Origin: Streptomyces cadmiisoli
GTDB taxonomy: Bacteria > Actinomycetota > Actinomycetes > Streptomycetales > Streptomycetaceae
Reading direction: 5' to 3'
Assembly (NCBI RefSeq): GCF_003261055.1
Contig: NZ_CP030074.1
Span: 434,001 to 498,000, forward strand
DNA length: 64,000 nt
Below the pieces are notes generated by a model. It made no database searches. It was given only the letters and a program-made list of their open reading frames with translations, and had not been told where the DNA came from. Both the position numbers and the translations under genes were made by a program. Positions 1 to 64,000 of this stretch are shown here, piece after piece (positions within the stretch are counted from its first letter, which is position 1; every line of letters starts with the position of its first letter).

Positions 1-445
1 CAAGGCGACTGGCTGAAGGTGCGTGCGACGGTGGGCAGCAACTGCTGCGGGGCCAACTCCTGAGCCGCCACGATGGCTTCGCTGACCGCCATGACGATCA
101 GCGCTGCGAGGGTATCCGTGTCGCCCGGGTCGGCGGCCTCGGGCGATATGTCCGGCCCGCGCGACCGGGCAGAGCCGTCGACGACTGCATGTACCGTGCC
201 GTTGCCGGAGGACGCTGCCTGTGCGGGACCACAGTTGCGGGCGTAGACGTCGATCGCGGTGCCACCCGAACGGGAACCCGCCACTGACACCAGCCGGAAG
301 GTCAGCAGGCGTGACGGCACGCCGGGCCCCTCGCGGTCACCCCGGCTGGTGAGATATGGACGCGAAGCCGGCGGTGAAACCAGGTATTCCTGCGGCTTTG
401 GGCTCCTGACGCGGGGACTTGCCCACTGCCGTGAATCCCTTCTTC
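1..445 (-). other. Unidentified open frame at left edge, possibly the 3' part of a minus-strand gene
   Basis: On the minus strand one frame stays open from a stop near 445 down to the window edge, about 148 codons. Its end reads like amphipathic helix (LAALIVMAVSEAIVAAQELA, then a short tail), as in the C-terminus of an alpha-helical regulator, but no family is recognised. It has no ATG except near the end; a GTG near 335 is possible. On the plus strand a short frame from 1 to 63 also ends in a stop (tail GDWLKVRATVGSNCCGANS) and could be the end of a gene that begins outside the window. Third-position GC does not decide between the two, so either or neither may be real. Confidence 0.2.
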
Positions 446-1410
446 AAAGAAGGTGGAGCCTGCCCGTTCGCCACGCCGCTGATGCCGGTCGGCGATCAAT
501 GAATGAGGAAAGCAATTTCAGGCGATGCTGGTGCAGACCGCACTATTTTTTGACGCGTAAACCTTGCTCCGGGTTACTCCGAGTGAGATTGTTCCGGTCG
601 ACTGGATGAGGCTTTCTCGTCCCCGGAGTAATGGAATGGTCAGTATTGGCGGAAGTATCTCGATGTCGGTCGTAATGGCACGTTGGGTGTTGTGTGCCCG
701 GTCGACGCCCAGGCTTGAACGCGATGTGCAGAGGAGACGTGGTCCGTGTCCACGCCCGGTCCTCAGGTGACAGTCGGTGGTATCGAGTGCGACGGCACAT
801 CGGTGGAACTCCAGCCGGCCGCCCGTGGCACACGTATTGCCGCACACGAGGTCGCAGGCGGCTTCATGAGCTGCGCGTGTATGTGACAGACCGGCAGACC
901 AAGTGGCAGTGGCCGTCGGCCGAGGAGTTCCAGAAGCTCATTCTCATCGGGTACGGCCGTCCCCGGCGCTCCCGCAACCCGGGCGCGCCGTACATGTTTC
1001 ATCCGGCCTGGCCGCTTCAACGGCGACGCGGGAGGGGCCGACCGCGGTGTCCCAAGCGGGGGTGTGCACACATCTCCGAAGTCGATATGCGAACATACGC
1101 ACATCAGCTTGGGGGATCCCGATGAGCGGGCCAACATACGCAACGCACGTCGGCACGTGATCCTCGGTTGCACCTCGTCCGTATGGCCGTGTTCGCGGTC
1201 ATGTCGGTGACAGCGGCAGCCTCGGGCGCACCATGGTGTCTCGCCAGCGGTATGTGATCCGGCGTACCCACCCCTCGTCGCCGGGCGCTGTCCTCACGCA
1301 GCCGCGGACGCGGCCGCCGTTCTGCCACGCCGCGCCACCCGTAGCGGCGGTGCGACCGGTCGCCCTCCTTCGCGCCCGGACCAACACCCGATGCCTCATG
1401 GGGGATACGT
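64..1410. other. Gene-poor stretch upstream of the PepSY gene
   Basis: Apart from the possible minus-strand frame on its left and one small ORF at 746-886, this 1.35 kb shows no convincing gene. Base composition is less GC-rich than the neighbours between about 480 and 720, and open frames on both strands have random-looking arginine-, proline- and serine-rich translations. It looks like decayed or intergenic DNA. The last 30 bases carry a purine-rich GGGGGA just before the ATG of the PepSY gene. Confidence 0.4.
746..886 (+). CDS. Small cysteine-containing ORF, 46 aa, possibly a decayed gene
   Basis: A GTG at 746 follows a good ribosome binding site (GAGGAG at 731-736, nine-base spacing). 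The product starts VSTPGPQVTVGGIECDGTSV and ends SCACM, with three cysteines. Just beyond about 865 a different frame reads RVYVTDRQTKWQWPSAEEF, which looks more protein-like than the stop reached in the GTG frame. This could therefore be a small gene broken by a frameshift, or a genuine short peptide. No family is recognised. It is the only part of the first 1.4 kb with a translation signal of normal quality. Confidence 0.3.
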   Translation: MSTPGPQVTVGGIECDGTSVELQPAARGTRIAAHEVAGGFMSCACM

Positions 1411-2916
1411 ATGTCTCAGACCCGGAACCAGCCACCGAGTGGCGAGCCCGACGCGGCGTCGCCCTCCGTACGGGAGGTTTCGCAGACACGTGTCTCAGAA
1501 CATGTGCCGAAGACCGATGGCGCAACCCCGGGCCGGACCTGGGGGAGCCTACGACCACTGCTGCTCCGCCTCCATTTCTACGCCGGGGTGCTCGTCGGCC
1601 CGTTCCTGCTCGTCGCCGCGCTGACGGGCCTGGCCTACACCCTCACCCCGCAACTCGACCGCCTCGCCTACGGCGACCGGCTCCTCGTGGAGGACGTCGG
1701 CACCGACCCGATGCCGGTGTCGGTCCAGATCGCCGCCGCCCGGTCCGTTCATCCCGAGGGCACCCTGACCTCGGTCGTCGTCCCGTCGGCACCGGAGGAC
1801 ACGACCCGAGTGGTGCTGTCCGTCCCGGGACTGGGCGACGACCGGCAGCGGACGGTGTTCGTCGACCCGTACACCGCCGAGGTGCAGGGTGAACTGACCA
1901 CGTGGTCGGGGTCGACGCCCGTCACCCACTGGCTCACCGACCTGCACCGCAACCTCCACCTGGGCGAGAACGGCCGCCTCTACTCCGAGGTGGCCGCGAG
2001 CTGGCTCTGGGTGATGGTCGCGGGCGGACTCGTCCTGTGGTTGGCGCGATCCCGTACGCGACGTGGTGAGCGGGCCCGCGCCCTTCTCCTGCCCGAGCGT
2101 TCGGCGCGCGGGGTTCGGCGTACGCGCAGTCGGCATGCTGTCGTCGGCGTGTGGATCACCGCCGGTCTGCTGGTGCTCAGCATGACCGGGCTCACCTGGT
2201 CCCGTTACGCCGGTGACCGCTTCGGGCAACTCCTCGACGCGGCCCAGGCACACGCGCCGGAACTGGTCACCGAGCTGCCCGGCGCGCCCACCGCGACCGG
2301 GGACGACCCCGCGGAGCACCAGGACCATGTCGGCCACGAGGGCGGAGCGGACACGGCTGCGGCGGATCCGGTCGCCTTCGACGAGGTCCTCGCCGTCGCG
2401 CGGGAAGCCGGGCTCGGCGGCAAGGTGGTGCTGACACCGCCCGCCGACTCGGCCACGGCCTGGACGGTCGCGCAGGACGACGACCGCTGGCCCGTCCACT
2501 ACGACCGGGTCGCCGTCGACGCCGCCGCCGGGGAGGTCGTCTCCCACAGCCGCTGGGCCGACTACCCGGTCCTCGCCAAGCTCAGCAGGCTCGGCGTGCA
2601 GGGTCACATGGGCCTGCTGTTCGGCCCCGTGAACCAGATCGTGCTAGCCGTCATCGCCCTCGGCCTGGTCTTCGTGATCCTGTGGGGCTACCGCATGTGG
2701 TGGCAGCGGCGTCCGCGACGCGAGGGCCGTACGGCCCTGTTCGGCAAGGCCCCGGCGAGAGGAGCGTGGCGGTCGCTGCCTCTGCCGGTGCTGCTCATCG
2801 GCGTCCCCGCCGTGCTCGCGCTCGGTTGGGCCCTCCCTGTCCTGGGTGTCACGCTGCTCGCGTTTCTCGTCGTGGACGTCGTACTCGGGCTCGCCCGCCG
2901 GGCTGGCGCGACGTGA
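1411..2916 (+). CDS. PepSY-associated transmembrane protein
   Basis: Predicted inner-membrane protein of 501 aa with the PepSY-TM layout: a disordered N-terminus of about 45 residues, a first membrane segment at about 57-78 (HFYAGVLVGPFLLVAALTGL), an extracytoplasmic PepSY-like region, membrane segments near 195-212 and 243-262, a second PepSY-like region, and three hydrophobic segments from about 405 to the end. A conserved-looking HRNLH follows the first PepSY region. Between membrane segments 3 and 4 lies a histidine-rich stretch (EHQDHVGHEGG) that could bind metal. Family members often accompany ferric or cupric reduction and siderophore uptake, but the biochemical role is not settled. 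The start is ATG 1411 after a purine-rich GGGGGA. The next gene downstream, 505 bases away, is a copper enzyme, so a role in copper or iron handling is inferred. Confidence 0.85.
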   Translation: MSQTRNQPPSGEPDAASPSVREVSQTRVSEHVPKTDGATPGRTWGSLRPLLLRLHFYAGVLVGPFLLVAALTGLAYTLTPQLDRLAYGDRLLVEDVGTDPMPVSVQIAAARSVHPEGTLTSVVVPSAPEDTTRVVLSVPGLGDDRQRTVFVDPYTAEVQGELTTWSGSTPVTHWLTDLHRNLHLGENGRLYSEVAASWLWVMVAGGLVLWLARSRTRRGERARALLLPERSARGVRRTRSRHAVVGVWITAGLLVLSMTGLTWSRYAGDRFGQLLDAAQAHAPELVTELPGAPTATGDDPAEHQDHVGHEGGADTAAADPVAFDEVLAVAREAGLGGKVVLTPPADSATAWTVAQDDDRWPVHYDRVAVDAAAGEVVSHSRWADYPVLAKLSRLGVQGHMGLLFGPVNQIVLAVIALGLVFVILWGYRMWWQRRPRREGRTALFGKAPARGAWRSLPLPVLLIGVPAVLALGWALPVLGVTLLAFLVVDVVLGLARRAGAT

Positions 2917-3421
2917 CACCGACGTGAGACACGTGTGTCGGCATTCCTCCGGTGTTCCGGGCCGGGGAGTGTCGTACCCGTCACACACACCTAAAATTTG
3001 AAGCGTCAAGCAATTGGTGATTTACTTGCCTTCCGGGCAAGGCGTTCGGAACGCGCCGCTCGCTTCCGGTGCTGCTGCCGGCTGATCGCCCGTTTGCATC
3101 CGTCGTGCCGCCACCGAAGCCATCTGCACCGCATCACCGCAATGTGCTGACGCAGGCTCAGCCACCCCACACCAGGCGCCCCGCCGACGCCACAAGCGAG
3201 GACGGGACCTCCCTGGCAGCGCCCGCGGGAACCCTCCGGCAGCCTGGCTCCCTTGCCCACAAGGCACTGAGGACGCCCCGGTGACGCACACGAGCGGCGC
3301 ATGTTCCCGCGTGTCACACCGGGTGCGCCGTGCGGCGTGTCCTCGCGCGGGGGATCCCCGAGCCCGCAACGGCGTCGCAGGTGACTCCCGTGCCTCAGTC
3401 AACGGACAGAATGGGCAACAC
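2917..3421. other. Long leader/intergenic region before the multicopper oxidase
   Basis: These 505 bases contain no convincing gene. Near 2991-3045 is an AT-rich promoter-like patch holding the TTGA-N4-TCAA palindrome (separate entry) and a second inverted repeat, CTTGCC-N5-GGCAAG at 3025-3041. The remainder, about 370 bases, would be a long untranslated leader if transcription starts there, unless a second promoter lies closer to the ATG at 3422. Confidence 0.5.
2998..3026 (+). promoter_or_regulatory. Promoter with TTGA-N4-TCAA palindrome upstream of the multicopper oxidase
   Basis: TTGAAGCGTCAA at 2998-3009 is a palindrome with four-base arms. Its left arm also reads as a -35 hexamer (TTGAAG), followed after 17 bases by TTTACT at 3021-3026 as a -10. 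An operator overlapping the -35 box fits repression. The same palindrome occurs at 5557, 7697 and 13876. Confidence 0.5.
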
Positions 3422-5380
3422 ATGACAAGCACTTCCCGGCGGTCCCTGTTGGGCATGGCCGGTCTGACCACAGCCGCCGTCGCCGTGGGCGGAACCATCG
3501 CCCTCAGGGGGAGCGAATCCCAGGCCCAGGAGCTGACCGGGGCCGCGACCCTGCCGGGCGTCGACACACCGACGCACACCGAGCTGACCCCGTTCAAGGA
3601 CCCGCTGCGCATCCCTCCGACCCTGCGGCTGAACAGCAGGAGCATCACGGAGATCAACCTCGTCAACTCGCGTCAGCGCCTGCACTCGCAGCTGCCTCCC
3701 ACCCGCCTGTGGACCTACGGTGGCCACTTCCCCGGCCCCACCATCGAGGTGCGCAGCGGTCAGAAGGCCCGCGTCGCCTGGAACAACAAGCTGGCGGGCA
3801 CCCTGCCCGTCAAGGCCGTCTGGATACGCCCCGAAGGCCCCGGACCCGGCTTGCTGCCCTACAACCGGCCCGGATCCGAGGGAGGGTTCCCCCGGGCGGA
3901 GGTCGACGGGCTGACCCCGTGGACGACGGTGCATGTGCACGGCGGTCACCAGAACGGCCTCAGTGACGGCGCGTCCGAGTACGGAGTGACGCCGGGCGAC
4001 GCGCAGTTGGCCGAGTTCGCCAACGACCAGGCGGCGGCCCACCTCTTCTACCACGATCACGCCATGGCGATCACCTCGCTGAATGTCGCGGCCGGCCTGG
4101 TGGGCCACTACTTGGTGCGCGACGCGGAGGAGTCCCGGCTCCGGCTGCCTCAGGGCGAGTACGAAATACCCCTGATGATTCAGGAGGTCAACTTCGACAC
4201 CGACGACAAGGGCCGGATCGACGGACGCATCCTGTCCAAGCGGATCGTCCACGGCCCCGAGCCGACTCCCGGAGTCATGCCGCCGGCCCTGGCGTCCCTG
4301 TGCCCGTTCACGATGGTCAACGGCGTCGTCTGGCCGCACCTCGACGTGGAGGCGCGCGCGTACCGCTTCCGTGTGGTGAACATGTCGGGCGTTCGCGTCT
4401 ACCGTCTCGTCGTCGTCGACGAGGAGACCGGCAAGCCCGTCCGCGGCGCCATGAAGCTGATCGGCACGGATCTGGGTCTGCTCGGCAAGCCGCAGACGAT
4501 CGACGAGGCGCTGTCGCTCGCTCCCGCCGAACGCGCGGACCTCGTCATCGACTTCGCCGCGTTCCCCGGCAAGCGGCTCAAGCTCGTGAACACGATCCCG
4601 GGCCAGACTCCCGGCGCGGCCCTGCCGGAGTTCACCATTCCGTACCCGGAGGTCATGCAGTTCCGCGTGGAGAAGAAGCGGAACCCGAAGCCGTACGCGG
4701 TTCCGGCGACGCTGTCCCCGAGGTTCCGGAACATCAAGCCGGGTGACGTCCCCAAGGACGCCACCGAGCGCTTCGTGCTGCTGGCCTTCGACAAGTCCGG
4801 CGCCATGCCACAGATCTGGGAGATGCAGGAAGTCTCCGCGCAGACGGCACCCGGCGACGGCATCGTGCAGATCGAGATCGACGGCACGACCAGGGCCCTG
4901 CGCCGCACGGCGACCGTGTTCGAGGACACCACGACCTTCTTCGCGTCATCCGACACCTGGGAGAAGTGGCACTTCGTCAGCGTCGCGCCGCCCGGTGTGC
5001 CGATCTACCACCCGATGCACATCCACCTGATGAACTTCCAGGTCGTCGAGCGGCGTTCGCTGGATTCCACCGGCCTGGACCACGCCGCGGGGAAGACCAC
5101 GAAGCCCCTCACTCCGGGCGCGGCGCTGCCGATCGCCCCGGAGGAGTCCGGTTGGAAGGACACCGTCAACGTCCAGGCCAACACCATCGTCACGGTCGCG
5201 GGACGGCTGGCGAAGCAGAGCGGCAAGGTGATGTACCACTGCCACATCCTCGACCACGAGGACGAAGGCATGATGCGTCCGTTCGTCATCATGCCGGCGG
5301 CCGTGCACGAGATCCACGGCATGGTCATGGAGATGAACGGCAAGATGGGCGCGGGCCACGGCGCGCACGCGCATTCCTGA
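3422..5380 (+). CDS. Tat-exported multicopper oxidase (laccase / phenoxazinone synthase-like)
   Basis: Secreted or cell-surface oxidase of 652 aa that should couple four one-electron oxidations of a phenol, aminophenol or metal ion to reduction of O2 to water. The N-terminus has a Tat signal (SRRSLLGMAG, then a hydrophobic stretch to about residue 35). Copper-binding motifs are in the usual order: HVHGGHQ near 171, YHDHAM near 209, HPMHIHLMNF near 529, and HCHILDHEDEGMM near 606 with the Cys of the type 1 site and an axial Met downstream. Length and motif spacing match the three-domain CotA / phenoxazinone synthase class rather than the two-domain small laccases. ATG 3422 was chosen because it begins the Tat signal; an upstream in-frame start at 3281 would add an arginine-rich, non-signal stretch. 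Substrate cannot be read from the sequence. Confidence 0.92.
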   Translation: MTSTSRRSLLGMAGLTTAAVAVGGTIALRGSESQAQELTGAATLPGVDTPTHTELTPFKDPLRIPPTLRLNSRSITEINLVNSRQRLHSQLPPTRLWTYGGHFPGPTIEVRSGQKARVAWNNKLAGTLPVKAVWIRPEGPGPGLLPYNRPGSEGGFPRAEVDGLTPWTTVHVHGGHQNGLSDGASEYGVTPGDAQLAEFANDQAAAHLFYHDHAMAITSLNVAAGLVGHYLVRDAEESRLRLPQGEYEIPLMIQEVNFDTDDKGRIDGRILSKRIVHGPEPTPGVMPPALASLCPFTMVNGVVWPHLDVEARAYRFRVVNMSGVRVYRLVVVDEETGKPVRGAMKLIGTDLGLLGKPQTIDEALSLAPAERADLVIDFAAFPGKRLKLVNTIPGQTPGAALPEFTIPYPEVMQFRVEKKRNPKPYAVPATLSPRFRNIKPGDVPKDATERFVLLAFDKSGAMPQIWEMQEVSAQTAPGDGIVQIEIDGTTRALRRTATVFEDTTTFFASSDTWEKWHFVSVAPPGVPIYHPMHIHLMNFQVVERRSLDSTGLDHAAGKTTKPLTPGAALPIAPEESGWKDTVNVQANTIVTVAGRLAKQSGKVMYHCHILDHEDEGMMRPFVIMPAAVHEIHGMVMEMNGKMGAGHGAHAHS

Positions 5381-5419
5381 ACGAAGCAGGGGCCGGCCCT
5401 TCACCCCGCCCCGCGGCGA

Positions 5420-5459
5420 GGCCTCGCACCGGCATCGGTCCTGGTGCCGGTGCGAGGCC
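5420..5459 (+). terminator. Perfect 15-bp hairpin after the multicopper oxidase
   Basis: GGCCTCGCACCGGCA at 5420-5434 pairs fully with 5445-5459 around a ten-base loop, 40 bases after the stop codon. It is followed closely by a second hairpin, giving a tandem terminator. Confidence 0.75.
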
Positions 5460-5491
5460 GCCCGGGGCGGGTCCCGGTCGCTCCGCTTCGG

Positions 5492-5523
5492 GGCCGTCCC
5501 GGCGGTTCGCCGCCGGGACGGCC
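5492..5523 (+). terminator. 14-bp hairpin with TTCG tetraloop
   Basis: GGCCGTCCCGGCGG at 5492-5505 pairs perfectly with 5510-5523 across a stable TTCG tetraloop. It is the second element of a tandem terminator isolating the oxidase from the SnoaL-like gene. Confidence 0.75.
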
Positions 5524-5556
5524 TCCGCCGTCACCCGCCCTACGAGCAGTAGACTA

Positions 5557-5585
5557 TTGACGCGACAAATAACTTCGAGTATCGG
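5557..5585 (+). promoter_or_regulatory. Promoter with variant TTGA-N4-TCAA palindrome before the SnoaL-like gene
   Basis: TTGACG at 5557-5562, a 17-base spacer and TATCGG at 5580-5585 form a plausible housekeeping promoter 26 bases upstream of the ATG at 5611. The -35 lies in TTGACGCGACAA (5557-5568), the same palindrome as at 2998, 7697 and 13876 with one mismatch in the right arm. Confidence 0.5.
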
Positions 5586-5610
5586 CAGCAGAGGAAACCC
5601 GACATTCATC

Positions 5611-6342
5611 ATGACGACGCCACTCGATCGCTACTTCGAAATCCTCAACCGCGTCGACGATGATCGGTCCAGCCTCCAGGAAATTCCGGCAATCTTCGCC
5701 GAGAATGCGCTACTGCTGGACTGCGGAGAGTTTGTCCAGGGCCAGGAGAGGGCGGTCGCCTTTCTCCACCGGAAAGCGGACCGTCGCCAGGAGGCCCGAT
5801 ATTTTTGGAAATCTTCCGTGGGCGAGGACGGAGTCATCACCGCTCACTGGAGCGAGGTCGGGCAGGACCGGGCCGGGACGGAATTCTATGCGTGCGGCCG
5901 TGCCACGGTCGTACCGGACCGGCACGGCAGGATCTCGTACCTCAACCTGACTTTGGCCGGCTCCTCCGACCGCGCCAGGCTTCTCACGGCCAAGCACATG
6001 CAGGTCTGGTCGATTCCCGACCGGCGCGAACGTGCCCTGGCCATGGAGGAGGTCTACGCCGAGGACATCACGTTCATGGAACCCGAACCCGACCGTGTTC
6101 TCGTGGGCCGGGACGTCCTGAACGACTACATCGGCGCCGCACGGCACCAGGCTCCGCTCGTGAGCATGGAGGTCGAGAGCTTCTACCGGAACCAGGAATC
6201 CGCGGTCTTCCGCTGGGACGCGGTCCTGCCGGACGACAGCACGGCGGTCGGCTGGGAGTTCCTCTACACGGCGTCGGACCTGATCGAGAGGGTTGTCGTC
6301 TTCGGCCCGAACCGCGAAGCCATGACCGAGGGGCCGAGGTAG
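5611..6342 (+). CDS. Two-domain SnoaL-like (NTF2-fold) protein
   Basis: Cytoplasmic protein of 243 aa that appears to be a tandem of two NTF2/SnoaL-like domains (about 1-115 and 125-235). Each starts with a helix (RYFEILNRVDDDRSSLQEIP; RRERALAMEEVYAEDITFME) and ends in beta strands, with aromatic and acidic residues lining likely pockets. Single-domain members include polyketide cyclases and small-molecule isomerases or hydrolases, and many have unknown substrates. The start ATG 5611 is preceded by GAGGAAA at 5591-5597. The gene stands alone between a tandem terminator and the nitrilase leader, and its promoter carries the shared palindrome. No catalytic assignment is safe. Confidence 0.7.
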   Translation: MTTPLDRYFEILNRVDDDRSSLQEIPAIFAENALLLDCGEFVQGQERAVAFLHRKADRRQEARYFWKSSVGEDGVITAHWSEVGQDRAGTEFYACGRATVVPDRHGRISYLNLTLAGSSDRARLLTAKHMQVWSIPDRRERALAMEEVYAEDITFMEPEPDRVLVGRDVLNDYIGAARHQAPLVSMEVESFYRNQESAVFRWDAVLPDDSTAVGWEFLYTASDLIERVVVFGPNREAMTEGPR

Positions 6343-6646
6343 TTCGCCCTCGTCCCCGGTGGAACTTCGCGCGGCCTCCGGCGAGTGTGGTCAGCGGCAC
6401 GTCGCGGCACGGCGCGCGCGGCGGGGTCGTTCGCTAATATAGGAGCATGTACTCCTAATGGAGGATGGCCGGCCCCGGGGCCCCGCCGACCGACAGGCCG
6501 GCGGGCGATGCGCGGGGCGGCCGACCGCGCGGGCCGCGGACGCACCGCGCCCGAGCGAACCGCAAGCCCTCCACATCGTGTGCGACCGACCCGGGCGGCG
6601 CCGTGCCGCACGCCGCACCGAATCACGTGAGCAGAAGGAGCCCCCC
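6343..6646. other. Leader region of the nitrilase with inverted repeat
   Basis: The first half has no gene. A TAATAT (6436-6441) that may be a -10 runs into the inverted repeat TAGGAG-N6-CTCCTA at 6440-6457, a likely operator. The remaining 190 bases to the nitrilase start are GC-rich without a gene. A strong AAGGAG sits at 6635-6640. Confidence 0.45.
6440..6457 (+). promoter_or_regulatory. Inverted repeat TAGGAG-N6-CTCCTA, likely operator
   Basis: Six-base perfect arms separated by CATGTA directly abut a TAATAT -10-like box. The position just downstream of a -10 is typical of an operator that blocks transcription start. It is the only such repeat near the nitrilase gene, about 190 bases upstream of its ATG. 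Confidence 0.45.
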
Positions 6647-7636
6647 ATGACCGTCGTACGAGCAGCCGCAGTGCAGATCAGCCCCGTGCTCTACAGCCGG
6701 GCCGGCGCCGTCGAGAAGGTCGTCGGCAAGATCCGCGAGTTGGGGAAGCGGGGTGTCCAGTTCGCCGTGTTCCCCGAGACCGTCGTCCCGTACTACCCCT
6801 ACTTCTCCTTCGTGCAGCCGCCCTTCAAGATGGCCAAGGAACACCTGCGCCTGCTGGAGGAGGCGGTGACCGTGCCGTCCGCCGCGACCGACGCGATCGC
6901 CGAGGCCGCCCGCGAGGCCCGGATGGTCGTCTCCATCGGGGTCAACGAGCGGGACGGCGGCACCATCTACAACACGCAGCTGCTCTTCGACGCGGACGGC
7001 ACGCTGATCCAGCGCCGACGCAAGATCACGCCCACGTATCACGAGCGGATGATCTGGGGCCAGGGCGACGGTTCCGGTCTGCGTGCGGTGGACAGCGCCG
7101 TGGGCCGGGTCGGCCAGCTCGCCTGCTGGGAGCACTACCTGCCGCTCGCGCGTTACGCCCTGATCGCCGACGGGGAGCAGATCCACGCCGCGATGTACCC
7201 GGGTGCCTTCGGCGGCCAGCAGTTCGCCGACCAGATCGAGGTCAACATCCGTCAGCACGCCCTGGAGTCGGCCTGCTTCGTGGTGAACGCCACCGCGTGG
7301 CTCGACGCCGACCAGCAGGCGCAGATCGCCGAGGACACCGGCGGTCCCGTCGCCGCGATCTCCGGTGGCTTCTTCACCGCCATCGTGGACCCCGAGGGGC
7401 GCATCATGGGCGAGCCGCTCACCTCGGGCGAGGGCGAGGTCATCGCCGACCTGGACTTCGCGAAGATCGACCTCCGCAAGCGCCTGATGGACTCGCGCGG
7501 CCACTACAGCCGCCCCGAACTGCTCAGCCTGCAGATCGAGCGCACCCCGGCGCCGCACGTCCACCAGCGCGGGGACCGTACGCCGGAGCAGACCGCTCGG
7601 GCGGCCGAAGAGGGTGGCTCCGCCGAAGCGCGGTGA
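6647..7636 (+). CDS. Nitrilase of the Nit6803 / Nit1 type
   Basis: Cytoplasmic carbon-nitrogen hydrolase of 329 aa expected to convert nitriles to carboxylic acids and ammonia through a Glu-Lys-Cys triad. The triad is visible: E44 in [16 protein letters not shown]126 in [20 protein letters not shown], and nucleophile C160 in [13 protein letters not shown]. These flanks closely resemble those remembered for the cyanobacterial nitrilase Nit6803, including [10 protein letters not shown] and [13 protein letters not shown] near the C-terminus. Length is normal. ATG 6647 is preceded by AAGGAG with a six-base gap; an earlier in-frame ATG at 6458 would add a random-looking Arg/Pro-rich leader. Close relatives often sit in a conserved multi-gene Nit1C cluster (radical SAM, acetyltransferase, AIR synthase, flavoprotein). 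None of those partners is present here. Confidence 0.92.
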
Positions 7637-7696
7637 GCCGGTGCGGCCGCGGGGCGAAGGGCACACCTCTCACACGTGTGCCGGCTCCGAAGTTCG

Positions 7697-7724
7697 TTGA
7701 CGTATCAAACAGTTGCCATATACT
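7697..7724 (+). promoter_or_regulatory. Near-consensus promoter with TTGA-N4-TCAA palindrome; probably leaderless transcript
   Basis: TTGACG at 7697-7702, a 16-base spacer and TATACT at 7719-7724 make one of the best housekeeping promoters in the window. The palindrome TTGACGTATCAA (7697-7708) covers the -35. The expected start of transcription, about seven bases after the -10, falls on the GTG at 7731. Confidence 0.65.
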
Positions 7725-7730
7725 GCGGCG

Positions 7731-8723
7731 GTGTTCGTCTACGCGGCTGCGTTCTTCTTCGTCATATTCTGCCTCTCCGTTCTGTACGATCCCCGCCGCT
7801 TCGGCAACGCCGTCCTCCTCGGTATCACGGTGGTCCTGCTGGCCATCTACGCGATTGCGAAGACCGAGGATTCCCCGGCGATGTTGGAAGCGATCGTCAT
7901 CGGCGCTTGTGTGCTTCTTCTTCTGGGCAGCTTCACATTGGCGTTCTTCCTGATCGCGAACGGTGTGAAGATGCTCCGCAAGGAGGGCAGGCGCCTGGGG
8001 AACCTGCTCTCGCTGCTGACCGGACTGGCGACCCTCGGTTTCATCGCGTTGCTCGGCGCGGCCGTCCTCGGCAAGTCCGACATCGTCGTTCGCCTCGCGG
8101 GCGCCGCGATCCCGGTGGTCGGCTACGTCTCCTTCCTCTTCCTCTGCTTCCTGGGCTACGCGTTCCTCTACGGGCGGCTCCCGGTGCGGCGGAACGTCGA
8201 CTTCGTGGTCGTCCTCGGATCGGGCCTCGTCGGCGGCTCCCGGGTGCCGCGGCTGCTGGCCAACAGACTGGATCGCGGGCGCGCCGTGTATGAGGCACAG
8301 GCCGCGCGCGGCAACCCGCCGGTCCTGCTCACCTCCGGCGGGCAGGGCCCGGACGAGGATCTGCCCGAGGCCGACGCCATGGCCCGGTACCTCGTCGAAC
8401 GCGGCTTCCCCGAGGAGCGCGTCCAGCGCGAGAACCGCTCCCGCACCACCGACGAGAACCTGCGCTTCAGCAAGTCGATCATGGAGGAACTCAAGCCGGA
8501 CTACCGGTGCGTCGTCGTCACCAACAACTTCCATGTGTTCCGCGCGGCCATCACCGCGCGGAAGGCCGGAGTCAGGGGCCAGGTCGTCGGCGCACCCACC
8601 GCCGCGTACTTCTGGCCCAGCGCGACGATCCGGGAGTTCATCGCGGTCTTCCTGAGGCACAAGGCGGTCAACCTCGGGATCACCCTGGTGCTCGGCCTGT
8701 TGGGCGTCAGCGCCGACCTGTAG
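7731..8723 (+). CDS. Membrane-anchored YdcF / DUF218 family protein
   Basis: Integral membrane protein of 330 aa. Five or so hydrophobic segments fill residues 1-150 (for example VLLGITVVLLAIYAIAK and ATLGFIALLGAAVL). The C-terminal half is a DUF218 domain: VDFVVVLGSGL, then LLTSGGQGPDEDLPEADAMA, RTTDENLRFSK and VVTNNFHVFRA, the signature order of the YdcF family. YdcF-like proteins are linked to envelope or vancomycin-related phenotypes (SanA) and bind nucleotide-like ligands, but the reaction is unknown. GTG 7731 is preferred because it lies where transcription should begin and no ribosome binding site is visible, which suggests a leaderless mRNA. A TTG at 7713 is in frame but would overlap the -10 box. 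Confidence 0.85.
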   Translation: MFVYAAAFFFVIFCLSVLYDPRRFGNAVLLGITVVLLAIYAIAKTEDSPAMLEAIVIGACVLLLLGSFTLAFFLIANGVKMLRKEGRRLGNLLSLLTGLATLGFIALLGAAVLGKSDIVVRLAGAAIPVVGYVSFLFLCFLGYAFLYGRLPVRRNVDFVVVLGSGLVGGSRVPRLLANRLDRGRAVYEAQAARGNPPVLLTSGGQGPDEDLPEADAMARYLVERGFPEERVQRENRSRTTDENLRFSKSIMEELKPDYRCVVVTNNFHVFRAAITARKAGVRGQVVGAPTAAYFWPSATIREFIAVFLRHKAVNLGITLVLGLLGVSADL

Positions 8724-8760
8724 GGCCCGCGCCCCGTGCGCCGTCCGGCCGTGGACCCGC

Positions 8761-10602
8761 TCAGGACGGCACGTTGTCCGGACACGGACCGCCGGGAAGG
8801 CGCAGGGTGAACACCGCCCCGGCACCGGGCGTGCTCTCGGCGGTCACCGTGCCGTCGTGCGCCTCCACGAACTGGCGCACGATGGACAGGCCCAGCCCGC
8901 TGCCGCCGGTGCGCCGGTTGCGGGACTTCTCGGCCCGCCAGAAGCGCTCGAACACCTGGGGCAGGTCCTCGGCGGAGATCCCGCTGCCCGTGTCCCGGAC
9001 GGTGAGCACCACCGTGTCGCCGTCCGGCGCGGCCGTGAGCGTGATGGTGCCGCCGGCGGGTGTGTGCCGCAGCGAGTTCGAGACCAGGTTGCCCAGGACC
9101 TGGCGCATCCGCACCGGATCGGCGTCGAGCCACAGACCGGGCTCGGTACGACTGTCCAGACGGATGTCCGAGGCGTCGGCCCGGCCGCGGTGGGCGTACA
9201 CCACCTGCGCCACGAGTTCGTCAGCGCTCACCGGTTCGCGGTGCAGCTCCAGCGTGCCGGCGTCGCCCGCCGCGAGGTCCCGCAGATCGTCGATGATGTG
9301 CTGGAGCAGCAGCGCCTCGTCGTGCAGCGAGGCGATCAGGTCCGGGTCCGGGTCGACCAGCCCGTCGCGGGTGACCTCCAGCCAGCCCCGGATATTGGTC
9401 AGCGGGGTCCGCAGCTCATGCGCGACATCGCTGACCATGGCCTTGCGCTGGGCCTCCAACTGTTCACGGCGCTCGGTGAGTTCGTTGAAGGCCGCGGCCA
9501 GGCGGCCGGTCTCGTCCTTGGTGGTGACGGCGACCCGCGCGTGCAGCTGCGGCGGTTGCAGCGCCGCCGCGGTCAGGGCCCGCAGCGGGCGCACGAGACG
9601 GATCGCCACGGCCGCCGTCAGGGCGAGGGTCAGGACGAGGATCGCCGCGGTGACACCGACGATCTTGGCCTTGTTGCCGGTGGACAGGTCGAACACCGAG
9701 ATCCGCTGGTCCTGATCCTGGCCGCTGCCCAGGTAGAGCAGCGCCCGCGGGGCGACGTACGGTTCGAGCTGACTGCGCTGCGAGCTGTCTATGCAGTCCT
9801 GGGTCTTCTGGTGGTCGATTGCCGGGCCGGTGTGGACCTTGCTCCTGGTCCCGAAGTGGGTGATGAGCGAGACGCCGAGTCCGAACTTGGCGACGCCCCC
9901 GTCCCGTCCGGGGCCGAGACAGGCCGTCACCAGCTTGTTGAGTTCGTCCAGCGCCTTCGCCTCGGTCTCGGTGGGCGTGTTGAGGGATCCGTCTGCGCAC
10001 TCGATGGGCACGTCGGCCTCCTCGCCGTCGGCGACGATGACCGTGCGTCCGCTGGGGACCTGCCGGAAGGTGCCGGTGCTGCCGTACCGTTCCATGCACG
10101 CCAGACGCTTCTGAGCGACGACACGTACCTGCTTGCGTTCGGTGGCGTCGAGCGCGTACGGGCCCACCGCACGCGGGTCGATGCCGGAGAGCTGGGCGCC
10201 CGGTTCGGTGTAGGTGTCGGTCCGCAACGGGTCGATGGTGGCCGAGGCGCGGGCCGGCAGCGCCATCCCCGCCGAGTGCGAGTCGGCGATGACACGGCCG
10301 GACGTGGTCGTCACGGCGATACGCCGGCCCGTGGTGTCCGACAGCGCGCGCACCGAAGCCTGAACTCCGTCCCAGTCCTCGTGGGTCGCGGCGAAACCGC
10401 TCAGCCGCCGCAGGATGTCGGTGTCGTCGGAGAGCAGCTGACCGCGTTCCTCCTGGACGGCGCGGGTGGTGGTCTCGACCGCCAGCCAGGCCGTGGCCCC
10501 GACGGACACGACGATGATCGTCATGGAGGTGAGCAGCAGCCGTACCAGCAGGCTCTGACGCCAGGGCACGCCCAGGCGGGACGCGGCGGGGCGGGCCGTC
10601 AC
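8761..10602 (-). CDS. Sensor histidine kinase, HisKA type
   Basis: Membrane sensor of 613 aa pairing with the response regulator encoded just upstream. It has a membrane segment near 18-38, an extracytoplasmic sensor domain of about 230 residues with several cysteines (RLACMERYG, PIECADGS, VTACLGPG, TQDCIDSS), a second membrane segment near 287-310, a HAMP linker, the phosphoacceptor box VAHELRTPLTNIRGW near 392, and an ATPase domain with N box (GNLVSNSLRHTP), DTGSGI and GGSGLGLSIV. The paired extracytoplasmic cysteines suggest a disulfide-stabilised sensor. The start GTG 10602 overlaps the regulator stop by four bases (GTGA), so the pair is translationally coupled. The two divergent L,D-transpeptidases are the probable targets, which suggests cell-wall stress sensing. 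Confidence 0.93.
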   Translation of the reverse strand: MTARPAASRLGVPWRQSLLVRLLLTSMTIIVVSVGATAWLAVETTTRAVQEERGQLLSDDTDILRRLSGFAATHEDWDGVQASVRALSDTTGRRIAVTTTSGRVIADSHSAGMALPARASATIDPLRTDTYTEPGAQLSGIDPRAVGPYALDATERKQVRVVAQKRLACMERYGSTGTFRQVPSGRTVIVADGEEADVPIECADGSLNTPTETEAKALDELNKLVTACLGPGRDGGVAKFGLGVSLITHFGTRSKVHTGPAIDHQKTQDCIDSSQRSQLEPYVAPRALLYLGSGQDQDQRISVFDLSTGNKAKIVGVTAAILVLTLALTAAVAIRLVRPLRALTAAALQPPQLHARVAVTTKDETGRLAAAFNELTERREQLEAQRKAMVSDVAHELRTPLTNIRGWLEVTRDGLVDPDPDLIASLHDEALLLQHIIDDLRDLAAGDAGTLELHREPVSADELVAQVVYAHRGRADASDIRLDSRTEPGLWLDADPVRMRQVLGNLVSNSLRHTPAGGTITLTAAPDGDTVVLTVRDTGSGISAEDLPQVFERFWRAEKSRNRRTGGSGLGLSIVRQFVEAHDGTVTAESTPGAGAVFTLRLPGGPCPDNVPS

Positions 10603-11291
10603 GGCGTACCGACCAGCTTGTAGCCGACGCCGAAGACGGTCAGCAGCCGGACCGGCCTGCGCGGGTCCGGTTCGATCTTCTTGCGCAGGTTCATGATGTG
10701 CACGTCGATGGCGCGCTCGGTGGACGCGCGGTCGTGGCCGCGGGTGTGCTGGAGCAGCTGGCGACGCGAGAAGACCCGGCCGGGTTCCGCGACCATCGCC
10801 CGGAGGATGGCGAACTCGCCCGGGGTGCAGGTGACAGGGGAGCCGTCGCAGGTCGCCAGGTGCCGGATCGGATCGACGGTGACACCGCCCGCGCGCAGCA
10901 CCGGAGAGGATTCCGCGGCGCGCAGCGTACGGCGCAGCACGGTGCGTATGCGGGCCATCAGCTCCCGGGGGCTGTACGGCTTGGTCATGTAGTCGTCCGC
11001 GCCGAGTTCGAGACCGAGGAGCAGGTCCTCCTCGGCCGAGCGCGCGGTGAGCATCAGGATCGGGATCGGCTCGTCCTCGTCGTCGCGCAGCGCGCGGCAG
11101 ACCCCGTATCCGTCGACCTCGGGGAGCATCAGGTCCAGGACGATCAGGTCGGGCCTGCGGCGCCGGGCCTCCTCGATCGCGGCCCGTCCGTCGGAGACCA
11201 GGAAGGCGCAGTGGCCCTCCTTCACCAGGAGCCGGCGAATCAGCTCCGCCTGCATGTCGTCGTCTTCCGCGACCAGCACATGTGCGCACAC
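10599..11291 (-). CDS. OmpR/PhoB-family response regulator
   Basis: DNA-binding regulator of 230 aa. The receiver domain has acidic residues EDDD near 9-12, phosphoacceptor D53 in LIVLDLMLPEVDGYG, T in LMLTARS and K in YMTKPYS. The C-terminal winged helix runs from about 135 to 228 (ERAIDVHIMNLRKKIEPDP is the recognition region). The start is taken as GTG 11291, which begins the first beta strand (CAHVLVAEDDD). An ATG at 11348 would add a poorly structured leader. No ribosome binding site is obvious. A 17-base motif in the divergent promoter region (11352-11368) recurs before the second transpeptidase gene and is the best candidate for its binding site, implying autoregulation. Confidence 0.93.
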   Translation of the reverse strand: MCAHVLVAEDDDMQAELIRRLLVKEGHCAFLVSDGRAAIEEARRRRPDLIVLDLMLPEVDGYGVCRALRDDEDEPIPILMLTARSAEEDLLLGLELGADDYMTKPYSPRELMARIRTVLRRTLRAAESSPVLRAGGVTVDPIRHLATCDGSPVTCTPGEFAILRAMVAEPGRVFSRRQLLQHTRGHDRASTERAIDVHIMNLRKKIEPDPRRPVRLLTVFGVGYKLVGTP

Positions 11292-11615
11292 GTCGTCGAC
11301 TCTAAACGGGCCGGAACACCGGCGGACGGTGGGTGTTGGCCTTCCCACGACCTGACAACTTCCTCACACCCGGGTGTCAGCATGAGCCACACCCCGAGGC
11401 GTGCGCCCGGTGCCGGCGCCGTCGTGCCGTGCCCGCGGGACGCGAGGGCGGTCGCGAGCCGTGACCGCCGCGGCGGACGCGGGCGTGGCCGCGGACGCAG
11501 CGGTCCGCGCCCGGCCCGCCGTCGTGGCGCCGAACGGCGCCCGCCGCACGCCGGCCGGGGCCCGCAGCTCCCACCACCGGTGGGGCGTACCGCTCCCGCA
11601 CACGACGGAGACACC
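11292..11615. other. Divergent promoter region between the two-component system and the first L,D-transpeptidase
   Basis: No gene is seen. The region holds CTGACAACTTCCTCACA at 11352-11368 and an overlapping perfect palindrome ACACCCGGGTGT at 11366-11377. The 220 bases before the ATG at 11616 are very GC-rich and translate to arginine/proline-rich text in all frames. Confidence 0.55.
11352..11368 (+). promoter_or_regulatory. 17-bp motif, copy 1: putative response-regulator binding site
   Basis: CTGACAACTTCCTCACA matches 16 of 17 bases with the sequence at 12920-12936 before the second L,D-transpeptidase gene. Its placement between the regulator gene and its presumed target fits a cognate site controlling both directions. 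Confidence 0.6.
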
Positions 11616-12830
11616 ATGCACCGCATCCGCACCGCTCTGCCCCGCCCCGTCCGGGCCGTGGCCGTGCTGTCCGTCTCGGCATGCCTTCTGGCGGGCTGCG
11701 GCGGCAGCCCGCGGTCCGAGGACGACAGCGCGAAGAAGCCCCCGGCCGGGGCCGCGGCGCAACCACGCATCGTCCTCAACGCCACCGACGGGCAGAAGGG
11801 TGTGTCCGTCCGCAGCGGCGGCCGGATCGAGGTCGAGCACGGCTCGATCGCCAAGGCGTCCCTGGTCACGGCGGACGGCGCCACCGTGCCCGGCAAAGCC
11901 TCGCGGGACAACAGGACATGGTCGCCCGACGCCGCCCTCGACCACGGCACCACCTACCGGCTGACGGCCGTCGCCACCGGCGGGAAGGGCGCGAAGGCGA
12001 CCGAGCGGGTCACCTTCACGACCCTCGACGAGGACGACCGTTTCGTCGGCACGTACGTTCCGGAGCACGGCTCGAAGGTCGGCGTGGGGATGCCGGTCTC
12101 GTTCACCTTCGACAAGGCGATCACCGACAAGAAGGCCGTGGAGTCCGGCATCTCGGTCAGCTCCAGCAGCGGACAGAAGGTCGTCGGCCACTGGTTCGGC
12201 GCGCAGCGTCTCGACTTCCGCCCGCAGGAGTACTGGGAGGCCGGGTCCACCGTGACGGTCCGGATCCGCCTCGACGGCGTCAAGGGCGCCGAGGACGCCT
12301 ACGGCGAGCAGGACAAGACCGTCCGGTTCACCGTCGGGCGCAGTCAGGTCTCCACCGTGGACGCCGCCAGGCACCGGATGCGCGTCGTCCGCGACGGCCG
12401 AACGATACGGGACATACCCATCACCGCGGGCGCCGCGAGCTCGCCCACCTGGAACGGCCGGATGGTGATCTCGGAGAAGCTGGTCAGCACCCGGATGGAC
12501 GGGGCCACGGTGGGGTTCGCCGGTGAGTACGACATCCCCGACGTCCCGCACGCGATGCGCCTTTCCACGTCGGGCACGTTCATCCACGGCAACTACTGGG
12601 GCGACGACTCGGTGTTCGGCCGGTCCAACATCAGCCACGGCTGCGTCGGCCTCAACGACGTCCAGGGCGGCGGCGACGCGTCCCAGGACGGTGCCTGGTT
12701 CTACGCGAACTCCCTCCTCGGCGACGTCGTCGTGGTGCGCAACTCCCAGGACGCGACCATCGCCCCTGACAACGGCCTCAACGGCTGGAACATGCCGTGG
12801 AAGGAGTGGGTGGCGGGCTCCGCACGCTGA
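11616..12830 (+). CDS. Lipoprotein L,D-transpeptidase with Ig-like domains (LdtMt2 type)
   Basis: Cell-envelope enzyme of 404 aa that forms 3-3 cross-links in peptidoglycan. A lipoprotein signal ends in LLAGC with the acylated cysteine at residue 28. Two Ig-like domains follow (about 50-150 and 150-250), then a YkuD catalytic domain with the His of TFIHGNYWGDD near 323 and the motif SHGCVGL with nucleophile cysteine near 343. A C-terminal extension (GLNGWNMPWKEWVAGS) resembles that of mycobacterial LdtMt2. The start ATG 11616 follows ACGGAG with a short gap. It is divergent from an OmpR-type two-component system and followed by a second transpeptidase with the same upstream motif, so control by that system is inferred. 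Confidence 0.93.
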   Translation: MHRIRTALPRPVRAVAVLSVSACLLAGCGGSPRSEDDSAKKPPAGAAAQPRIVLNATDGQKGVSVRSGGRIEVEHGSIAKASLVTADGATVPGKASRDNRTWSPDAALDHGTTYRLTAVATGGKGAKATERVTFTTLDEDDRFVGTYVPEHGSKVGVGMPVSFTFDKAITDKKAVESGISVSSSSGQKVVGHWFGAQRLDFRPQEYWEAGSTVTVRIRLDGVKGAEDAYGEQDKTVRFTVGRSQVSTVDAARHRMRVVRDGRTIRDIPITAGAASSPTWNGRMVISEKLVSTRMDGATVGFAGEYDIPDVPHAMRLSTSGTFIHGNYWGDDSVFGRSNISHGCVGLNDVQGGGDASQDGAWFYANSLLGDVVVVRNSQDATIAPDNGLNGWNMPWKEWVAGSAR

Positions 12831-12919
12831 GGCCGGCCCGCGGCCGGTGTGCGGGAATCCCGGCCGGCCGCGCCCGCACGCACGCCCGCACACGCCCGTT
12901 CGACAACGGACCGAAGACG

Positions 12920-12936
12920 CTGACCACTTCCTCACA
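12920..12936 (+). promoter_or_regulatory. 17-bp motif, copy 2: putative response-regulator binding site
   Basis: CTGACCACTTCCTCACA differs in one base from the copy at 11352. It lies 22 bases before the ATG at 12959, close enough to overlap the promoter of the second L,D-transpeptidase. Confidence 0.6.
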
Positions 12937-12958
12937 TGTGTCGTCCAGGCTGATCGAC

Positions 12959-13843
12959 ATGGCTTCACGTACTCGCCTCACATCACGGCGTTCCCGCACA
13001 CCGCGCCCGGACCAGCAGGCGTCCGTGTCCCCGTCCCGGCCGGTGGGCCGCCTGACGGCGCTGGCCGTCACCCTTGCCGCGTCCACGGCCCTCACCGGGT
13101 GCGCGGGCGGCGACGCCTGGACGGGCGGCAGCGCCTCGAACCCGTCCGCGGCGGCGGACGAGGTGACGCACACCCCCGCGGACGGGCCCGGCACGGCACA
13201 GGGCAAAGCCCTGCCGAAGGACGGGACTTCCGCGGAGAGCACTCCGGAGGCGGCTCCCGAGGAGCTGCCGGGGGTGGGCCCCCGGACGCTGGCACAGATA
13301 CCGCAGAACACCCGGCAGGTCGTCCTCGTCACCGGCCGTGGCAAGGACTCCTCGGATTCCGAGGCGGTGGTGTACGAGCGGACGAGTGCCGGCTGGCAGC
13401 CGGGCGCGACCTGGCCGGCCCACAACGCCCTGAACGGCTGGACCGACGACCACCGCCTCGGCGACGGGCGGTCCCCCATCGGCGTGTTCACCCTCACCGA
13501 CGCCGGCGGGCTGCTGCCGGACCCGGGCACCGAGCTGCCCTACGACCAGTCGACGGGCTTCACCATCAGGGGCACCGGATCCCTCGGCGAGCCGCTCGCG
13601 GGCTCCTTCGACTACGTCGTCGCCATCAACTACAACCGCAAGCCCGGCCTCACGCCGCTGGACTGGACCCGCCCCCTGGGTGCCGGAAAGGGCGGCGGCA
13701 TCTGGCTGCACGTCGACCACGAGGGCCCCACCCAGGGCTGTGTGAGCCTGAAGAAGGAGCACATGAGGGAACTGCTGCTGACGCTCGACCCCGGCCTGCA
13801 CCCGGTGGTCGTCATGGGAGACGCCGCATCCCTGCGCCGGTGA
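12959..13843 (+). CDS. Lipoprotein with L,D-transpeptidase (YkuD-like) catalytic domain
   Basis: Exported lipoprotein of 294 aa. An arginine-rich n-region, hydrophobic core and lipobox (ALTGC, acylated Cys 48) are followed by a Ser/Pro/Ala-rich linker to about 100. The catalytic domain has GDGRSPIGVFTL, and GIWLHVDHEGPTQGCVSL supplies the catalytic histidine and cysteine (near 250 and 260). Unlike its neighbour it has no Ig-like domains, so the two are not simple duplicates; this variant resembles the group whose members may act as transpeptidases or carboxypeptidases on peptidoglycan. ATG 12959 lacks a clear ribosome binding site, and an in-frame GTG at 12938 is an alternative start next to the 17-base motif. 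Probably under the same regulator as the gene before it. Confidence 0.87.
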   Translation: MASRTRLTSRRSRTPRPDQQASVSPSRPVGRLTALAVTLAASTALTGCAGGDAWTGGSASNPSAAADEVTHTPADGPGTAQGKALPKDGTSAESTPEAAPEELPGVGPRTLAQIPQNTRQVVLVTGRGKDSSDSEAVVYERTSAGWQPGATWPAHNALNGWTDDHRLGDGRSPIGVFTLTDAGGLLPDPGTELPYDQSTGFTIRGTGSLGEPLAGSFDYVVAINYNRKPGLTPLDWTRPLGAGKGGGIWLHVDHEGPTQGCVSLKKEHMRELLLTLDPGLHPVVVMGDAASLRR

Positions 13844-13875
13844 GACGGTGGACCCGGACCCCCGGACCGACTTAA

Positions 13876-13894
13876 TTGATACGTCAAGTATAGT
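13876..13894 (+). promoter_or_regulatory. TTGA-N4-TCAA palindrome overlapping a -10 box, glycosyltransferase promoter
   Basis: TTGATACGTCAA at 13876-13887 is followed at once by TATAGT (13889-13894), a good -10, with only a weak -35 (CCGACT) 16 bases upstream of it. The palindrome is the exact reverse complement of the one at 7697 and would block the promoter if bound. Confidence 0.55.
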
Positions 13895-13959
13895 CGGGTG
13901 CCTGCCCGGCGGCTGTTCGCAGTCGCACAGAGCACGTACGGGAAAACGGGTTCACTGCC

Positions 13960-15099
13960 ATGCGCGTCCTGATGTTCAACAACCCCCTGACCGGCCACTT
14001 CCTGCCGCTGCTGCCGCTGGCGCGGGCCCTGCGCGCCCAGGGACACACCGTCGCCTTCGTCACCGCGGCGAGCATGGCCGGTTCCATCGAGCCGGAGGGA
14101 TTCGTCCACATTCCCGCCGGCCCGACGGTCGAAGCCACGATCGCCGAGGTGAACCGCCGTACGGGCAGCGACATCATGGCGAAGCCGTCGCCCGCGGTCG
14201 TGGCGGAGTTCTTCGCCGGGGTACGGGTCGACCTCGCCGCCGACGAGGCGCTGGCCGGGGCGCGGGCGTGGGAGCCGGACCTGGTCATGTCCGAGCACTG
14301 CGACTTCGTGGGGCCGCTGGTCGCCGCCGTCCTCAAGGTGCCGTCCGCCGTCATGGCCATCGATCCGGCGCTGGAGCCGGAGGCGCTGGTGGCCATGGCG
14401 CGGGTGGCGCGCCCTCGATACCTCGAGCGCGGTCTGGAGGCGCCGGGCGACGCCGCGCCATTCGGACGCTGGCTGGTGGACCTCTGCCCGCCCAGCCTGC
14501 AACGCGGCGGTGCGCTGCCGGCCCTGGAGCGCCTGCCGCTGCGGCCGGAACCCCACCAGGGCACCGAAGGCCACTCCGGCGCCGACCCCGTGGCCGCGAC
14601 CGGTCGCCCCCGGGTCCTGGTCAGCTTCAGTACCGTACTCGCCTCGCCGGCCCTCGGACCGGTGCTGCGGTCGCTGAGCGCGCTGGACGTCGATCTGGTG
14701 GCCACGACCGGCAGCAGGCCCACCGACGGTTTCGGTCTGGAGCCGGGACGCGTCGAACTGGTCTCCTTCCGGCCCGCCGCACAGCTGCTGGACGGCGTGT
14801 CGGTCGTGGTGCACCACGGTGGTTCCGGCAACACGTTCGGCGCCGCCGCCCGCGGTGTCCCCGCTGTCGTCGTACCGGGCATGGCCGGTCAGCAGCGCCA
14901 GGCCGACCGTCTTCAGGCCGCCGGAGCCGGGATCGCCCTGCCCGTCGGGAAGCAGTCGCCGGAGTCGGTCGCCGCCGCGGTCGCCCGGCTGCTCGCCGAG
15001 CCCTCGTACACCGAAGCGGCCCACCGCCTGCGCGACGAGATCGCCGCGATGCCGTCGGCCTCCGAGGTGGCCGAGCGCCTCGCCGCCGCCGTCTCCTGA
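13960..15099 (+). CDS. GT1-family glycosyltransferase (MGT-like)
   Basis: Cytoplasmic glycosyltransferase of 379 aa with the GT-B layout. The N-terminal acceptor domain begins MRVLMFNNPLTGHFLPLLPL, with the expected histidine at about residue 13. The C-terminal donor domain has VHHGGSGNTFGAAARGVPAV and an end resembling the sugar-nucleotide site (PGMAGQQRQADRL). Similar enzymes glycosylate macrolides and other secondary metabolites, or inactivate antibiotics with UDP-glucose. The typical final D/E-Q pair is replaced by GQQRQ, so donor choice is uncertain. It stands alone; the promoter contains the palindrome shared with three other genes of the left part, so it may belong to a xenobiotic or antibiotic response. 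Confidence 0.88.
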   Translation: MRVLMFNNPLTGHFLPLLPLARALRAQGHTVAFVTAASMAGSIEPEGFVHIPAGPTVEATIAEVNRRTGSDIMAKPSPAVVAEFFAGVRVDLAADEALAGARAWEPDLVMSEHCDFVGPLVAAVLKVPSAVMAIDPALEPEALVAMARVARPRYLERGLEAPGDAAPFGRWLVDLCPPSLQRGGALPALERLPLRPEPHQGTEGHSGADPVAATGRPRVLVSFSTVLASPALGPVLRSLSALDVDLVATTGSRPTDGFGLEPGRVELVSFRPAAQLLDGVSVVVHHGGSGNTFGAAARGVPAVVVPGMAGQQRQADRLQAAGAGIALPVGKQSPESVAAAVARLLAEPSYTEAAHRLRDEIAAMPSASEVAERLAAAVS

Positions 15100-15112
15100 C
15101 AACCGGAGGGCG

Positions 15113-15145
15113 TGGGGCGGCCGGTCACCGGACACCGCCGCCCCA
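15113..15145. terminator. Convergent hairpin between glycosyltransferase and LuxR regulator
   Basis: TGGGGCGG at 15113-15120 pairs with CCGCCCCA at 15138-15145, with a small CCGGT-C-ACCGG hairpin inside. It lies between two convergent genes and can serve both. Confidence 0.5.
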
Positions 15146-15183
15146 GGTACGGCCGTTCCGAGGTGAGACCGGGCGTGCCGGGC

Positions 15184-15825
15184 TCAGCCGACCAGTGACC
15201 GCTCCCACGCCCAGGCGGCGATCTCCACCCGGTTACGCGCGGCCAGCTTCGTCTGGATGCTGCTGAGGTGACTCTTCACCGTCCCGACGGTGATGACCAG
15301 TTGCTCCGCGATCTCGGCGTTGGTCCGGCCCCTGGCGACCAGGCGCACCACGTCGAGTTCCCGGGGGGACAGCGCTCCGGTGTCGCGTGCGGGAGCCGGT
15401 GCGGTCAGGTTCTGCAGGAGCCGCACGGTGATCGACGGGCTGATCAGCGCCTCGCCGGAGACCGCGGCGCGGACCGCCTCCACCAGCAGGGCGGGGCCGG
15501 AGTCCTTGAGCAGGAAGCCGCAGGCGCCGTTGCGCAGGGCGGTGTGGACGTACTCGTCGTGATCGAACGTGGTGGCCATGACGACCCTGATCGGGTCGGT
15601 GACGTCCGGTCCCGCGAGCAGCCGCAGCACTTCGAGACCGTCCATGCGGGGCATGCGGATGTCCATCAGCGCCACGTCCGGCCGCAGCCGCCGCGCCATC
15701 TCGACCGCCTGGACGCCGTCGGCGGCCTCGCCCACCAGCTGCATGTCCGGCTGCGCCCTGATGATCATGCCGAAGCCGGCCCGGACCATGGCCTGGTCGT
15801 CGGCGACCATCACTCGGATCGTCAT
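15184..15825 (-). CDS. NarL/LuxR-family response regulator
   Basis: Response regulator of 213 aa. The receiver domain has DD at 9-10, phosphoacceptor D55 in ALMDIRMPRMDGLE, T in VMATTFD and K in FLLKDSG. A LuxR-type HTH occupies about 150-200 (LSPRELDVVRLVARGRTNAE, then GTVKSHLSSI). The start ATG 15825 overlaps the kinase stop by four bases (ATGA), so the two are coupled; a longer frame upstream would read only glycine/arginine. It most probably controls the divergent ABC transporter 1.2 kb away, a common arrangement in Streptomyces for antimicrobial-responsive systems. Confidence 0.93.
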   Translation of the reverse strand: MTIRVMVADDQAMVRAGFGMIIRAQPDMQLVGEAADGVQAVEMARRLRPDVALMDIRMPRMDGLEVLRLLAGPDVTDPIRVVMATTFDHDEYVHTALRNGACGFLLKDSGPALLVEAVRAAVSGEALISPSITVRLLQNLTAPAPARDTGALSPRELDVVRLVARGRTNAEIAEQLVITVGTVKSHLSSIQTKLAARNRVEIAAWAWERSLVG

Positions 15826-17030
15826 CGCCCGTCCTCCGCCTCGGCCCCGGTGCCGCCCGCCAGCGGCAGCGCGGCCTCCACGACCCATCCTCCGTCGATG
15901 CCCGGTCCGGCCCGGAGCCTGCCCCCGATCGCGGAGACCCGTTCGGTCAGTCCGAGCAGCCCGAACCCCGACCGGGACTCGAACCCGGCCGTCCAGGACC
16001 GCTGTCCGGACGGCTGCGGCCCGTCATTGACCACCCGGACGAACAGCCACTCCGGGGTGTGCTGGAGGCCCACGTCCACCGTGCTCGCGGCTCCCGCGTG
16101 CTTCCGGACGTTGGTGAGGGCTTCCATCACCACGCGGTACGCGGAACTCGCCACCTCCACCGGCAGATCGCCCGGCACGTCGTCCGCGGCGAGCCGGACC
16201 TCGGGCCCGCCGACCGCCGTGAACCCTTCGATGAGCGGGACCAGTTCACCGAGGCCGGGGGACTGGGTGAGCGGCGCCTGATCGTCCTCCTGCCGCAGGA
16301 CGCCGATCATCCGCCGCATCGCCGACATGGTCTGCGCACCCGCCTGCTCGATCTCCCCGAGCGCGTCGACCGCCAGCTCCGGGTTCGTTCCGGCGACGTA
16401 GCGCGCGCCCTGCGCCTGGACGACGATGCCGGTGACGTGGTGAGCGACGAAGTCGTGCAGGTCCCGGGCGAACTCGGCGCGCTGCTCGGCCCGTACGGCC
16501 GCGAGTTGCTGCGCGCGGGCGGCCGCCTGGAACCGCAGATACAGGCCGACCACCACGGCGGCGGCGGCCAGCAGGCCCTGGACGCAGCCGAAGAACTGGG
16601 CCCAGCCGATCGAGGTGCCCCGCGCCGGCTGGACGCACAGCGCCAGACACAGGGCGGTGGCCTGGACGGGCATGAGCCACCCCTGGCTCCGCCGCACCAC
16701 CGTGATCAGCAGCATGAGCAGACCGAAGGTCTCCGCCCAGCCCCATGACCCCTCGGAGTCCAGCCCGATCAGCCATACCGTGCCGGCGAGCGAGCAGACG
16801 GCCAGGGCCACGACGGCCGGCGCCAGCAGGCGCGGCCCGAGCCGTTCCGCCCTCAGCCACAGCATGGCGGTGGCCAGGGACGGCACCGCGCACACGGACC
16901 ACCGCAGCGGGTCCAGGCCGTCGACGATGACGGAGACGGCGGTGTCGGCGAGGCCCAGGAGCGCCAGGGCGACGACTCCGCCCGCGCGTCCCGCCCGGTT
17001 CCACCGGTCTTCAAGTTGCACGTTCAACAT
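15822..17030 (-). CDS. NarL-type sensor histidine kinase (HisKA_3)
   Basis: Membrane kinase of 402 aa. About five hydrophobic segments fill residues 15-165 with almost no extracytoplasmic domain, which is the intramembrane-sensing layout. The dimerisation box is FARDLHDFVAHHVTGIVVQA with phosphoacceptor H192, and the HATPase end reads SAYRVVMEALTNVRKHA and GFGLLGLTERVSAIGG. Kinases of this shape often detect membrane-active compounds together with an adjacent ABC transporter, here encoded divergently from 17249. ATG 17030 is taken as start. The inverted sequence GTTGAACGTGCAAC lies at the very start of the coding region. Confidence 0.92.
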   Translation of the reverse strand: MLNVQLEDRWNRAGRAGGVVALALLGLADTAVSVIVDGLDPLRWSVCAVPSLATAMLWLRAERLGPRLLAPAVVALAVCSLAGTVWLIGLDSEGSWGWAETFGLLMLLITVVRRSQGWLMPVQATALCLALCVQPARGTSIGWAQFFGCVQGLLAAAAVVVGLYLRFQAAARAQQLAAVRAEQRAEFARDLHDFVAHHVTGIVVQAQGARYVAGTNPELAVDALGEIEQAGAQTMSAMRRMIGVLRQEDDQAPLTQSPGLGELVPLIEGFTAVGGPEVRLAADDVPGDLPVEVASSAYRVVMEALTNVRKHAGAASTVDVGLQHTPEWLFVRVVNDGPQPSGQRSWTAGFESRSGFGLLGLTERVSAIGGRLRAGPGIDGGWVVEAALPLAGGTGAEAEDGR

Positions 17031-17248
17031 CGCGGTGAACGATACCGGCCGTGGCCGCCGCGCGGGATCCGCCGAAAGTCAGATTCCCACCGCCTCCGCA
17101 GCCCCCGAAGACCTGTCCCGAGGCAGATGTGGCGAACAGGTCCGCCCGGCGAGGCTGATGCCCTCAACGCGGCGACCCGCAGCACCGGAACCACTCGTCC
17201 TCGGCGTCGCGTACCGACCGACACCCGCGTCCCAAGGAGCAGGCACCC

Positions 17249-18034
17249 ATGCCCAGTCCCACTGCCCACCCGTTCCCGCCCGCCGCACCACCGCACCTCC
17301 CGACGGCCGGGGCGGTCACCGCGGTGAACCTGGTCAAGGTGTACGGCAAGGGCGACACCGAGGTCCGCGCCCTCGACGGCGTGTCCGTCGCGTTCGGCCG
17401 GGCCCGGTTCACCGCCATCATGGGCCCCTCCGGTTCCGGGAAGTCCACCCTGATGCACTGTCTGGCCGGCCTGGACCGCGCCACTTCGGGTCAGGCGCTG
17501 CTGGCGGGCGTCGACCTCACCACGCTGTCGGACCGCGTCCTGACCCAGGTGCGGCGCGAGCGGATCGGCTTCGTCTTCCAGGCGTTCAACCTGCTGCCGC
17601 ACCTCACCGCCCGGCGCAACATCACCCTGCCGCTCGACCTGGCGGGCCGCCGGCCCGATCACGAGCTGTTCCAGCACCTCGTCACCGAACTCGGCCTCAC
17701 CGACCGGCTCGGGCACCGGCCCAGCGAGCTGTCCGGCGGGCAGCAGCAGCGGGTGGCGGTCGCCCGCGCCATGGTGTCGAGGCCCGAGGTGGTCTTCGCC
17801 GACGAGCCGACCGGCAACCTCGACTCCCGCTCCGGCGCGGAGGTGCTGGCCATGATGCGCAACTCGGTCCACGAACTGGGCCAGACCGTCGTCATGGTGA
17901 CCCACGACCCGGGCGCGGCCGCCTACGCCGACCGCGTCGTGCTGCTCGCCGACGGCCGGGTCGCCGGCGAGATCGACCGCCCCGACCACGCGTCGGTGAC
18001 CGACGCCCTGCGACAGCTGGCGGTCGGACGATGA
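17249..18034 (+). CDS. ABC transporter ATP-binding protein, MacB/LolD family
   Basis: ATPase subunit of 261 aa. Walker A GPSGSGKST lies at 59-67, the Q loop is in VFQAFNLLP, the signature LSGGQQQR near 160, Walker B with the family-typical DEPTGNLDS, and the switch His in VTHDP. The MacB/LolD family works by mechanotransmission with FtsX-fold permeases and acts in antimicrobial peptide resistance or envelope functions. It begins with a Pro/Ala-rich tail of about 20 residues. ATG 17249 follows AAGGAGC. The permease gene overlaps its stop by four bases. Confidence 0.95.
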   Translation: MPSPTAHPFPPAAPPHLPTAGAVTAVNLVKVYGKGDTEVRALDGVSVAFGRARFTAIMGPSGSGKSTLMHCLAGLDRATSGQALLAGVDLTTLSDRVLTQVRRERIGFVFQAFNLLPHLTARRNITLPLDLAGRRPDHELFQHLVTELGLTDRLGHRPSELSGGQQQRVAVARAMVSRPEVVFADEPTGNLDSRSGAEVLAMMRNSVHELGQTVVMVTHDPGAAAYADRVVLLADGRVAGEIDRPDHASVTDALRQLAVGR

Positions 18035-20571
18035 GCATGATGCGCACCCAGCTGACGGCCGCCCTGCACAAGCCCGCCCGGCTGCTGCTGACCGGACTCG
18101 CCGTGACCGTCGCCGCGTTCGTGGTGTTCGGCACCGTCCTCGCGCAGCGGGCACTCGAACACACCATCCTGGACACCCACCACGGCACCCCGGCCGCCGC
18201 GGACCTCGTCGTCGGCAACGGCGACCTGCCCCCGTCGGCCCCCGCCGTCGCGACGGTCCGCGACGTGCCGGGAGTGGCCGACTCCACGGCGCGGACGAGC
18301 GCTTACCTTCCCTTGCGCCGCCCCGCCGGTACCGGGTTGAGCGTGACCTCCGACCCGGGCAAGGGCCCGCTCGCCCTGGTGCACGTGATCAAGGGCAGCT
18401 ACCCGGACGCGCCCGGCGAGATCGCCCTGACCGAGCGCTCGGCGTCCCGGCTCGACGCCGGCATCGGCGACACGGTCACCGTGCTGACCGGCCCCGAAGC
18501 GGACCGCCCGGCCTCCCTGAAGGTCACCGGGGTCACGGACGCGCCGGCCGGCGCACTGGTGCAGGGCTATGACGGTGAGCAGGCGTACGCGCCCGACTCC
18601 ACCGCGATCAGCCTGGGCGGCCCCGAGGTCTACATCAACCAGGTCGAGGTCCGCCTCGACGCGGACGCCGACGAGGCGAAGGTCGGCGCGGCCCTGCGCA
18701 CGGTGTTCGCCGACGCGGGCGGGGGCGGCGAAGTGGCCACCGGCGCGGAGACCCGCCGGGAGGAGCAGCAGCGCGCCGTCGACGAGTACCGGCTCCTCTT
18801 CCTCATCATCACGGTGTTCGAGGCGGTGGCGGTGCTCGCGGCGATGCTGGTGGCGACCTCGACCTTCCGGATCGTCTTCGCCCAGCGGATGCGCCAGTTG
18901 GCCCTGCTGCGCGCGGTGGGCGCCGACCGCAAGCCGCTCGTCCGCGCCCTGGCCGCGGAGGGCGCCCTGACCGGGGCCGTCGCCGGAACGGCCGGAGTCG
19001 CCGTCGCGCTGGTGGTCGGGAACGTACTGCCCAGCGTGCTCGACCTCTTCGGGGTCCGCATGGCGTCGCCCGGCCTGCCGCTCGGCCCGGCCCTCGCCGT
19101 GCTGGCCGGAGCGGTGGCGATGACCGTGGTCGCGGTGCTCTCACCGGCCGCGGGCGCCGCCCGGGTCTCCCCGCTGGAGGCGCTGCGCAGCGCCTCGACC
19201 ACCGCCGGGCAGCAGGGCATCTCCCGGACCAGGGCCATCGGCGGCCTCGTGCTGGCCGGGGGAGCGCTGGCGCTGGCCGCCCTCGCCATCAGCCAACTGC
19301 CCGAGCCGAACCAGCCGAACTACGACGCCCTGCCGGTCATGCTGCTGATCGTCTTCTCCGGCGCCCTGGCCTACTTCGCCCTGGTCGCCCTCGGCCCCGT
19401 CCTCGTCCGCCCGATCCTGCGCGTGGTCGGCTGGCCGCTGCGGAAGGCCGGCCCCATCGGCCGGCTGGCCGTCGGCGGAGTCGGCGGCGCGACCCGGCGG
19501 GCCGCCGCGGTCAGCGTGGTCGTGGCACTCGGCGTGACCATGATCGGGGTGCTGCTCGTGGGCGCGTCCTCCGTGCGGACCACGGTGGAGGGCCAGGTCG
19601 CGGCGACCGCGCCCAGCGACTTCTGGCTCAGCTCCGACGAGGGCGAGCCGCTCCCGCCGGCCATGGTGAAGAAGGCCCGTGAGGCGAAGGCCCTGACCCG
19701 GGTCCTGCCCGAACGCGGCGCCCCGGTCACGGTCGGCGCGGCGCGGCAGGAACACCTGGCCGTCGACCTCGACCTGCGGAAACTCTCGACCTGGGACCAG
19801 CTCCAGGCCGGGGACGGCTCCCTCGACGACCTCGGTCCCGGAAAGGCGGCGCTGGCGGAGTTCGCCGCGCAGGACGCGGGTGTCGGCGTGGGTGACAAGG
19901 TCACCCTGACGCGCGGCGAGCGCTCGACACAGGTGGAGGTGGTGGCGCTGCTCGCGGCCGCACCGGTCAACGCCGGCATCCTCACCGCCGCAGCCGACCT
20001 GGACCGGCTCGGCGTACCAGCGGGCCCGACCGGTCTGCTCGCCGACGCCGCGGCCTCCGGCGAACAGGGCCGCACGGACGCCCTCCAGGTGCTGAACTCC
20101 GGCATCGGCCCGAAGGACAAGGTGTCGGTCAGAGTCCTCGCCGACGAGCGCGACGACGTCGACTCCTTCCTCCGTGTCCTGGTGGGCGGCGCCCTGGCCC
20201 TCATCTCCCTGACCGTCGCCATCTCGATCACCGGCGTCGGCTCCACCACGGCCCTGTCGGTCGTCGAACGCGTCCGCGAGGCCGGCCTGTTGCGCGCGGT
20301 GGGTCTGTCCCGCCGGGGCCTGAGCGGCGCGATGACACTGGAGGCAGCGCTGTACGGCGCGCTCGGCGCCACCATGGGCCTGCTGCTCGCGGTCCCTTAC
20401 TCCGTACTGCTGCTCGAGGCCACCGGATTCGAAGCCACGATCGACTTCCCCGGCTTCCAGCTCATCGGGGTCCTGCTCGCGCTGACCGCTCTCACTGCCC
20501 TCGCGGGCGTCCTGCCGGCCCGCCGCGCGGCTCGTGTCAGCCCGGTTGTCGCCCTCGCGGTGGACGGCTGA
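18031..20571 (+). CDS. FtsX-family ABC transporter permease, duplicated form
   Basis: Integral membrane permease of 846 aa with the duplicated FtsX arrangement common in actinomycetes: one membrane segment at about 15-38, a large extracytoplasmic domain, three segments near 260-385, a middle pair near 405-450, a segment near 490-515, a second extracytoplasmic domain (about 520-710) and three terminal segments. FtsX motifs MRQLALLRAVGADRK and VREAGLLRAVGLSRRGL mark the two repeats. The start ATG 18031 overlaps the ATPase stop (ATGA). With the ATPase and the divergent NarL-type system it forms a self-contained sensing and detoxification or export module. The substrate cannot be inferred. Confidence 0.93.
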   Translation: MSMMRTQLTAALHKPARLLLTGLAVTVAAFVVFGTVLAQRALEHTILDTHHGTPAAADLVVGNGDLPPSAPAVATVRDVPGVADSTARTSAYLPLRRPAGTGLSVTSDPGKGPLALVHVIKGSYPDAPGEIALTERSASRLDAGIGDTVTVLTGPEADRPASLKVTGVTDAPAGALVQGYDGEQAYAPDSTAISLGGPEVYINQVEVRLDADADEAKVGAALRTVFADAGGGGEVATGAETRREEQQRAVDEYRLLFLIITVFEAVAVLAAMLVATSTFRIVFAQRMRQLALLRAVGADRKPLVRALAAEGALTGAVAGTAGVAVALVVGNVLPSVLDLFGVRMASPGLPLGPALAVLAGAVAMTVVAVLSPAAGAARVSPLEALRSASTTAGQQGISRTRAIGGLVLAGGALALAALAISQLPEPNQPNYDALPVMLLIVFSGALAYFALVALGPVLVRPILRVVGWPLRKAGPIGRLAVGGVGGATRRAAAVSVVVALGVTMIGVLLVGASSVRTTVEGQVAATAPSDFWLSSDEGEPLPPAMVKKAREAKALTRVLPERGAPVTVGAARQEHLAVDLDLRKLSTWDQLQAGDGSLDDLGPGKAALAEFAAQDAGVGVGDKVTLTRGERSTQVEVVALLAAAPVNAGILTAAADLDRLGVPAGPTGLLADAAASGEQGRTDALQVLNSGIGPKDKVSVRVLADERDDVDSFLRVLVGGALALISLTVAISITGVGSTTALSVVERVREAGLLRAVGLSRRGLSGAMTLEAALYGALGATMGLLLAVPYSVLLLEATGFEATIDFPGFQLIGVLLALTALTALAGVLPARRAARVSPVVALAVDG

Positions 20572-20610
20572 CGCCGAGGCCGGGCACACGCTCGGCAACC
20601 TTCAACCGGA

Positions 20611-20649
20611 CGGCCCGTCGGAACCTGCCCCGCAGGTTCCGACGGGCCG
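20611..20649 (+). terminator. Perfect 18-bp terminator hairpin after the ABC transporter operon
   Basis: CGGCCCGTCGGAACCTGC at 20611-20628 pairs fully with 20632-20649 around CCC. It closes the ABC operon and shields the promoter of the next gene. Confidence 0.85.
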
Positions 20650-20675
20650 CTCGCGGCACCATGCCCCGGAGAATG

Positions 20676-20715
20676 TGTCGACTCAGTCGACATGTCGAGT
20701 CAGTCGACATACAGT
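20676..20715 (+). promoter_or_regulatory. Paired palindromic operators overlapping the promoter of the HTH gene
   Basis: TGTCGACTCAGTCGACA (from about 20676) is a perfect palindrome around a central C and is followed, overlapping by a few bases, by a second copy TGTCGAGTCAGTCGACA with one mismatch (to about 20709). Inside lies TCGACA (20687-20692), 17 bases before TACAGT (20710-20715), giving a strong promoter whose start would be the A of the ATG at 20722. Confidence 0.7.
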
Positions 20716-20721
20716 GGTCGC

Positions 20722-21594
20722 ATGACCGAGCGATCCGAAACCGCGCGCATCAACGCACTGTCCGCACTCATCGGCTGGGCCGAGCGAAGGGAACGCCTGG
20801 CCTCCGACCGGGCCGACCTGATGGCCGACGCGTGGCGCACCGGCACGCGCAGCGTCGCCGAACTGGCCAGGCTGGCCCGCGTCTCACGCGACACCGTCTA
20901 CGCCGATCTCGCCGCGCGGGGCATCGACGTGAGCAAGCGGGACGAGCAGCACATCATCGGATCTCTCACCGGCCAGGGCACACCCCTGAACGCGGAATCG
21001 GTACGGGCGCTCGCGCGGATCGCGGACGCCGTCACCCGGCCCGCCCACGCTCACGATCCGGCCGACCCCGTCACGCGTGCCGCGCGCGCCGCGACCAAGG
21101 CGCTGGAAGCCACCGCCGACGTACTGGACCCGCCGAAGGACCAGGGGCCGGGCTGGGAGCCGGAGGACACCCTCGCCCACCTGGCGCGGGAAGGGCAGGC
21201 GGTGTCCCACTACGCCCACTCGGCGCTGGCCGCGACCGCCGGACGGCAACAGCTCGCGGCCTCCGCCGACTTCGACCGCCGCGCGACCCTGCACACCGGC
21301 CGGAACGCCGTCGCCGACGCCGTGACGCTCACGGTGACCGTGCCCACGGGGGAGACGGTCAGCGTCGAACTCGGTGACGACGGGACGGGCTGGACCACCC
21401 TGTCCGGTGACACGGCGCTGGTCGGCGGCGACGTGGACGCCCTCGACCACCTCGAGGTGCAGGCCGCGTTGCAGACCCTGTCCCGGGTGATCACCCGGCA
21501 CCTGGACGCATCGGCCCTCCTCCCGCGCCGCACGGACGCCCTGCCGGGCACACCCCCGCCGCGCACCCGGCACCTGCCGGGCAACAACGACTGA
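20722..21594 (+). CDS. HTH transcriptional regulator, probably leaderless and autoregulated
   Basis: Protein of 290 aa. Residues 40-66 form a clear helix-turn-helix (SVAELARLARVSRDTVYADL), preceded by a long amphipathic helix. The remainder (about 80-290) is alpha-helical then beta-rich and not recognised; a strand-rich part near 190-240 (AVTLTVTVPTGETVSVEL) may bind a ligand. An in-frame ATG at 20692 lies inside the promoter, so ATG 20722 is preferred: it sits where transcription should start and has no ribosome binding site. Two palindromes TGTCGACT-C-AGTCGACA cover the promoter and suggest that the protein represses itself. The gene is monocistronic. Confidence 0.75.
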   Translation: MTERSETARINALSALIGWAERRERLASDRADLMADAWRTGTRSVAELARLARVSRDTVYADLAARGIDVSKRDEQHIIGSLTGQGTPLNAESVRALARIADAVTRPAHAHDPADPVTRAARAATKALEATADVLDPPKDQGPGWEPEDTLAHLAREGQAVSHYAHSALAATAGRQQLAASADFDRRATLHTGRNAVADAVTLTVTVPTGETVSVELGDDGTGWTTLSGDTALVGGDVDALDHLEVQAALQTLSRVITRHLDASALLPRRTDALPGTPPPRTRHLPGNND

Positions 21595-21649
21595 CGCCCG
21601 CGCAACAGGGGCCGACCGCAACGCGGTTCGGCGCCCCGGCGCGGGCGTC
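21593..21649. terminator. Convergent terminator overlapping the regulator stop codon
   Basis: GACGCCCGCGC at 21593-21603 pairs with GCGCGGGCGTC at 21639-21649, with further internal pairing. It starts in the stop codon of the HTH gene and ends 15 bases before the stop of the convergent gene. Confidence 0.6.
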
Positions 21650-21664
21650 CCGAGGAGATCCGGG

Positions 21665-22642
21665 TCAGTCCACCGGGCCGCGGGTGGCGAGGCGCTCCAG
21701 CCGCGCGGCGGTGCCGTCACGACGCGCGCGCCACAGACCGTACTTGGCCAGCAGCCCGTTCGAGACGGTCAGCAGCGTCTTGTACGGCGGCGCGGCCAAC
21801 CCCTTGGAGGTGTGCGGGGCGTAGCAGGCGCCGTCGTCGGTGACGGTCAGCCATCCGGTGAACGTCCGCATGCCCAACCCGACGCACTGCGGCCGGAAGG
21901 CGTGGGCGAGGAGCCCGGCTCGCCTGCCACCGGGCGGCAGCAGCCCCGGGGGCACGTCCAGGCGCAGCCCCGTCCCGTCGTGGCCGGTGACCGCCACCGG
22001 GAGGATGACGGGGAAGCCGTCCGCACCGCGGTAGGCCAGCAGCCGGTGCGGCAGCGAGCGGATCTGCCGTACGGCCGCGGTGACGTCGACGCGCGGGCCC
22101 GTGCCGTTCTTCGGCGGCTCCTGAGCGGGCGGTGTCCGCGGCCAGGCGGAGCCGGTGACCGTCAGCGTGCCCCGGGCCGCAAGATCGGGCCAGAGCGCGA
22201 CCCGTTCGACGCCGATGTCGACGAAGACCCGCTCCTGGTGGTACTCGCGCAGCAGCCAGTCCCACACCGGCCCGCGCTTGGTCCTGCCGAGGAACGGCTC
22301 CGAGGCGCGCATCAGGTCCGCCAGACGCTCCGGCGACGGGCGCAGGTCGACCGACGCGGTGCCCTGGGCGAGCACGTACGAACTGTTCCCGGCGAAGCCG
22401 TGGTCGCGCGTGTGGTACGCGAGCGACACATGCGGGTCACGCAGGATGCGTTCCAATTTCCTCGGGAAGCCGATCGAGGTGGTGAAGCTGAGCCGGCCCG
22501 CCTCGCGGTCCACGAGGCCCAGCGGGGAGACGCTGGTGATCACGGCACCGCCGGCGGGTGTGACATAGGCGGCCGCGACCGTCAGGTCGCCCTTCATGAC
22601 CGCCTGCGCCGCGTCCGGCCACCGGGCGGGCGTCGACGTCAT
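21665..22642 (-). CDS. Pyridoxamine 5'-phosphate oxidase-fold (flavin-binding split barrel) protein
   Basis: Cytoplasmic protein of 325 aa. The N-terminal half has the split-barrel pattern of PPOX-type enzymes: AAYVTPAGGAVITSVSPLGL, then LSFTTSIGFPRKLERILRDP with the usual basic residues for flavin or F420 phosphate, and HVSLAYHTRDHGFAG. The second half (about 180-325) repeats a looser form of the fold (SLPHRLLAYRGADGFPVILP), so it may be a tandem. Such proteins use FMN, F420 or haem for redox chemistry or haem handling. The start ATG 22642 overlaps the hemerythrin gene stop by four bases, so the two products are coupled and likely act together. Confidence 0.78.
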   Translation of the reverse strand: MTSTPARWPDAAQAVMKGDLTVAAAYVTPAGGAVITSVSPLGLVDREAGRLSFTTSIGFPRKLERILRDPHVSLAYHTRDHGFAGNSSYVLAQGTASVDLRPSPERLADLMRASEPFLGRTKRGPVWDWLLREYHQERVFVDIGVERVALWPDLAARGTLTVTGSAWPRTPPAQEPPKNGTGPRVDVTAAVRQIRSLPHRLLAYRGADGFPVILPVAVTGHDGTGLRLDVPPGLLPPGGRRAGLLAHAFRPQCVGLGMRTFTGWLTVTDDGACYAPHTSKGLAAPPYKTLLTVSNGLLAKYGLWRARRDGTAARLERLATRGPVD

Positions 22643-23325
22643 GAACCGGTCCCGCGCAGGATCCGCAGGTCGTCCGCGGCCTGCCGGCGCATGGCGGGCA
22701 GGAGCGGGCGCACCGGCTCCGGCAGGCCCGCGAGCACCAGTTCCACCTCGCCGGGCGTGCCCGCCTCGTCGAGGAAGCCGACCATCAGGTGCCCGGCGAC
22801 GGGCGGCGTGGTCGCGATCACCCGCTGCGCGAAGTCCTGCCATGCGGCGGGGCTGACATGGTCGCGGAGCGCCGGCAGGAGCAGCGGCTCCTCATGGGCG
22901 AGGTGGTCGTGCACGATGGCGCGCACCGCCTCGGCCGCGTCCCGGAGCGCCACCCGGACGCCCGCGCCGCCGGCCGCACCGGTCGCGCCGGCCTTGTCGG
23001 ACTTGCTCTCGTCGTCGCTCAGGTTCACCGCGGCCAGGTGGTCGAGCGCGTCCTCCAACTCCTCGTGCTCCTCGCTCAGATCGTCGAGCGCGGTCGCCAT
23101 GCCGGGCGCCGCGGCGACGATCTGCGGCCAGAGGTCGTGGTCCTCGGTCTCGTGGTGGTGGCGCAGATTCACGACGAGGAAGTCACGCAGCTGCGCCAGG
23201 GCGCCCAGAGGCACCGAGTGCCGGGCGGCCGCCTCGGCGAGCAGGGTGGTGGCCAGGCGATGGACCTCATGCACGAGCCGCGTCTCGACGACCGCCGAAG
23301 ATTCCGAAGGGGATCCCATTGTCAT
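22639..23325 (-). CDS. Hemerythrin HHE domain protein
   Basis: Cytoplasmic di-iron protein of 228 aa. The hemerythrin ligand pattern is present: HEVHR near 19-23, LRHHHETEDHDLWP near 53-66 (HxxxE), LSEEHEELEDALDHL near 83-97, and HDHLAHEEPLLLPAL near 137-151 (HxxxE-like). Bacterial HHE proteins sense or bind O2, NO or iron. A linker between the third and fourth helices is rich in Gly, Ala and Ser. The promoter just upstream is close to consensus. Its gene overlaps that of a flavin-binding protein by four bases, suggesting a redox or nitrosative-stress pair. Confidence 0.88.
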   Translation of the reverse strand: MTMGSPSESSAVVETRLVHEVHRLATTLLAEAAARHSVPLGALAQLRDFLVVNLRHHHETEDHDLWPQIVAAAPGMATALDDLSEEHEELEDALDHLAAVNLSDDESKSDKAGATGAAGGAGVRVALRDAAEAVRAIVHDHLAHEEPLLLPALRDHVSPAAWQDFAQRVIATTPPVAGHLMVGFLDEAGTPGEVELVLAGLPEPVRPLLPAMRRQAADDLRILRGTGS

Positions 23326-23332
23326 GAGAGAG

Positions 23333-23362
23333 AACCTATTGATTATAAGGCTCTACTGTCAA
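23333..23362 (-). promoter_or_regulatory. Promoter of the hemerythrin operon
   Basis: On the minus strand TTGACA (23362-23357) is followed after 18 bases by TAGGTT (23338-23333), eight bases before the ATG at 23325, so the mRNA could be leaderless or nearly so. A perfect TATAAT (23347-23342) lies inside and may be a second -10, with only a poor -35. The 35-base patch is the most AT-rich of its neighbourhood. Confidence 0.55.
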
Positions 23363-23421
23363 TATTGTGACATCTCGTGCACGATGGTCGCAGACGGTCA
23401 CCAGCGAGCGGGTCGCGCACG

Positions 23422-24303
23422 TCAGGGCCGGTCGCCGGTGACACCGGCGGCGGATCCCACGGGGACCGGGGTCAGGTCCAGGGAGGAGGCCTCCGTGTCC
23501 TCAAGACCCGCGCCCGGCTCGGAGTCGCGCTTGCGCCGACGGCGCCGGTCGTTGCACCAGGAGACCGCACAGGCGCCGAGGTAGAGCAGGCAGATCGGTA
23601 CGGCCAGCAGCACCATGCTGAGCGGGTCCGTGCTCGGCGTGGCGAGCGCCGCGAACGCGGCGATGCCCAGGAACATCGCGCGCCACCAGCCGATCATCCG
23701 GCGCGCGGTGAGCACACCCGCGAAGTTCAGCAGGACGAGCAGGACCGGGAGTTCGAAGGACAGACCGAAGACGAGGACCATCCGGGTGGCCAGATTGAGG
23801 AAGTCGTCGACGGGCAGGAGGTTGGTCGCCCCGTCCGGGGTGAGGGAGATCAGCACCTGCGCCGTGGTGGGCAGCACCCCGTACGCCACGGCGGCACCCG
23901 CGAGGAACAGCGGGACACCGGCCCCGAGAAAGACCAGCGTGTACTTCTTCTCGCTGCGGTGCAGGCCCGGCGCGACGAACGCCCACAACTGATACAGCCA
24001 CACCGGGCTCGCGGCCACGACTCCCGTGGTGATCGCCACCTTCAGCGCGAGGGAGAAGGGCGAGAGAAGGCCGTTGAGGGAGATCACACCGCAGCGTTCC
24101 CCGTCGCTCTCACCGGTCAGCCCGCCCGGCGCGCAGCCGGGCAGGGGATCGATGAGGAATCCGATGAGTTCCTTGTAGAAGAAGGCCGCGGCGATCGTGA
24201 CGAGCAGGATCGCTCCGACGGCCTTCATCAGTCGGCTGCGCAGCTCGCGGAGGTGTTCCCCCAGGGGCATTCGCGCGGCGTCGTGCGAGGTACTGCTGGG
24301 CAT
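23422..24303 (-). CDS. tatC: Twin-arginine translocase subunit TatC
   Basis: Integral membrane core subunit of the Tat system, about 293 aa from ATG 24303; it recognises twin-arginine signals. TatC hallmarks are MPLGEHLRELRSRLMKAVGA at the N-terminus, the SPVWLYQLWAFVAPGL cytoplasmic loop followed by LHRSEKKY, FGLSFELPVLLVLLNFAGVL with the conserved membrane glutamate, and PSTDPLSMVLLAVPICLLYL. Six membrane segments are visible. The C-terminus has a basic, then acidic tail. Upstream in-frame ATGs at 24324 and 24342 exist; 24303 was chosen because an AAGGGA lies about 15 bases before it and the N-terminus then has a usual length. It is the last gene of a tatB-tatA-tatC operon. Confidence 0.93.
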   Translation of the reverse strand: MPSSTSHDAARMPLGEHLRELRSRLMKAVGAILLVTIAAAFFYKELIGFLIDPLPGCAPGGLTGESDGERCGVISLNGLLSPFSLALKVAITTGVVAASPVWLYQLWAFVAPGLHRSEKKYTLVFLGAGVPLFLAGAAVAYGVLPTTAQVLISLTPDGATNLLPVDDFLNLATRMVLVFGLSFELPVLLVLLNFAGVLTARRMIGWWRAMFLGIAAFAALATPSTDPLSMVLLAVPICLLYLGACAVSWCNDRRRRRKRDSEPGAGLEDTEASSLDLTPVPVGSAAGVTGDRP

Positions 24304-24368
24304 GGACAGTCCCGGTCCCTTCATGTGCGGCACCGGCCGCACATGTGTCGGTCGGTGGTGACGGCGCT

Positions 24369-24644
24369 TCAGCGCCGGTGCGGGATGTCCGCGTCAGCCG
24401 CTTCGGGGGCCGCGTGACGGGCGCCCGCCGGCTGAAGGGCGGGGGCCGGGGCGGGGGCGGCGGCGTGGGCGTCGGCCTGCGGTTCGTCCGCGTGGTCCTT
24501 GCGCATGGCCTGGGTCTCGCTCTTGAGGATCCGCAGCGACTGCCCGAAGGAACGGGCCATCCCGGGAAGGCGCTTGGCGCCGAAGAGGAGCATGACGACG
24601 ACGAGGATGAGGATGATCTCGGGGGCTCCGAGCCTGCCGAACAT
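24369..24644 (-). CDS. tatA: Sec-independent translocase protein TatA/E
   Basis: Small membrane protein of 91 aa forming the Tat pore. The N-terminal membrane anchor (PEIILILVVVMLLFGAKRLP) is followed by the conserved FG hinge, an amphipathic helix (MARSFGQSLRILKSETQAM) and an Ala/Pro-rich cytoplasmic tail. ATG 24644 lies after GGAAAGGAAACG; the longer frame from 24731 has no such signal. It lies 65 bases before tatC and is followed on the same strand, so all three are probably co-transcribed. Confidence 0.93.
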   Translation of the reverse strand: MFGRLGAPEIILILVVVMLLFGAKRLPGMARSFGQSLRILKSETQAMRKDHADEPQADAHAAAPAPAPALQPAGARHAAPEAADADIPHRR

Positions 24645-24665
24645 GGTCGTTTCCTTTCCGCTGGC

Positions 24666-24696
24666 GACGGCGCGGGAGCGGCGCTCCCGCGCCGTC
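24666..24696 (-). terminator. Intra-operon hairpin between tatB and tatA
   Basis: GACGGCGCGGGAGC (24666-24679) pairs perfectly over 14 bases with 24683-24696 around three bases. It lies in the 188-base gap between tatB and tatA. It may attenuate transcription or protect the mRNA end to set different TatA and TatB amounts. Confidence 0.5.
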
Positions 24697-24832
24697 GGCC
24701 CGGCTGCCGGAGGATGCGGCGGCCCGGCCATGGTGGTGATCGGTCCGTTGACGGAGCGGGTCGGCCGGTGGGGCGGCCGACGGGGCGGCCCCGCTGGGCC
24801 GGGGCCGGTGGTCTCTCAGGGCTTGGGGATTC

Positions 24833-25216
24833 TCAGGGCCGCGGGTCGCCTTTCGTGGCGATCGGGCCCGGTCCGGCGGAAGTCCCCGCGTTCGCGGAGG
24901 TCTTCGACGGGGCGCGGCGGGGTGTCTCCCCGATGGGATCCAGGTCGGCAGTGAGCTTGTCGAGGCTGAGGCCCTCGTCGTGCAGCAGGTGCTTGGACAC
25001 GAGGGTCTTCGGGTTGAGGTCCTCGATGTTCAGGTCCTTCAGCTCAGGCGGGAGTTCGTCGCGAATGCTCTCCTGAGCGCTCTGCGAGAGCTGACGGACC
25101 CTGCGCAGGACGCGCGCCGCGTCGGACACCAGCTTGGGGAGCTTGTCGGGCCCGACCACGATGACGGCCAGCACGACCAGGGTGACGACTTCGAGCGGCC
25201 CGATGTCGTTGAACAT
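24833..25216 (-). CDS. tatB: Sec-independent translocase protein TatB
   Basis: Membrane protein of 127 aa that works with TatC in signal recognition. The N-terminus has the TatB pattern (MFNDIGPLEVVTLVVLAVIV, then GPDKLPKL with Glu at residue 9) and a long amphipathic helix (VRQLSQSAQESIRDELPPEL), followed by a tail of about 60 residues (LNIEDLNPKTLVSKHLL) often seen in actinobacterial TatB. It is first in the operon. Streptomyces genomes usually keep tatB apart from tatA-tatC, so a complete linked set is unusual. Confidence 0.9.
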   Translation of the reverse strand: MFNDIGPLEVVTLVVLAVIVVGPDKLPKLVSDAARVLRRVRQLSQSAQESIRDELPPELKDLNIEDLNPKTLVSKHLLHDEGLSLDKLTADLDPIGETPRRAPSKTSANAGTSAGPGPIATKGDPRP

Positions 25217-25301
25217 CTACGACTCCCGTCTGGATGGTGAGGGGGCCGCCCCGACCGGGACGACGGCGCGGCGGCTTCGTACGAGCGCGTGCCGATGTCC
25301 C

Positions 25302-25331
25302 GGTACGACCCGCGGGAGTGCGGGTCGTACC
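25302..25331 (-). terminator. 12-bp hairpin upstream of tatB
   Basis: GGTACGACCCGC at 25302-25313 pairs perfectly with 25320-25331 across a six-base loop. It lies 85 bases before tatB and 111 bases after the stop of the preceding hydrolase gene, so it may end that transcript or act in the tat leader. Confidence 0.55.
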
Positions 25332-25442
25332 CGTCCGGGTCCTGCCCGCCGGGGAAGTGGCGGACAGGACCTGCCCGGACGTGAGCCACGGGTCAGGGAC
25401 GGCCCGACGTCCGGGCGTCTTCGGCCAGTGCCTGCTACGGCA

Positions 25443-26573
25443 CTAGCGAGCCGACCGGGACGCCTTGGCGCGGTACGGCGCCAGGAACTCGGTCAGCGCC
25501 GCCAGCATCTGCTGCGGTGCCTGCTCGGCGACCCAGTGGCCGGCGCCGGGGATGACCACACCGCGCACGTCGTTCGCGAGGGGCTTCATGCCGCCCTCGA
25601 CCCATGCGCCCCAGCTCTTCTCGCCGCCGATCGCCAGGACGGGCATCGTCAGCTTGGTCTTCGCGCGGTCGTCGTTCTGCTCGACCGTCGCGTCCCACGC
25701 CCGGTAGAAGCCGAAGCTGCCGCGCAGGGACTCGCGCTCCGAGAACAGGCGGATGTAGTACTCCCGCGCGTACTCGGGCAGCCGCTCCCCGCCCTGGATG
25801 TCGAACTCGTAGGTGAAGAAGGCCTCTTCGCGGCCCCGGACGAGCTGCTCGATCAGTTCGTGGTCGACCCGGTTGAACGGGATGTGCCAGAGCCTGTTGT
25901 TGAGCGCCTCCTTCTCGAACAGCTTCGGCGAGGCCTCGGTGCTCGGCGGGCCGGGGACGTCGGCGACGGCCAGGTACTCGACCCGGTCCGGGTGGTCCGC
26001 GGCCAGCGCGTAGCCGATGATCATTCCGGTGTCGTGGCCGGCCACGGCGAACCGGTCGTGACCGAGCGCGTCCATCAGCGCGACCAGGTCGTTGGCCAGG
26101 GTGGCGGTGTCGTACCCGCCCTTCGGCTTCTCGGTCAGCCCCATACCGCGCTGGTCGACCGCGATGACCGTGAAGTCCCGGGCCAGCGCGGGCATCACCA
26201 TGCGCCACGCGTACCAGTTCTCCGGCCAGCCGTGCACCAGCAGCAGCGGCGGTCCGTCGCCCCCGATGACCACGTGCTGGCGCAGCCCGCCGGCGTTGAC
26301 GAACCGGCTGGAGAACGTCTTCTTGAACTCCGCGGACAGACGCGGCGCCGTGGCGACCGTGCCGAAGCCCTTGGGCCTGCGGGCGGCGGGGGCCTGCGCG
26401 GTGGTGGCGGTGGCGGACGGCGTCAGTCCGGCGGCCACCGAGATGCCGGCGGCCGCGGAAGCGGCGGCGCCACCGACGAACAGGCGTCGCGACAGCCCGC
26501 GCCGGGCCCGGTGCGACACCGGCTCACGCCCGGGGCCGTCCTGGGCGTCGGGCTCCGTGGGGGACATGTTCAT
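25443..26573 (-). CDS. Tat-exported alpha/beta hydrolase (epoxide hydrolase-like)
   Basis: Predicted secreted hydrolase of 376 aa. The N-terminus has a Tat signal: SRRLFVGGAAASAAAGISVA at about 28-47 after a polar n-region. The catalytic domain has oxyanion motif HGWPENWYAW (114 on), nucleophile D181 in AVAGHDTGMIIGYALAA, and the catalytic His in GAGHWVAEQAP near 352. An Asp nucleophile in GHDxG with HGWP is the epoxide hydrolase / haloalkane dehalogenase pattern. The cap domain includes FYRAWDATVEQ and several tyrosines. ATG 26573 follows GAAGGAACC. Its Tat signal and the adjacent tat operon suggest that the extra translocase may serve this enzyme. Confidence 0.9.
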   Translation of the reverse strand: MNMSPTEPDAQDGPGREPVSHRARRGLSRRLFVGGAAASAAAGISVAAGLTPSATATTAQAPAARRPKGFGTVATAPRLSAEFKKTFSSRFVNAGGLRQHVVIGGDGPPLLLVHGWPENWYAWRMVMPALARDFTVIAVDQRGMGLTEKPKGGYDTATLANDLVALMDALGHDRFAVAGHDTGMIIGYALAADHPDRVEYLAVADVPGPPSTEASPKLFEKEALNNRLWHIPFNRVDHELIEQLVRGREEAFFTYEFDIQGGERLPEYAREYYIRLFSERESLRGSFGFYRAWDATVEQNDDRAKTKLTMPVLAIGGEKSWGAWVEGGMKPLANDVRGVVIPGAGHWVAEQAPQQMLAALTEFLAPYRAKASRSAR

Positions 26574-26739
26574 GGGGTTCGGTTCCTTCGTTGATGAATC
26601 TGGAGGTCAGGGGATGGGCGCCGCGTCGGCGGTGCGCGGCGTGCGCGGCCCGCACCGCGTTCTGAACGCCCGCCGTGCCCGAGAGGACGGGCCGGCCGCC
26701 GCGAGGCGGGTCGGCCCGTCGCACGCTCGGGTCACCGGT

Positions 26740-27213
26740 CTAGCGGCCCGGGAAGCGCTGCTGGATCTCCTGAAGCACCCAGCCGTTGCCGTCGGGGTCG
26801 CTGAAGGTGGCGAAGGAGGCGTAGGAGGCGCGCTCGGGGTGCAGACCCGGCTTCCGCTCCTGGCCCGGGAGGCGGTGGGTGATGTCGCCGCCCTCGTGGC
26901 CGTGGTAGATGATGCCGCCGTTGTCGTGGAAGATCTCGCTCACCTCGATGCCGCGGCTGATGAGCTCGGCACGGGCCTCCTCGATGTCGTAGACGGCGAG
27001 GTAGAGGCCCTGGGCGGAGCCCGGCTCGGCGGAGGTCATGCCCGTGCCGAACAGGATCGAGCACTCGGAGCCCGGCGGGGTGAGGTGCACCGCGCGCCAT
27101 TCGTCACTGACGGGCTTGTCGATGTCCAGACGGAATCCCAGCGCCTCGTAGAAGGCCTTGGCCCGGTCCACGTCGGAGACGGGCAGCACGGTGACTTCGA
27201 GCTTCATATACAT
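26740..27213 (-). CDS. Glyoxalase/VOC-fold protein
   Basis: Small cytoplasmic protein of 157 aa with the beta-alpha-beta-beta-beta repeat of the vicinal oxygen chelate superfamily: MKLEVTVLPVSDVDRAKAFY and ALGFRLDIDKPVSDEWRAVHL, then GLYLAVYDIEEARAEL and FATFSDPDGNGWVLQEIQQR at the end. Metal-site candidates are H in AVHLTPPGS, and E in WVLQE. Members include glyoxalase I, dioxygenases and antibiotic-binding proteins; substrate is unknown. It lies between the CGNR regulator and the hydrolase, all transcribed leftward, and its upstream region holds a strong inverted repeat. Confidence 0.82.
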   Translation of the reverse strand: MYMKLEVTVLPVSDVDRAKAFYEALGFRLDIDKPVSDEWRAVHLTPPGSECSILFGTGMTSAEPGSAQGLYLAVYDIEEARAELISRGIEVSEIFHDNGGIIYHGHEGGDITHRLPGQERKPGLHPERASYASFATFSDPDGNGWVLQEIQQRFPGR

Positions 27214-27611
27214 CTGGGGGCTTTTCCTTCTTGTTCCCTGGCCGAGGTGGGCGGGCGCCCGGCGCGCCGCCGACCGGCTGATGCGACCCGGATGACGACT
27301 GTGATCCAGGTGTGGGCGAGACCGTGACCCGTCCGAGTGACGTGGTGTGGTGCGACCGCCTTGTTATGACCGTAGACGGTTAGCTCATAACCACCAAGTT
27401 CTGACGGCGAGGGGAAGTTCACAACTTGCGCGCACGCGCCGCCGTCACACTTCCACTTATCGCACTCCAGTTCGAATAATGGGGCGTGGTCCCCCCGGTG
27501 GCCGGAGTGGGACCACAGTGGTGTCGTGGTCAGGAATCGAACGGGGGTGAACAGTCGCTCTGCGCAGGTGAGTTCACACCGGAACGCGGGCGCACGGTTG
27601 CGCCCGCGGGG
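27214..27611. other. Intergenic region between CGNR regulator and VOC gene
   Basis: The 398 bases contain no gene. The part from 27355 to 27480 is much less GC-rich than its surroundings and holds the leftward promoter and inverted repeats described separately. The stretch 27480-27611 shows nothing recognisable. Confidence 0.5.
27363..27400 (-). promoter_or_regulatory. Operator/promoter region before the VOC gene
   Basis: GTTATGA (27363-27369) and TCATAAC (27385-27391) are perfect inverted arms 15 bases apart. Nested within are ACCGT-AG-ACGGT and GGTTA-N5-TAACC. On the minus strand TTGGTG, 17 bases and TACGGT fit a promoter with the repeats over the spacer and -10. The neighbouring CGNR protein is a likely ligand. 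Confidence 0.5.
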
Positions 27612-28223
27612 TCACTTCGAGGCCGGGCCGTGCTGGGCGGCCAGTGCCTTCTTCCGCTGCCGGTACGCCCGCATCGACGCGCGGGAGCCGCAGCGCGGAC
27701 CGCAGTAGACGGAGTTCTTGTTCCGCGTCCGGTCGAAGAAGCCGTAGTGGCACGGTGTGTGCCGGCAGGCCCGCAACCGGTCCCAGACGCCCGCCTGGGC
27801 GAGTTCGGTGGCGTTCGCCAGCACGGTGCCGAACAGCCCGGGGACATCGGTCTGCGCGGGTGCCAGGAAGGCTCCGGATGCGGTGACGACGGTCACCAGC
27901 GGATACCGGGACGCGGCGTGGCGCAGAAACCCCTCCGCCTCGGCGAGCCCGTCGGGCGTGCTGTCCTGGTCGGCGGAGTGGGCGAGCAGCACGGTGATCA
28001 AGGCCTCGCGCAGCTCACGGGCGCTGGCCGCGTCGGCCTCCGTGACATGGGTCGACTCCGAGCCCATGGCCTGCTCCAGCAGCCACGCGTGCAGATCCTG
28101 CGCGCTTCCGAAGCGCTCGGGCAGCCGGTGGGGTCCCGCGGGGTGTGTATTGACGAACTGCAGGACTACGTCAGCCGACGGCGGCTGCGTCAGCGGACTG
28201 GGTTCGGTCGTGCGCGGGGAAAT
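27612..28223 (-). CDS. CGNR zinc-finger regulator with probable ATT start codon
   Basis: Regulator of about 203 aa. The N-terminal ABATE domain begins DVVLQFVNTHPAG and continues HRLPERFGSAQDLHAWL; the C-terminal zinc finger has C153 and C158 (CRHTPC) and C174, C178 (YCGPRCGSRASMRAYRQRKK), a variant of the usual CGNR. The frame has no ATG or GTG before the ABATE domain; the first ATG, at 28067, would delete it. An ideal AAGGAGG (28236-28230) lies six bases before an in-frame ATT at 28223, giving the N-terminus ISPRTTEP. ATT initiation, or a mutation from ATG or GTG, is therefore inferred. The gene precedes the VOC and hydrolase genes, which it may control. Confidence 0.72.
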   Translation of the reverse strand: MSPRTTEPSPLTQPPSADVVLQFVNTHPAGPHRLPERFGSAQDLHAWLLEQAMGSESTHVTEADAASARELREALITVLLAHSADQDSTPDGLAEAEGFLRHAASRYPLVTVVTASGAFLAPAQTDVPGLFGTVLANATELAQAGVWDRLRACRHTPCHYGFFDRTRNKNSVYCGPRCGSRASMRAYRQRKKALAAQHGPASK

Positions 28224-28474
28224 CGTCGGCCTCCTTGATCGTCTCTAGCGTAATCCATCGAGCGTTAACCCCAAAACCGCTACGGTGCCCATTTCCTTCC
28301 GGGTGCCGAGGCTCACGGTCACACACGACCCCGCCCTCGGACCGGCGGCGGGCGCGCCCTCACCCACGGCCGGGCGGCACCGACGTAAGGGTTTCGTCAT
28401 CTCGAAGGTGACGCGTGGCGGGCGGCCCGCCGCGTTGAATGGGGCGGACACGACGCTCGGGAGACGAGGCCGGA

Positions 28475-29029
28475 ATGAAGCGTGTGCGCAAAATGCTCGG
28501 CAGGCCGCTGGTGACCGGGGCGCTGGTGGTGGCCGTCGCCGGTGCCGGTCTCGGGCTCTACTGGTTCCAGCCGTGGAAGCTGTGGCAGGACCGGACCGTC
28601 GAGGAGGCCCTGCCCGAGGCGGTGGCGACGTCCGCTCCGCCCGCAGCGACGGCCCCCTCCTCCCCGGCGCCGGCTCCCGCCACGGTCGCCGCCGGCGACC
28701 TGATCAGCCATGAGCACGCGACCTCGGGCACCGTGAAGCTCGTACGGCTGACGGACGGCTCCCACGTCGTACGGCTGGAGAACCTCGACACCAGCAACGG
28801 GCCGGATCTGCGCGTGTGGCTGACCGACGCGCCGGTCAGGGAGGGACGGGCCGGCTGGCACGTCTTCGACGACGGCCGGCACGTGAGCCTCGGCAGGCTG
28901 AAGGGCAACAAGGGCAGCCACAACTACGCCGTGCCCCAGGACATCGACCTCGCTCGGTACAGCAGCGTCAGCATCTGGTGCGACCGCTTCGACGTCTCCT
29001 TCGGCGCCGCCGAACTCACCGGTGCCTGA
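28475..29029 (+). CDS. Membrane-anchored DM13 domain protein
   Basis: Extracytoplasmic protein of 184 aa. A basic N-terminus and single membrane segment (residues about 10-28, LVTGALVVAVAGAGLGLYWF) are followed by an Ala/Pro/Ser linker and a DM13 domain (about 78-180): DLISHEHATSGTVKLVRLTD, VVRLENLDTSNGPDLRVWL, SLGRLKGNKGSHNYAVP, and a final SVSIWCDRFDVSFGAAEL with the single conserved cysteine. DM13 domains are proposed to have redox roles with a cytochrome-like fold; no substrate is known. ATG 28475 begins the basic n-region; a start at 28439 is less likely. Confidence 0.85.
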   Translation: MKRVRKMLGRPLVTGALVVAVAGAGLGLYWFQPWKLWQDRTVEEALPEAVATSAPPAATAPSSPAPAPATVAAGDLISHEHATSGTVKLVRLTDGSHVVRLENLDTSNGPDLRVWLTDAPVREGRAGWHVFDDGRHVSLGRLKGNKGSHNYAVPQDIDLARYSSVSIWCDRFDVSFGAAELTGA

Positions 29030-29093
29030 CGACAGCCCTCGGCGCCCGCCCCGGACAGCACCGTGCCGCCCGCCCGCCTGCCGTCCGGTCCGG

Positions 29094-29468
29094 TCAGATG
29101 CGCCAGGTGCGGATCCGGTCGGCCGCGCGGTACACGGTGGCCTTGCGGGCCTGAATGTCGCGGACGAGTTCGACCAGGGCTCCGTAGGGCGGGTCGATGC
29201 CCTCCCCGGAGGCGTCCATGTACGCGACGGTCACCTGGCAGGCGTACAGCGAGTTCCGGTACGGCAGGGGTTCGAGGCGGACGATCGTGTGCAGGAGCGA
29301 CGCGGCCCGCCACGCGGCGTCCGGCGGGGCGATGCCCGGACGCGGGATGCGCGTCCTGTGCCGGGCGATCGCGGCGACCAGGGCGGAGTAGTCCGTGACG
29401 CTGACGTCCTCGGGGACGGCCTGTTCCTGGACGTCGAGCAGCCAGGGGACGTCGATGTGGAGCACCAT
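29094..29468 (-). CDS. Doc/Fic-like toxin with degenerate active-site motif
   Basis: Protein of 124 aa resembling the Doc-like toxins of Streptomyces toxin-antitoxin pairs: MVLHIDVPWLLDVQEQAVPE at the start, YSALVAAIARHRTRIPRPG, AAWRAASLLHTIVRLEPLP and YRNSLYACQVTVAYM in the Fic position. The canonical HPFxxGNKR motif is replaced by LEPLPYRNSLYA, lacking the catalytic histidine and the glycine, so phosphotransferase or AMPylation activity is doubtful. The start ATG 29468 shares one base with the antitoxin stop (TGATG), so synthesis is coupled. It is included as a toxin by gene pairing and N-terminal similarity. Confidence 0.78.
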   Translation of the reverse strand: MVLHIDVPWLLDVQEQAVPEDVSVTDYSALVAAIARHRTRIPRPGIAPPDAAWRAASLLHTIVRLEPLPYRNSLYACQVTVAYMDASGEGIDPPYGALVELVRDIQARKATVYRAADRIRTWRI

Positions 29469-29707
29469 CAGGCGGCCGCAGCTCCCTGATGCCGGTCGGC
29501 CGGGGGGACCTCGTCGGGGAACGCCTCGTCGAACTCGTCCCGGTGCCGCTCGCCCCACGCGACGGCGACACGCACGAACTGGAGACGCTGGCGCTCACGC
29601 AGGGGCAGGTCGTGGACGTACTGCTTGAGGGACTTGCCTTCGGCGGCCGCCGCTGCGCGGACCTCCTCCAGCTCCTCCTCGGTGAAGGTGATGTTCAAGG
29701 AAGGCAT
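29468..29707 (-). CDS. Antitoxin paired with the Doc-like toxin
   Basis: Small acidic protein of 79 aa. The first half, LNITFTEEELEEVRAAAAAE and then GKSLKQYVHDL, has a ribbon-helix-helix shape for DNA binding; the second (VAVAWGERHRDEFDEAFPDE) is a helical tail likely to wrap the toxin. ATG 29707 starts the beta strand; a longer frame from 29776 would begin within the repeat operator. The toxin gene overlaps the stop by one base. A direct repeat TGGTACC just upstream fits autorepression. Confidence 0.8.
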   Translation of the reverse strand: MPSLNITFTEEELEEVRAAAAAEGKSLKQYVHDLPLRERQRLQFVRVAVAWGERHRDEFDEAFPDEVPPADRHQGAAAA

Positions 29708-29716
29708 GGCCGTGAT

Positions 29717-29735
29717 GGTACCTGACTGGTACCAG
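29717..29735 (-). promoter_or_regulatory. TGGTACC direct repeat, toxin-antitoxin operator
   Basis: TGGTACC at 29717-29723 and TGGTACCA at 29728-29735 are spaced 11 bases apart, one helical turn, and each contains the palindrome GGTACC. They end ten bases before the antitoxin ATG, over the expected promoter. Confidence 0.6.
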
Positions 29736-29809
29736 CGCGGGCCAGGAGTCCGCGGAACCGGGTGCCGGAGGCTCACACGAAGCTCGCCCGTGCCATGGGC
29801 GGGCTGCCC

Positions 29810-32287
29810 TCACGGGCTCCCCGGGTGGGGGCCGGAGTCGCGGGGGAGCTCCAGTTCGGCCCAGACGACCTTGCCGTCCGGTGCCGAGCGGCAGCCCCAC
29901 CTGCGGGACAGCTTGCGTACGAGGAGGAGGCCGCGGCCGTTCTCGTCCGTGCTGCCCGCGCGACGCGGACGCGGGGCGAACGCGTCGGAGTCGGACACCT
30001 CGACGGTGAGCACCTGATGCCGCAGGAGCCGCAGCCCGACCGCTCCGGTGCCGTGCCGGACGGCGTTGGTGACGAGTTCGCTGACGATGAGCTTCGTGGC
30101 GTCCTCGAGACCTTCGAGCCCCCACTCGGCCAGTTGGCGTGCCGCGAGGTCGCGGGCGCCGCGGACGGCCTCCTGGTCACCGGGCAGTGTCCAGGACGCC
30201 ACCCGGCTCGGGTCGAGGGAGCGGGTCCGGACCAGCAGGAGCGTGACGTCGTCGCACGGCTCCTGCTCCGCGAGGGTTCGCGTCGCCATGTCGCAGAGTT
30301 CGTCCAGGGAGCGGCCCGGTTGCGTGAGAGCGGCGCCCAGCCGGTGCATTCCCTCGTCGATGTCCTGCTCGCGGGTCTCGATCAGACCGTCGCTGTAGAG
30401 GGCGAGCACGGTCCCCTCGGCCAGTTCCAGCTCCACGGACTCGAACGGGTCCCCCAGACCGACACCGAGGGGCGCTCCGGTGGGGACGTCGAGGTACGCG
30501 ACCCGGCCCTGCGGGTCGATCATCGCGGGCGGGGGATGCCCGGCCGACGCCATGGTGCACCGGCGCGTGACGGGGTCGTAGACGGCGTACAGGCAGGTGG
30601 CGCCGGACACCGCGGGAGTCTGCTCGGGGACGTCGCAGTCCTCCTCGGCCAGTCGCTGCACCGTGTCGTCGAGGTGGGCCAGCAGTTCGTCGGGGGGCAG
30701 CTCCATCGCGGCGAGCGTGTGGACGGCGGTGCGGAGCCTGCCCATGGTCGCGGCGGCGTGCAGGCCGTGACCGATCACGTCGCCCACGACGAGCGCCACC
30801 CGGGCGCCGGACAGCGGGATCACGTCGAACCAGTCGCCGCCGACACAGTGGTCCACGTCCGCGGGCAGGTAGCGGGACGCCACTTCGACCGCGGCGCCGC
30901 CGCGCAACCGGCGGGGCAGCAGATTGCGTTGCAGCGCGAGGGCCGCGGTGTGCTCGCGGGCGAACTGGCGGGCGTTGTCCAGCGCCTGCGCGGCCCGGCC
31001 GACGAGCTCTTCGGCCAGCACCAGATCGGCCTCGTGGAACGGCGCGGGATCCTTCGTGCGGACGAACAGCGCCATGCCCAGCAGGGCACGCCGGGCGCGG
31101 ATCGGCACCACCATGATCGAGTGCATCCCGTTGTCGCGGACCCGGTGCGCCAGTGCCGGCACGTTGTCCACCCAGGTGCCCGGCGTGGTGTCCAGGACCG
31201 GCTCCAGGCGGGACCGCCCGGCGCGCAGGGCGGCGGCGAACGGCGAGGCGGCGGGCACGTCGACCGGCTCGCCGCGCACCCACGGGGATTCCGGCACGCC
31301 TCGGTTGATCGAGGCCAGGCCGGCCCGCCGGAAAGCGGGCAGGTGCCGGCCCGTCGCGCCGACCCGGACCGGGGGGCCCTCGCCGAACGAGACCGACTGC
31401 TCCAGGTCCACGGCGACGTAGTCGGCGAGCAGGGGTACGGCGAGATCGGCCAGTTCCTGGCCCGCCTGCATCATGTCCAGCGTGCTGCCCAGCCGGGCAC
31501 TGGCCTCGCTGAGAACGGCCAGACGCTCCCGCGCCTGCCGGTTCGCGGTGACGTCGGCGCTGATGACACACACCCCCAGCGAACTGCCGTCGGCGCCCTG
31601 AAGACACTGGAACGACGCCGCGAACTGGTGCTCCGGGCCCTGGCTCGTCGGCAGATACGTCCGGTACTCGTGGACCTTGGTCGCCCCGTTGTGCAGGACC
31701 TGCTGCATCACCGCCTCGACCGTCTCGGCATGGGAACCGGTCAGTACGTCGGTGAGCCGGCATCCCAGCCGTCGGGTGTGGGGCAGTCCGTCGTGGCGCT
31801 CGGCGACGTCGTTCACGAAGGTGCAGCGCAGCTGCCGGTCCCGAACGGTGACACCGATGGGCGCGTGGGTGAGCAGGGGGCCCGGCGCGGATCCGTTCGT
31901 CCCGTCCTCGGTCCGCGGGCCCGTGCCGGTCATCGACGCGAGCCATCGCGTCGTTCCGTCGTGGCCCCGCAGCCTGGTGATCCGCAGGCCGACGTCGAGG
32001 ACACGGCCGTCCCGGTGGCGCACCGTCTCCGCCCCCGACCAGCCGTTCTCCGCCTGGCACCGCTCGACGAACTCCGAGGTCGTCGCGGCCGTACCGAAGG
32101 ACGGCAGCACGAGCGCGGCGGCCCGGCCCACGACGTCCCCGGCGGAGTGTCCGACGAGCCGTTCGGCGGTCTGCGTCCACCCGGCCACCGTCCCCTGCTC
32201 GTCGAGCAGCGCGATCGCCGTGTCGGATATGTCGGAGGAACTCAACTGCTTGCCGAGCGTCACGGCGCCGAGGCGGGTCATGGTCAT
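29810..32287 (-). CDS. PAS-GAF-SpoIIE phosphatase-HATPase multidomain signalling protein
   Basis: Large cytoplasmic regulator of 825 aa. In order: PAS near 15-125 (SDTAIALLDEQGTVAGWTQT), a second PAS near 150-275 (HAPIGVTVRDRQLRCTFVN), a GAF domain near 285-440 (YVAVDLEQSVSFGEG, MVVPIRARRALLGMALFV), a PP2C/SpoIIE phosphatase near 455-665 (GGDWFDVIPLSGARVALVVG, DVIGHGLHAAA, ASAGHPPPAM, YSDGLIE) and an RsbW-like kinase ATPase near 695-815 (ATKLIVSELVTNAVRHGTG, GRGLLLVRKLSRRW). Such proteins dephosphorylate anti-anti-sigma factors in partner-switching networks. ATG 32287 follows GAGGAG; an in-frame ATG at 32389 would add a low-complexity leader. No anti-anti-sigma gene is adjacent. Confidence 0.93.
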   Translation of the reverse strand: MTMTRLGAVTLGKQLSSSDISDTAIALLDEQGTVAGWTQTAERLVGHSAGDVVGRAAALVLPSFGTAATTSEFVERCQAENGWSGAETVRHRDGRVLDVGLRITRLRGHDGTTRWLASMTGTGPRTEDGTNGSAPGPLLTHAPIGVTVRDRQLRCTFVNDVAERHDGLPHTRRLGCRLTDVLTGSHAETVEAVMQQVLHNGATKVHEYRTYLPTSQGPEHQFAASFQCLQGADGSSLGVCVISADVTANRQARERLAVLSEASARLGSTLDMMQAGQELADLAVPLLADYVAVDLEQSVSFGEGPPVRVGATGRHLPAFRRAGLASINRGVPESPWVRGEPVDVPAASPFAAALRAGRSRLEPVLDTTPGTWVDNVPALAHRVRDNGMHSIMVVPIRARRALLGMALFVRTKDPAPFHEADLVLAEELVGRAAQALDNARQFAREHTAALALQRNLLPRRLRGGAAVEVASRYLPADVDHCVGGDWFDVIPLSGARVALVVGDVIGHGLHAAATMGRLRTAVHTLAAMELPPDELLAHLDDTVQRLAEEDCDVPEQTPAVSGATCLYAVYDPVTRRCTMASAGHPPPAMIDPQGRVAYLDVPTGAPLGVGLGDPFESVELELAEGTVLALYSDGLIETREQDIDEGMHRLGAALTQPGRSLDELCDMATRTLAEQEPCDDVTLLLVRTRSLDPSRVASWTLPGDQEAVRGARDLAARQLAEWGLEGLEDATKLIVSELVTNAVRHGTGAVGLRLLRHQVLTVEVSDSDAFAPRPRRAGSTDENGRGLLLVRKLSRRWGCRSAPDGKVVWAELELPRDSGPHPGSP

Positions 32288-32394
32288 CGAGTGCTCTCCT
32301 CGTGGTTCTGGGAGGGCCGGAGGCGGGGGAGCGGGGGTTATTGCTCCCTTTTTTCTTGAATGACCAACTAGTGTCCGTTTTTGTGACACGAGAA

Positions 32395-32433
32395 GGCCCT
32401 GCCCCGCCCGGTGGGACCGGGCGGGGCAGGGCC
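32395..32433. terminator. Perfect 18-bp hairpin
   Basis: GGCCCTGCCCCGCCCGGT at 32395-32412 pairs fully with 32416-32433 around GGG. It lies 31 bases after the end of the secreted-protein gene (minus strand) and upstream of the SpoIIE gene, separating the two. Confidence 0.8.
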
Positions 32434-32463
32434 AGTGGCTGTTCGGGCGCTGTCGCTGCGCGC

Positions 32464-32862
32464 TCAGCAGGGGTAGACGTCGCCCGCGGTCGAGATGTTC
32501 CCCTCGTAGATCCAGCCGCGCGTCCAGTTCGGGTAGGCGCTGACGTAGAACCAGGCGTTGCCGTGCCCGTTGATGTAGTAGCAGTAGACCGTCATCGTGT
32601 AGTTGCGGTACAGCGTCTCCCTGGTGCCGCAGTCCGCGAACGGCCCCGGCCGCAGGGGCGCTGACGCCTTGTTGACGGTGCCCGTGTCCACCTGGTCGTA
32701 CCAGGCGGGATTCGGTGACCAGGTGAACTCACAGGCCATGGCGGACGCGTCGCCTGCCGCACGCGACGATTCCGCGGGGGCCGCGGACGCCGGTGTGGCC
32801 AGCGCCACAGCGGACGCGATCACGGTCGTGACCATGCCGAGCTTCCTGAACGCCTTGCGCAT
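32464..32862 (-). CDS. Small secreted protein, SH3-like
   Basis: Secreted protein of 132 aa. A Sec signal (MRKAFRKLG, then VTTVIASAVALATPASA) ends near residue 28. The mature part has four cysteines (MACEF, FADCGT, VYCYY, VYPC at the very end), enough for two disulfides, and a pattern of aromatic strands (YTMTVYCYY, AWFYVSA, GWIYEGNI) as in SH3-like domains that bind cell wall. ATG 32862 follows GGGGAGAGG. No partner gene is evident. Confidence 0.75.
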   Translation of the reverse strand: MRKAFRKLGMVTTVIASAVALATPASAAPAESSRAAGDASAMACEFTWSPNPAWYDQVDTGTVNKASAPLRPGPFADCGTRETLYRNYTMTVYCYYINGHGNAWFYVSAYPNWTRGWIYEGNISTAGDVYPC

Positions 32863-33158
32863 TGCCTCTCCCCTCAGCGGTGCCTGCAGCCCCGCTTCCC
32901 GAAGCTGCCCCGTGCCGGTCGCCGTGCCTCGAACGCCGGGTGTGCCGGTCGGCCCTGATGTCCGCAGGGCCGCGGCCTCCGCCGTCCGCCGATGGGACGA
33001 GCGTGCGCGGCAGGGCTTGCGGAAGCCTTGAGGGAACCTTGAATCCGCTGGTGGCGGCCCCTGCGGCGCGATCGGCGGCCGCTCGTCCGGTGCCGTCCGC
33101 CGGGACCTCGGAGATGCGCGTCACTGGTTTGACAGGTGTCGCGATGGCGTGTTTATGT

Positions 33159-33181
33159 CGTCACCGTCCCAACAGGTGACG
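33159..33181 (+). promoter_or_regulatory. Inverted repeat in the dipZ promoter
   Basis: CGTCACC (33159-33165) and GGTGACG (33175-33181) are perfect inverted arms nine bases apart, 34 bases before the TTG start. A TTGACA at 33130-33135 with TATGTC about 19 bases on could be the promoter, leaving the repeat just downstream as an operator. Confidence 0.4.
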
Positions 33182-33215
33182 TAGTCGTCCTCGTTGGTCA
33201 CGTCTGGAGACTGAC

Positions 33216-34895
33216 TTGCTCACGCTGATACTGATCGGACTGGTCGGCGGCTTCGTCACCGCGATCTCGCCGTGCGTCCTGCCCGTCCTGCCCGTGGTCT
33301 TCCTCTCCGGCGGTGTGTCCTCCACACCGGGGGAGCCGGGCCCGGCCCGCAGAAGCAGGCCCTACGCCGTGATGGCCGGACTCGTCGTCAGCTTCAGCCT
33401 GATCACGCTGTTCGGCACCCTCGTGCTCGGCGCGCTGCCGCTGCCCAAGGACATCATCCGCTGGGTCGGCCTCGCGGTGCTGCTCCTGCTCGGCGCGGCC
33501 ATGATGTTCCCGGCGGTACAGGACCTGCTGGAACGGCCGTTCGCCCGGGTCGGACAGCGGCAGGTCGGCGCGCGCAGCGGGTTCCTGCTCGGACTCGCCC
33601 TCGGCGCGGTGTACGTACCGTGCGCGGGACCCGTCCTCGCCGCCATCACCGTCGCGGGCGCCACCCAGCGGATCGGCGCCGAAACGGTCGCCCTCGCCGT
33701 CGCCTTCGCGGTCGGTACGGCGATCCCGCTGCTGTTCTTCGCCCTCGCCGGGCGGCGCATCGCCGAACGCGTGCGCGCGTTCCGCAAGCGGCAGCGGCGC
33801 GTCAGGTTCGTCGCCGGACTCACCTTCGTCGTCCTCGCCTTCGGCCTCACCTTCAACCTCACCGACGTACTCCAGCGTTCCGTCCCCGACTACACCGCCC
33901 GCGTCAACAAGGCGATCGCCGGCGCCGACCTCGGCGACGTGCTCGGCACGGGCGGCAACGGGGAACTGGGCCGGTGCGCGTCGCTGGCCTCGACCGAACT
34001 GGCCGACTGCGGTCCGGCTCCCGAGGTGTCCGGGATCCAGCAGTGGCTGAACACTCCGGACGGCGCGCCCGTGACCAAGATGTCGCTGGCCGGCAAGGTC
34101 GTCCTGGTCGACTTCTGGGCGTACTCCTGCATCAACTGCCACCGCGCCATCGAGCACGTCAACGCCTGGCACGAGAAGTACGCGTCCCAGGGACTGGTCG
34201 TCCTCGGTGTGCACAGCCCCGAGTACGCGTTCGAGCACGAACCCCGCAACGTGCGGGCCGGCGCCGAACGCCTGGGCATCAAGTACCCGATCGCCCTCGA
34301 CAACGAGTTCACCACCTGGGACAACTTCGGCAACAACGCCTGGCCCACCGAATACCTCATCGACGCCCAAGGACGCGTGCGGCACGTCGCCGTCGGCGAG
34401 GGCAACTACGCCGACCGCGAATCGCTCATCCGCCAACTGCTGGCCGACGCGCGCCCCGGCGCCCAACTGCCGCCCGCAACGGACGTACCCGACGACACCC
34501 CGACCGTCCGGCTGACCCCCGAGATCGGCCTCGGGGCGGGGCGCACCTACGCCCTCGCGAACGGAAGCCTGTCCGAAGGCACCCACCGCTTCACGTACCC
34601 GTCGCAGCTCGTGCCGGGCCAGTTCGCCCTGGACGGCACCTGGGACGTCGGACGCGAGTCACTGACCAGCGGCCGGAACGCCGGGATCAAGCTGAACTTC
34701 TTCGCCCGCGACGTCCACCTCAACGTCGGTGGCAGCGGCACCGTCACCGCGACCGTCGACGGGAAGACCACCACCCACACGGTCTCGGGCGCGCCCAACA
34801 TCTACCGCCTGGTCACCGGCAACGAACCACGCGAGGGCGTCGTCACGGTGACCCTCTCACCGGGGCTGAGCGCCTACTCCTTCACCTTCGGCTGA
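33216..34895 (+). CDS. dipZ: DipZ-type fusion of CcdA thiol transporter and thioredoxin-like domain
   Basis: Membrane thiol-disulfide protein of 559 aa. The N-terminal CcdA/DsbD membrane domain has SPCVLPVLPVVFLSGGV with Cys 20 and the partner YVPCAGPVLAAITVAG near 133, in about six membrane segments. An extracytoplasmic TlpA-like thioredoxin domain follows (about 265-410) with redox motif YSCINCHRAIEHV near 304-307, DNEFTTWDNFGNNAWPTEYL, and then a C-terminal beta-rich domain (about 415-559). Electrons pass from cytoplasmic thioredoxin to exported proteins or cytochrome c. The start is TTG 33216 after CTGGAG. A strong terminator follows. Confidence 0.93.
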   Translation: MLTLILIGLVGGFVTAISPCVLPVLPVVFLSGGVSSTPGEPGPARRSRPYAVMAGLVVSFSLITLFGTLVLGALPLPKDIIRWVGLAVLLLLGAAMMFPAVQDLLERPFARVGQRQVGARSGFLLGLALGAVYVPCAGPVLAAITVAGATQRIGAETVALAVAFAVGTAIPLLFFALAGRRIAERVRAFRKRQRRVRFVAGLTFVVLAFGLTFNLTDVLQRSVPDYTARVNKAIAGADLGDVLGTGGNGELGRCASLASTELADCGPAPEVSGIQQWLNTPDGAPVTKMSLAGKVVLVDFWAYSCINCHRAIEHVNAWHEKYASQGLVVLGVHSPEYAFEHEPRNVRAGAERLGIKYPIALDNEFTTWDNFGNNAWPTEYLIDAQGRVRHVAVGEGNYADRESLIRQLLADARPGAQLPPATDVPDDTPTVRLTPEIGLGAGRTYALANGSLSEGTHRFTYPSQLVPGQFALDGTWDVGRESLTSGRNAGIKLNFFARDVHLNVGGSGTVTATVDGKTTTHTVSGAPNIYRLVTGNEPREGVVTVTLSPGLSAYSFTFG

Positions 34896-34924
34896 CAGGG
34901 CCGTTCGCCCGGTCGTTCCGTCCA

Positions 34925-34963
34925 CGGTGGGTGGGCCTGCGAGCATCGCAGGCCCACCCACCG
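34925..34963 (+). terminator. Rho-independent terminator of dipZ
   Basis: CGGTGGGTGGGCCTGCGA at 34925-34942 pairs perfectly over 18 bases with 34946-34963 around GCA and is followed by ATTTTCT, a proper U tract for this GC-rich genome. Confidence 0.88.
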
Positions 34964-34991
34964 ATTTTCTGTGCCGCGGCATCAGGCCACA

Positions 34992-35045
34992 CCACCCCTG
35001 CTGCCGTGGTACCGGGGGCCACCCCTGCTGCCGTGGCACCGGGGG
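34992..35045. repeat. 27-bp tandem repeat, two copies
   Basis: Copies at 34992-35018 and 35019-35045 begin CCACCCCTGCTGCCGTGG and end ACCGGGGG, differing at one base (T/C). Confidence 0.85.
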
Positions 35046-35289
35046 ACACCCTCTCTCGACAGCACCCGGCGGAGCCTGACGGTGACCCGCCGAAACCTGC
35101 CGGATCGGGGCGGCCAGCTCCTCTACCAGCCGCGATGCCACCGCTGGCCCCATCCGTCCAGGGCCTGTTGAGGCCACCCGGAACAGGACGATCAAGACCT
35201 GGGCCTCGGCCAGACTAGGACGTGCCGACCAGCACTTCCCCCCCACGCCCTCAGTTCCACCACCACCCAAGGGCGCCGCCGTCCGCCGA

Positions 35290-35345
35290 AGACCGGGACA
35301 CCCAGACCGGGACACCCAGACCGGGACACCCAGATCGGGCATCCC
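35290..35345. repeat. 14-bp tandem repeat, four copies
   Basis: The unit AGACCGGGACACCC repeats exactly three times at 35290, 35304 and 35318, with a fourth, diverged copy (AGATCGGGCATCCC) at 35332-35345. The array lies 125 bases before the GTG at 35470. Confidence 0.9.
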
Positions 35346-35469
35346 TCCCGTGGGCACCCACGTCCGGCTGCGCAAGCCCGTCCCGCGGAGTCCCACCCCG
35401 ACCGAACGACGGCAGCCACCCGCGCAGACCCCTGAACACGCACACCGAGACCACCTGCAAGGAGTCCTC

Positions 35470-36711
35470 GTGATCGCCGTCCCCGAACCGGACCTCACCG
35501 AGCGCGAACTGATCGAGAGGGCCGTGGCGATGCGGTCCACGCTGCTCGAACGGCAGGCGGAGACCGAGCGGTTGACCGTCTACCCGAAGGAGACCCACGA
35601 GGACTTCCTCCGGGCGGGCTTCTACCGGACGCTGCAACCGCGCAGGTACGGCGGCTACGAGTTCGACGTGTCGACCTTCTACCGCGTCGTCACCGAGGTC
35701 ACGCGCGGCTGCCCGTCCACCGGCTGGGCCCTGTCCCTCTCCTCCGCCCACGTCCTCCAGGTCGCCTCGTTCTTCGGGGAGCAGGCCCAGGACGAACTCT
35801 TCGGCGACGACGGCGACTTCCGGGCCGCCAGCACCATCGCCCCCATCGGGATGGCCGTGCCCGACGGCGACGGACACATCACCCTCGACGGCACCTGGCC
35901 CTACTCCTCCGGCTCCCCGTACGCCACCCACTACCTCGCGCAGACGTTCCGGGCCCCCGCGAACCCGGGGGACCGGCCGGGACCGCCCGTCCTGTTCGTC
36001 GCGCCGCGCTCCGCCTGGACGCTCCTGGACGACTGGTACGGCACCCTCGGCCTGCGCGGCAGCGGCTCCAACAGCCTCCGCTTCGACAAGGCCCGCGTGC
36101 CCGACCACCACACCCTGGACGGGGTCCTGCTCGCCCTGCCCGTGGAGGGCGGCACGGTCGGCTCACAACTGCACGGCCAGTCGATGTACGCGGGGTGCCC
36201 GGGAAGCTTCTTCCAGGGTGAGATGGCCGCCCTGCTGATCGGCACCGCGTACGCCGCCGCCGACGAGTACACCCGGATCATCTCCGAGCGGCGCCTCGTC
36301 ATGGACCCGACCCACACCCGCGCCGACCTGCACGACTACCAGCGCCACCTCGGCGAGGCCCTCGCCGCCATCAACACGGCCGACGCCGCGATGCGCGCCA
36401 CCGCCGCCGACTGGACGCGGGCCTGCGCCGACAACGTGTCGGGCCGGGCCCCCTTCACCACCGCCGACGACGACCGGTTCTCGCTCGTCTACCTCAACGC
36501 CGGGCGCATGGCCTGGGACGCGCTGCAAGGCATCCTGTTCCGTACGGCGGGCTCCCGCCACGCGCGCAACGGCGAGCGCATGCAGCGCTACTTCCGGGAC
36601 GCCGCGACGATGTGGACGCACGTCTGCTCCACGATGTCCGAGCCGCTGGCCCGCCGCGTCGGCCGCGCCCGCCTCGGCCTGCCGACGGAGGACATCCCAC
36701 TGGTCTCGTGA
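35470..36711 (+). CDS. Acyl-CoA dehydrogenase-fold flavin monooxygenase (group D type)
   Basis: Flavin-dependent protein of 413 aa. The N-terminus (ERELIERAVAMRSTLLERQA) and RAGFYRTLQPRRYGGYEFD match the first helical domain of HsaA/HpaB-like oxygenases; the beta domain includes TRGCPSTGWALSLSSAHVLQ, GTWPYSSGSPYATHYL and LGLRGSGSNSLRFDKARVP, which is the usual final-strand motif (GTGS-like). The C-terminal helices include FRTAGSRHARNGERMQRYFR and WTHVCSTM. Such enzymes use reduced flavin to hydroxylate phenols or other substrates rather than desaturate acyl-CoA. The reductase partner is not adjacent. GTG 35470 follows AAGGAG with a short gap. Confidence 0.88.
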   Translation: MIAVPEPDLTERELIERAVAMRSTLLERQAETERLTVYPKETHEDFLRAGFYRTLQPRRYGGYEFDVSTFYRVVTEVTRGCPSTGWALSLSSAHVLQVASFFGEQAQDELFGDDGDFRAASTIAPIGMAVPDGDGHITLDGTWPYSSGSPYATHYLAQTFRAPANPGDRPGPPVLFVAPRSAWTLLDDWYGTLGLRGSGSNSLRFDKARVPDHHTLDGVLLALPVEGGTVGSQLHGQSMYAGCPGSFFQGEMAALLIGTAYAAADEYTRIISERRLVMDPTHTRADLHDYQRHLGEALAAINTADAAMRATAADWTRACADNVSGRAPFTTADDDRFSLVYLNAGRMAWDALQGILFRTAGSRHARNGERMQRYFRDAATMWTHVCSTMSEPLARRVGRARLGLPTEDIPLVS

Positions 36712-36765
36712 GCCGCTGAGCCGCCTATGCTCCCTGATCGGCAGGTTCGTGGGAGAGGGCTGGCG

Positions 36766-37017
36766 ATGTGGGACGGGATCGAGCTGTGGCTGCGTAAGGC
36801 GGGCGGCTTGCTGCTGCTCGGTGTGGTCATGATCGGATACGCGCTCCATCGCGACGGGTGGTGGCTGCCGTGGCGCGTGACAGTCCTTCTCTCCGGCATC
36901 GTGGCTCTGGTGAGTTCCGCTGCCGAGACGCGGAAGCTGATCCGCAGCCGGGAATCGGCCGAGACGGCATTGGATCGCCTCGAGGCAGCCGAACGCGGGG
37001 AGGGCGAAGGTCACTGA
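36766..37017 (+). CDS. Small two-segment membrane protein
   Basis: Hypothetical protein of 83 aa with two hydrophobic segments (AGGLLLLGVVMIGYAL and VTVLLSGIVALVSSAAE) and a charged C-terminal helix (RKLIRSRESAETALDRLEAA) that could form a coiled coil. The start ATG 36766 has GGGAGAGG nearby; a start at 36727 is in frame. No family is recognised. It lies 54 bases after the monooxygenase and 40 before the nitronate monooxygenase, so it may be co-transcribed with them. Confidence 0.6.
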   Translation: MWDGIELWLRKAGGLLLLGVVMIGYALHRDGWWLPWRVTVLLSGIVALVSSAAETRKLIRSRESAETALDRLEAAERGEGEGH

Positions 37018-37057
37018 GTCGGTGGTCGACGACCGAGGGCATCCCCATGATGGGCTC

Positions 37058-38041
37058 ATGGCCTTGTCGACGGAGTTGACGCGGTTGTTGGGAGTGCGGC
37101 ACCCGATCGTGCTGGCGCCGATGGGCGGTTCGGCCGGGGGTGCGCTGGCCGCCGCCGTGTCCCGGGCGGGCGGTCTCGGTCTGCTGGGCGGTGGTTCCGG
37201 GGACCGGGCGTGGCTGGAGCGGGAGTTGCCGATCGTCGCGGACGGCACCGACCGGCCCTGGGGTGTGGGCTTTCTGACCTGGGCGGTCGATGCCGGTGCG
37301 CTGGAGCAGGTGCTGGAGTTCGGTCCGGCGGCGGTGATGCTGTCCTTCGGTGACCCGGCCCCGTTCGTCGACCGGATCCGGCGGTCGGACGCGGTTCTGA
37401 TCGTTCAGGTGACCGATCTCGAGGAGGCCCGGCGAGCGGTGGAGGCGGGCGCCGACGTCATCGTTGCGCAGGGGACGGAAAGCGGCGGTCACGGCGCCCG
37501 TCGTGGGCGGTCCACGCTTCCGTTCGTGCCGCTCGTCGTGGACCTCGCGGGACCCGTACCGGTCCTGGCCGCCGGTGGGATCGCCGATGGCCGCGGCGTC
37601 GCCGCGGCCCTGGCCCTGGGCGCCGCGGGAGCTGTCATCGGCACCCGGTTCCAGGCCACGACCGAGGCCCTGGTCGACCCGTCCGTCGGCAAGGCCCTTG
37701 TCGACGGACGCGGCCAGGACACCGAACGCAGCAGTGTGCTGGACATCGTCCGCGGCGCGAGCTGGCCGATCGAGAAGTACACGGCCCGTACGCTCGGCCA
37801 TCCCCATCTGGACCGGTGGCGCGGCCGGGAGGCTGAGCTGGCCGGCGACCCCCGGGCTCGTCAGGACTATCAGGACGATGTGGCACGAGGGGTGATTCCG
37901 CCCCTGCCCGTCTGGGCGGGTGAGGGCGTCGACCTCATCACCGATCTGCCGTCCGCGGCGGACCTGGTCACCACACTCGCGGCTCAGGCCGAGGACGCGC
38001 TGACCTGGGCCGGACGGCTCCGGCCGGACAATCGACCGTGA
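37058..38041 (+). CDS. Nitronate monooxygenase (2-nitropropane dioxygenase family)
   Basis: FMN-dependent TIM-barrel enzyme of 327 aa expected to oxidise alkyl nitronates. The opening LGVRHPIVLAPMGGSAGG, substrate-pocket stretch EAGADVIVAQGTESGGHGAR with the catalytic-type His, the FMN phosphate loop VPVLAAGGIADGRGVAAAL and ALGAAGAVIGTRFQAT are all present. ATG 37058 begins the barrel; the in-frame start at 37022 adds about 12 unrelated residues. It is the last gene of the rightward group and is followed by a convergent terminator. Confidence 0.9.
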   Translation: MALSTELTRLLGVRHPIVLAPMGGSAGGALAAAVSRAGGLGLLGGGSGDRAWLERELPIVADGTDRPWGVGFLTWAVDAGALEQVLEFGPAAVMLSFGDPAPFVDRIRRSDAVLIVQVTDLEEARRAVEAGADVIVAQGTESGGHGARRGRSTLPFVPLVVDLAGPVPVLAAGGIADGRGVAAALALGAAGAVIGTRFQATTEALVDPSVGKALVDGRGQDTERSSVLDIVRGASWPIEKYTARTLGHPHLDRWRGREAELAGDPRARQDYQDDVARGVIPPLPVWAGEGVDLITDLPSAADLVTTLAAQAEDALTWAGRLRPDNRP

Positions 38042-38127
38042 GCCCGGGGCTGGGGCCGCGAACGCCGTCGAGCTGACAGCCGTCGCCGCCGTCGCCCCGC
38101 GTGAGGGACGCCGCCGAAACGCGGAAT

Positions 38128-38167
38128 CCGGGTGACCGACCCCGTATGAACGGAGTCGGTCCCCCGG
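38128..38167. terminator. Convergent terminator between the nitronate monooxygenase and the ABC-2 permease
   Basis: Arms 38128-38145 and 38150-38167 pair at 16 of 18 positions around ATGA (core GACCGAC with GTCGGTC). It lies between the ends of two convergent genes. Confidence 0.6.
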
Positions 38168-38193
38168 ACCCGTACCGACCGGGCCTTCTCCCG

Positions 38194-38985
38194 CTACTGC
38201 GGGTCGCGGTCGAACAGCGACTTGGACCAGAAGTAGCCGAGTGCGGCCAGCCCCAGGCACCATGCGACGGCCAGCCACCCGTTGTGGCCGATCTCGGTGC
38301 CGAGCAGCAGTCCGCGCAGGGTCTCGATGGCCGGGGTGAACGGCTGGTACTCGGCGATCGGCTGGAACCAGCCCGGCATCGCGTCGACGGGGACGAAGGC
38401 GCTGGAGATCAGGGGCAGGAACACCAGGGGCAGCGCGTTGTTGCTGGCTGCTTCGGCGTTCGGGCTGACCATGCCCATCCCGACGGCGATCCAGGTGAAG
38501 GCCAGCGCGAACAGGGCGAGCAGCCCGAACGCGGCGAGCCATTCCAGGACGGTGGCGTCCGTGGAGCGGAATCCGACGGCGACGGCGACGGCGCCGACGA
38601 GGACGACACTGCTGACCGCTTGCAGCACGCTGCCGGTGACATGCCCGATGAGTACGGAGCCGCGGTGGATCGCCATGGTGCGGAACCGGGCGGTGATGCC
38701 CTCGGTCATGTCGTTGGAGACGGACACCGCGGCACCGACGAGGGTGCTGCCGATGGTCATCAGCAGGATGCCGGGGACGAGATACGCGACGTACTCGGAC
38801 CGGTCGGCGCCGCCGCCCCCGATGCCCGCGCTCATCACGTCTCCGAAGACGTACACGAAGAGCAGCAGCAGGACGATCGGCGTGAGCAGGAGGTTCAGGG
38901 TCAGCGACGGGTAGCGGCGCGCGTGCAGCAGGTTGCGCCGCAACATGGTGGAGGAGTCGCGCAGAGCGTGGGAGGCGGAGCTCAT
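38194..38985 (-). CDS. ABC-2 type permease, DrrB-like
   Basis: Membrane subunit of 263 aa. Six hydrophobic segments follow a basic N-terminal helix (LRRNLLHARRYPSLTLNLLL), and the EAASNNALPLVFLPLISSAF stretch is the ABC-2 permease pattern seen in DrrB. The start ATG 38985 overlaps the ATPase stop by four bases. With the ATPase it forms a drug or lipid exporter of the daunorubicin-resistance type. Confidence 0.92.
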   Translation of the reverse strand: MSSASHALRDSSTMLRRNLLHARRYPSLTLNLLLTPIVLLLLFVYVFGDVMSAGIGGGGADRSEYVAYLVPGILLMTIGSTLVGAAVSVSNDMTEGITARFRTMAIHRGSVLIGHVTGSVLQAVSSVVLVGAVAVAVGFRSTDATVLEWLAAFGLLALFALAFTWIAVGMGMVSPNAEAASNNALPLVFLPLISSAFVPVDAMPGWFQPIAEYQPFTPAIETLRGLLLGTEIGHNGWLAVAWCLGLAALGYFWSKSLFDRDPQ

Positions 38986-40025
38986 CGGGCAGTCTCCTTG
39001 AAGTTGTTCGGCCGGCTGGGCTCGTGGGGCTGGTTCGGTTCGTTCGCCTGGTTCGGCACGGTGGAGCCGGTCAGAGCGAAGAAGACGTCGTTGAGGTCGG
39101 GGGTGTGGACCGTGAGTTCGTCGGCCTCGATGCCGGCGGAGTCCAGCCAGTCGAGGAGGGAGCGCAGCTCCCGCTGGCCGCCGTCGCTCGGGATCCGCAG
39201 GGCCAGGGCGTCGTCGTCCCGGGTCGTCTCGTGCAGGGTGTCGGCAGCGGCCCGGTACACGGCGGGGTCGGAGAACCGGAGCCTGATGTGCCCGCCCGGG
39301 ATCTGCCGCTTCAGCTCGTCGGCGGTGCCTTCGGCGGCGATCCGGCCGTTGCTGAGCACCGCGATGCGGTCGGCGAGTTCGTCGGCTTCCTCCAGGTACT
39401 GGGTGGTGAGGAAGACCGTCACGCCGTCGGAGACCAGCTCGCGGATGATCCCCCACATGGTGTGGCGGGAGCGGGGGTCGAGGCCGGTGGTCGGCTCGTC
39501 GAGGAAGATGATCCGCGGGTTGCCGACCAGGGTCATGGCGATGTCCAGGCGGCGCTTCATGCCGCCGGAGTAGGTGTGGGCGGGCTTCTTCGCGGCGTCG
39601 GTGAGGTCGAAGCGCTCCAGCAGTTCGGCGGTGACGCGCCGCCCCTCCGCCTTCGGCAGGTGGTGCAGGTCCGCCATGAGGAGCATGTTCTCCTCGCCGG
39701 TGATCAGCCCGTCCACGGCGGAGAACTGCCCGGTCACACCGATCGCGGCGCGCACCTTGTCCGGTGATGCGCCGACGTCGTGGCCGGCGACCTGGGCCTG
39801 TCCGCCGTCGGCGGTGATGAGCGTGGAGAGGATCTTCACGACGGTGGTCTTGCCGGCGCCGTTCGGTCCGAGCAGGGCGAACACGGACCCGGCGGGGATA
39901 CGCAGGTCGATGCCGTCGAGGACGGTCTTGTCGCCGTAGGACTTGCGCAGGCCGACGGTGGTGACGGCGGCCGGCGAGGAGTGAGTGCCCTTCCGACTGG
40001 ACGTGGGCATGACAGAAGAAGGCAT
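38982..40025 (-). CDS. ABC transporter ATP-binding protein, DrrA-like
   Basis: ATPase of 347 aa. Walker A GPNGAGKTT near 54-62, the Q-loop GVTGQFSAVDGLITGEEN as in DrrA, signature YSGGMKRRLDIA, Walker B IIFLDEPTTGLDPRSR and a C-terminal region typical of the daunorubicin-resistance group (LNDVFFALTG near 325). The C-terminal tail repeats NQ/EPNQP. ATG 40025 follows GGAGGG; an in-frame ATG at 40010 is possible. Upstream short repeats rich in GAGGTGCC separate it from a DUF4097 gene read in the same direction. Confidence 0.92.
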   Translation of the reverse strand: MPSSVMPTSSRKGTHSSPAAVTTVGLRKSYGDKTVLDGIDLRIPAGSVFALLGPNGAGKTTVVKILSTLITADGGQAQVAGHDVGASPDKVRAAIGVTGQFSAVDGLITGEENMLLMADLHHLPKAEGRRVTAELLERFDLTDAAKKPAHTYSGGMKRRLDIAMTLVGNPRIIFLDEPTTGLDPRSRHTMWGIIRELVSDGVTVFLTTQYLEEADELADRIAVLSNGRIAAEGTADELKRQIPGGHIRLRFSDPAVYRAAADTLHETTRDDDALALRIPSDGGQRELRSLLDWLDSAGIEADELTVHTPDLNDVFFALTGSTVPNQANEPNQPHEPSRPNNFKETAR

Positions 40026-40054
40026 GGGGCCCTCCGTTGAAGGCTGAAGTGGGT

Positions 40055-40140
40055 GGGGGTGGGCGCCGCTTGAGGTGCCGTCGTTTGGGGTGACGCCGCA
40101 TGAGGTGCCGGCACATGAGGTGCCGGCGTTCAGGGGCGTA
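40055..40140. repeat. Imperfect short repeats containing GCCGC(T/A)TGAGGTGCCG
   Basis: Between the ABC ATPase and DUF4097 genes variants such as CCGCTTGAGGTGCCG, CCGCATGAGGTGCCG and CACATGAGGTGCCG recur at about 20-25 base steps. They may be slippage products or operator half-sites. Confidence 0.4.
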
Positions 40141-40202
40141 CGCCGCTTGAGGTGGTAGTGGTGCTCAAGGGCTCGCTCGCACGGCGTGAGGTGTGGTGAT
40201 GC

Positions 40203-41051
40203 TCAGGGCCTGGCGCGGCGGATGTCGATGTTGCCGTAGCGGGTACGGGCGTGGATCTTGACGGTACCCTCGGTCGTCTCAGGGGCGTCGGACACGTCGA
40301 GTGTGTTGCGGACCTGGCCGGAGCTCGCGCTGACGTCGAGCCAGGCGGCCGTGCCCTCGCGGACGCCGACCTGGATGGCCCCGTACGCCGTCTCCAACTG
40401 AACGGTGCCGCGGGCGACTTCACCGACACGCAGGGTGCCCTGGGCGGTCTTGGCGGTGACCGAGTCCTCGGCGCGGCGGATGTCGATGTCGCCGTTGGCG
40501 CCGCGCACCCGCAGCTCGCCGGTCGCGGCGTCGACGGTGGTGGTGCCGTGCGAGTTCTTCAGTACGGCGGGGCCGTCGACGAAGCCGACGCGCAGACTGC
40601 CGGAGCTGCTGGTGATCTCGGCCGAGCCTTCGACGCGGTCGACGGTGATCGAGCCGTGCGCCGCGGTGAGCTTCAGCGGGCCGGTCGTGTCGAGGCGGAC
40701 GTCGCCGGACGAGATCTTCACACCGACCTCGCCGAGACGGCCCTCGCCGAGCACCTGGACCCAGGCACCGGTCATGTCGACGCTCGATCCCGTGGGCAGT
40801 TCGACCGTCACATCGACGGTGCCGGTACGGCCGAGCCCGAAGAGATTGGGCTTGGGCGTCCTGACGGTCAGTACGCCGCTTCCGTACGTGACCTCTGTCT
40901 GGTCGGCCGTCCGCACGTCCAGGTCCTTCTTCGGGTCGCGGGGCCGCACCTCGACGACGGTGTCGGGGCGGTCGCCCGCGGTGAACTGGATGGATCCGGC
41001 CTCCACGTTCGCCGTGGCCGAGATCGGGGCGGGAGTGTCGAAAGTAGGCAT
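40203..41051 (-). CDS. DUF4097 family beta-helix protein
   Basis: Protein of 282 aa made almost entirely of short beta strands with repeated G-x-I/V-x-V-x turns (GSITVDRVEGSAEITSSSG, NGDIDIRRAEDSVTAKTAQG), the DUF4097 'putative adhesin' pattern. It lacks a signal peptide, so it probably stays in the cytoplasm. Function is unknown, though members often neighbour ABC exporters and regulators. ATG 41051 follows AGGAGG at a good distance. It lies 125 bases from the ribbon-helix-helix gene before it and 177 before the ABC genes after it, all leftward, so one operon is possible. Confidence 0.85.
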   Translation of the reverse strand: MPTFDTPAPISATANVEAGSIQFTAGDRPDTVVEVRPRDPKKDLDVRTADQTEVTYGSGVLTVRTPKPNLFGLGRTGTVDVTVELPTGSSVDMTGAWVQVLGEGRLGEVGVKISSGDVRLDTTGPLKLTAAHGSITVDRVEGSAEITSSSGSLRVGFVDGPAVLKNSHGTTTVDAATGELRVRGANGDIDIRRAEDSVTAKTAQGTLRVGEVARGTVQLETAYGAIQVGVREGTAAWLDVSASSGQVRNTLDVSDAPETTEGTVKIHARTRYGNIDIRRARP

Positions 41052-41176
41052 GGCTGTTCCGTCCTCCTGAGTCTGTGCGACGTCCCCGCTGGTGGGACGT
41101 GATGTCGGTGAAGTGGTGAGGGTGCCGTGGTGCGGGTGAAGTGGTGGCGGGTCAAGTGGCGCGCGCCGAGGAGCCG

Positions 41177-41695
41177 TCAGCGCACCCAGCCCGTGAAGCT
41201 CTGCCCGACGGACCGGGTCTTCTCCGCCGGCCGCGGCCGGGCACCGCCGTCGACCGCGGCCGACACGGCGCGCACCAGCCACGCGTTGACCGACAGGCCC
41301 TCGCGGGCCGCGGCCTCCTCGGCGCGGGCCTTGAGGTGGGCCGGCAGCCGCAGATTGACGCGGGCGGTGCCACCCTCGTCACCGTCGGCCGGCGCCGGGG
41401 CGGTGAACGGCTCGACGGGGGCGGCCGGTTCCGCGAGGGTGCCGGTGTCGGCGGGCGGCGGTGTCACCACGAAGTCGGGGTCGAGGCCCCGCAGCCGTAC
41501 GTCGACCGAGCCGGGGGCGAGTTCGCGGGTGATCTCGTCCATCGCGGCGGAGAGCACGTTGAGCATGGTCAGCCGGGTCGCCGACTCCAAGGGAGCGGTG
41601 AGCCTCTCCGCGAGCTCGCGCGCTTCGTCGCCGCCGGCCTCGGCGGCCACCGCGAGTTCGCGGCGGAGAGTGTCGACATACGGGGTGAGGTCCAT
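41177..41695 (-). CDS. Ribbon-helix-helix (HicB/Arc-type) regulator
   Basis: DNA-binding protein of 172 aa. The N-terminal 80 residues form charged helices (MDLTPYVDTLRRELAVAAEA) with little similarity to known domains. The C-terminal part has a ribbon-helix-helix (ARVNLRLPAHLKARAEEAAA, then EGLSVNAWLVRAVSAAV) near 118-155, as in HicB and toxin-antitoxin regulators. ATG 41695 is favoured over ATG 41731 because that one falls in the repeat array. It is first of the leftward genes (RHH, DUF4097, ABC). The 300 bases before it hold a dense array of TGGCRCC half-sites that it may bind. Confidence 0.8.
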   Translation of the reverse strand: MDLTPYVDTLRRELAVAAEAGGDEARELAERLTAPLESATRLTMLNVLSAAMDEITRELAPGSVDVRLRGLDPDFVVTPPPADTGTLAEPAAPVEPFTAPAPADGDEGGTARVNLRLPAHLKARAEEAAAREGLSVNAWLVRAVSAAVDGGARPRPAEKTRSVGQSFTGWVR

Positions 41696-42055
41696 AGCGC
41701 CATCATGGCACCACGGTGGCGCCACATGCAAGCCGTAATGGTGCCGCGCGTGGGGTCATTCGGCGTGCGCTCGCTCTACCTGCGGAAACGTGGCTCGGGT
41801 GGCCCTGGCTGCGGGGTCGACAGGCGCATCCGGGGGTCCCCGGAAGCGCAGAATGGCCCACGATGGCGCCACATGACACCGAATGGCACCGCGTGGCGCT
41901 GAGGTGATGCCACACGGTGCCACTTGGCGCCGTCCGGTGCCTCCATTGCCCTCCGGTGCCGTACGACGCCACGCGACACACGCGGCGCCCACCCGCAGGG
42001 CCACCTGTCGAAAACCTGGTGGAGGCCCGTCGACCTCGCTGGCTAGGGTCGCGGA
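41696..42055. other. Divergent control region between RHH regulator and DUF6204 gene
   Basis: No gene is seen. Almost the whole stretch is filled by variants of TGGCGCCA and TGGCACC (separate entry). The last 50 bases contain a promoter-like run before the ATG at 42056. Confidence 0.5.
41703..41990. promoter_or_regulatory. Array of TGGCRCC half-sites, likely operator cluster
   Basis: At least ten matches or near-matches to TGGCGCC/TGGCACC (or their complement) lie here, in both orientations, including two exact copies of TGGCGCCACATG at 41717-41728 and 41864-41875. TGGCGCCA is itself a palindrome. The cluster fills the divergent promoter region of the RHH regulator. Confidence 0.6.
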
Positions 42056-42415
42056 ATGAGTACTCGTACCTTCCGCATCACGGTCCGCGGCGTCTTCGAC
42101 GGACTCGGCGCCGAGCAGCGGGCCGAACTCCTGGCCCGCGCCGCGGAGCACGACATCCTGCGCGCGGCCTTCACGCCCGAGGGGCATCTCAGCTACGACG
42201 TGGCGGCGCGCCCCGCCTTCACCTTCCGATTCGTGGATTCCGGGGAGGAAGAGGAGGACATCCTGGAGGCGTCCGAACGTGCCGAGGAGGCGGCGAAGGC
42301 TTGGCTGACCGAACGGGGCTACGGCTACAAGAACCTCAGGTCCCAGGCCGAGGACCTCTCCCAGGCCCCCCTGGGCAAACGGCAGCGCCGCGCCGCGGCC
42401 CGGAAGACCGCCTGA
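42056..42415 (+). CDS. DUF6204 family protein
   Basis: Small protein of 119 aa: MSTRTFRITVRGVFDGLGAE, ILRAAFTPEGHLSYDVAARP, FTFRFVDSGEEEEDILEASE and RGYGYKNLRSQAEDLSQAPL. This is the pattern I associate with the Streptomyces DUF6204 family, of unknown function. It has no signal or membrane segment. It lies divergent from the RHH regulator across the half-site array and may share its control. A 47-base tandem duplication begins in its stop codon. Confidence 0.72.
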   Translation: MSTRTFRITVRGVFDGLGAEQRAELLARAAEHDILRAAFTPEGHLSYDVAARPAFTFRFVDSGEEEEDILEASERAEEAAKAWLTERGYGYKNLRSQAEDLSQAPLGKRQRRAAARKTA

Positions 42416-42505
42416 TCTCGCGGTCACACCTCCGCCCCGATGACGCCGGAGCGTCCCTCTGATCTCGCGGTCACACCTCCGCCCCGATGACGCCGGAGCG
42501 TCCCT
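42412..42505. repeat. Exact 47-bp tandem duplication over a stop codon
   Basis: The unit at 42412-42458 starts CTGATCTCGCGGTCACACCT and is repeated exactly at 42459-42505. The first copy contains the TGA of the DUF6204 gene, and both contain the left arm of the terminator that follows. The event looks recent because there are no differences. Confidence 0.92.
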
Positions 42506-42892
42506 TCCTCCGGCGTCTCCCGCGCGGCACGCGCCGCTGAACAGGCGGTTTCGACGTGAAACAAGGGTGCCGGCGCCCGCTGGCCTCATTGGGCCGGGGC
42601 CCATAGGGGCCACCCGGAGGCGCTTACCACGACCTCGGGGCTCAGTCAGAGTAGTTCTCGCCGGTAGGGCGTCAAGCAGAAGCCGGAGCGCGGAAGTCAC
42701 CCTCGACCCGATTCGAGCCCTCCACCTCTCAGGTCAGTGCTTTCGCCCGGTCGGCGAAACCACTGTGGGACTGCACGGCTGACCGGGCACAGCCCGGGGC
42801 CGCCGACGTGTCGCCCATGAGCCACCACCGCCAGGTGATCGTGGATCTCGGCCGCGAGAGTGAGCAGTCAACCTACTGCCAGGAGGGGAATC
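42416..42892. other. Intergenic region after the DUF6204 gene
   Basis: Apart from the duplication and terminator near its start, I see no gene in this 477-base stretch. Around 42615-42735 composition is patchy. It ends in the ribosome binding site AGGAGGGG of the small ORF at 42893. Confidence 0.45.
42489..42517 (+). terminator. Terminator of the DUF6204 gene
   Basis: GACGCCGGAG (42489-42498) pairs with CTCCGGCGTC (42508-42517) across nine bases. The left arm also exists in the first repeat copy (42442-42451), so two alternative stems can form with the same right arm. Confidence 0.65.
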
Positions 42893-43108
42893 ATGCTTGA
42901 CCACCCCGTGTTCAACATCATCCACTGCTTCGCCTACGGCCCGACGGCCGCCGTCGCCGGCGTGGAGCAGGCCGGCCGGGCGGAGGACGGCTCCGGCATC
43001 CGCCTGATCAACGTCGACGACATCGATGTCATGGCTTCGGCACCCATGGTCGGCGAGCCCGAGCCGCCGGCCCCTGCGCGCGAGCAGATGCCCAACCTTG
43101 TCGAATGA
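42893..43108 (+). CDS. Small hypothetical protein, 71 aa
   Basis: ATG 42893 lies five bases after an excellent AGGAGGGG. The product begins MLDHPVFNIIHCFAYGPTAA and continues AGRAEDGSGIRLINVDDIDV, with a Pro-rich tail ending MPNLVE. It has one cysteine, no signal peptide and no recognised family. An in-frame ATG at 42860 exists but lacks the binding site. It stands alone, so it may be a regulator peptide or orphan. Confidence 0.6.
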   Translation: MLDHPVFNIIHCFAYGPTAAVAGVEQAGRAEDGSGIRLINVDDIDVMASAPMVGEPEPPAPAREQMPNLVE

Positions 43109-43296
43109 CCGGGCGGCCGACCCGCAGGAGACCGGGCAGGAGCCGCCGCGACTCCGGTAGCCGGACCACCCCGATTCCTGCGAACGGGGTAACTCTTCGT
43201 CAATCGGTGCTGGTTGGCGCCCTTTCCGAGGCATGACGACCACTCACCTCCGGGCAGTCCCTTCCCCGTGGCCGAGGCCATCGGAGATCATGAAGC

Positions 43297-44154
43297 ATGC
43301 TCCCGGACGACTGGCACCTCACCGAAGACGTAGACGATTTCCTGGCCCGAGCCGGAGATTTCCTGCGCTCGCGCCCCGCCCTGCACACCACGCCTCTGTC
43401 GCTGACCGAGAAGATCCGCACACTCGGAGCGGCCGCTCACGGCGCCGGAGTCCCCGTCTTCGGGCGACTGGAGCAGGCGGGCGAGGTCCACGCCACCTTC
43501 TACCGCTTCCCGTCCCGGGGCTTGAGCGTCACCTCCCTCACCCCCGAGCAGGCCGACACCCTTGCCGCCCGTCTGGTCGCCCTCGGCCACTCCCTCCCTT
43601 GGATCACCGCGGATGACAGCACCGCCGGCGCTTTCGCCGAAGCCTGGCAGCGGCACACGGGCGCGACGCCGACGGTCCGGGTCCGGCTCCACCTGTACCG
43701 CCTCGACACGCTCACCCCGCCGGAGCCGGTCCCCGCGGGCCGGGGCCGCCTGGTGGGTGAGGAGGAGCACGAGCACCTCATGCGTTGGTGCCGTGAGTTC
43801 GCGGCGGACGTGGGGGAGGAGGTCACCATCGACGCCGCGTCCTGGGCCGGCACCCGCTTCGCCGAGAAGCGCTACACGTTCTGGGAGACCCCGGACGGCA
43901 CGCCCGTCTCCATGGCGGGCGTGAACCCGATGGTCGGCGGCCAGGTCCGGGTGGACCCGGTCTACACCCCGGCCCACCTGCGCGGCCAGGGTTACGCGGG
44001 CGCCGTGACGGTCGAGGTCAGCCGGGCCGCACTCGCCGCGGGCGCCAAGGAGGTCGTGCTGTACACGAACGCGGCCAACCCCACCAGCAACGCCCTCTAC
44101 CAGCGGCTCGGATACCGCCCGGTCACCGACTTCGTCGTGTACGACTTCGGGTAG
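43297..44154 (+). CDS. GNAT-family acetyltransferase
   Basis: Cytoplasmic protein of 285 aa. The C-terminal GNAT domain (about 170-285) has GVNPMVGGQVRVDPVYTPAH, the acetyl-CoA loop LRGQGYAGAVTVEVSRAALA and ALYQRLGYRPVTDFVVYDF. The N-terminal half (DFLARAGDFLRSRPALHTTP) resembles the N-terminal domain of the two-domain acetyltransferases with a preceding GNAT-like fold. Acceptor unknown. ATG 43297 begins the sequence; no strong binding site is obvious. Confidence 0.85.
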   Translation: MLPDDWHLTEDVDDFLARAGDFLRSRPALHTTPLSLTEKIRTLGAAAHGAGVPVFGRLEQAGEVHATFYRFPSRGLSVTSLTPEQADTLAARLVALGHSLPWITADDSTAGAFAEAWQRHTGATPTVRVRLHLYRLDTLTPPEPVPAGRGRLVGEEEHEHLMRWCREFAADVGEEVTIDAASWAGTRFAEKRYTFWETPDGTPVSMAGVNPMVGGQVRVDPVYTPAHLRGQGYAGAVTVEVSRAALAAGAKEVVLYTNAANPTSNALYQRLGYRPVTDFVVYDFG

Positions 44155-44288
44155 CCGTACGCATACGCACACCTGCTGACGCTCGGCTGGACCCCCGCCA
44201 CCCTGGGGCGCGGGGCCGCCGTCTCGGCTTGCCCGCCGCCGGCCTCATGAGGTCGAGGTCTCATGCGGTCGGGTCGGCAGCGCGCACA

Positions 44289-44301
44289 CTGAAGTTGAAC
44301 T
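44289..44301. promoter_or_regulatory. Perfect palindrome GAAGTTGAACTTC
   Basis: A 13-base palindrome (GAAGTT-G-AACTTC) lies in an AT-richer patch with TATGTG and GTACTGT nearby. It may belong to an upstream promoter of wrbA or to a small unannotated transcript. Confidence 0.4.
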
Positions 44302-44468
44302 TCGGTCGATATGTGTACTGTGCAGTTTGTTTGGTGCCGACCCCGGCTTCTCGGCCGATCAAGGGGCTGGGCCTGCCGCGAGACCGCGCCGCGCCGCTGC
44401 CGCGCACCGCCCTGGGGCCCTGACGTGATCCAGTCGGCTCGCCCGCGTCGGGATTTCGGACTCCGGAT

Positions 44469-44518
44469 GTGGTTGAATGTTGTACCAACGCCCCGCAAGT
44501 GGATTACCGTTCAACCAC
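44469..44518 (+). promoter_or_regulatory. Inverted repeats in the wrbA promoter region
   Basis: GTGGTTGAA (44469-44477) and TTCAACCAC (44510-44518) are perfect inverted arms 32 bases apart; between them GTTGTACCAAC (44479-44489) is a smaller palindrome with GTTG/CAAC arms. The sequence is typical of a redox-responsive HxlR or MarR operator, though that is a guess. Confidence 0.5.
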
Positions 44519-44605
44519 TACCCCGTTGGACGGGTGGCCACAACAAGCTCAACTCGTGGGCGTTGCATACCGCAATCGCACACTGACTTCATGGAGACCG
44601 CAGCA

Positions 44606-45223
44606 GTGAATACCCCTGTCAAGCTTGCCGTCGTCTACTACTCCTCCACCGGCACCATCGCCACGATCGCCCAGGAGATCGCCCAGGCCGCGGAGAAGGC
44701 CGGCGCTGAGGTCCGTCTGCTCAAGGCCGCCGAGCTTGCCCCCCAGTCGGCGATCGACTCCAACCCCGCCTGGGCCGCGAACGCCGCCGCGACGGCCGAC
44801 GTCGCCGTCGCCACCCCCGAGGACCTGGACTGGGCCGACGCGATCATCTTCGGTTCGCCCACCCGCTTCGGCAACATCGCCGCGCAGCTCAAGCAGTTCA
44901 TCGACACCCTCGGTGGCCTGTGGGCGCAGGGCAAGCTGGCCGACAAGGTCTACAGCGGCTTCACCTCCACCGCCACCACCCACGGTGGCCAGGAGTCGAC
45001 GCTCCTCGCGCTGTACAACTCCGTCCACCACTTCGGCGGCATCCTCGTGACCCCCGGTTACACGGACCCGGCCAAGTTCGCCGACGGCAACCCCTACGGC
45101 ACCTCCCACGTGGACGCCCAGGGCAACAACCCGGTCAACGACACCACGCGCACCGCCGCGCGGGTCCAGGCCGAGCGCGTGGTCAAGGTCACCGCCGGCC
45201 TCAAGGCCGCCGCCTCCGCCTGA
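44606..45223 (+). CDS. wrbA: NAD(P)H:quinone oxidoreductase WrbA
   Basis: Flavodoxin-like FMN enzyme of 205 aa that reduces quinones by two electrons. The FMN phosphate loop VVYYSSTGTIATIAQEIAQA, the central IIFGSPTRFGNIAAQLKQFI, LWAQGKLADKVYSGFTST, and HHFGGILVTPGYTDPAKFAD are all as in WrbA. GTG 44606 is preferred: it has GGAG at a nine-base distance and gives the usual (M)NTPVKLAV start; an in-frame ATG at 44591 lies over that binding site. Upstream palindromes suggest control by a redox-sensing repressor. Confidence 0.92.
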   Translation: MNTPVKLAVVYYSSTGTIATIAQEIAQAAEKAGAEVRLLKAAELAPQSAIDSNPAWAANAAATADVAVATPEDLDWADAIIFGSPTRFGNIAAQLKQFIDTLGGLWAQGKLADKVYSGFTSTATTHGGQESTLLALYNSVHHFGGILVTPGYTDPAKFADGNPYGTSHVDAQGNNPVNDTTRTAARVQAERVVKVTAGLKAAASA

Positions 45224-45689
45224 GCGTCACTTCGCTGTACGGCACCACCGAGTCCGTCGGATCCCGCGACACCAGCGCCCGACGGTCCGGTGAGGCCCGA
45301 CCTCAAGGGCAGCCGCGGAACGGGCACCTGATCGCCGATCGGACCGGCTGCCGCGCAGGGCCCCGCATGGTGGCCCCTGATCCGCGTGGCCGGCAGGACC
45401 GGCGTCCATCGCGGCGATCGGGCGGGCCCCGCAAGGGCGATCGCCCACCGGTTCAGCCTTGAGAGCAGGTCCACAAGTGGGGTCGAGAGCAACTCTCGAC
45501 CCCACTTCTGCGAACAGCTCCGGGCGCACGACCACCATCGACACCCTCCGTCCGAGAGGCGGCGCATCGAAACACGATCCTCTTGGCTTCACGCGCCTCG
45601 ATATGCGCCCCATCACGCCGTGTCGTCAAACATGCGCACTCCGTAACGTGTCATGTCAGCACCATCCATCCGTACTCACGGAGGCTGAG
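45224..45689. other. Intergenic region between wrbA and secreted protein gene
   Basis: No gene is seen in 466 bases. A strong hairpin at 45475-45507 may be a late terminator of wrbA. The last 80 bases are less GC-rich, with promoter-like GTCAAACATGCGC, and end at ACGGAGG. Confidence 0.5.
45475..45507. terminator. Perfect 15-bp hairpin
   Basis: AAGTGGGGTCGAGAG (45475-45489) pairs fully with 45493-45507 around CAA. It lies 250 bases after wrbA and 180 before the next gene, and has no clear U tract. Confidence 0.6.
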
Positions 45690-46052
45690 ATGACACGCAC
45701 CCGCGCCCTTGCCTTTGCCGCCCTCGCCGTCCTCGCGGCCGGCGCGACGACGGCCGGTGCCGCCGCCCACGCGGACGACCCCGGCGACACCACCAAGTCG
45801 CAGGTCAGACCGCTGGCCGCGCACGGTCAGTACGAGGGCACCCCCACCACCGTTCCCGCCGGGGGACAGGCCAACGCGGGCGTGAACTGTCCGGCCGGTC
45901 AGGTGCCTACGGGCGGCGGCGCCAAGACCAGCGCCTTCGACATCTACCTGACCGACTCCTTCCCGGCCGGTACCGGTTGGACCGTCATCGGCAAGAACAT
46001 CGGCAACTCGCAGCAGACGCTGCGCGCCGTCGTCGTCTGCACCGTCCCCTGA
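45690..46052 (+). CDS. Small secreted protein, 120 aa
   Basis: A Sec signal (MTRTRALAFAALAVLAAGAT, cut near AHA) precedes a mature part of about 90 residues with two cysteines (VNCPAGQ and VVCTVP at the end) and Gly/Thr-rich strands (PTTVPAGGQANAGV, GTGWTVIGKNIGNSQQTLRA). This pattern of beta strands with one disulfide is common in Streptomyces secreted proteins of unknown function. ATG 45690 follows ACGGAGG. Confidence 0.72.
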   Translation: MTRTRALAFAALAVLAAGATTAGAAAHADDPGDTTKSQVRPLAAHGQYEGTPTTVPAGGQANAGVNCPAGQVPTGGGAKTSAFDIYLTDSFPAGTGWTVIGKNIGNSQQTLRAVVVCTVP

Positions 46053-46164
46053 CGGTGCCGGGCCGCCCCCGACCGGCAGCCCCTGCCCAGTTCCGCAACT
46101 GCCCCTGCCCCGCTCGCTCGAAAATCCCTCGCGCCGCGCGTACTTGGCGTTCTACGGTCGAGGT

Positions 46165-46238
46165 CGCCGGGTGGAGCAGGTAGGCAGCTCGCTGGGCTCA
46201 TAACCCAGAGGTCGCGGGTTCAAATCCCGCCTCGGCCA
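46165..46238 (+). tRNA. tRNA-Met, initiator type (anticodon CAT)
   Basis: The 74 bases fold as a cloverleaf: acceptor CGCCGGG/CTCGGCC with the first pair C1-C72 unpaired and one G-U pair; D stem GAGC/GCTC with loop AGGTAGGCA; anticodon stem CTGGG/CCCAG with loop CTCATAA, anticodon CAT at 46199-46201; variable AGGTC; T stem GCGGG/CCCGC with TTCAAAT. The unpaired first acceptor position and three G-C pairs next to the anticodon loop are features of initiator tRNA. CCA is not encoded (ACG follows). A closer match to the usual Streptomyces initiator would have a different acceptor stem, so this may be a second, variant copy. Confidence 0.92.
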
Positions 46239-46243
46239 CGAGA

Positions 46244-46276
46244 ACCGGGCCCGTCGCATGGTGCGACGGGCCCGGT
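46244..46276 (+). terminator. 15-bp hairpin after the tRNA
   Basis: ACCGGGCCCGTCGCA (46244-46258) pairs perfectly with 46262-46276 around TGG, six bases after the tRNA end. It terminates the tRNA transcript. Confidence 0.85.
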
Positions 46277-46960
46277 CATGCGTTGTGCCGGCGCGGCGAC
46301 GGCTCGGGAGCCGGGCCCATGACCCCCTGTGCCCGAACCGCGGGGGACGGTGCAGGCAATTGCCGGACGTCACGCGCTTGTCCGGTCGACGGCCATGGAG
46401 CACAGGGCGCCCCGCCCTGCCGTTGCTCCGGGCCCCGGCTCACTTGCAAACGGAGGGTCGCAGAAGGGGTTGCGCTATGACATGCCGGCGCCCTTTAAGG
46501 CATGATGCCGAGTTTTCTGAACCGGTACGATACCCATTTGCGCCCCTAAACCACCTGTCCGTCCCCGACCATCAAGCACATCCCCGTGTCATGGTTTCGA
46601 AATTGCGGAAACAGGGGAGTGCCGGCCTGTTCTGGACTGTGCCAGTGGCATACAAATTGGCCATTCTGGCGAGATGGCGGAAGAGGGCCAACTGACCGAT
46701 TCTGACCGGTCCTTGCTCGTCAACGCCCTTACTCGGCCGACTGGTGGTCCCGTTCGCCCGACGTGTCACAGAGGCATCTGAGGTCCTTCGGACGGCGCCC
46801 TCTTTTGGATGCGAGCGCGCGGCTGCTTTCCTTCAGAATGCCATTCAGGACACATTCAATTCTTGCGCTCCCGATTCTTTTCAGCCGGGAATGCACTTAC
46901 CTTGTGGGATGTTCCCGGAAGGCCCTTCTTCCGGGATTTCCGCTCACCTCGGGAGGAATC

Positions 46961-47242
46961 ATGAGGCGTCCCCTTCGCGCCCGGCTGGCAGCCGCGGCGG
47001 TCACCGCAGCCGCCATCGGCGGCACCATGATCGTGGCCGCGCCGGCGGCCCAGGCCGCGCCCAGCGACTGCACGGCCTACCTGGCGTCGCTGGGCTACTC
47101 CAGCACCGACACCAACCTCGCCTGCACGGTCGGCGGCTCCGGCCTGCCGGCGGACCAACTCCTGTGCCGCATCCTGCTGATGAACGTGTCGTCCGTGCCG
47201 GCACTCATCGCGGACAACGCCTGCCGCCTCGCCAAGGCGTAG
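46961..47242 (+). CDS. Small secreted cysteine protein, 93 aa
   Basis: ATG 46961 follows GGGAGGAAT, a strong binding site. A Sec signal (MRRPLRARLAAAAVTAAAIG, ending AQA) precedes a mature part of about 60 residues with four cysteines (SDCTAY, LACTVG, LLCRILL, NACRLA), so two disulfides are likely. It reads like a secreted peptide or alpha-helical mini-domain. No family is recognised. The 260 bases upstream are less GC-rich and likely hold its promoter. Confidence 0.72.
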   Translation: MRRPLRARLAAAAVTAAAIGGTMIVAAPAAQAAPSDCTAYLASLGYSSTDTNLACTVGGSGLPADQLLCRILLMNVSSVPALIADNACRLAKA

Positions 47243-47262
47243 CGTCCAGCGGCACATCACGG

Positions 47263-47295
47263 CCCGGGGAAGACGCCCGATACGTCTTCCCCGGG
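47263..47295 (+). terminator. Terminator of the small secreted protein gene
   Basis: CCCGGGGAAGACG (47263-47275) pairs with 47283-47295 over 13 bases, followed by TTGTT. It lies 21 bases after the stop. Confidence 0.82.
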
Positions 47296-47413
47296 TTGTT
47301 CCATGTCTTCCCTGCCCGCAGCCCTCCCACCCCCGCCCGGCCGCGCGAGGCCGGCCGGGCGGCAACCCGGTCCGGTACTCCCGTCTGCTCCCGTCCCTGA
47401 CAGCACGACGGTC

Positions 47414-48088
47414 TCAGCCCGCCGACCGCCGTGCATCGTCACTCGGGAAGCGCGGCTTGTAGCTGCGGGAGACCTCGTGCACCTTGCGGAGGCCGAGGAA
47501 CCCGAGGACGGCCACGGTCAGGACGGCCGTGGCGGAGCCGACCAGGGTCCGCACCATGTCCCCGGCGCCGGCGGCCGAGCAGATCACCGCGGCCAGTACG
47601 CCGGTGACGACGGAGTTGATGACGCAGATGACAACCGGTGAGCCGGACAGCCAGTGCGTCACCCCGATCCGGCGGCGGAAGCTGTACGTCGTCCAGATCC
47701 CCGGCGGGTCGTCGTGGTGGCTGGCGATGAAGTACGGCTCGAGTTCCGGGGCGAGCTCGACGTACGCGTGCCGCAGCCGGTTCATGCCGATGATCAGCCA
47801 GGTGTCCTCGATGTCCGCCTCGATCAGCCGGAAGTACGTCCCGAACCCGACGAGCAGGACGACCGGCAGCACCAGCAACGCGAACGTCGTGAACCCGGAC
47901 CCGAACCCCGTCGCGTTGGCCACCAGCGAGAGCGCCACGACCGCGGCCGACAGCGTCGTCAGATACGTCCCGGTCCGGCTGAAGATCTCCTGCCACGTCA
48001 TGCCCCGCGTCGCCAGCAGACTCCAGTGCTCGGTTGCCAGAAACTGCGCGTGCGGCGTCCCGGCATCAACACTTTTGAGCTCTTTCAT
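47414..48088 (-). CDS. Hypothetical integral membrane protein
   Basis: Protein of 224 aa with four hydrophobic segments in two pairs (TYLTTLSAAVVALSLVANAT and FALLVLPVVLLVGFGTYFRL; VVICVINSVVTGVLAAVICS and TAVLTVAVLGFLGLRKV) and a cytoplasmic domain between (DTWLIIGMNRLRHAYVELAP). The N-terminal stretch (TPHAQFLATEHWSLLATRGM) is one of those seen in uncharacterised actinobacterial membrane proteins that may bind nucleotides or lipids. ATG 48088 is the natural start. No partner gene is adjacent. Confidence 0.72.
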   Translation of the reverse strand: MKELKSVDAGTPHAQFLATEHWSLLATRGMTWQEIFSRTGTYLTTLSAAVVALSLVANATGFGSGFTTFALLVLPVVLLVGFGTYFRLIEADIEDTWLIIGMNRLRHAYVELAPELEPYFIASHHDDPPGIWTTYSFRRRIGVTHWLSGSPVVICVINSVVTGVLAAVICSAAGAGDMVRTLVGSATAVLTVAVLGFLGLRKVHEVSRSYKPRFPSDDARRSAG

Positions 48089-48202
48089 CCCCCGAGTGTG
48101 ACCTCATTCGTCGGCGAGGCTGAAAGGGCCCGCCGGTGCTCAGCGGTGAGTTCGACGAAGGCCCGATCTGGAGCCCGCGGCCCGGCGGCCCCTGTACACC
48201 CG

Positions 48203-49138
48203 CTAGCCCCACCTCTGGCGGGTGGTGTCCCCGCACTCCGCGGCACGTAGCCCCGACGCGCTGTCCTCCAGACAGGCACCCGTCTCCGTACTGGAGATGG
48301 TCACCGCCTCGTCGGCCCAGGTCCTGACCGACCAGGTGGCGGACGCCGCGGTGGCACACGCGCCCGTGCGCAGCGTCATGCCCTCGCTGCGCAGGCAGGC
48401 GCCGGTGGCGTGGTTTCTCAGCTGCTGAGTACCGTCGGGCAGCGCGTGCACCGTCCACCGCTGGTAGCTCAGCCCGTTGCAGGCATACGTCCGCAGCCCG
48501 TGATCAAGACTGTGGTCGAGGCACTTGCCCGTGACCCGGTTGATGAAGGGCTGAACGGCATCCGACCGTCCCGGCTTGTTCGCGGGGCCCGTCACCGCTG
48601 CCGATCCGGACGACGGTCGCGCGGGCTCGGGCCCCGGTGCCGCGACGAGCACGGTGAACAGCGAACCGACGACTCCTCCCACCAGTACGCCGGCCGCGGC
48701 GGTCACCCAGCGGCCACGTCGCCACCGCTGTGCGGTCCGGGGCCGGGAATCGCCGCCGTCAACGGGCGGCGGTGCGGCTGCGGATGGAGGGTTCTCGCCG
48801 GACGGTGTCTGGGAGAGGTTCGCGGCCTCCCACAGTGCTCGGTACTCCGAGGGGTCCGCCCCCAGCGCCCGGCACAGGTGCGTGACCGTGGCCCAGGGCG
48901 GGACCGTGACCCCCTGCAAGTAGCGCGACAGCGACGAATCGCTGATCAGGACCTCCGCTTCCAACGACCGCAAGGTCCGTCCCGAGCGCTGCTGCAAGGC
49001 ACGTAAGGCCTTGCCCAGTTGCTTGGCCGGAGCCACCTCACCGGCCCGCTCCTCAGCCGCCAACGCGCCTCCGTCTCCCCTGCTCCCCCGGGCCGTCCCG
49101 CGTCCCGGGACAACACCGTCCCAGCAGGTCAGAACCAT
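48203..49138 (-). CDS. XRE-family regulator with membrane anchor and ricin-type lectin domain
   Basis: One-component regulator of up to 311 aa. A helix-turn-helix of XRE type (about 40-95: LGKALRALQQRSGRTLRSLE, SDSSLSRYLQGVTVPPWATV) is followed by a Pro/Ser linker, a single membrane segment (about 146-168, WVTAAAGVLVGGVVGSLFTV), and an extracytoplasmic ricin B-type lectin domain (about 195-311) with QxW-type motifs (CNGLSYQRWTV, ASATWSVRTW, CGDTTRQRWG) and paired cysteines. Sugar binding outside the cell could thus signal to DNA. ATG 49138 is used, but an in-frame TTG at 49063 after GGAGG would give a more compact N-terminus. It diverges from a secreted protein gene. Confidence 0.88.
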   Translation of the reverse strand: MVLTCWDGVVPGRGTARGSRGDGGALAAEERAGEVAPAKQLGKALRALQQRSGRTLRSLEAEVLISDSSLSRYLQGVTVPPWATVTHLCRALGADPSEYRALWEAANLSQTPSGENPPSAAAPPPVDGGDSRPRTAQRWRRGRWVTAAAGVLVGGVVGSLFTVLVAAPGPEPARPSSGSAAVTGPANKPGRSDAVQPFINRVTGKCLDHSLDHGLRTYACNGLSYQRWTVHALPDGTQQLRNHATGACLRSEGMTLRTGACATAASATWSVRTWADEAVTISSTETGACLEDSASGLRAAECGDTTRQRWG

Positions 49139-49309
49139 AGGGATCCCGACTTCCAGGAAGCAAACGGGATCAGCTTGAACAAGAGCGGTGGACCCTCACA
49201 AACTCCAGACATCCGCCGACCGGATCAACCGACACCTTCATCCGAAAGGACGACCTCCCCAAGACGCGGACCACCCACGCCAACCACCCGCGAGACAACG
49301 GAGCAGCAC

Positions 49310-49801
49310 ATGACGCACATGAAGCCCATGAGGACGTCGAGGACCGTGAAGACCAGAGAGACCACGAAGTACCCCCTGCGCCCCCTCGCTCTGGCAACCG
49401 GTGGCCTGGTGCTGTCGGCCGCCGCGCTCCTGGCCGTCACCGAGCCGGGGCACGCCACCGCCCCGTCCGGCACCGGAACGAGCGGCGCCGGACAACTCAC
49501 CAGGCAACAGGCCGGTCCCCACGGCGAGCCCGCGTCGCGGCAGGCGCCCGCGGCGGGAACCCGTATCGGGGTCAAGCCCGGCTGGGGCACGGCTCGGGTC
49601 CGGCTGAAGCCCGAGAAGGACGCCTACATCGTGTTCGAGCTCAAGGAGGGCGGCACGACGGCGCACTGCACCCTCACGGGATGCGGGACCTTCAACGGGG
49701 ACACCGTCACCGCCTGCAACACCACGACCAACCAGTGGTACCCGGTCACGGTCAACCGCCAGATGATGTACGTGTCCGCGACGTGCGGCACACCGGTCTG
49801 A
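49310..49801 (+). CDS. Secreted protein of unknown function, 163 aa
   Basis: A basic N-terminus and hydrophobic segment (LRPLALATGGLVLSAAALLA) form a Sec signal ending near HA in EPGHATAPS. The mature part has a Gly/Ala/Gln-rich linker, then a small domain with four cysteines (TAHCTLTGCGTFNGDTV, TACNTTTNQWY, SATCGTPV). No family is recognised. The ATG 49310 follows ACGGAGCAGC; other in-frame ATGs exist. It lies divergent from the lectin-bearing membrane regulator, whose target it could be. Confidence 0.7.
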   Translation: MTHMKPMRTSRTVKTRETTKYPLRPLALATGGLVLSAAALLAVTEPGHATAPSGTGTSGAGQLTRQQAGPHGEPASRQAPAAGTRIGVKPGWGTARVRLKPEKDAYIVFELKEGGTTAHCTLTGCGTFNGDTVTACNTTTNQWYPVTVNRQMMYVSATCGTPV

Positions 49802-49943
49802 GCACGGTCTGAGACGACGTACCCCCGGTGGTCGCGCCACTGAGGCGCATCCGGCCACCGGGGCAGTGTCCGGTGACCGGCGCCGTGTTTCATGGTCACG
49901 TACGCGGACCACCGGGGGACAGGCGACGCGGGGAGGCGGGCCG

Positions 49944-51059
49944 GTGAACACGACGAGGGTCGAACACTTCACTCTGGACGGGGTTCCGCCGCAGGAACGG
50001 GAGCAACGCTGGCAGGAAGTCGTGTCCGCCACGCACTTCGACACCCGTGTGCGGCTGTCACCCGACCACCCCGGCCAGGCGTTCAGGGCGTCCGCGCGCC
50101 GCGTCCATGTCGACGATCTCGCCCTGGTGGACACCCGGTGCGACCCGTGCACGGGTGTCCGCAGCCGGGGCCGGATCCAGGACGGCGGCGCCGACCACGT
50201 CATCGTGGTGTTCACGCGCGCCGGGCGGGAAACGGTGGCGCAGGGCGGCGACACCAGGGAACTGCGCCGGGGCGGCGGTGCCGTCTGGGACAGCACGAGT
50301 GCGACCCGGTTCCAGGTCTGGGAGCCGTTGGTCAAGCGCAGCCTGATCATCCCGCGGAGTGCGCTGCGCGAGGTCGGCGGACCCCGGGGTCCCGTTCGCG
50401 GCGTCCTGGACCAGGCCGAGCCCGCCACGAAGCTGCTCGCCGACTATCTCGACGTACTCGCCCGGACGGCCGAGGAGTTGTCGCCGGCCGCGGTGGCGTC
50501 GGCCCGTACCGCGGCGCTCCACCTGGTCTCCGCGGCCCTGCTCGCCGACCGCGGTCGGTCGGGACCGGCAGCGGCAGGGTCCGTCCCGCTGCCGCTCCCG
50601 CTCTCGCTGCGTCGCGCGGCCGTCGTGCGATGGATCGAGAGAAACCTCAACCGCCCCGACCTCACACCCGCGCTGGTCGCGCAGGGGCACGGTCTCTCGG
50701 TCCGCACCCTGCACCGCCTCTTCGAGGAGAGTGGGGAGACCGTCGCCGGATTCGTCAGGACCCGCCGACTCGCCCGGGCCCGCGCGGATCTGACCGCGGG
50801 TGAGGAACCCGTCTCCGTGATCGCCGCGCGCTGGGGCTTCGCCGACCCGAGCCACTTCACCCGGGCGTTCGGCGAGGTGTACGGAACCACGCCGACCCGC
50901 TACCGGGCGGACGCGCGCACGCGGCCAGGTGCGCGGGTCGGCGCGGACGGGGCCGACGCCCGCGTGCCATCGGTTGGCGTCGAGCGGCCAGTACCTGGCA
51001 CGCAGAGGCAGGCGGTGCCCCAGGACGGAGGTCAGGATCGAGGCACCAGACCGATGTGA
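49944..51059 (+). CDS. AraC-family regulator
   Basis: Transcription factor of 371 aa. An N-terminal ligand-binding domain (about 1-185: VEHFTLDGVPPQEREQRWQE, ADHVIVVFTRAGRETVAQGG, WDSTSATRFQVWEPLVKRSL) of the AraC_binding_2 type precedes a double helix-turn-helix (about 230-330: WIERNLNRPDLTPALVAQGH, SVRTLHRLFEESGETVAGFV, ISVIAARWGFADPSHFTRAF in the usual positions, ending YGTTPTRYRA). A disordered Arg/Pro tail follows. GTG 49944 has GGGGAGG seven bases before. The alpha/beta hydrolase gene starts 12 bases after its stop, so they form an operon. Confidence 0.9.
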   Translation: MNTTRVEHFTLDGVPPQEREQRWQEVVSATHFDTRVRLSPDHPGQAFRASARRVHVDDLALVDTRCDPCTGVRSRGRIQDGGADHVIVVFTRAGRETVAQGGDTRELRRGGGAVWDSTSATRFQVWEPLVKRSLIIPRSALREVGGPRGPVRGVLDQAEPATKLLADYLDVLARTAEELSPAAVASARTAALHLVSAALLADRGRSGPAAAGSVPLPLPLSLRRAAVVRWIERNLNRPDLTPALVAQGHGLSVRTLHRLFEESGETVAGFVRTRRLARARADLTAGEEPVSVIAARWGFADPSHFTRAFGEVYGTTPTRYRADARTRPGARVGADGADARVPSVGVERPVPGTQRQAVPQDGGQDRGTRPM

Positions 51060-51071
51060 GGCGGATGACTG

Positions 51072-51971
51072 ATGATGCGCGAGGACGTGGAATTCGGTGC
51101 GCAGGGCGCGACGTTGCGGGGCTGGTTCTACCCCGCCGCCGGGTCGGAGGACCGGAAGGCACCCTGTGTGGTGCTCCAGCACGGCTTCTCGGCCGTGAAA
51201 GAGATGGGACTCGACCGGTACGCGGAGACGTTCCAGGCGGCGGGGCTCAGCGCACTCGCGTACGACCACCCCGGCCTGGGTGCGAGCGAGTCGCTGCCGG
51301 GCTCCCCGCGCCAGGAGATCGACCCCTGGCAGCAGATCCGCTGCATCCAGCACGCGATCACCTACGCCCAGAGCCGCGACGACGTCGACCCGGACCGCAT
51401 CGGGGTGTGGGGCTCCAGCCTCGGCGGGGGGAACGCGTTCGTCGCCGCCGCGATCGACCGCCGGGTGCGCGCGGTGGTCGGCCAGGTGCCGATGATCAGC
51501 GGATCGGCGACCGCCGGCACCGAAGGACAGGACGCCTTCTTCGCCGCCGAGCGCCTGGCCCGGGCGGCGGGTGCGGCGCCCACCGTGATCCCCGTGGTCG
51601 CCGAGGATCCGAGCGTGCCGTCCGCGCTGCCCACGCCCGACGCCTGGGCCTGGTTCACGCAGAACGGGAAGGACGAGGCCTCGACGTGGCGCAACGAGGT
51701 CACCGTCACCTCGGCGGAGTTCATCCGCGGCTTCGAACCCGGCAGGTATCTGCCGCTCATCGCCCCGACGCCGCTGCTGATGATCGTGGCGCCGCACGAC
51801 CGGACCACGCCGGGCGCGGGCGCCACGACGGCGTACGAGACCGCCGCGCACCCCAAGAAGCTGGAGCTCATCCCGGGCGGGCACTTCGACGCCTACGACG
51901 GCGAGGAATTCCGTCTCGCCTCGCGGGCGGCCCGCGACTGGTTCACCGAGCACCTGCACGCCCGGACCTGA
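51072..51971 (+). CDS. Alpha/beta hydrolase
   Basis: Cytoplasmic hydrolase of 299 aa. Motifs are LQHGFSAVKEM for the oxyanion region near 36, nucleophile serine in GVWGSSLGGGNAFVAAA, an acid in APHDRTTPGAG and catalytic His in IPGGHFDAYDG near 275. This is the dienelactone hydrolase/BAAT-like group often called 'alpha/beta hydrolase family, DUF1749-like'. Substrate unknown. Its ATG 51072 lies 12 bases after the AraC gene stop, so the regulator probably controls it. Confidence 0.88.
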   Translation: MMREDVEFGAQGATLRGWFYPAAGSEDRKAPCVVLQHGFSAVKEMGLDRYAETFQAAGLSALAYDHPGLGASESLPGSPRQEIDPWQQIRCIQHAITYAQSRDDVDPDRIGVWGSSLGGGNAFVAAAIDRRVRAVVGQVPMISGSATAGTEGQDAFFAAERLARAAGAAPTVIPVVAEDPSVPSALPTPDAWAWFTQNGKDEASTWRNEVTVTSAEFIRGFEPGRYLPLIAPTPLLMIVAPHDRTTPGAGATTAYETAAHPKKLELIPGGHFDAYDGEEFRLASRAARDWFTEHLHART

Positions 51972-52094
51972 ACACTGCAGGCCGAGGGACGGCCGAGCCG
52001 CCGTCGGTCCCGCGGTACGCGCGGGGCCGGCGGCCGTCCCGCACCGCGTGCGATCGGCGGCGGACCGGCCCCGCACATCGCCAAACGGTCCCGA

Positions 52095-52868
52095 TCAGCG
52101 GACGCAGACCACGCTGACCAGCGTGAATGACGCGTAGAACGGGCCGTCGGAGAGGCTGCTGAACCAGCGTCGGCCGCGGTCCCGGTCGATGTGGCCCTCG
52201 TCGACGGCCCTCTGCATGATGCGGCCGAGGCCGAGCGTGTGGTCGGCGTCCTGGAAGTCCCGGAAGACCGGTGTCGTGGCGAGTACCGCTTCCGTGCGGA
52301 ATCCGGCCTGTTCGGCCAGGCGTGCCAGGCTGCGTCCGATGGTCGCGTTACGCACCACTTCGGCGGTGGTGTATCGGGTGAAGGCGCGGCTTGTCTCAAG
52401 GTCCTCGGCGTCGACGATCAGGGTGTCCCAGTCGGGTTCGGCGAGGCCGACCCGCGCGCCCGGCCGGGTCGCACGGTGCAACTGCGCCAGTGCGTCGGCG
52501 GGTTCGGCGACATGCATGAGGACACGGTCGGTCTTGGCGCGGTCCACCGTGCCCGGCTCGACGGGCAGGGCGTGGATGTCGCCCTCACGGATCTGCACCT
52601 GGTCCAGGCCGTGTGTGCGTTCGCGGGCGTGGACCAGCATGGCCGGGTCGCGGTCGACGCCGATCACGGTGCCATGTGTCCCGGCACGCCGGGCCAGCGC
52701 CGGCAGATCGGTACCCGGCCCGCATCCCGCGTCCAGGACGGTCTGGCCGGGCTGGATGTCCAGCAGGTCGAGCAACTGCTGCTTGTAGGCCCGGCCGGCG
52801 TCTCCGGCGGCGGCGCGCAACATGTAGGCGGCCTGGTCCGGGACGGGCACACCAAGAGTCGATGACAT
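52095..52868 (-). CDS. SAM-dependent methyltransferase
   Basis: Class I methyltransferase of 257 aa: TVLDAGCGPGTDLPALARRA near 42-61 as the SAM loop, IGVDRDPAMLVHARERTHGL, VQIREGDIHALPVEPGTVDR and VLMHVAEPADALAQLHRATR. The C-terminal part (RSLARLAEQAGFRTEAVLAT) is as in UbiE/Methyltransf_25 members acting on small metabolites. ATG 52868 is the start. It is followed by the AraC-linked hydrolase on the opposite strand (convergent). Confidence 0.9.
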   Translation of the reverse strand: MSSTLGVPVPDQAAYMLRAAAGDAGRAYKQQLLDLLDIQPGQTVLDAGCGPGTDLPALARRAGTHGTVIGVDRDPAMLVHARERTHGLDQVQIREGDIHALPVEPGTVDRAKTDRVLMHVAEPADALAQLHRATRPGARVGLAEPDWDTLIVDAEDLETSRAFTRYTTAEVVRNATIGRSLARLAEQAGFRTEAVLATTPVFRDFQDADHTLGLGRIMQRAVDEGHIDRDRGRRWFSSLSDGPFYASFTLVSVVCVR

Positions 52869-53446
52869 AGGTGTCAGTCAAGCACCACCGATCCCACCCG
52901 ACGTCACTCCCGTGAAATCCGCGATCCCCGGGATCACCGAATACCGGACGGCGCGGACAAAACCCCGGTTGCGGGAACTGAACCCCGTCGGAAGTATTTC
53001 CCGCGTCGGCCCAGCCGCGAAGCTGTCGTGCCCGCGCCCGCGCTCACGATCGCCCCCACGCCGTGCGCGGGCGGCGCGACCTGGCTCGTTCCCCCGCTGA
53101 AGAACACGCCCACGTACTCGTTCGCGACCGTCCTCGCAAGAGCGATGAACAGTGCGGAAATAGTGCTCAGCGGAATTGAGCAATTCGGAATTCGCGTCGC
53201 TCGGAAACCCGGGCCGAGGTCACGGCTGCCCTTATGGATGGCAGGCATCGAGTGGACACTTCCTCCATTGTGGTGAGCCCGAAATGAATGAAACGCATGC
53301 TTCGCAATTGCTTTTCGGCCACCTACTGTCTGCCCTCACCGGAACCCGGACCGCTGCCGCGGTGACGGGCGCCTGCCCTGCGGTCCGCCGCGGGACCGAT
53401 CCGGGTGTCCACGACACGCCAAGCACAGTGCGCGAAGGAGTGCCCC
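52869..53446. other. Gene-poor region before the symporter
   Basis: In 578 bases I see no convincing gene. The stretch from 53130 to 53340 is less GC-rich and contains GAATTG-AG-CAATTC (53173-53186), a perfect inverted repeat likely to be part of a promoter or operator for the symporter operon. Short open frames give random-looking proteins. Confidence 0.5.
53173..53186 (+). promoter_or_regulatory. Inverted repeat GAATTG-AG-CAATTC upstream of the symporter operon
   Basis: The AT-rich repeat stands out in very GC-rich DNA, 261 bases before the symporter ATG. Nearby GGAATTC repeats part of an arm. It is a candidate operator for the catabolic cluster. Confidence 0.4.
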
Positions 53447-54907
53447 ATGGCCGTCGACTACATAGTGATCGTCGTCTATCTCGCCGGCATGCTGGCCATG
53501 GGCTGGTGGGGCATGCGCCGTTCCAGGTCCAAGAGCGAGTTCCTGGTGGCCGGGCGCCGACTCGGCCCCGCCATGTACTCCGGCACCATGTCGGCGATCG
53601 TCGTCGGCGGCGCGTCCACGATCGGCGGTGTCGGCCTCGGCTATCAGTACGGGCTGTCCGGTGCCTGGATGGTGGTCAGCATCGGCCTCGGCATGCTGGC
53701 CCTGTCCCTGTTCTTCTCCGCCCGCCTCGCCCGGCTGAAGGTCTACACCGTCTCCGAGATGCTCGACCTGCGCTACGGCGGCCGGGCGGGCGTCATCTCG
53801 GGCGTCGTCATGTGGGCGTACACCCTGATGGTCGCCGTCACGGCCACCATCGCCTACGCGACGATCTTCGACGTCCTGCTCGACATGAACCGTACGGTCG
53901 CCATCGTCCTGGGCGGCTCGATCGTCGTCGCGTACTCGACGCTCGGCGGCATGTGGTCCATCACGCTCACCGACATGGTGCAGTTCGTGGTGAAGACCGT
54001 CGGCATGCTGCTCCTGCTGATGCCCATCGCGGTCGTCAAGGCCGGAGGATTCGGTGAGCTGAAGGCCCAACTGCCCACCTCCTACTTCGACCCGCTGGGC
54101 ATCGGCGGCGAGGCCATCTTCACCTACGTGCTGGTCTACACGTTCGGCATGCTGATCGGTCAGGACATCTGGCAGCGCGTGTTCACCGCGCGCAGCGACC
54201 GCACGGCCAAATGGGGCGGCACCATCGCCGGCACCTACTGCCTCGCCTACGCCGTCGCCGGCGCGATCGTCGGTACGGCGGCCAAGGTGCTCTACCCCAA
54301 CCTCGCCAACGCCGACGACGCCTTCGCCACCGTCGTCAAGGAGCAACTGCCCGTCGGCGTCCGCGGACTGGTGCTCGCCGCCGCGCTCGCCGCCGTGATG
54401 TCGACCTCCTCCGGCGCCCTGATCTCCTGCGCCACCGTCGCCAACAACGACATCTGGTCGAGACTGCGCGGGGCGGTCCGCGGATCCGACGAACCGCAGG
54501 ACGAGGTCAGGGCCAACCGCGTCTTCATCCTGATCATGGGCGTCGTGGCGATCTGTACGGCGCTGGCCCTGAACGATGTCGTCGAGGCGCTGACCGTCGC
54601 CTACAACCTGCTCGTCGGCGGCCTGCTCGTACCGATCCTCGGCGGGCTGCTGTGGAAGCGCGGCACCGTGCAGGGCGCCTTCGCCGCGGTCGCGGTGGGC
54701 AGCCTCACGGTCCTCGGCCTGATGGCCGCCTTCGGCATCCTGGCGAACGAACCCGTCTACTACGGGCTCCTGGCCTCCCTGGCCGCCTACGTCATCGCCT
54801 CGCTGGCCACCGAGCCCACCGACGCGACCGTGCTCGCCACCTGGCGCGAGCGCCTCGCCGGACGGGACCCCGAAGCCGCGCCCGAACCGGTCGAGGCTCC
54901 TCGCTAG
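53447..54907 (+). CDS. Sodium:solute symporter (SSS family)
   Basis: Integral membrane transporter of 486 aa with about 13 membrane segments. Typical features are VDYIVIVVYLAGMLAMGWWG at the first segment, SGTMSAIVVGGASTIGGVGL as in SSS sodium sites, GMWSITLTDMVQFVVKTVGM and AAALAAVMSTSSGALISCAT, the conserved late-segment motif with serines for Na+ binding. It imports an organic solute such as an amino acid, carboxylate or quaternary amine. ATG 53447 follows AAGGAG. Next come a hotdog thioesterase and a beta-keto acid cleavage enzyme, so the solute may be the substrate of that pathway. Confidence 0.93.
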   Translation: MAVDYIVIVVYLAGMLAMGWWGMRRSRSKSEFLVAGRRLGPAMYSGTMSAIVVGGASTIGGVGLGYQYGLSGAWMVVSIGLGMLALSLFFSARLARLKVYTVSEMLDLRYGGRAGVISGVVMWAYTLMVAVTATIAYATIFDVLLDMNRTVAIVLGGSIVVAYSTLGGMWSITLTDMVQFVVKTVGMLLLLMPIAVVKAGGFGELKAQLPTSYFDPLGIGGEAIFTYVLVYTFGMLIGQDIWQRVFTARSDRTAKWGGTIAGTYCLAYAVAGAIVGTAAKVLYPNLANADDAFATVVKEQLPVGVRGLVLAAALAAVMSTSSGALISCATVANNDIWSRLRGAVRGSDEPQDEVRANRVFILIMGVVAICTALALNDVVEALTVAYNLLVGGLLVPILGGLLWKRGTVQGAFAAVAVGSLTVLGLMAAFGILANEPVYYGLLASLAAYVIASLATEPTDATVLATWRERLAGRDPEAAPEPVEAPR

Positions 54908-54962
54908 CGCGGCGTGCTCCGGGCACCGGCCCCTGCGCCCGTATCCGCCCCTCACTCCGCAG

Positions 54963-55106
54963 ATGGACTGGAGTCACATGCCCCTCTCCCGCGAACCGGG
55001 CGACCTCGCCGGGAAGCCGATTCCCGACGTCGGCGCACACACGTCCGGACCGGTCAGCCACCCGCCGATGCCGCGGATGCCCTCCGCACAGGGAACGTCC
55101 GGATGA
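54963..55106 (+). CDS. Possible small ORF of 47 aa, translationally coupled to the thioesterase
   Basis: ATG 54963 opens a frame (MDWSHMPLSREPGDLAGKPI, then Pro/Ser-rich HPPMPRMPSAQG) that ends in TGA overlapping the ATG of the thioesterase by four bases (ATGA). Such overlap is normal for real genes in this genome. The peptide has no recognised domain. It may be a leader peptide for coupling, a remnant of a lost gene, or chance. Confidence 0.35.
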   Translation: MDWSHMPLSREPGDLAGKPIPDVGAHTSGPVSHPPMPRMPSAQGTSG

Positions 55107-55501
55107 CCGCCCCGCCCACCACGCACCAGGTACAGGTCCGCTGGCCCGACGTCGACGCTCTCGGTCACGTCAACCACAGCGCCGTCCTGGCCTACCTGGA
55201 AGTCGGCCGTGACGCGGTGCTCTCCGCTTGCGGCATCGCGGCTCAGGACTGCGTCGTCCGGCGCTGCACGATCGACTACGTACGGGAGGTACGTCCCCTG
55301 GGTTCGCACGTGGAGTACCGGTTCGACGCTGTCGTACCCGGCCGCACCAGCATCCGGGTCGAGGAGCGCCTCATGCAGGCCGGCGAGACGGCCGTGGCGT
55401 CGGCATTCGTCCTGGTGATGTGGAACGGCGCGGAACACGCGCCCCGCGAACTCACCCCCGCCGAGCGGCACGCCCTGCTGCAACTCGAGAAGGAGCTCTG
55501 A
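55103..55501 (+). CDS. Hotdog-fold acyl-CoA thioesterase
   Basis: Cytoplasmic thioesterase of 132 aa of the 4-hydroxybenzoyl-CoA thioesterase type: VQVRWPDVDALGHVNHSAVL with the catalytic Asp in WPDVDALGHVN, YLEVGRDAVLSACGI on the long helix, RRCTIDYVREVRPLGSHVEY and RTSIRVEERLMQAGE. It would hydrolyse an acyl-CoA or similar thioester. In carnitine-degrading bacteria a thioesterase of this fold next to a BKACE enzyme removes betainyl-CoA; the same neighbour pattern is seen here. The gene is followed by the BKACE gene with one base between. Confidence 0.88.
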   Translation: MTAPPTTHQVQVRWPDVDALGHVNHSAVLAYLEVGRDAVLSACGIAAQDCVVRRCTIDYVREVRPLGSHVEYRFDAVVPGRTSIRVEERLMQAGETAVASAFVLVMWNGAEHAPRELTPAERHALLQLEKEL

Positions 55502-55502
55502 C

Positions 55503-56336
55503 ATGCCGGAGTGGAACGCACACCCCGTCGTCATCACCGCGGCCATCACCGGTGCGGACGTCACCCGCGACACCAACCCCAACCTCCCGTACACCCCTTC
55601 GGAGATCGCCGAATCCAGCCTTCGTTCCCTCGCGGCGGGCGCGACGGTCGTCGCCCTGCACGCCCGCGAGGACGACGGCACGCCCAGCGGCCGCCCGGAG
55701 CTGTTCCAGGACGCGATCCGGCGGATCCGCGAGAGCGCCCCGAACGCGGTGGTCAACGTGTCCACAGGCGGGTCCAGCGCCATGAGCCTCGACGAACGGC
55801 TCGGCGGGCTCGAGGTGTCGCCGGACATGTGCGGCGTGGAGACCGGATCGATGAACTTCGGCGACGGCACGTTCATCACCTCGCCGGCGGCGGGCCGGGA
55901 GATCATCACCCGTGCCCGCACCCGGAACATCGCCCTGGAGGTCGAGGCGTTCGAGGTCGGACACGTCATCAGCGCCGTCCGGCTGCTGGAAGAAGGCCTG
56001 CTGCCCGGGCCGTTGCGGGTGAACCTGGTCTTCGGGGTGCCGGGCGGAATCGACGCGAGCCCCGAGGCACTCGACGCGATGCTGCGCCCCCTGCCGCCGG
56101 ACACGTTCTGGTCCGTGACCTGCGTGGGCCGCCACCATGAACGCATCCTCGCCCTGGCCCTGTTGCGCGGAGCGTGCGGCGTACGCACCGGCCTCGAAGA
56201 CGTCGCCTACATCAGCAAGGGTGTGCTCGCGCCCTCCAACGAAGCCCTCGTCAGCAGGCTCGCCGACCTGGCGGCCACACTCGGCCGGCAGGTCACCACC
56301 GTCGAGCAGGCCCGGGAGCTGCTGAGGATCGGTTGA
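55503..56336 (+). CDS. Beta-keto acid cleavage enzyme (BKACE, DUF849)
   Basis: TIM-barrel zinc enzyme of 277 aa that cleaves a beta-keto acid with acetyl-CoA. Family stretches are VVITAAITGADVTRDTNPNL and PYTPSEIAESSLRSLAAGAT at the front, VNVSTGGSSAMSLDERLGGL, MCGVETGSMNFGDGTFITSP, and SVTCVGRHHERILALALLRG then VRTGLEDVAYISKGVLAPSN with the conserved Glu. The usual zinc motif HxHxRD is read here as ALHARED, so one histidine appears to be missing. ATG 55503 lies one base after the thioesterase stop. The cluster suggests a 3-dehydrocarnitine or 3-keto-5-aminohexanoate type pathway. Confidence 0.88.
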   Translation: MPEWNAHPVVITAAITGADVTRDTNPNLPYTPSEIAESSLRSLAAGATVVALHAREDDGTPSGRPELFQDAIRRIRESAPNAVVNVSTGGSSAMSLDERLGGLEVSPDMCGVETGSMNFGDGTFITSPAAGREIITRARTRNIALEVEAFEVGHVISAVRLLEEGLLPGPLRVNLVFGVPGGIDASPEALDAMLRPLPPDTFWSVTCVGRHHERILALALLRGACGVRTGLEDVAYISKGVLAPSNEALVSRLADLAATLGRQVTTVEQARELLRIG

Positions 56337-56839
56337 CCGACGGCTTCACCGGTGCGCTGCTCGCGGACCCGCCCCGGCCCGAGCGGCTCACCAGCCGAAC
56401 GCGCCAGGGGGGCGGCCGCAGCGCCGCAGTGGTGGTGTCGGCGGTATTGCAAGGTCGTGAAGCCGGCCGGACGAACCTTGACCGGGCTCCGGACGGGTGG
56501 CGATGCTCTTGGACATGCCCGCGATGAATCGCCCCGTTCCGCGGCTCCGCATCGACCGGAGGCGTCCCGCCCCGGTCGAGTGCCCGTGTCCGTGTCCTTG
56601 ACGGCACCGGTTCGGCATCGGCCGCGCACTCGCCCTCCGTACGAGTAGCGCATCTCCCGTGCGCGGATGTCCGACCGCGACGGACCGCCACGTCCGCACG
56701 ACCAACCGCCGTGCCGTACGGCGAACAGCCATGCCCGGCACGGCGAACAGCCATGCCGGGCAGGTCGACCAGCATGCCGAGTACGACGAACAGCCATGCC
56801 CCGCGACCTCACCAGCCACTCCCGCCGAAGGGACCTCCC
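56337..56839. other. Region before the dioxygenase with short direct repeats
   Basis: No gene is seen in 503 bases. Three copies of an 18-base sequence at 56718, 56740 and 56783 stand near the right end (separate entry). An ACCTCCC before the ATG at 56840 is a poor binding site, but GAAGGGACC lies just upstream. Confidence 0.5.
56718..56800. repeat. Three direct copies of ACGGCGAACAGCCATGCC
   Basis: Copies at 56718-56735 and 56740-56757 are identical and 22 bases apart; a third at 56783-56800 has one change (ACGACGAACAGCCATGCC), 43 bases on. All lie 40-120 bases before the dioxygenase ATG, about two and four helical turns apart. Confidence 0.82.
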
Positions 56840-57816
56840 ATGACCGCCACCGCCACCGCACCCGCCGCCGTCGCACCCGCCACGAAGAACCCCGCTCTCA
56901 CGGTCGAGAAGGTCGGTGGCCGACTCGGCGCCGTGATCTCCGGAGTCCTCCTCGGCGGGGAACTGGACGAGGCCACCGTGGCCGCGATCCGCGCCGCGGT
57001 CCTCCGGCAAAAGGTCGTCTTCTTCCGCGACCAGCACCACCTGGACGCCGAGAGCCACGAGGCGTTCGCGCGTCTCCTCGGCACCCCGGTCGCCCACCCG
57101 ACCGTGCCCTCCGTCGACGGCCCCTCGGCATCGACAACGACCACGGCGGACGCGCCAACCAGTGGCACACCGATGTCACCTTCGTGCCCGCCTACCCGGC
57201 CTTCTCCATCCTGCGCGCCGAGGTGATCCCGCCGTACGGCGGCAACACCCTGTGGGCCAACACGGCCGCCGCCTACGCCGAACTGCCCGAACCGCTGCGC
57301 GTGCTGGCCGACAGCGTGCGCGGCGTGCACACCAACGACTACGACTACGCGGCCGTACGCCCCGACGCCCCGTCCGCAGCCCTGGAACAGCACCGCAAGG
57401 TGTTCACGTCGACCAAGTTCCGGACCGAGCACCCGGTGGTGCGCGTCCACCCCGAGACCGGCGAACGCACCCTGATCCTCGGCAACTTCCTCCAGAAGCT
57501 CACCGGTTTCAACGGCGGCGATTCACGCGCCCTCATCGACGTGCTCCAGTCGCACGTCGAGCGTCCGGAGAACACGGTCCGCTGGCAGTGGCGGGCCGGC
57601 GACGTCGCCATCTGGGACAACCGGGCGACCCAGCACTATGGCGTCGACGACTCGGACGACCACGAGCGCACCCTGCGCCGCGTCACCATCGACGGCGACG
57701 TCCCGGTCGGCGTGGACGGCCGCCGCTCCCTGCTGCTCGCCCCGGAGTCGGTGCCGGAGCCCGAGTACGGCATCGCCTCCGGGGCTTCCACGGACGGGGC
57801 GCTCGCGCGGGAGTGA
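56840..57816 (+). pseudogene. TauD/TfdA-family dioxygenase, broken by a one-base frameshift
   Basis: 2-oxoglutarate/Fe(II)-dependent dioxygenase that would be about 325 aa if whole. The first frame (56840-57121) reads [54 protein letters not shown] and then loses sense. The second frame from about 57124 reads [20 protein letters not shown] (iron ligands H and D), [38 protein letters not shown] (distal H and the 2-oxoglutarate Arg). Adding one C to the CCCC run at 57121-57124 joins them (VDG-P-LGID). This may be a real mutation, phase variation or an assembly error. Substrate unknown; it lies downstream of the BKACE cluster. Confidence 0.85.
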
Positions 57817-57924
57817 TCAGGCGCCCGCTCGCCCGGAGCTACGTCGATGTCAGTGGCCCCCTCTAATGTTCGATCAACGGACCTGCCGGAACGGCCGGGG
57901 GTCGAGTCCGGGGAGGGGCCTGCC

Positions 57925-59373
57925 ATGTCAGCCGGGGCGAGGTCGACGACGTATCTGGAGCTGTCGCAGGAGAACGGCGGCGCGCACAAGTTCTACGAAG
58001 TGACGGTCGACGGCCAGACGGTGACGGTCCGCTATGGCCGCATCGGTGCTGACGGGCAGACGCAGACGTCGACGTTCCCGACGGTGGAGAAGGCCCGGGT
58101 CGCCGCCGCGAAGAAGGTGGGGGAGAAGGTCCGCAGGGGGTACGCGCCGGCCGTCCCCGGCGGACGGGCCCCGCGCGCGGTCACCCGCCGTCAGGTGGCG
58201 TCGGCGCCGTCCACCGCGCGGGCCGTGGCACCGGTGCTGTGGCGTTTCGGCACCGGATCCGCGGCGTTCGGCATCCACGTCGACGGCGACCGGCGCTGGG
58301 TCGGCAACCAGGCGGGCGACGTCTACACGCTGGACCACGAGGGCGACGTCCTTGCCCGTTTCAGCCTGCCGGACGGCGTGAAGTGCCTGGTCGCCGACGA
58401 CTTCTGGATCTACGCGGGCTGCGACGACGGCAAGGTCTACGACCTGTCCTCCAAACTGCCCTTCGCCGCGTACGACATCGCCGCGGACGTCGACATCTTC
58501 TGGCTGGACATCCACGAGGGCGTGCTGAACGTCTCGGACCGCGCCGGCCGGCTCACCGTGATCGACCACGAGGACGAACACCAGTGGACCCGCCGCAGCC
58601 AGGGGAGCAACGCCTGGATGGTCCGAGCCGACGACCGGGCGGTCTACCACGGCCACCACCAGGGCGTCACCGCCTACGCCCCCGACGGCAGCGGCGAGTT
58701 GTGGAACACGCCCACCGGCGGTGGAGTGCTGTTCGGTTGGCAGGAGGACGACACCGTCTACGCGGGCACGGGCCACCACAAGGTGCAGCGGCTCTCGAAG
58801 GCCACCGGCGCGATCGAGGCCACCTACGCCTGTGACAGCGCCGTGTACTCGTGCGCGACCTCGCCCGGCGGGCGGTTCGTCTTCGCCGGAGACCTGGCCT
58901 CGTCGGTCTACTGCTTCGACCGGGACGGCACCCGCCTGTGGAAGCTCGGCACCGGCAACGGCGCCGCGCTGTCGATGCAGTACCACGACGAACGGCTGTA
59001 CCTGGTGACCACGGACGGCTCGCTGATCTGCGTCGACGCCACCGAGGCCGCGATCACCGCGGCGCAGCGGGGCACGGTGCCGGTGGTCCGGGACGTCAAG
59101 CTCGCCGCGGCGCTGCCGACGTACGCCCCGGCCACGGCGGTGGGATCGGTGACCACGGTCTCCCAGGCACCGACCGGCTCGGTGGTCGTCGAGTGCGTAC
59201 AGGACGGCGGACGTGTCCGGGTGCACGTGGTGTCCGAGGGCTACGACACCTCGTGGAACGTCCAGTTCCCCCGCGCGATACGTGAGCCCGGAGCGCGCTA
59301 CGTCGTCGACGCGCTCCACGCGGCGGCCGGCGGCTTCTACCGCGTACGCGGGGACATCCGACGGCTGGTCTGA
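57925..59373 (+). CDS. WGR domain fused to a beta-propeller
   Basis: Protein of 482 aa. Residues about 8-75 are a WGR domain (TTYLELSQENGGAHKFYEVT, VRYGRIGADGQTQTSTFPTV, EKARVAAAKKVGEKVRRGY). After a linker, about 105-400 is a PQQ/WD-like propeller of at least six repeated blades (RWVGNQAGDVYTLDHEGDVL, IYAGCDDGKVYDLSSKLPF, AVYHGHHQGVTAYAPDGSGE, VFAGDLASSVYCFDRDGTRL). The end may add another small domain (GSVVVECVQDGGRVRVHVVS). WGR domains bind nicked DNA or mediate protein contacts in PARP and kinase regulators; this fusion has no known role. ATG 57925 follows GGGAGGGG. No signal peptide, so cytoplasmic. Confidence 0.85.
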   Translation: MSAGARSTTYLELSQENGGAHKFYEVTVDGQTVTVRYGRIGADGQTQTSTFPTVEKARVAAAKKVGEKVRRGYAPAVPGGRAPRAVTRRQVASAPSTARAVAPVLWRFGTGSAAFGIHVDGDRRWVGNQAGDVYTLDHEGDVLARFSLPDGVKCLVADDFWIYAGCDDGKVYDLSSKLPFAAYDIAADVDIFWLDIHEGVLNVSDRAGRLTVIDHEDEHQWTRRSQGSNAWMVRADDRAVYHGHHQGVTAYAPDGSGELWNTPTGGGVLFGWQEDDTVYAGTGHHKVQRLSKATGAIEATYACDSAVYSCATSPGGRFVFAGDLASSVYCFDRDGTRLWKLGTGNGAALSMQYHDERLYLVTTDGSLICVDATEAAITAAQRGTVPVVRDVKLAAALPTYAPATAVGSVTTVSQAPTGSVVVECVQDGGRVRVHVVSEGYDTSWNVQFPRAIREPGARYVVDALHAAAGGFYRVRGDIRRLV

Positions 59374-59384
59374 TCCGAGCGGCC

Positions 59385-59413
59385 CGGGCGGGGCGCCGGG
59401 AAGGCCCCGCCCG
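59385..59413. terminator. Convergent terminator between WGR and sulfatase genes
   Basis: CGGGCGGGGC (59385-59394) pairs with GCCCCGCCCG (59404-59413) over 10 bases. It lies between two convergent genes, 12 bases after one stop and 12 before the other. Confidence 0.6.
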
Positions 59414-59424
59414 CCGCCGTTCCG

Positions 59425-61671
59425 TCAGACGGTGACCCAGGGGCTCGCCCACGACGTGTGGTCCCAGGCGCCATTGCCGTTGGCGTCCTCGACGAGCAGC
59501 CGCAGCGCGAACACGCCTGTCACGTCCACGTCGACCCTCTTCGGACCGCTGGACGCGGTGAGCGCGTTGCGGCTGTCGAAGAGGAGCTCGCCGTCTCCGA
59601 GGATGCGGGCGCGGACCGAGCCGGCACCGGACTGCTGGGCCGAGTAGTCGTCGATGCCGACCCAGGCGGTGAACCGCTTGGCCATGCCGCCCAGGTTGAA
59701 GACGATGTCCGACTTCGCGTGCACGCCCAGTCCCTTGGCGTACGTCGTCCCGGCCAGGCTGATCGCAGGGCCGTCGCCCGCGGCTTGCGTGCCGTTGGAC
59801 TTGTTCTTCTCGGCCGGCCCCCAGCCGTTGCTCATCGACGCCCATGGCAGATCACTGAGGAAGGTGGACTGCGACGGCGCCGTGGGCCGCGACGCGAAGG
59901 CGGTGACGATCCTGTCGTCGGTGAACGTCAGGGGAGTTCCGTCGACCGTCGCCGTGGCCTCCGCCTGCAGTCGGAACGAGGAGCCCACGGTTGTGCCGGC
60001 GGGTGGTGTCACCGACCAGGTCACCTGGAAGGAGCCTCCGGCCGCCACGGAGCCGGCGGTCGACGCGGTGGTCGCGGCGGCCGTCCAGCCGCTCGGGACG
60101 ACGAGGCGCAACGAGGGGTTCGCCCAGGCCGAGTCCGAGGCGTTGCCCAGGGTGGTCCTGACGGTGAAGGCCTGCCCGGGAACGGCGATTGTGGTTCCCC
60201 CGATGACCACGCCGTAGCTCTTGCGGTTGTCCTTCGGGTCCCACGCCGCCCGCATCAGGCCCATCAGTTCGTCGACCGCCCTCGTGTTCGTCGCGGCGAT
60301 GTTGTTGGTCTCGCCCCAGTCCGTCGTGAGGTCGTACAGCTCCACCTCCCAGTCCTCGTCCCGTTCCGGGCGGTCACGCCCGGGGGCGAAGCGGACCGCC
60401 TTCAGGCCGTCCTGCTCCCTGCGGACGGCCTCCGCCAACCTGTTGCCGCGACCGCCGTCTTCGTTGTTGGACTTCGTGCCCCAGTAGGGGTCGTTGCGCA
60501 TCCAGAACAGATACGAGTGCGTTGGTGCGGTGCCGCCGGTCAGCAGGGCAGCGATCGACTTGCCGTCGATGTCACTCGGGACCGGCGCACCGGCCAACTC
60601 GGCGAAGGTGGGCAGAAAGTCGATCTGCGGGGTGGGCCGGTCCGTGGTGCCCGGGGTGATTGTTCCCGGCTGCGAGATGATGAGGGGGATGCGGATTCCG
60701 CCCTCGTAGAGGTTGCGCTTGTAGCCCCGCAGGGGGCCGTTCGCGTTGTACTTGTCCGGGTTGACCGCGGGAGTGCCTTCTTCGTGCGGGCCGTTGTCAC
60801 TGGTGATGATGATCAGAGTGTCGCCGGCGACGCCCTTGGCGCTCAGCCGGTCCACGACCCTGCCGACCAGGGTGTCCAGCCGGACGACCTGTGAGGCGTG
60901 CTTTTTTTCCGCGGTGCCCCACCCCAGACTGTCGGGGTAGGCGACGGTGTCGGCGTCCGGGATCTCGTTGGGGGCGTGCGGCAGCGTGGGGGTGAGGAGC
61001 AGCAGGAACGGGTCCTCGCCTCCGGCGTGGGTGTCGATGAACTCCAGCGCGCGCTCCTCGAACAGGTCGATCACGAACTTGCCGTCCGCGCCGCCGGCGT
61101 TCTCGGATATCGGGACCTTCGCGCCGTTGAGCCACATGTAGTCGGGGTAGTAGTTCTGGGCGTGTCCGTGGTTGATGGAGCCGTAGAACTCCTCGAATCC
61201 GCGGGCGTTGGGGTGGCTCGACTGGTCGGCCAGTTCGGGTCCGAAGCCCCACTTGCCGATGCACGCCGTGCGGTAGCCGCGCGAGCGCAGCACTTCGGCG
61301 AACGTGGTGTCGCCGTCGCGGAGGCTGCCCTGGCCCTGGTCCTCCGGGAAGGGGTTCTGCCGTACCGCCGAATGCCCGGCGTGCAGGCTCGTGAGCAGTG
61401 AGCACCGCGAGGGCGCGCACACCGGGGCCGCCGAGTACGCCCGGGTGAAGCGCAGTCCATTGTCGGCCAGGGCCTTGATTCTCGGTGTCTTGATGTTCTG
61501 CTGAGGGCTGTAGGACTGGAGTTCGCCGTACCCGAGGTCGTCGGCGAGGATCAGCACGATGTTCGGGCCCCGGCCGACCGCGCGGGTCGCGGCCGCGGCC
61601 GGCATCTGCGGCAGGGTCGCGAGGGCCAGGGCCGCGGCGGACCCGGCGAGGAACTGGCGGCGGTTGGGCAT
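59425..61671 (-). CDS. Tat-exported sulfatase with C-terminal carbohydrate-binding-like domain
   Basis: Secreted sulfatase of 748 aa. A Tat signal (NRRQFLAGSAAALALATL) precedes the sulfatase domain: NIVLILADDLGYGELQSYSP with metal-binding DD, CAPSRCSLLTS with the cysteine that becomes formylglycine (near 85), GKWGFGPELADQ, LIIITSDNGPHEEG with metal ligands. It fits the aryl- or carbohydrate-sulfatase group. After about 480 a NEW3-like domain (PGQAFTVRTTLGNASDSAWA) and then an NPCBM-like domain (KGLGVHAKSDIVFNLGGMAK, FTAWVGIDDYSAQQ) are seen, suggesting binding to galactose-containing polysaccharide. ATG 61671 follows GGAGG. A maturase (FGE) is not adjacent. Confidence 0.93.
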   Translation of the reverse strand: MPNRRQFLAGSAAALALATLPQMPAAAATRAVGRGPNIVLILADDLGYGELQSYSPQQNIKTPRIKALADNGLRFTRAYSAAPVCAPSRCSLLTSLHAGHSAVRQNPFPEDQGQGSLRDGDTTFAEVLRSRGYRTACIGKWGFGPELADQSSHPNARGFEEFYGSINHGHAQNYYPDYMWLNGAKVPISENAGGADGKFVIDLFEERALEFIDTHAGGEDPFLLLLTPTLPHAPNEIPDADTVAYPDSLGWGTAEKKHASQVVRLDTLVGRVVDRLSAKGVAGDTLIIITSDNGPHEEGTPAVNPDKYNANGPLRGYKRNLYEGGIRIPLIISQPGTITPGTTDRPTPQIDFLPTFAELAGAPVPSDIDGKSIAALLTGGTAPTHSYLFWMRNDPYWGTKSNNEDGGRGNRLAEAVRREQDGLKAVRFAPGRDRPERDEDWEVELYDLTTDWGETNNIAATNTRAVDELMGLMRAAWDPKDNRKSYGVVIGGTTIAVPGQAFTVRTTLGNASDSAWANPSLRLVVPSGWTAAATTASTAGSVAAGGSFQVTWSVTPPAGTTVGSSFRLQAEATATVDGTPLTFTDDRIVTAFASRPTAPSQSTFLSDLPWASMSNGWGPAEKNKSNGTQAAGDGPAISLAGTTYAKGLGVHAKSDIVFNLGGMAKRFTAWVGIDDYSAQQSGAGSVRARILGDGELLFDSRNALTASSGPKRVDVDVTGVFALRLLVEDANGNGAWDHTSWASPWVTV

Positions 61672-62023
61672 GACGCCTCCGTACGGGGTTTGGATTGCGG
61701 GGAGATTTGGTGGATCCCGATGTGGGGCTCTGATAATCCATGTTGGATCAGGGTGAGTCCATTGACTGTGCACGACTTTTTCGTGAGCCCCGAAGTGGTC
61801 GATCGCACCGGATTCTCTTGCCGCGCCCCCGCTGGACAGAGCTTCCCCGGCAGTTCGCGGCCGGTGAAGCCCGTCATTTCGCGCCCGAGGGTGGCCTTTT
61901 CGTGAGGACACCCAAGACACCGCTGACCGCACGAGCCTTCGCCCACGCCCTCAACTGCTCAATGTCCATGAGCATTTGACATGCGGCTCGGCTCGGTGCG
62001 GCGCGTTCGCCGATGCGGCCGTT
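61672..62023. other. Intergenic region between LysR regulator and sulfatase
   Basis: No gene is seen in 352 bases. The region near 61725-61790 is less GC-rich and holds ATCCA-TGT-TGGAT (61736-61748), an inverted repeat likely to control the sulfatase. The rest, upstream of the sulfatase start, shows nothing further. Confidence 0.5.
61736..61748 (-). promoter_or_regulatory. Inverted repeat ATCCA-TGT-TGGAT upstream of the sulfatase
   Basis: Five-base perfect arms in an AT-richer patch 65 bases before the sulfatase ATG. A TGATAATC on the left may be part of a -10. Confidence 0.4.
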
Positions 62024-62923
62024 CTACGTGAGCGTCCGGAGCGCCGCGAGGCAGGCGGCGAACGTGGGTTCGTGTGTGGCGCCGGGCCGGGCGGCGATCT
62101 CGATCGTGCGGGCGAGCCTGTCGTCGGCCACCGGACGCGCGGTGAGTGCGGGCGGAAGGTGCGTCGCGGCCATGCGGGGGATGAGGACCGGGTGGCCGCC
62201 GTTCGCGGCGAGGGCGATCATGGCGGCGAAGTCGGAGCAGGTGTGGCGTATCCGCGGAGTGAATCCCGCTGTCCGGCAGGCCTGGAGGACGGCTGCCCCG
62301 CAGGCGGTGTGCGCGGGTGCGGTGATCCACGGGGAGTCCGCGAGTTCGCGCAGCTCGACGGGTGATCCGTCCGCACGCGCCGCGGCGTGGTCCCGGTGCA
62401 GTACGGCGACCAGCGGGTCGACGTGCAGGACCTGGGTCTCGAGACCGGGAGTCGGCGGTGTGGCCAGATTCGTGTAGCGGTAGATCAGTGCGACGTCGGC
62501 GTGGCGCTGGAGCAGCAGGCGCGCGGCGGCTTCGGGCTCGGCTTCGGTGATGTGCACGCGCAGCCCCGGGTGCGTGCGTTCCAGAGCGGTGGTGAGGGGG
62601 GCTGCCAGCGGGGCGAGGGCGCTGGGGAAGCAGGCGAGGTGGAGAGGCCCCGCTGGCTCAGCGGCCTCGCTGTCCAGGTGGTTCTGCGCCTGTTCGAGAG
62701 CGGCGAGCACCTTCTCGGTGTCCGAGGTCAGCCGGTGGCCGGCCGCGGTGAGGTGGACGGCGCGGCCTGTTCGCTCCAGCAGGCGGGTACGGGTTTCCTC
62801 CTCGAGGAGCCGCAGCTGCTGAGAGACGGCGGAGGGCGTGACGCCGTGCAGCTCGGCCACCGCTGTCACGGTGCCGTGGGCGGCCAGATCGCGCAGGAGA
62901 ATGAGCCGTCGGACGTCGAGCAT
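62024..62923 (-). CDS. LysR-family transcriptional regulator
   Basis: Regulator of 299 aa. The N-terminal winged HTH reads MLDVRRLILLRDLAAHGTVT, LHGVTPSAVSQQLRLLEEET and RTGRAVHLTAAG (about 1-60). The effector domain (90-299) includes PLHLACFPSALAPLAAPLTT and DVALIYRYTNL. It lies divergent from the zinc alcohol dehydrogenase with 108 bases between, the classical LysR layout, so it probably controls that gene and itself. Confidence 0.93.
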   Translation of the reverse strand: MLDVRRLILLRDLAAHGTVTAVAELHGVTPSAVSQQLRLLEEETRTRLLERTGRAVHLTAAGHRLTSDTEKVLAALEQAQNHLDSEAAEPAGPLHLACFPSALAPLAAPLTTALERTHPGLRVHITEAEPEAAARLLLQRHADVALIYRYTNLATPPTPGLETQVLHVDPLVAVLHRDHAAARADGSPVELRELADSPWITAPAHTACGAAVLQACRTAGFTPRIRHTCSDFAAMIALAANGGHPVLIPRMAATHLPPALTARPVADDRLARTIEIAARPGATHEPTFAACLAALRTLT

Positions 62924-63031
62924 CAGTTCATCTTAAACAGATGCTGTAGTTGATGTAGCTGGACAAGTGGGGGCCTCAGCGGTGACCCTGACTCGTTCCG
63001 CCCCGTGTCCAGCAGCGTCAGGAGTCCTCTC
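62924..63031. promoter_or_regulatory. Divergent promoter region between LysR and alcohol dehydrogenase genes
   Basis: The left 45 bases are AT-rich (TTCATCTTAAACAGATGCTG, then TAGTTGATGTAG) and contain likely promoters in both directions and candidate LysR T-N11-A boxes. AGGAGTCC at 63020-63027 is the binding site for the dehydrogenase GTG. Confidence 0.55.
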
Positions 63032-64000
63032 GTGCGTGCCACCGTGATCCACGGCCCGAACGACATCCGGATCGAGGATGTCCCCGATCCTCGAATACAG
63101 CACCCCACGGACGCCGTGGTCCGCGTGATCAACGCCTGCATCTGCGGCAGTGATCTCTGGGCCTACCGGGGTGTCGCCTCACGCGTGCCCGGGCAGCGCA
63201 TCGGCCACGAGTTCCTCGGCATCGTCGAGGAGACCGGCTCCGAGGTCACCGGCCTCGTCCCCGGTGATTTCGTCGTCGCGCCGTTCGTCTGGTCCGACGG
63301 CACGTGCGACTACTGCCGGGCCGGCCTGCAGACGTCTTGCCCGCACGGCGGGTTCTGGGGCGAGGTGGGCTCCGACGGCGGCCAGGGCGAGGCGGTACGC
63401 GTCCCGTACGCCGACGGGACCCTGGTGCGGCTGCCCAAGGACGCGGCCACGGACACCAAGCTGCTGCCGGGTCTGCTGGCGCTCTCCGACGTCATGAGCA
63501 CCGGCCATCACGCGGCCGTCTCAGCCCGCGTCCGGGCCGGGTCCACCGTCGCCGTGGTGGGTGACGGCGCGGTCGGCCTGTGCGGTGTGCTCGCCGCCCG
63601 TCGTCTCGGCGCCGACCGGATCATCATGCTCGGCCGTCACCGGACCCGTACCGACATCGCCCGCACCTTCGGCGCCACCGACGTCGTCGCCGAACGCGGT
63701 CAGGCGGCGATCGACACGGTCAAGGAGCTGACCGGCGGCCAGGGCGCCCACGCCGTCCTCGAAGCCGTCGGCACCGAGGAATCGATGCGCACCGCGATCT
63801 CCGTCACCCGCGACGGCGGCGCCGTCGGCTACGTCGGAGTCCCGCACGGCGGCAGCAGCGGCGTGGACATCAGCCAGATGTTCGACCGCAACGTCGCGCT
63901 GGCCGGTGGCGTCGCCCCGGCCCGCGCCTACATCCCCGAACTGCTCACCGACCTGCTGGCCGGCGTCATCGACCCGAGCCCGGTCTTCGACCGCACCGTC
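63032..64000 (+). CDS. Zinc-dependent alcohol dehydrogenase, 3' end beyond window
   Basis: First 323 residues of a medium-chain dehydrogenase. The catalytic zinc ligands are the Cys of ACICGSDLWAY near 38 and the His of GHEFLGIVEETGSEVTGLVP; the structural zinc site GTCDYCRAGLQTSCPHGGFW is present. The NAD(P) fold begins TVAVVGDGAVGLCGVLAARR and LGADRIIMLGRHRTRTDIAR. Such enzymes oxidise alcohols or reduce aldehydes. GTG 63032 follows AGGAG. No stop is reached: the gene runs off the right edge. Regulation by the divergent LysR gene is inferred. Confidence 0.93.
   Translation, partial: MRATVIHGPNDIRIEDVPDPRIQHPTDAVVRVINACICGSDLWAYRGVASRVPGQRIGHEFLGIVEETGSEVTGLVPGDFVVAPFVWSDGTCDYCRAGLQTSCPHGGFWGEVGSDGGQGEAVRVPYADGTLVRLPKDAATDTKLLPGLLALSDVMSTGHHAAVSARVRAGSTVAVVGDGAVGLCGVLAARRLGADRIIMLGRHRTRTDIARTFGATDVVAERGQAAIDTVKELTGGQGAHAVLEAVGTEESMRTAISVTRDGGAVGYVGVPHGGSSGVDISQMFDRNVALAGGVAPARAYIPELLTDLLAGVIDPSPVFDRTV

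Follow-up and report, generated by a model that had tools for sequence, protein, structure and literature searches.

Does a short palindrome that recurs at several promoters of Streptomyces cadmiisoli mark a common regulon and, if so, which protein would bind it? The question is raised by a 64,000-nucleotide stretch of contig NZ_CP030074.1 (hereafter the window, with coordinates counted from its first base), in which a sequence-only reading had proposed that four promoters share a TTGA-N4-TCAA dyad and form an undescribed local regulon. All four sequences were confirmed at their coordinates, without strand assignment: TTGAAGCGTCAA (2998..3009), TTGACGCGACAA with a single mismatch (5557..5568), TTGACGTATCAA (7697..7708) and TTGATACGTCAA (13876..13887). 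The exact dyad exceeds chance: it occurs three times in the window compared with a shuffle mean of 0.10, and at least three copies were seen in 0 of 100 shuffles. Allowing up to one mismatch yields 9 matches, the three exact ones included, versus a mean of 4.39; because 3 of the 100 shuffles equal this count, the single-mismatch copy at 5557 is weak when taken alone.

Palindromes at window promoters

Placement of the sites on a -35 or next to a -10 box was found for some of them. The 7697 dyad forms the -35 of TTGACG-16-TATACT, the sole consensus promoter detected between 2900 and 14000, ahead of a gene for a YdcF-like DUF218 membrane protein (7731..8723, + strand) whose mRNA, with the GTG start at 7731, is probably leaderless. 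A single base separates the 13876 dyad from a TATAGT downstream of it, and the ATG of an EryCIII-like glycosyltransferase (13960..15099, +) lies 84 bp on. The 5557 copy occupies the -35 position of TTGACG-17-TATCGG, a promoter with a weak -10, and lies 5' of genes encoding a SnoaL-like protein of 243 aa (5611..6342, +) and a carbon-nitrogen hydrolase of the Nit6803 nitrilase type, which scores slightly under the NCBIfam cut-off and probably starts inside the called ORF (6458..7636, +). The 2998 dyad, with TAAAAT immediately 5', lies in the gap between a PepSY-associated transmembrane protein (1411..2916, +) and a PhsA-like multicopper oxidase (3422..5380, +; start inferred) that reaches 655 bits against an NCBIfam cut-off of 950, as computed on ORF 3281-5380. 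The oxidase is only a possible target of this dyad, because 413 bp separate it from the likely ATG (3422).

Distribution in the genome

Random occurrence is likewise disfavoured at the level of the whole genome, in which the exact dyad is present in 40 copies, compared with 8 for the reversed pattern and with 16 and 18 at the N3 and N5 spacings; the reversed control is itself noisy (28 for N3, 47 for N5). Six copies of TTGAGAACTCAA with identical flanks (16S rRNA-type; the one tested lies ~160 bp upstream of a 16S rRNA gene) and five terminal-repeat duplicates were dropped before counting, leaving 29 distinct sites distributed over both replicons. The dyads are therefore not only a local feature, but the local cluster stands: four of the 29 lie within 16.3 kb at the left end of the window (4 of 26 merged sites; P 1.5e-4 by simulation, with the span itself chosen from the data). 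Dyads outside the window include those at C1:1059755 and C1:1059798. One retained site, TTGAAAAATCAA at C1:5460234, directly precedes tmRNA and is probably unrelated to the regulon. The counts are restricted to the symmetric form because, across the genome, the looser TTGMNNNNKCAA shows no excess (93 versus 110).

The candidate repressor

In agreement with the sequence-only reading, no MarR of the AbsC/SCO3205 type was found inside the window at E<=1e-8. The prediction that the repressor lies elsewhere is literally correct, but the likely candidate is next door: the MarR-A gene (C2:433483-433941, or about -517 to -59 in window coordinates) ends ~60 bp to the left of base 1. Its product contains a MarR winged-helix domain (PF12802, 47.4 bits, cut-off 27), and among MarR proteins of solved structure AbsC and SCO3205 come closest to it, both in a profile search (4.9e-20 and 2e-19; next 7.6e-7) and in a single-sequence search (1.3e-15 and 2.4e-12; next 4e-5). 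A chromosomal twin, 79% identical, lies directly 5' of a glycosyltransferase gene whose promoter bears two dyads. We consider it probable that the dyads are operators of an AbsC/SCO3205-subfamily MarR, the likeliest being MarR-A and/or its twin, that controls a xenobiotic-defence regulon.

It is less probable, although a realistic prospect, that the dyads are bound chiefly by another member of this subfamily, or by several with overlapping specificity, with MarR-A one among many. The genome encodes nine MarR-A homologues at E<1e-30, four of them of the MarR-A type, and a paralogue of MarR-A lies at C1:1103774; overlapping SCO3205, AbsC and SCO7727 regulons are expected by the SCO3205 authors (PMC3737563). 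MarR-B and a MarR from a further locus (L087), which among solved structures are likewise closest to AbsC and SCO3205, adjoin dyads; MarR-B is divergent from a dyad pair in three loci (L100, L107, L108), and an annotated MarR in L149 is arranged in the same way, which speaks against MarR-A. The MarR-A promoter itself contains only TTGCGTGAGCAA and that of the twin TTGTTCGATCAA, which also counts against MarR-A. The probable SCO3205 counterpart at C1:5177037 is preceded by TTTAACTCTCAA and TTTAACTTTCAA. On the other hand, it is MarR-A that adjoins the window cluster and its twin that abuts the two-dyad glycosyltransferase promoter, and in another locus (L104) MarR-A is the sole MarR recognised by similarity to the labelled set.

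Conservation across Streptomyces

In 17 MarR-A loci from 13 other Streptomyces genomes, the exact dyad occurs 25 times, compared with a Markov mean of 0.43 and no occurrence of the reversed control. It is present in 11 of these loci and missing from the other six, as well as from the NBC_01483 locus; an extra locus, NBC_01558, contains three exact dyads. Among spacings of 0-14, essentially only N4 stands out, with no matches at N1-N3 or N5, and TTGAC is found in 41 of 50 half-sites. When 199 genomes of the genus were ranked by number of sites, the S. cadmiisoli genome came first (33; control 5), and a further 11 genomes that encode a MarR-A homologue (E<=1e-40, a cut-off picked after the list had been seen) averaged 11.2 sites versus 6.2 in the remaining 187 (P 0.005 after adjustment for genome size; P 0.53 for the control). 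In the regions preceding 30 MarR homologue genes, TTG-N6-CAA reaches 3.28/kb (29 matches, 16 of the 30 genes; reversed 4) versus 0.13/kb in the flanks. Five of the 30 have the exact dyad upstream of their own gene, as autoregulation of the SCO3205 type would require. The everted form, TCAA-N4-TTGA, was set aside, as four of the six matches behind its apparent enrichment sit in the MarR-A coding start.

Conservation upstream of relatives of the window genes was found for two of them. The dyad precedes 7 of 8 glycosyltransferase and 3 of 4 SnoaL genes of the window types (the window's own counted), the latter including one paralogue in the same genome (L012) and the L104 relative. Since some of the window and own-genome cases were found via the dyad, only four foreign glycosyltransferases and the L104 SnoaL gene, fetched through MarR-A, are free of this bias; three of these four glycosyltransferases carry TTGA-N4-GCAA, one letter off the exact dyad. 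No dyad was found before the few relatives checked on other plasmids for YdcF (0/4, covering 4 of the 44 matching records), the oxidase (0/1, one record) and the nitrilase (0/1, one of several matching records), and SnoaL had no match in the plasmid collection at E<=1e-5. A luciferase-like monooxygenase operon is preceded by paired dyads 27-30 bp apart in all 10 copies with the start present, including the S. cadmiisoli copy (78/81% identical; dyad pair at C1:8399518).

These data bear on the very improbable explanation that the palindromes are promoter artefacts, arising by chance without a common regulator because TTGA opens -35 boxes. If the N3 and N5 counts (16-18) represent background, chance could account for roughly half of the 29 sites in the S. 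cadmiisoli genome. Intergenic position does not discriminate, because a simple gene caller assigns it to 24 of the 29 sites and likewise to 6 of 8 control sites; the remaining five sites fall within genes, 0-162 nt from the called starts. The dyad-free relatives of YdcF, oxidase and nitrilase would also fit such an origin. Against it stand the spacing specificity and the empty reversed control in the MarR-A loci, as well as the retention of dyads at diverged promoters. A shared MarR-type operator regulon is thus supported by the genome-wide excess, the spacing specificity and the dyads that precede relatives of two genes of the window.

The putative regulon

Under control by MarR-A and/or its twin, a MarR dimer would place one recognition helix on the TTGA half-site and the other on TCAA and would cover either the -35 or the spacer that leads to the -10, thereby blocking transcription until a small molecule, perhaps aromatic or antibiotic-like, releases it. 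The regulon would take in the glycosyltransferase, SnoaL and the nitrilase behind it, and the luciferase-like monooxygenase operon (two dyads ~28 bp apart); further members may be rifampin-monooxygenase-like flavoproteins and an arylamine N-acetyltransferase, with YdcF and the oxidase as less certain candidates. As a whole, the set would resemble a xenobiotic defence encoded on chromosome and megaplasmid, and the distribution of the sites suggests a scattered gene set, probably for chemical defence, common to several Streptomyces species. More tentatively, MarR-A and its paralogues may run an exchangeable multi-operon xenobiotic-resistance regulon built on Streptomyces megaplasmids and chromosome arms, with the chromosomal and plasmid MarR twins co-controlling both replicons; enzymes of no common origin (glycosyltransferase, flavin monooxygenases, N-acetyltransferase, SnoaL, nitrilase) would enter it by gaining the same 12-bp operator.

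The description of the regulon as new agrees with the literature searched (by dyad letters and MarR terms, with most subscription journals outside coverage), in which no published account of it was found; it does not extend to the operator type, which is already that of SCO3205 (PMC3737563). A specific candidate repressor gene and a small number of promoters can thus be named for what is probably a chemical-defence set in Streptomyces, and the inducer, once found, would reveal the substrates of these enzymes.

Comparison with known systems

The regulon associated with the rifamycin-associated element (RAE) is similar in that a palindrome overlies promoters of antibiotic-modifying enzymes and that the regulator is described as unknown. 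Identity of the dyad with RAE was considered because rifampin-monooxygenase-like genes come after some sites, two of them encoding FAD monooxygenases (L028, L025) that match the rif_monoox model at 411 and 397 of 800 bits (below cut-off), but it is scarcely credible, given that RAE is described as a 19-bp palindrome with letters that we take to be unlike those of the 12-bp dyad, and that the Rgt model gives the glycosyltransferase no more than 34 of 800 bits. CtcS of Streptomyces aureofaciens is likewise a Streptomyces MarR repressor that is released by an antibiotic and has its site over the -10/-35 region; its half-sites, CTTGTC, differ (PMC6905112).

The closest parallels are AbsC (SCO5405, PDB 3zmd), the nearest solved relative of MarR-A (E 5e-20), which has been tied to zinc-dependent antibiotic production (as cited in PMC3737563), and SCO3205 of Streptomyces coelicolor (PDB 3zpl), which sequence comparison places in one MarR subfamily with MarR-A (profile search, E 2e-19). 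According to the same source, SCO3205 has a pair of operators, O3204 and O3205, with the consensus TTnAAnnnTCAA, and the footprinted O3204 (KD 1.3 nM) includes TTGAACTCTCAA, an exact TTGA-N4-TCAA; PMC8070244 disagrees, assigning TTnAAnnnTCAA to Corynebacterium MalR. A pair of operators within one intergenic region is a shared feature, and the window dyads match the SCO3205 operator in the 12-bp dyad, the TT/AA ends, the TCAA half-site and the N4 spacing, with the fifth letter A of the consensus kept only at 2998. SCO3204 is described as an extradiol-dioxygenase relative, unlike the enzymes here, and the predominance of TTGAC half-sites in the MarR-A loci is a further difference.

Fifteen DNA-contact residues described for SCO3205 outside its C-terminal tail were compared (numbering matched by hand on a pairwise alignment): seven are identical in MarR-A (Arg60, Met61, Ser73, Arg81, Arg90, Asp96, Arg98), two are exchanged (Thr62 to Ser, Ser76 to Thr) and Arg72, Arg74, His77, Lys97, Gly99 and Gln100 are changed; two of the three base-contacting residues are altered (Arg72 to Leu, His77 to Arg), which counts against MarR-A as the binding protein. 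The Trp16/His119 pair of the salicylate effector pocket in SCO3205 and AbsC is replaced by Leu and Asn in MarR-A, a loss that bears on the ligand rather than on the fold or the DNA site. Judged by sequence, the operator type belongs to a known MarR subfamily, so that the regulon appears to be new but the kind of system is not, and the AbsC/SCO3205 subfamily, structurally known but little understood in function, gains testable targets.

Promoter dyads and a candidate repressor

The sequence-only reading described four TTGA-N4-TCAA palindromes (dyads) in the window, and all of them were confirmed at 2998, 5557, 7697 and 13876, the 5557 copy with one mismatch. Its placement of each on a -35 or beside a -10 box stands for the 7697 dyad, the sole one within a consensus promoter, with 5557 and 2998 less clear: the former gives TTGACG-17-TATCGG, and the latter lies 413 bp upstream of the likely ATG of the multicopper oxidase, which is a candidate target only. 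The dyads at 5557 and 7697 overlap the -35, and the one at 13876, with TATAGT downstream, occupies the spacer directly ahead of the -10; these positions fit repression by RNA polymerase blocking, the usual mode of MarR proteins. By analogy with this family, a MarR bound there would block RNA polymerase, MarR-A may be the acting repressor and a small molecule would relieve repression.

The repressor was predicted to lie elsewhere, and the candidate gene, MarR-A, is indeed outside the window. A chromosomal glycosyltransferase gene with dyads at C1:1059755 and C1:1059798 has a MarR gene upstream in the same direction (L006), and a search of 199 genomes with this MarR revealed a 79 % identical twin in the S. 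cadmiisoli genome, at C2:433438-433938. With the likely ATG, this gene, MarR-A, occupies C2:433483-433941 (L030:6483-6941), which leaves about 60 bp between its end and window base 1. Between it and an exact dyad at C2:431595, the minus strand encodes a 201-aa protein (L030:4944-5549) with 56 % identity to the BlaI-like neighbour of MarR-A in L094. From MarR-A to the PepSY gene (window 1-1410), a simple gene caller gave no convincing gene except for a small ORF on the minus strand beside the edge, and Rfam gave no match; a near-dyad, TTGACGCGTAAA, lies at 550.

Target genes

A two-gene luciferase-like monooxygenase operon, usually followed by an F420 reductase gene, is preceded by two TTG-N6-CAA dyads, 27–30 bp apart, in all ten copies with the start present (L094, L096, L099, L100, L101, L103, L106, L107, L149 and the S. 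cadmiisoli copy L022). L099, L100 and L106 are contigs of L092, L093 and L095 and were counted once each, while the layouts of L107 and L149 are alike and perhaps not independent. The dyads may instead be bound by another MarR of the same subfamily, of which S. cadmiisoli has nine homologues at E below 1e-30; a protein of this subfamily, MarR-B, is encoded divergently from a dyad pair in L100, L107 and L108, as is an annotated MarR in L149.

When dyads with at least one TTGA half were counted, they were found upstream of three of the four S. cadmiisoli glycosyltransferase copies, including that of the window, and of all four foreign relatives beside MarR-A. Among the latter, L104 alone has the exact dyad and the other three TTGA-N4-GCAA, all four sites being at -138 to -141 in upstream regions 25–32 % alike without gaps (when gaps are allowed, those of L096 and L105 can be aligned). 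The fourth S. cadmiisoli copy, at C2:698292 (L143), lacks a dyad; immediately upstream of it is TTCAATG-N11-CATTGAA, which may be another kind of operator. Dyads also precede two of three S. cadmiisoli SnoaL copies (the window's with one mismatch; L090 without) and a relative with 57.5 % identity in L104; at E≤1e-30, this SnoaL was matched in S. cadmiisoli only among 199 genus genomes. Both dyads before the chromosomal SnoaL gene lie inside a perfect inverted repeat (L012:1493-1548, C1:4705470-4705525) whose 20-bp arms and 16-bp spacer exceed an operator's needs.

Conservation before relatives, proposed earlier as a check, thus extends to the glycosyltransferase (4/4 foreign) and SnoaL (L104), but dyads were absent from the ~7-kb stretches scanned near YdcF relatives (four of 44 plasmid records), one oxidase relative and one nitrilase relative, which leaves statistics as the sole support for the 2998 and 7697 sites.

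Other S. cadmiisoli dyads lie upstream of genes for rifampin-monooxygenase-like flavoproteins, an arylamine N-acetyltransferase and a glyoxalase-fold protein, and at greater distance from PIG-L and lipoprotein genes. The dyads could alternatively, though improbably, represent the rifamycin-associated element, which is reportedly a 19-bp palindrome. Two copies of TGGATCGGTCAA and one of TTGATTGATCAA, spaced 16 bp apart at L021:2535-2578 (C1:7756034-7756077), stand upstream of a PadR gene, so other regulators probably account for some of the exact dyads. Four homologous promoter copies (L001, L003, L026, L032), alike from the dyad to ~60 bp or more downstream, keep the half-sites while the central four bases vary (AGCA, CTCG, CGCG, AGCA).

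Abundance and distribution of the dyads

Chance is an improbable source of the exact dyads in the window, which holds three copies in 64 kb against a mean of 0.10 in 100 dinucleotide-preserving shuffles, none of which reached three. Matches with at most one mismatch number nine against 4.39 expected, a count attained by three of the 100 shuffles. The genome-wide scan proposed for random frequency yielded 40 exact dyads in 10.24 Mb versus eight of the reversed pattern; the neighbouring spacings N3 and N5 gave 16 and 18, and their reversed controls 28 and 47, which makes this control noisy. The N4 excess is therefore about two- to fivefold, by choice of yardstick. Counts of the rRNA-free pattern TTGAHNNDTCAA over the 199 genomes of the genus total 1308, versus 414 for the control, and S. 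cadmiisoli ranks highest (33).

Removal of six copies with identical flanks (the one tested adjoins a 16S rRNA gene) and five terminal-repeat duplicates left 29 dyads. Eight are on C2 (970 kb, with the window at C2:434001-498000; 8.2 per Mb versus 2.3 on the 9.27-Mb C1, which has mirrored ends), and four, including the window's three, lie within 16.3 kb (C2:431595-447887; simulated P 1.5e-4, with sites <400 bp apart merged and the span taken from the data). The proposed local regulon is reflected in this cluster, but the 29 dyads are spread over both contigs. Five dyads at 165–190 kb of C1 are mirrored at 9.08–9.10 Mb, suggesting terminal inverted repeats of ~190 kb or more; one tRNA gene, at window 46165-46238, lies on the C2 replicon.

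Near 30 MarR homologues (the best match in each of 30 genomes, picked by similarity alone), TTG-N6-CAA occurs at 3.28 per kb upstream (250 bp plus 45 bp of gene start) versus 0.13 per kb in the flanks, and in 16 of the 30. These upstream stretches contain 29 matches versus four of the reversed pattern, and the exact dyad occurs seven times upstream versus three in flanks ten times larger. The MarR-A alignment, scanned over the genome collection, gave 17 loci in 13 genomes, all Streptomyces, whose 322.8 kb hold 25 exact dyads (11 loci; none in six) versus no reversed controls and a Markov expectation of 0.43 (maximum two in 30 runs). Half-site spacing matters in these loci (N4 25; N0 1; N1–N3 0; N5 0; N6 1; N7 0; N8 4; N9–N14 0 to 2 each). 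Two additional plasmid loci with MarR-A have three exact dyads (NBC_01558) and none (NBC_01483). Eleven genomes with a MarR-A homologue, S. cadmiisoli excluded, have 11.2 dyads per genome versus 6.2 in the other 187 (size-corrected P 0.005 for the dyad and 0.53 for the control), at a cut-off of E≤1e-40 picked post hoc with the genome list already known.

Comparison with known MarR proteins

Against solved MarR structures, the MarR-A profile matched AbsC (5e-20) and the SCO3205–DNA complex (2e-19), the next best being 7.6e-7. In the published work on SCO3205, its binding sequence is TTnAAnnnTCAA, and a footprinted 24-mer with a KD of 1.3 nM includes TTGAACTCTCAA, an exact TTGA-N4-TCAA (PMC3737563). 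Of the 15 contact residues given there, MarR-A keeps seven (Arg60, Met61, Ser73, Arg81, Arg90, Asp96, Arg98) and exchanges Thr and Ser at positions 62 and 76, whereas six are changed, including the base-touching Arg72 and His77, and the effector-pocket pair Trp16/His119 is Leu/Asn. This residue comparison makes a similar DNA site plausible, while the ligand probably differs. The literature searched holds no description of these dyads or their regulon, so that "undescribed" applies to the regulon but not to the operator type, known from SCO3205. Operator type and MarR subfamily are thus already known, while the proposed regulon would supply this subfamily with a concrete list of targets.
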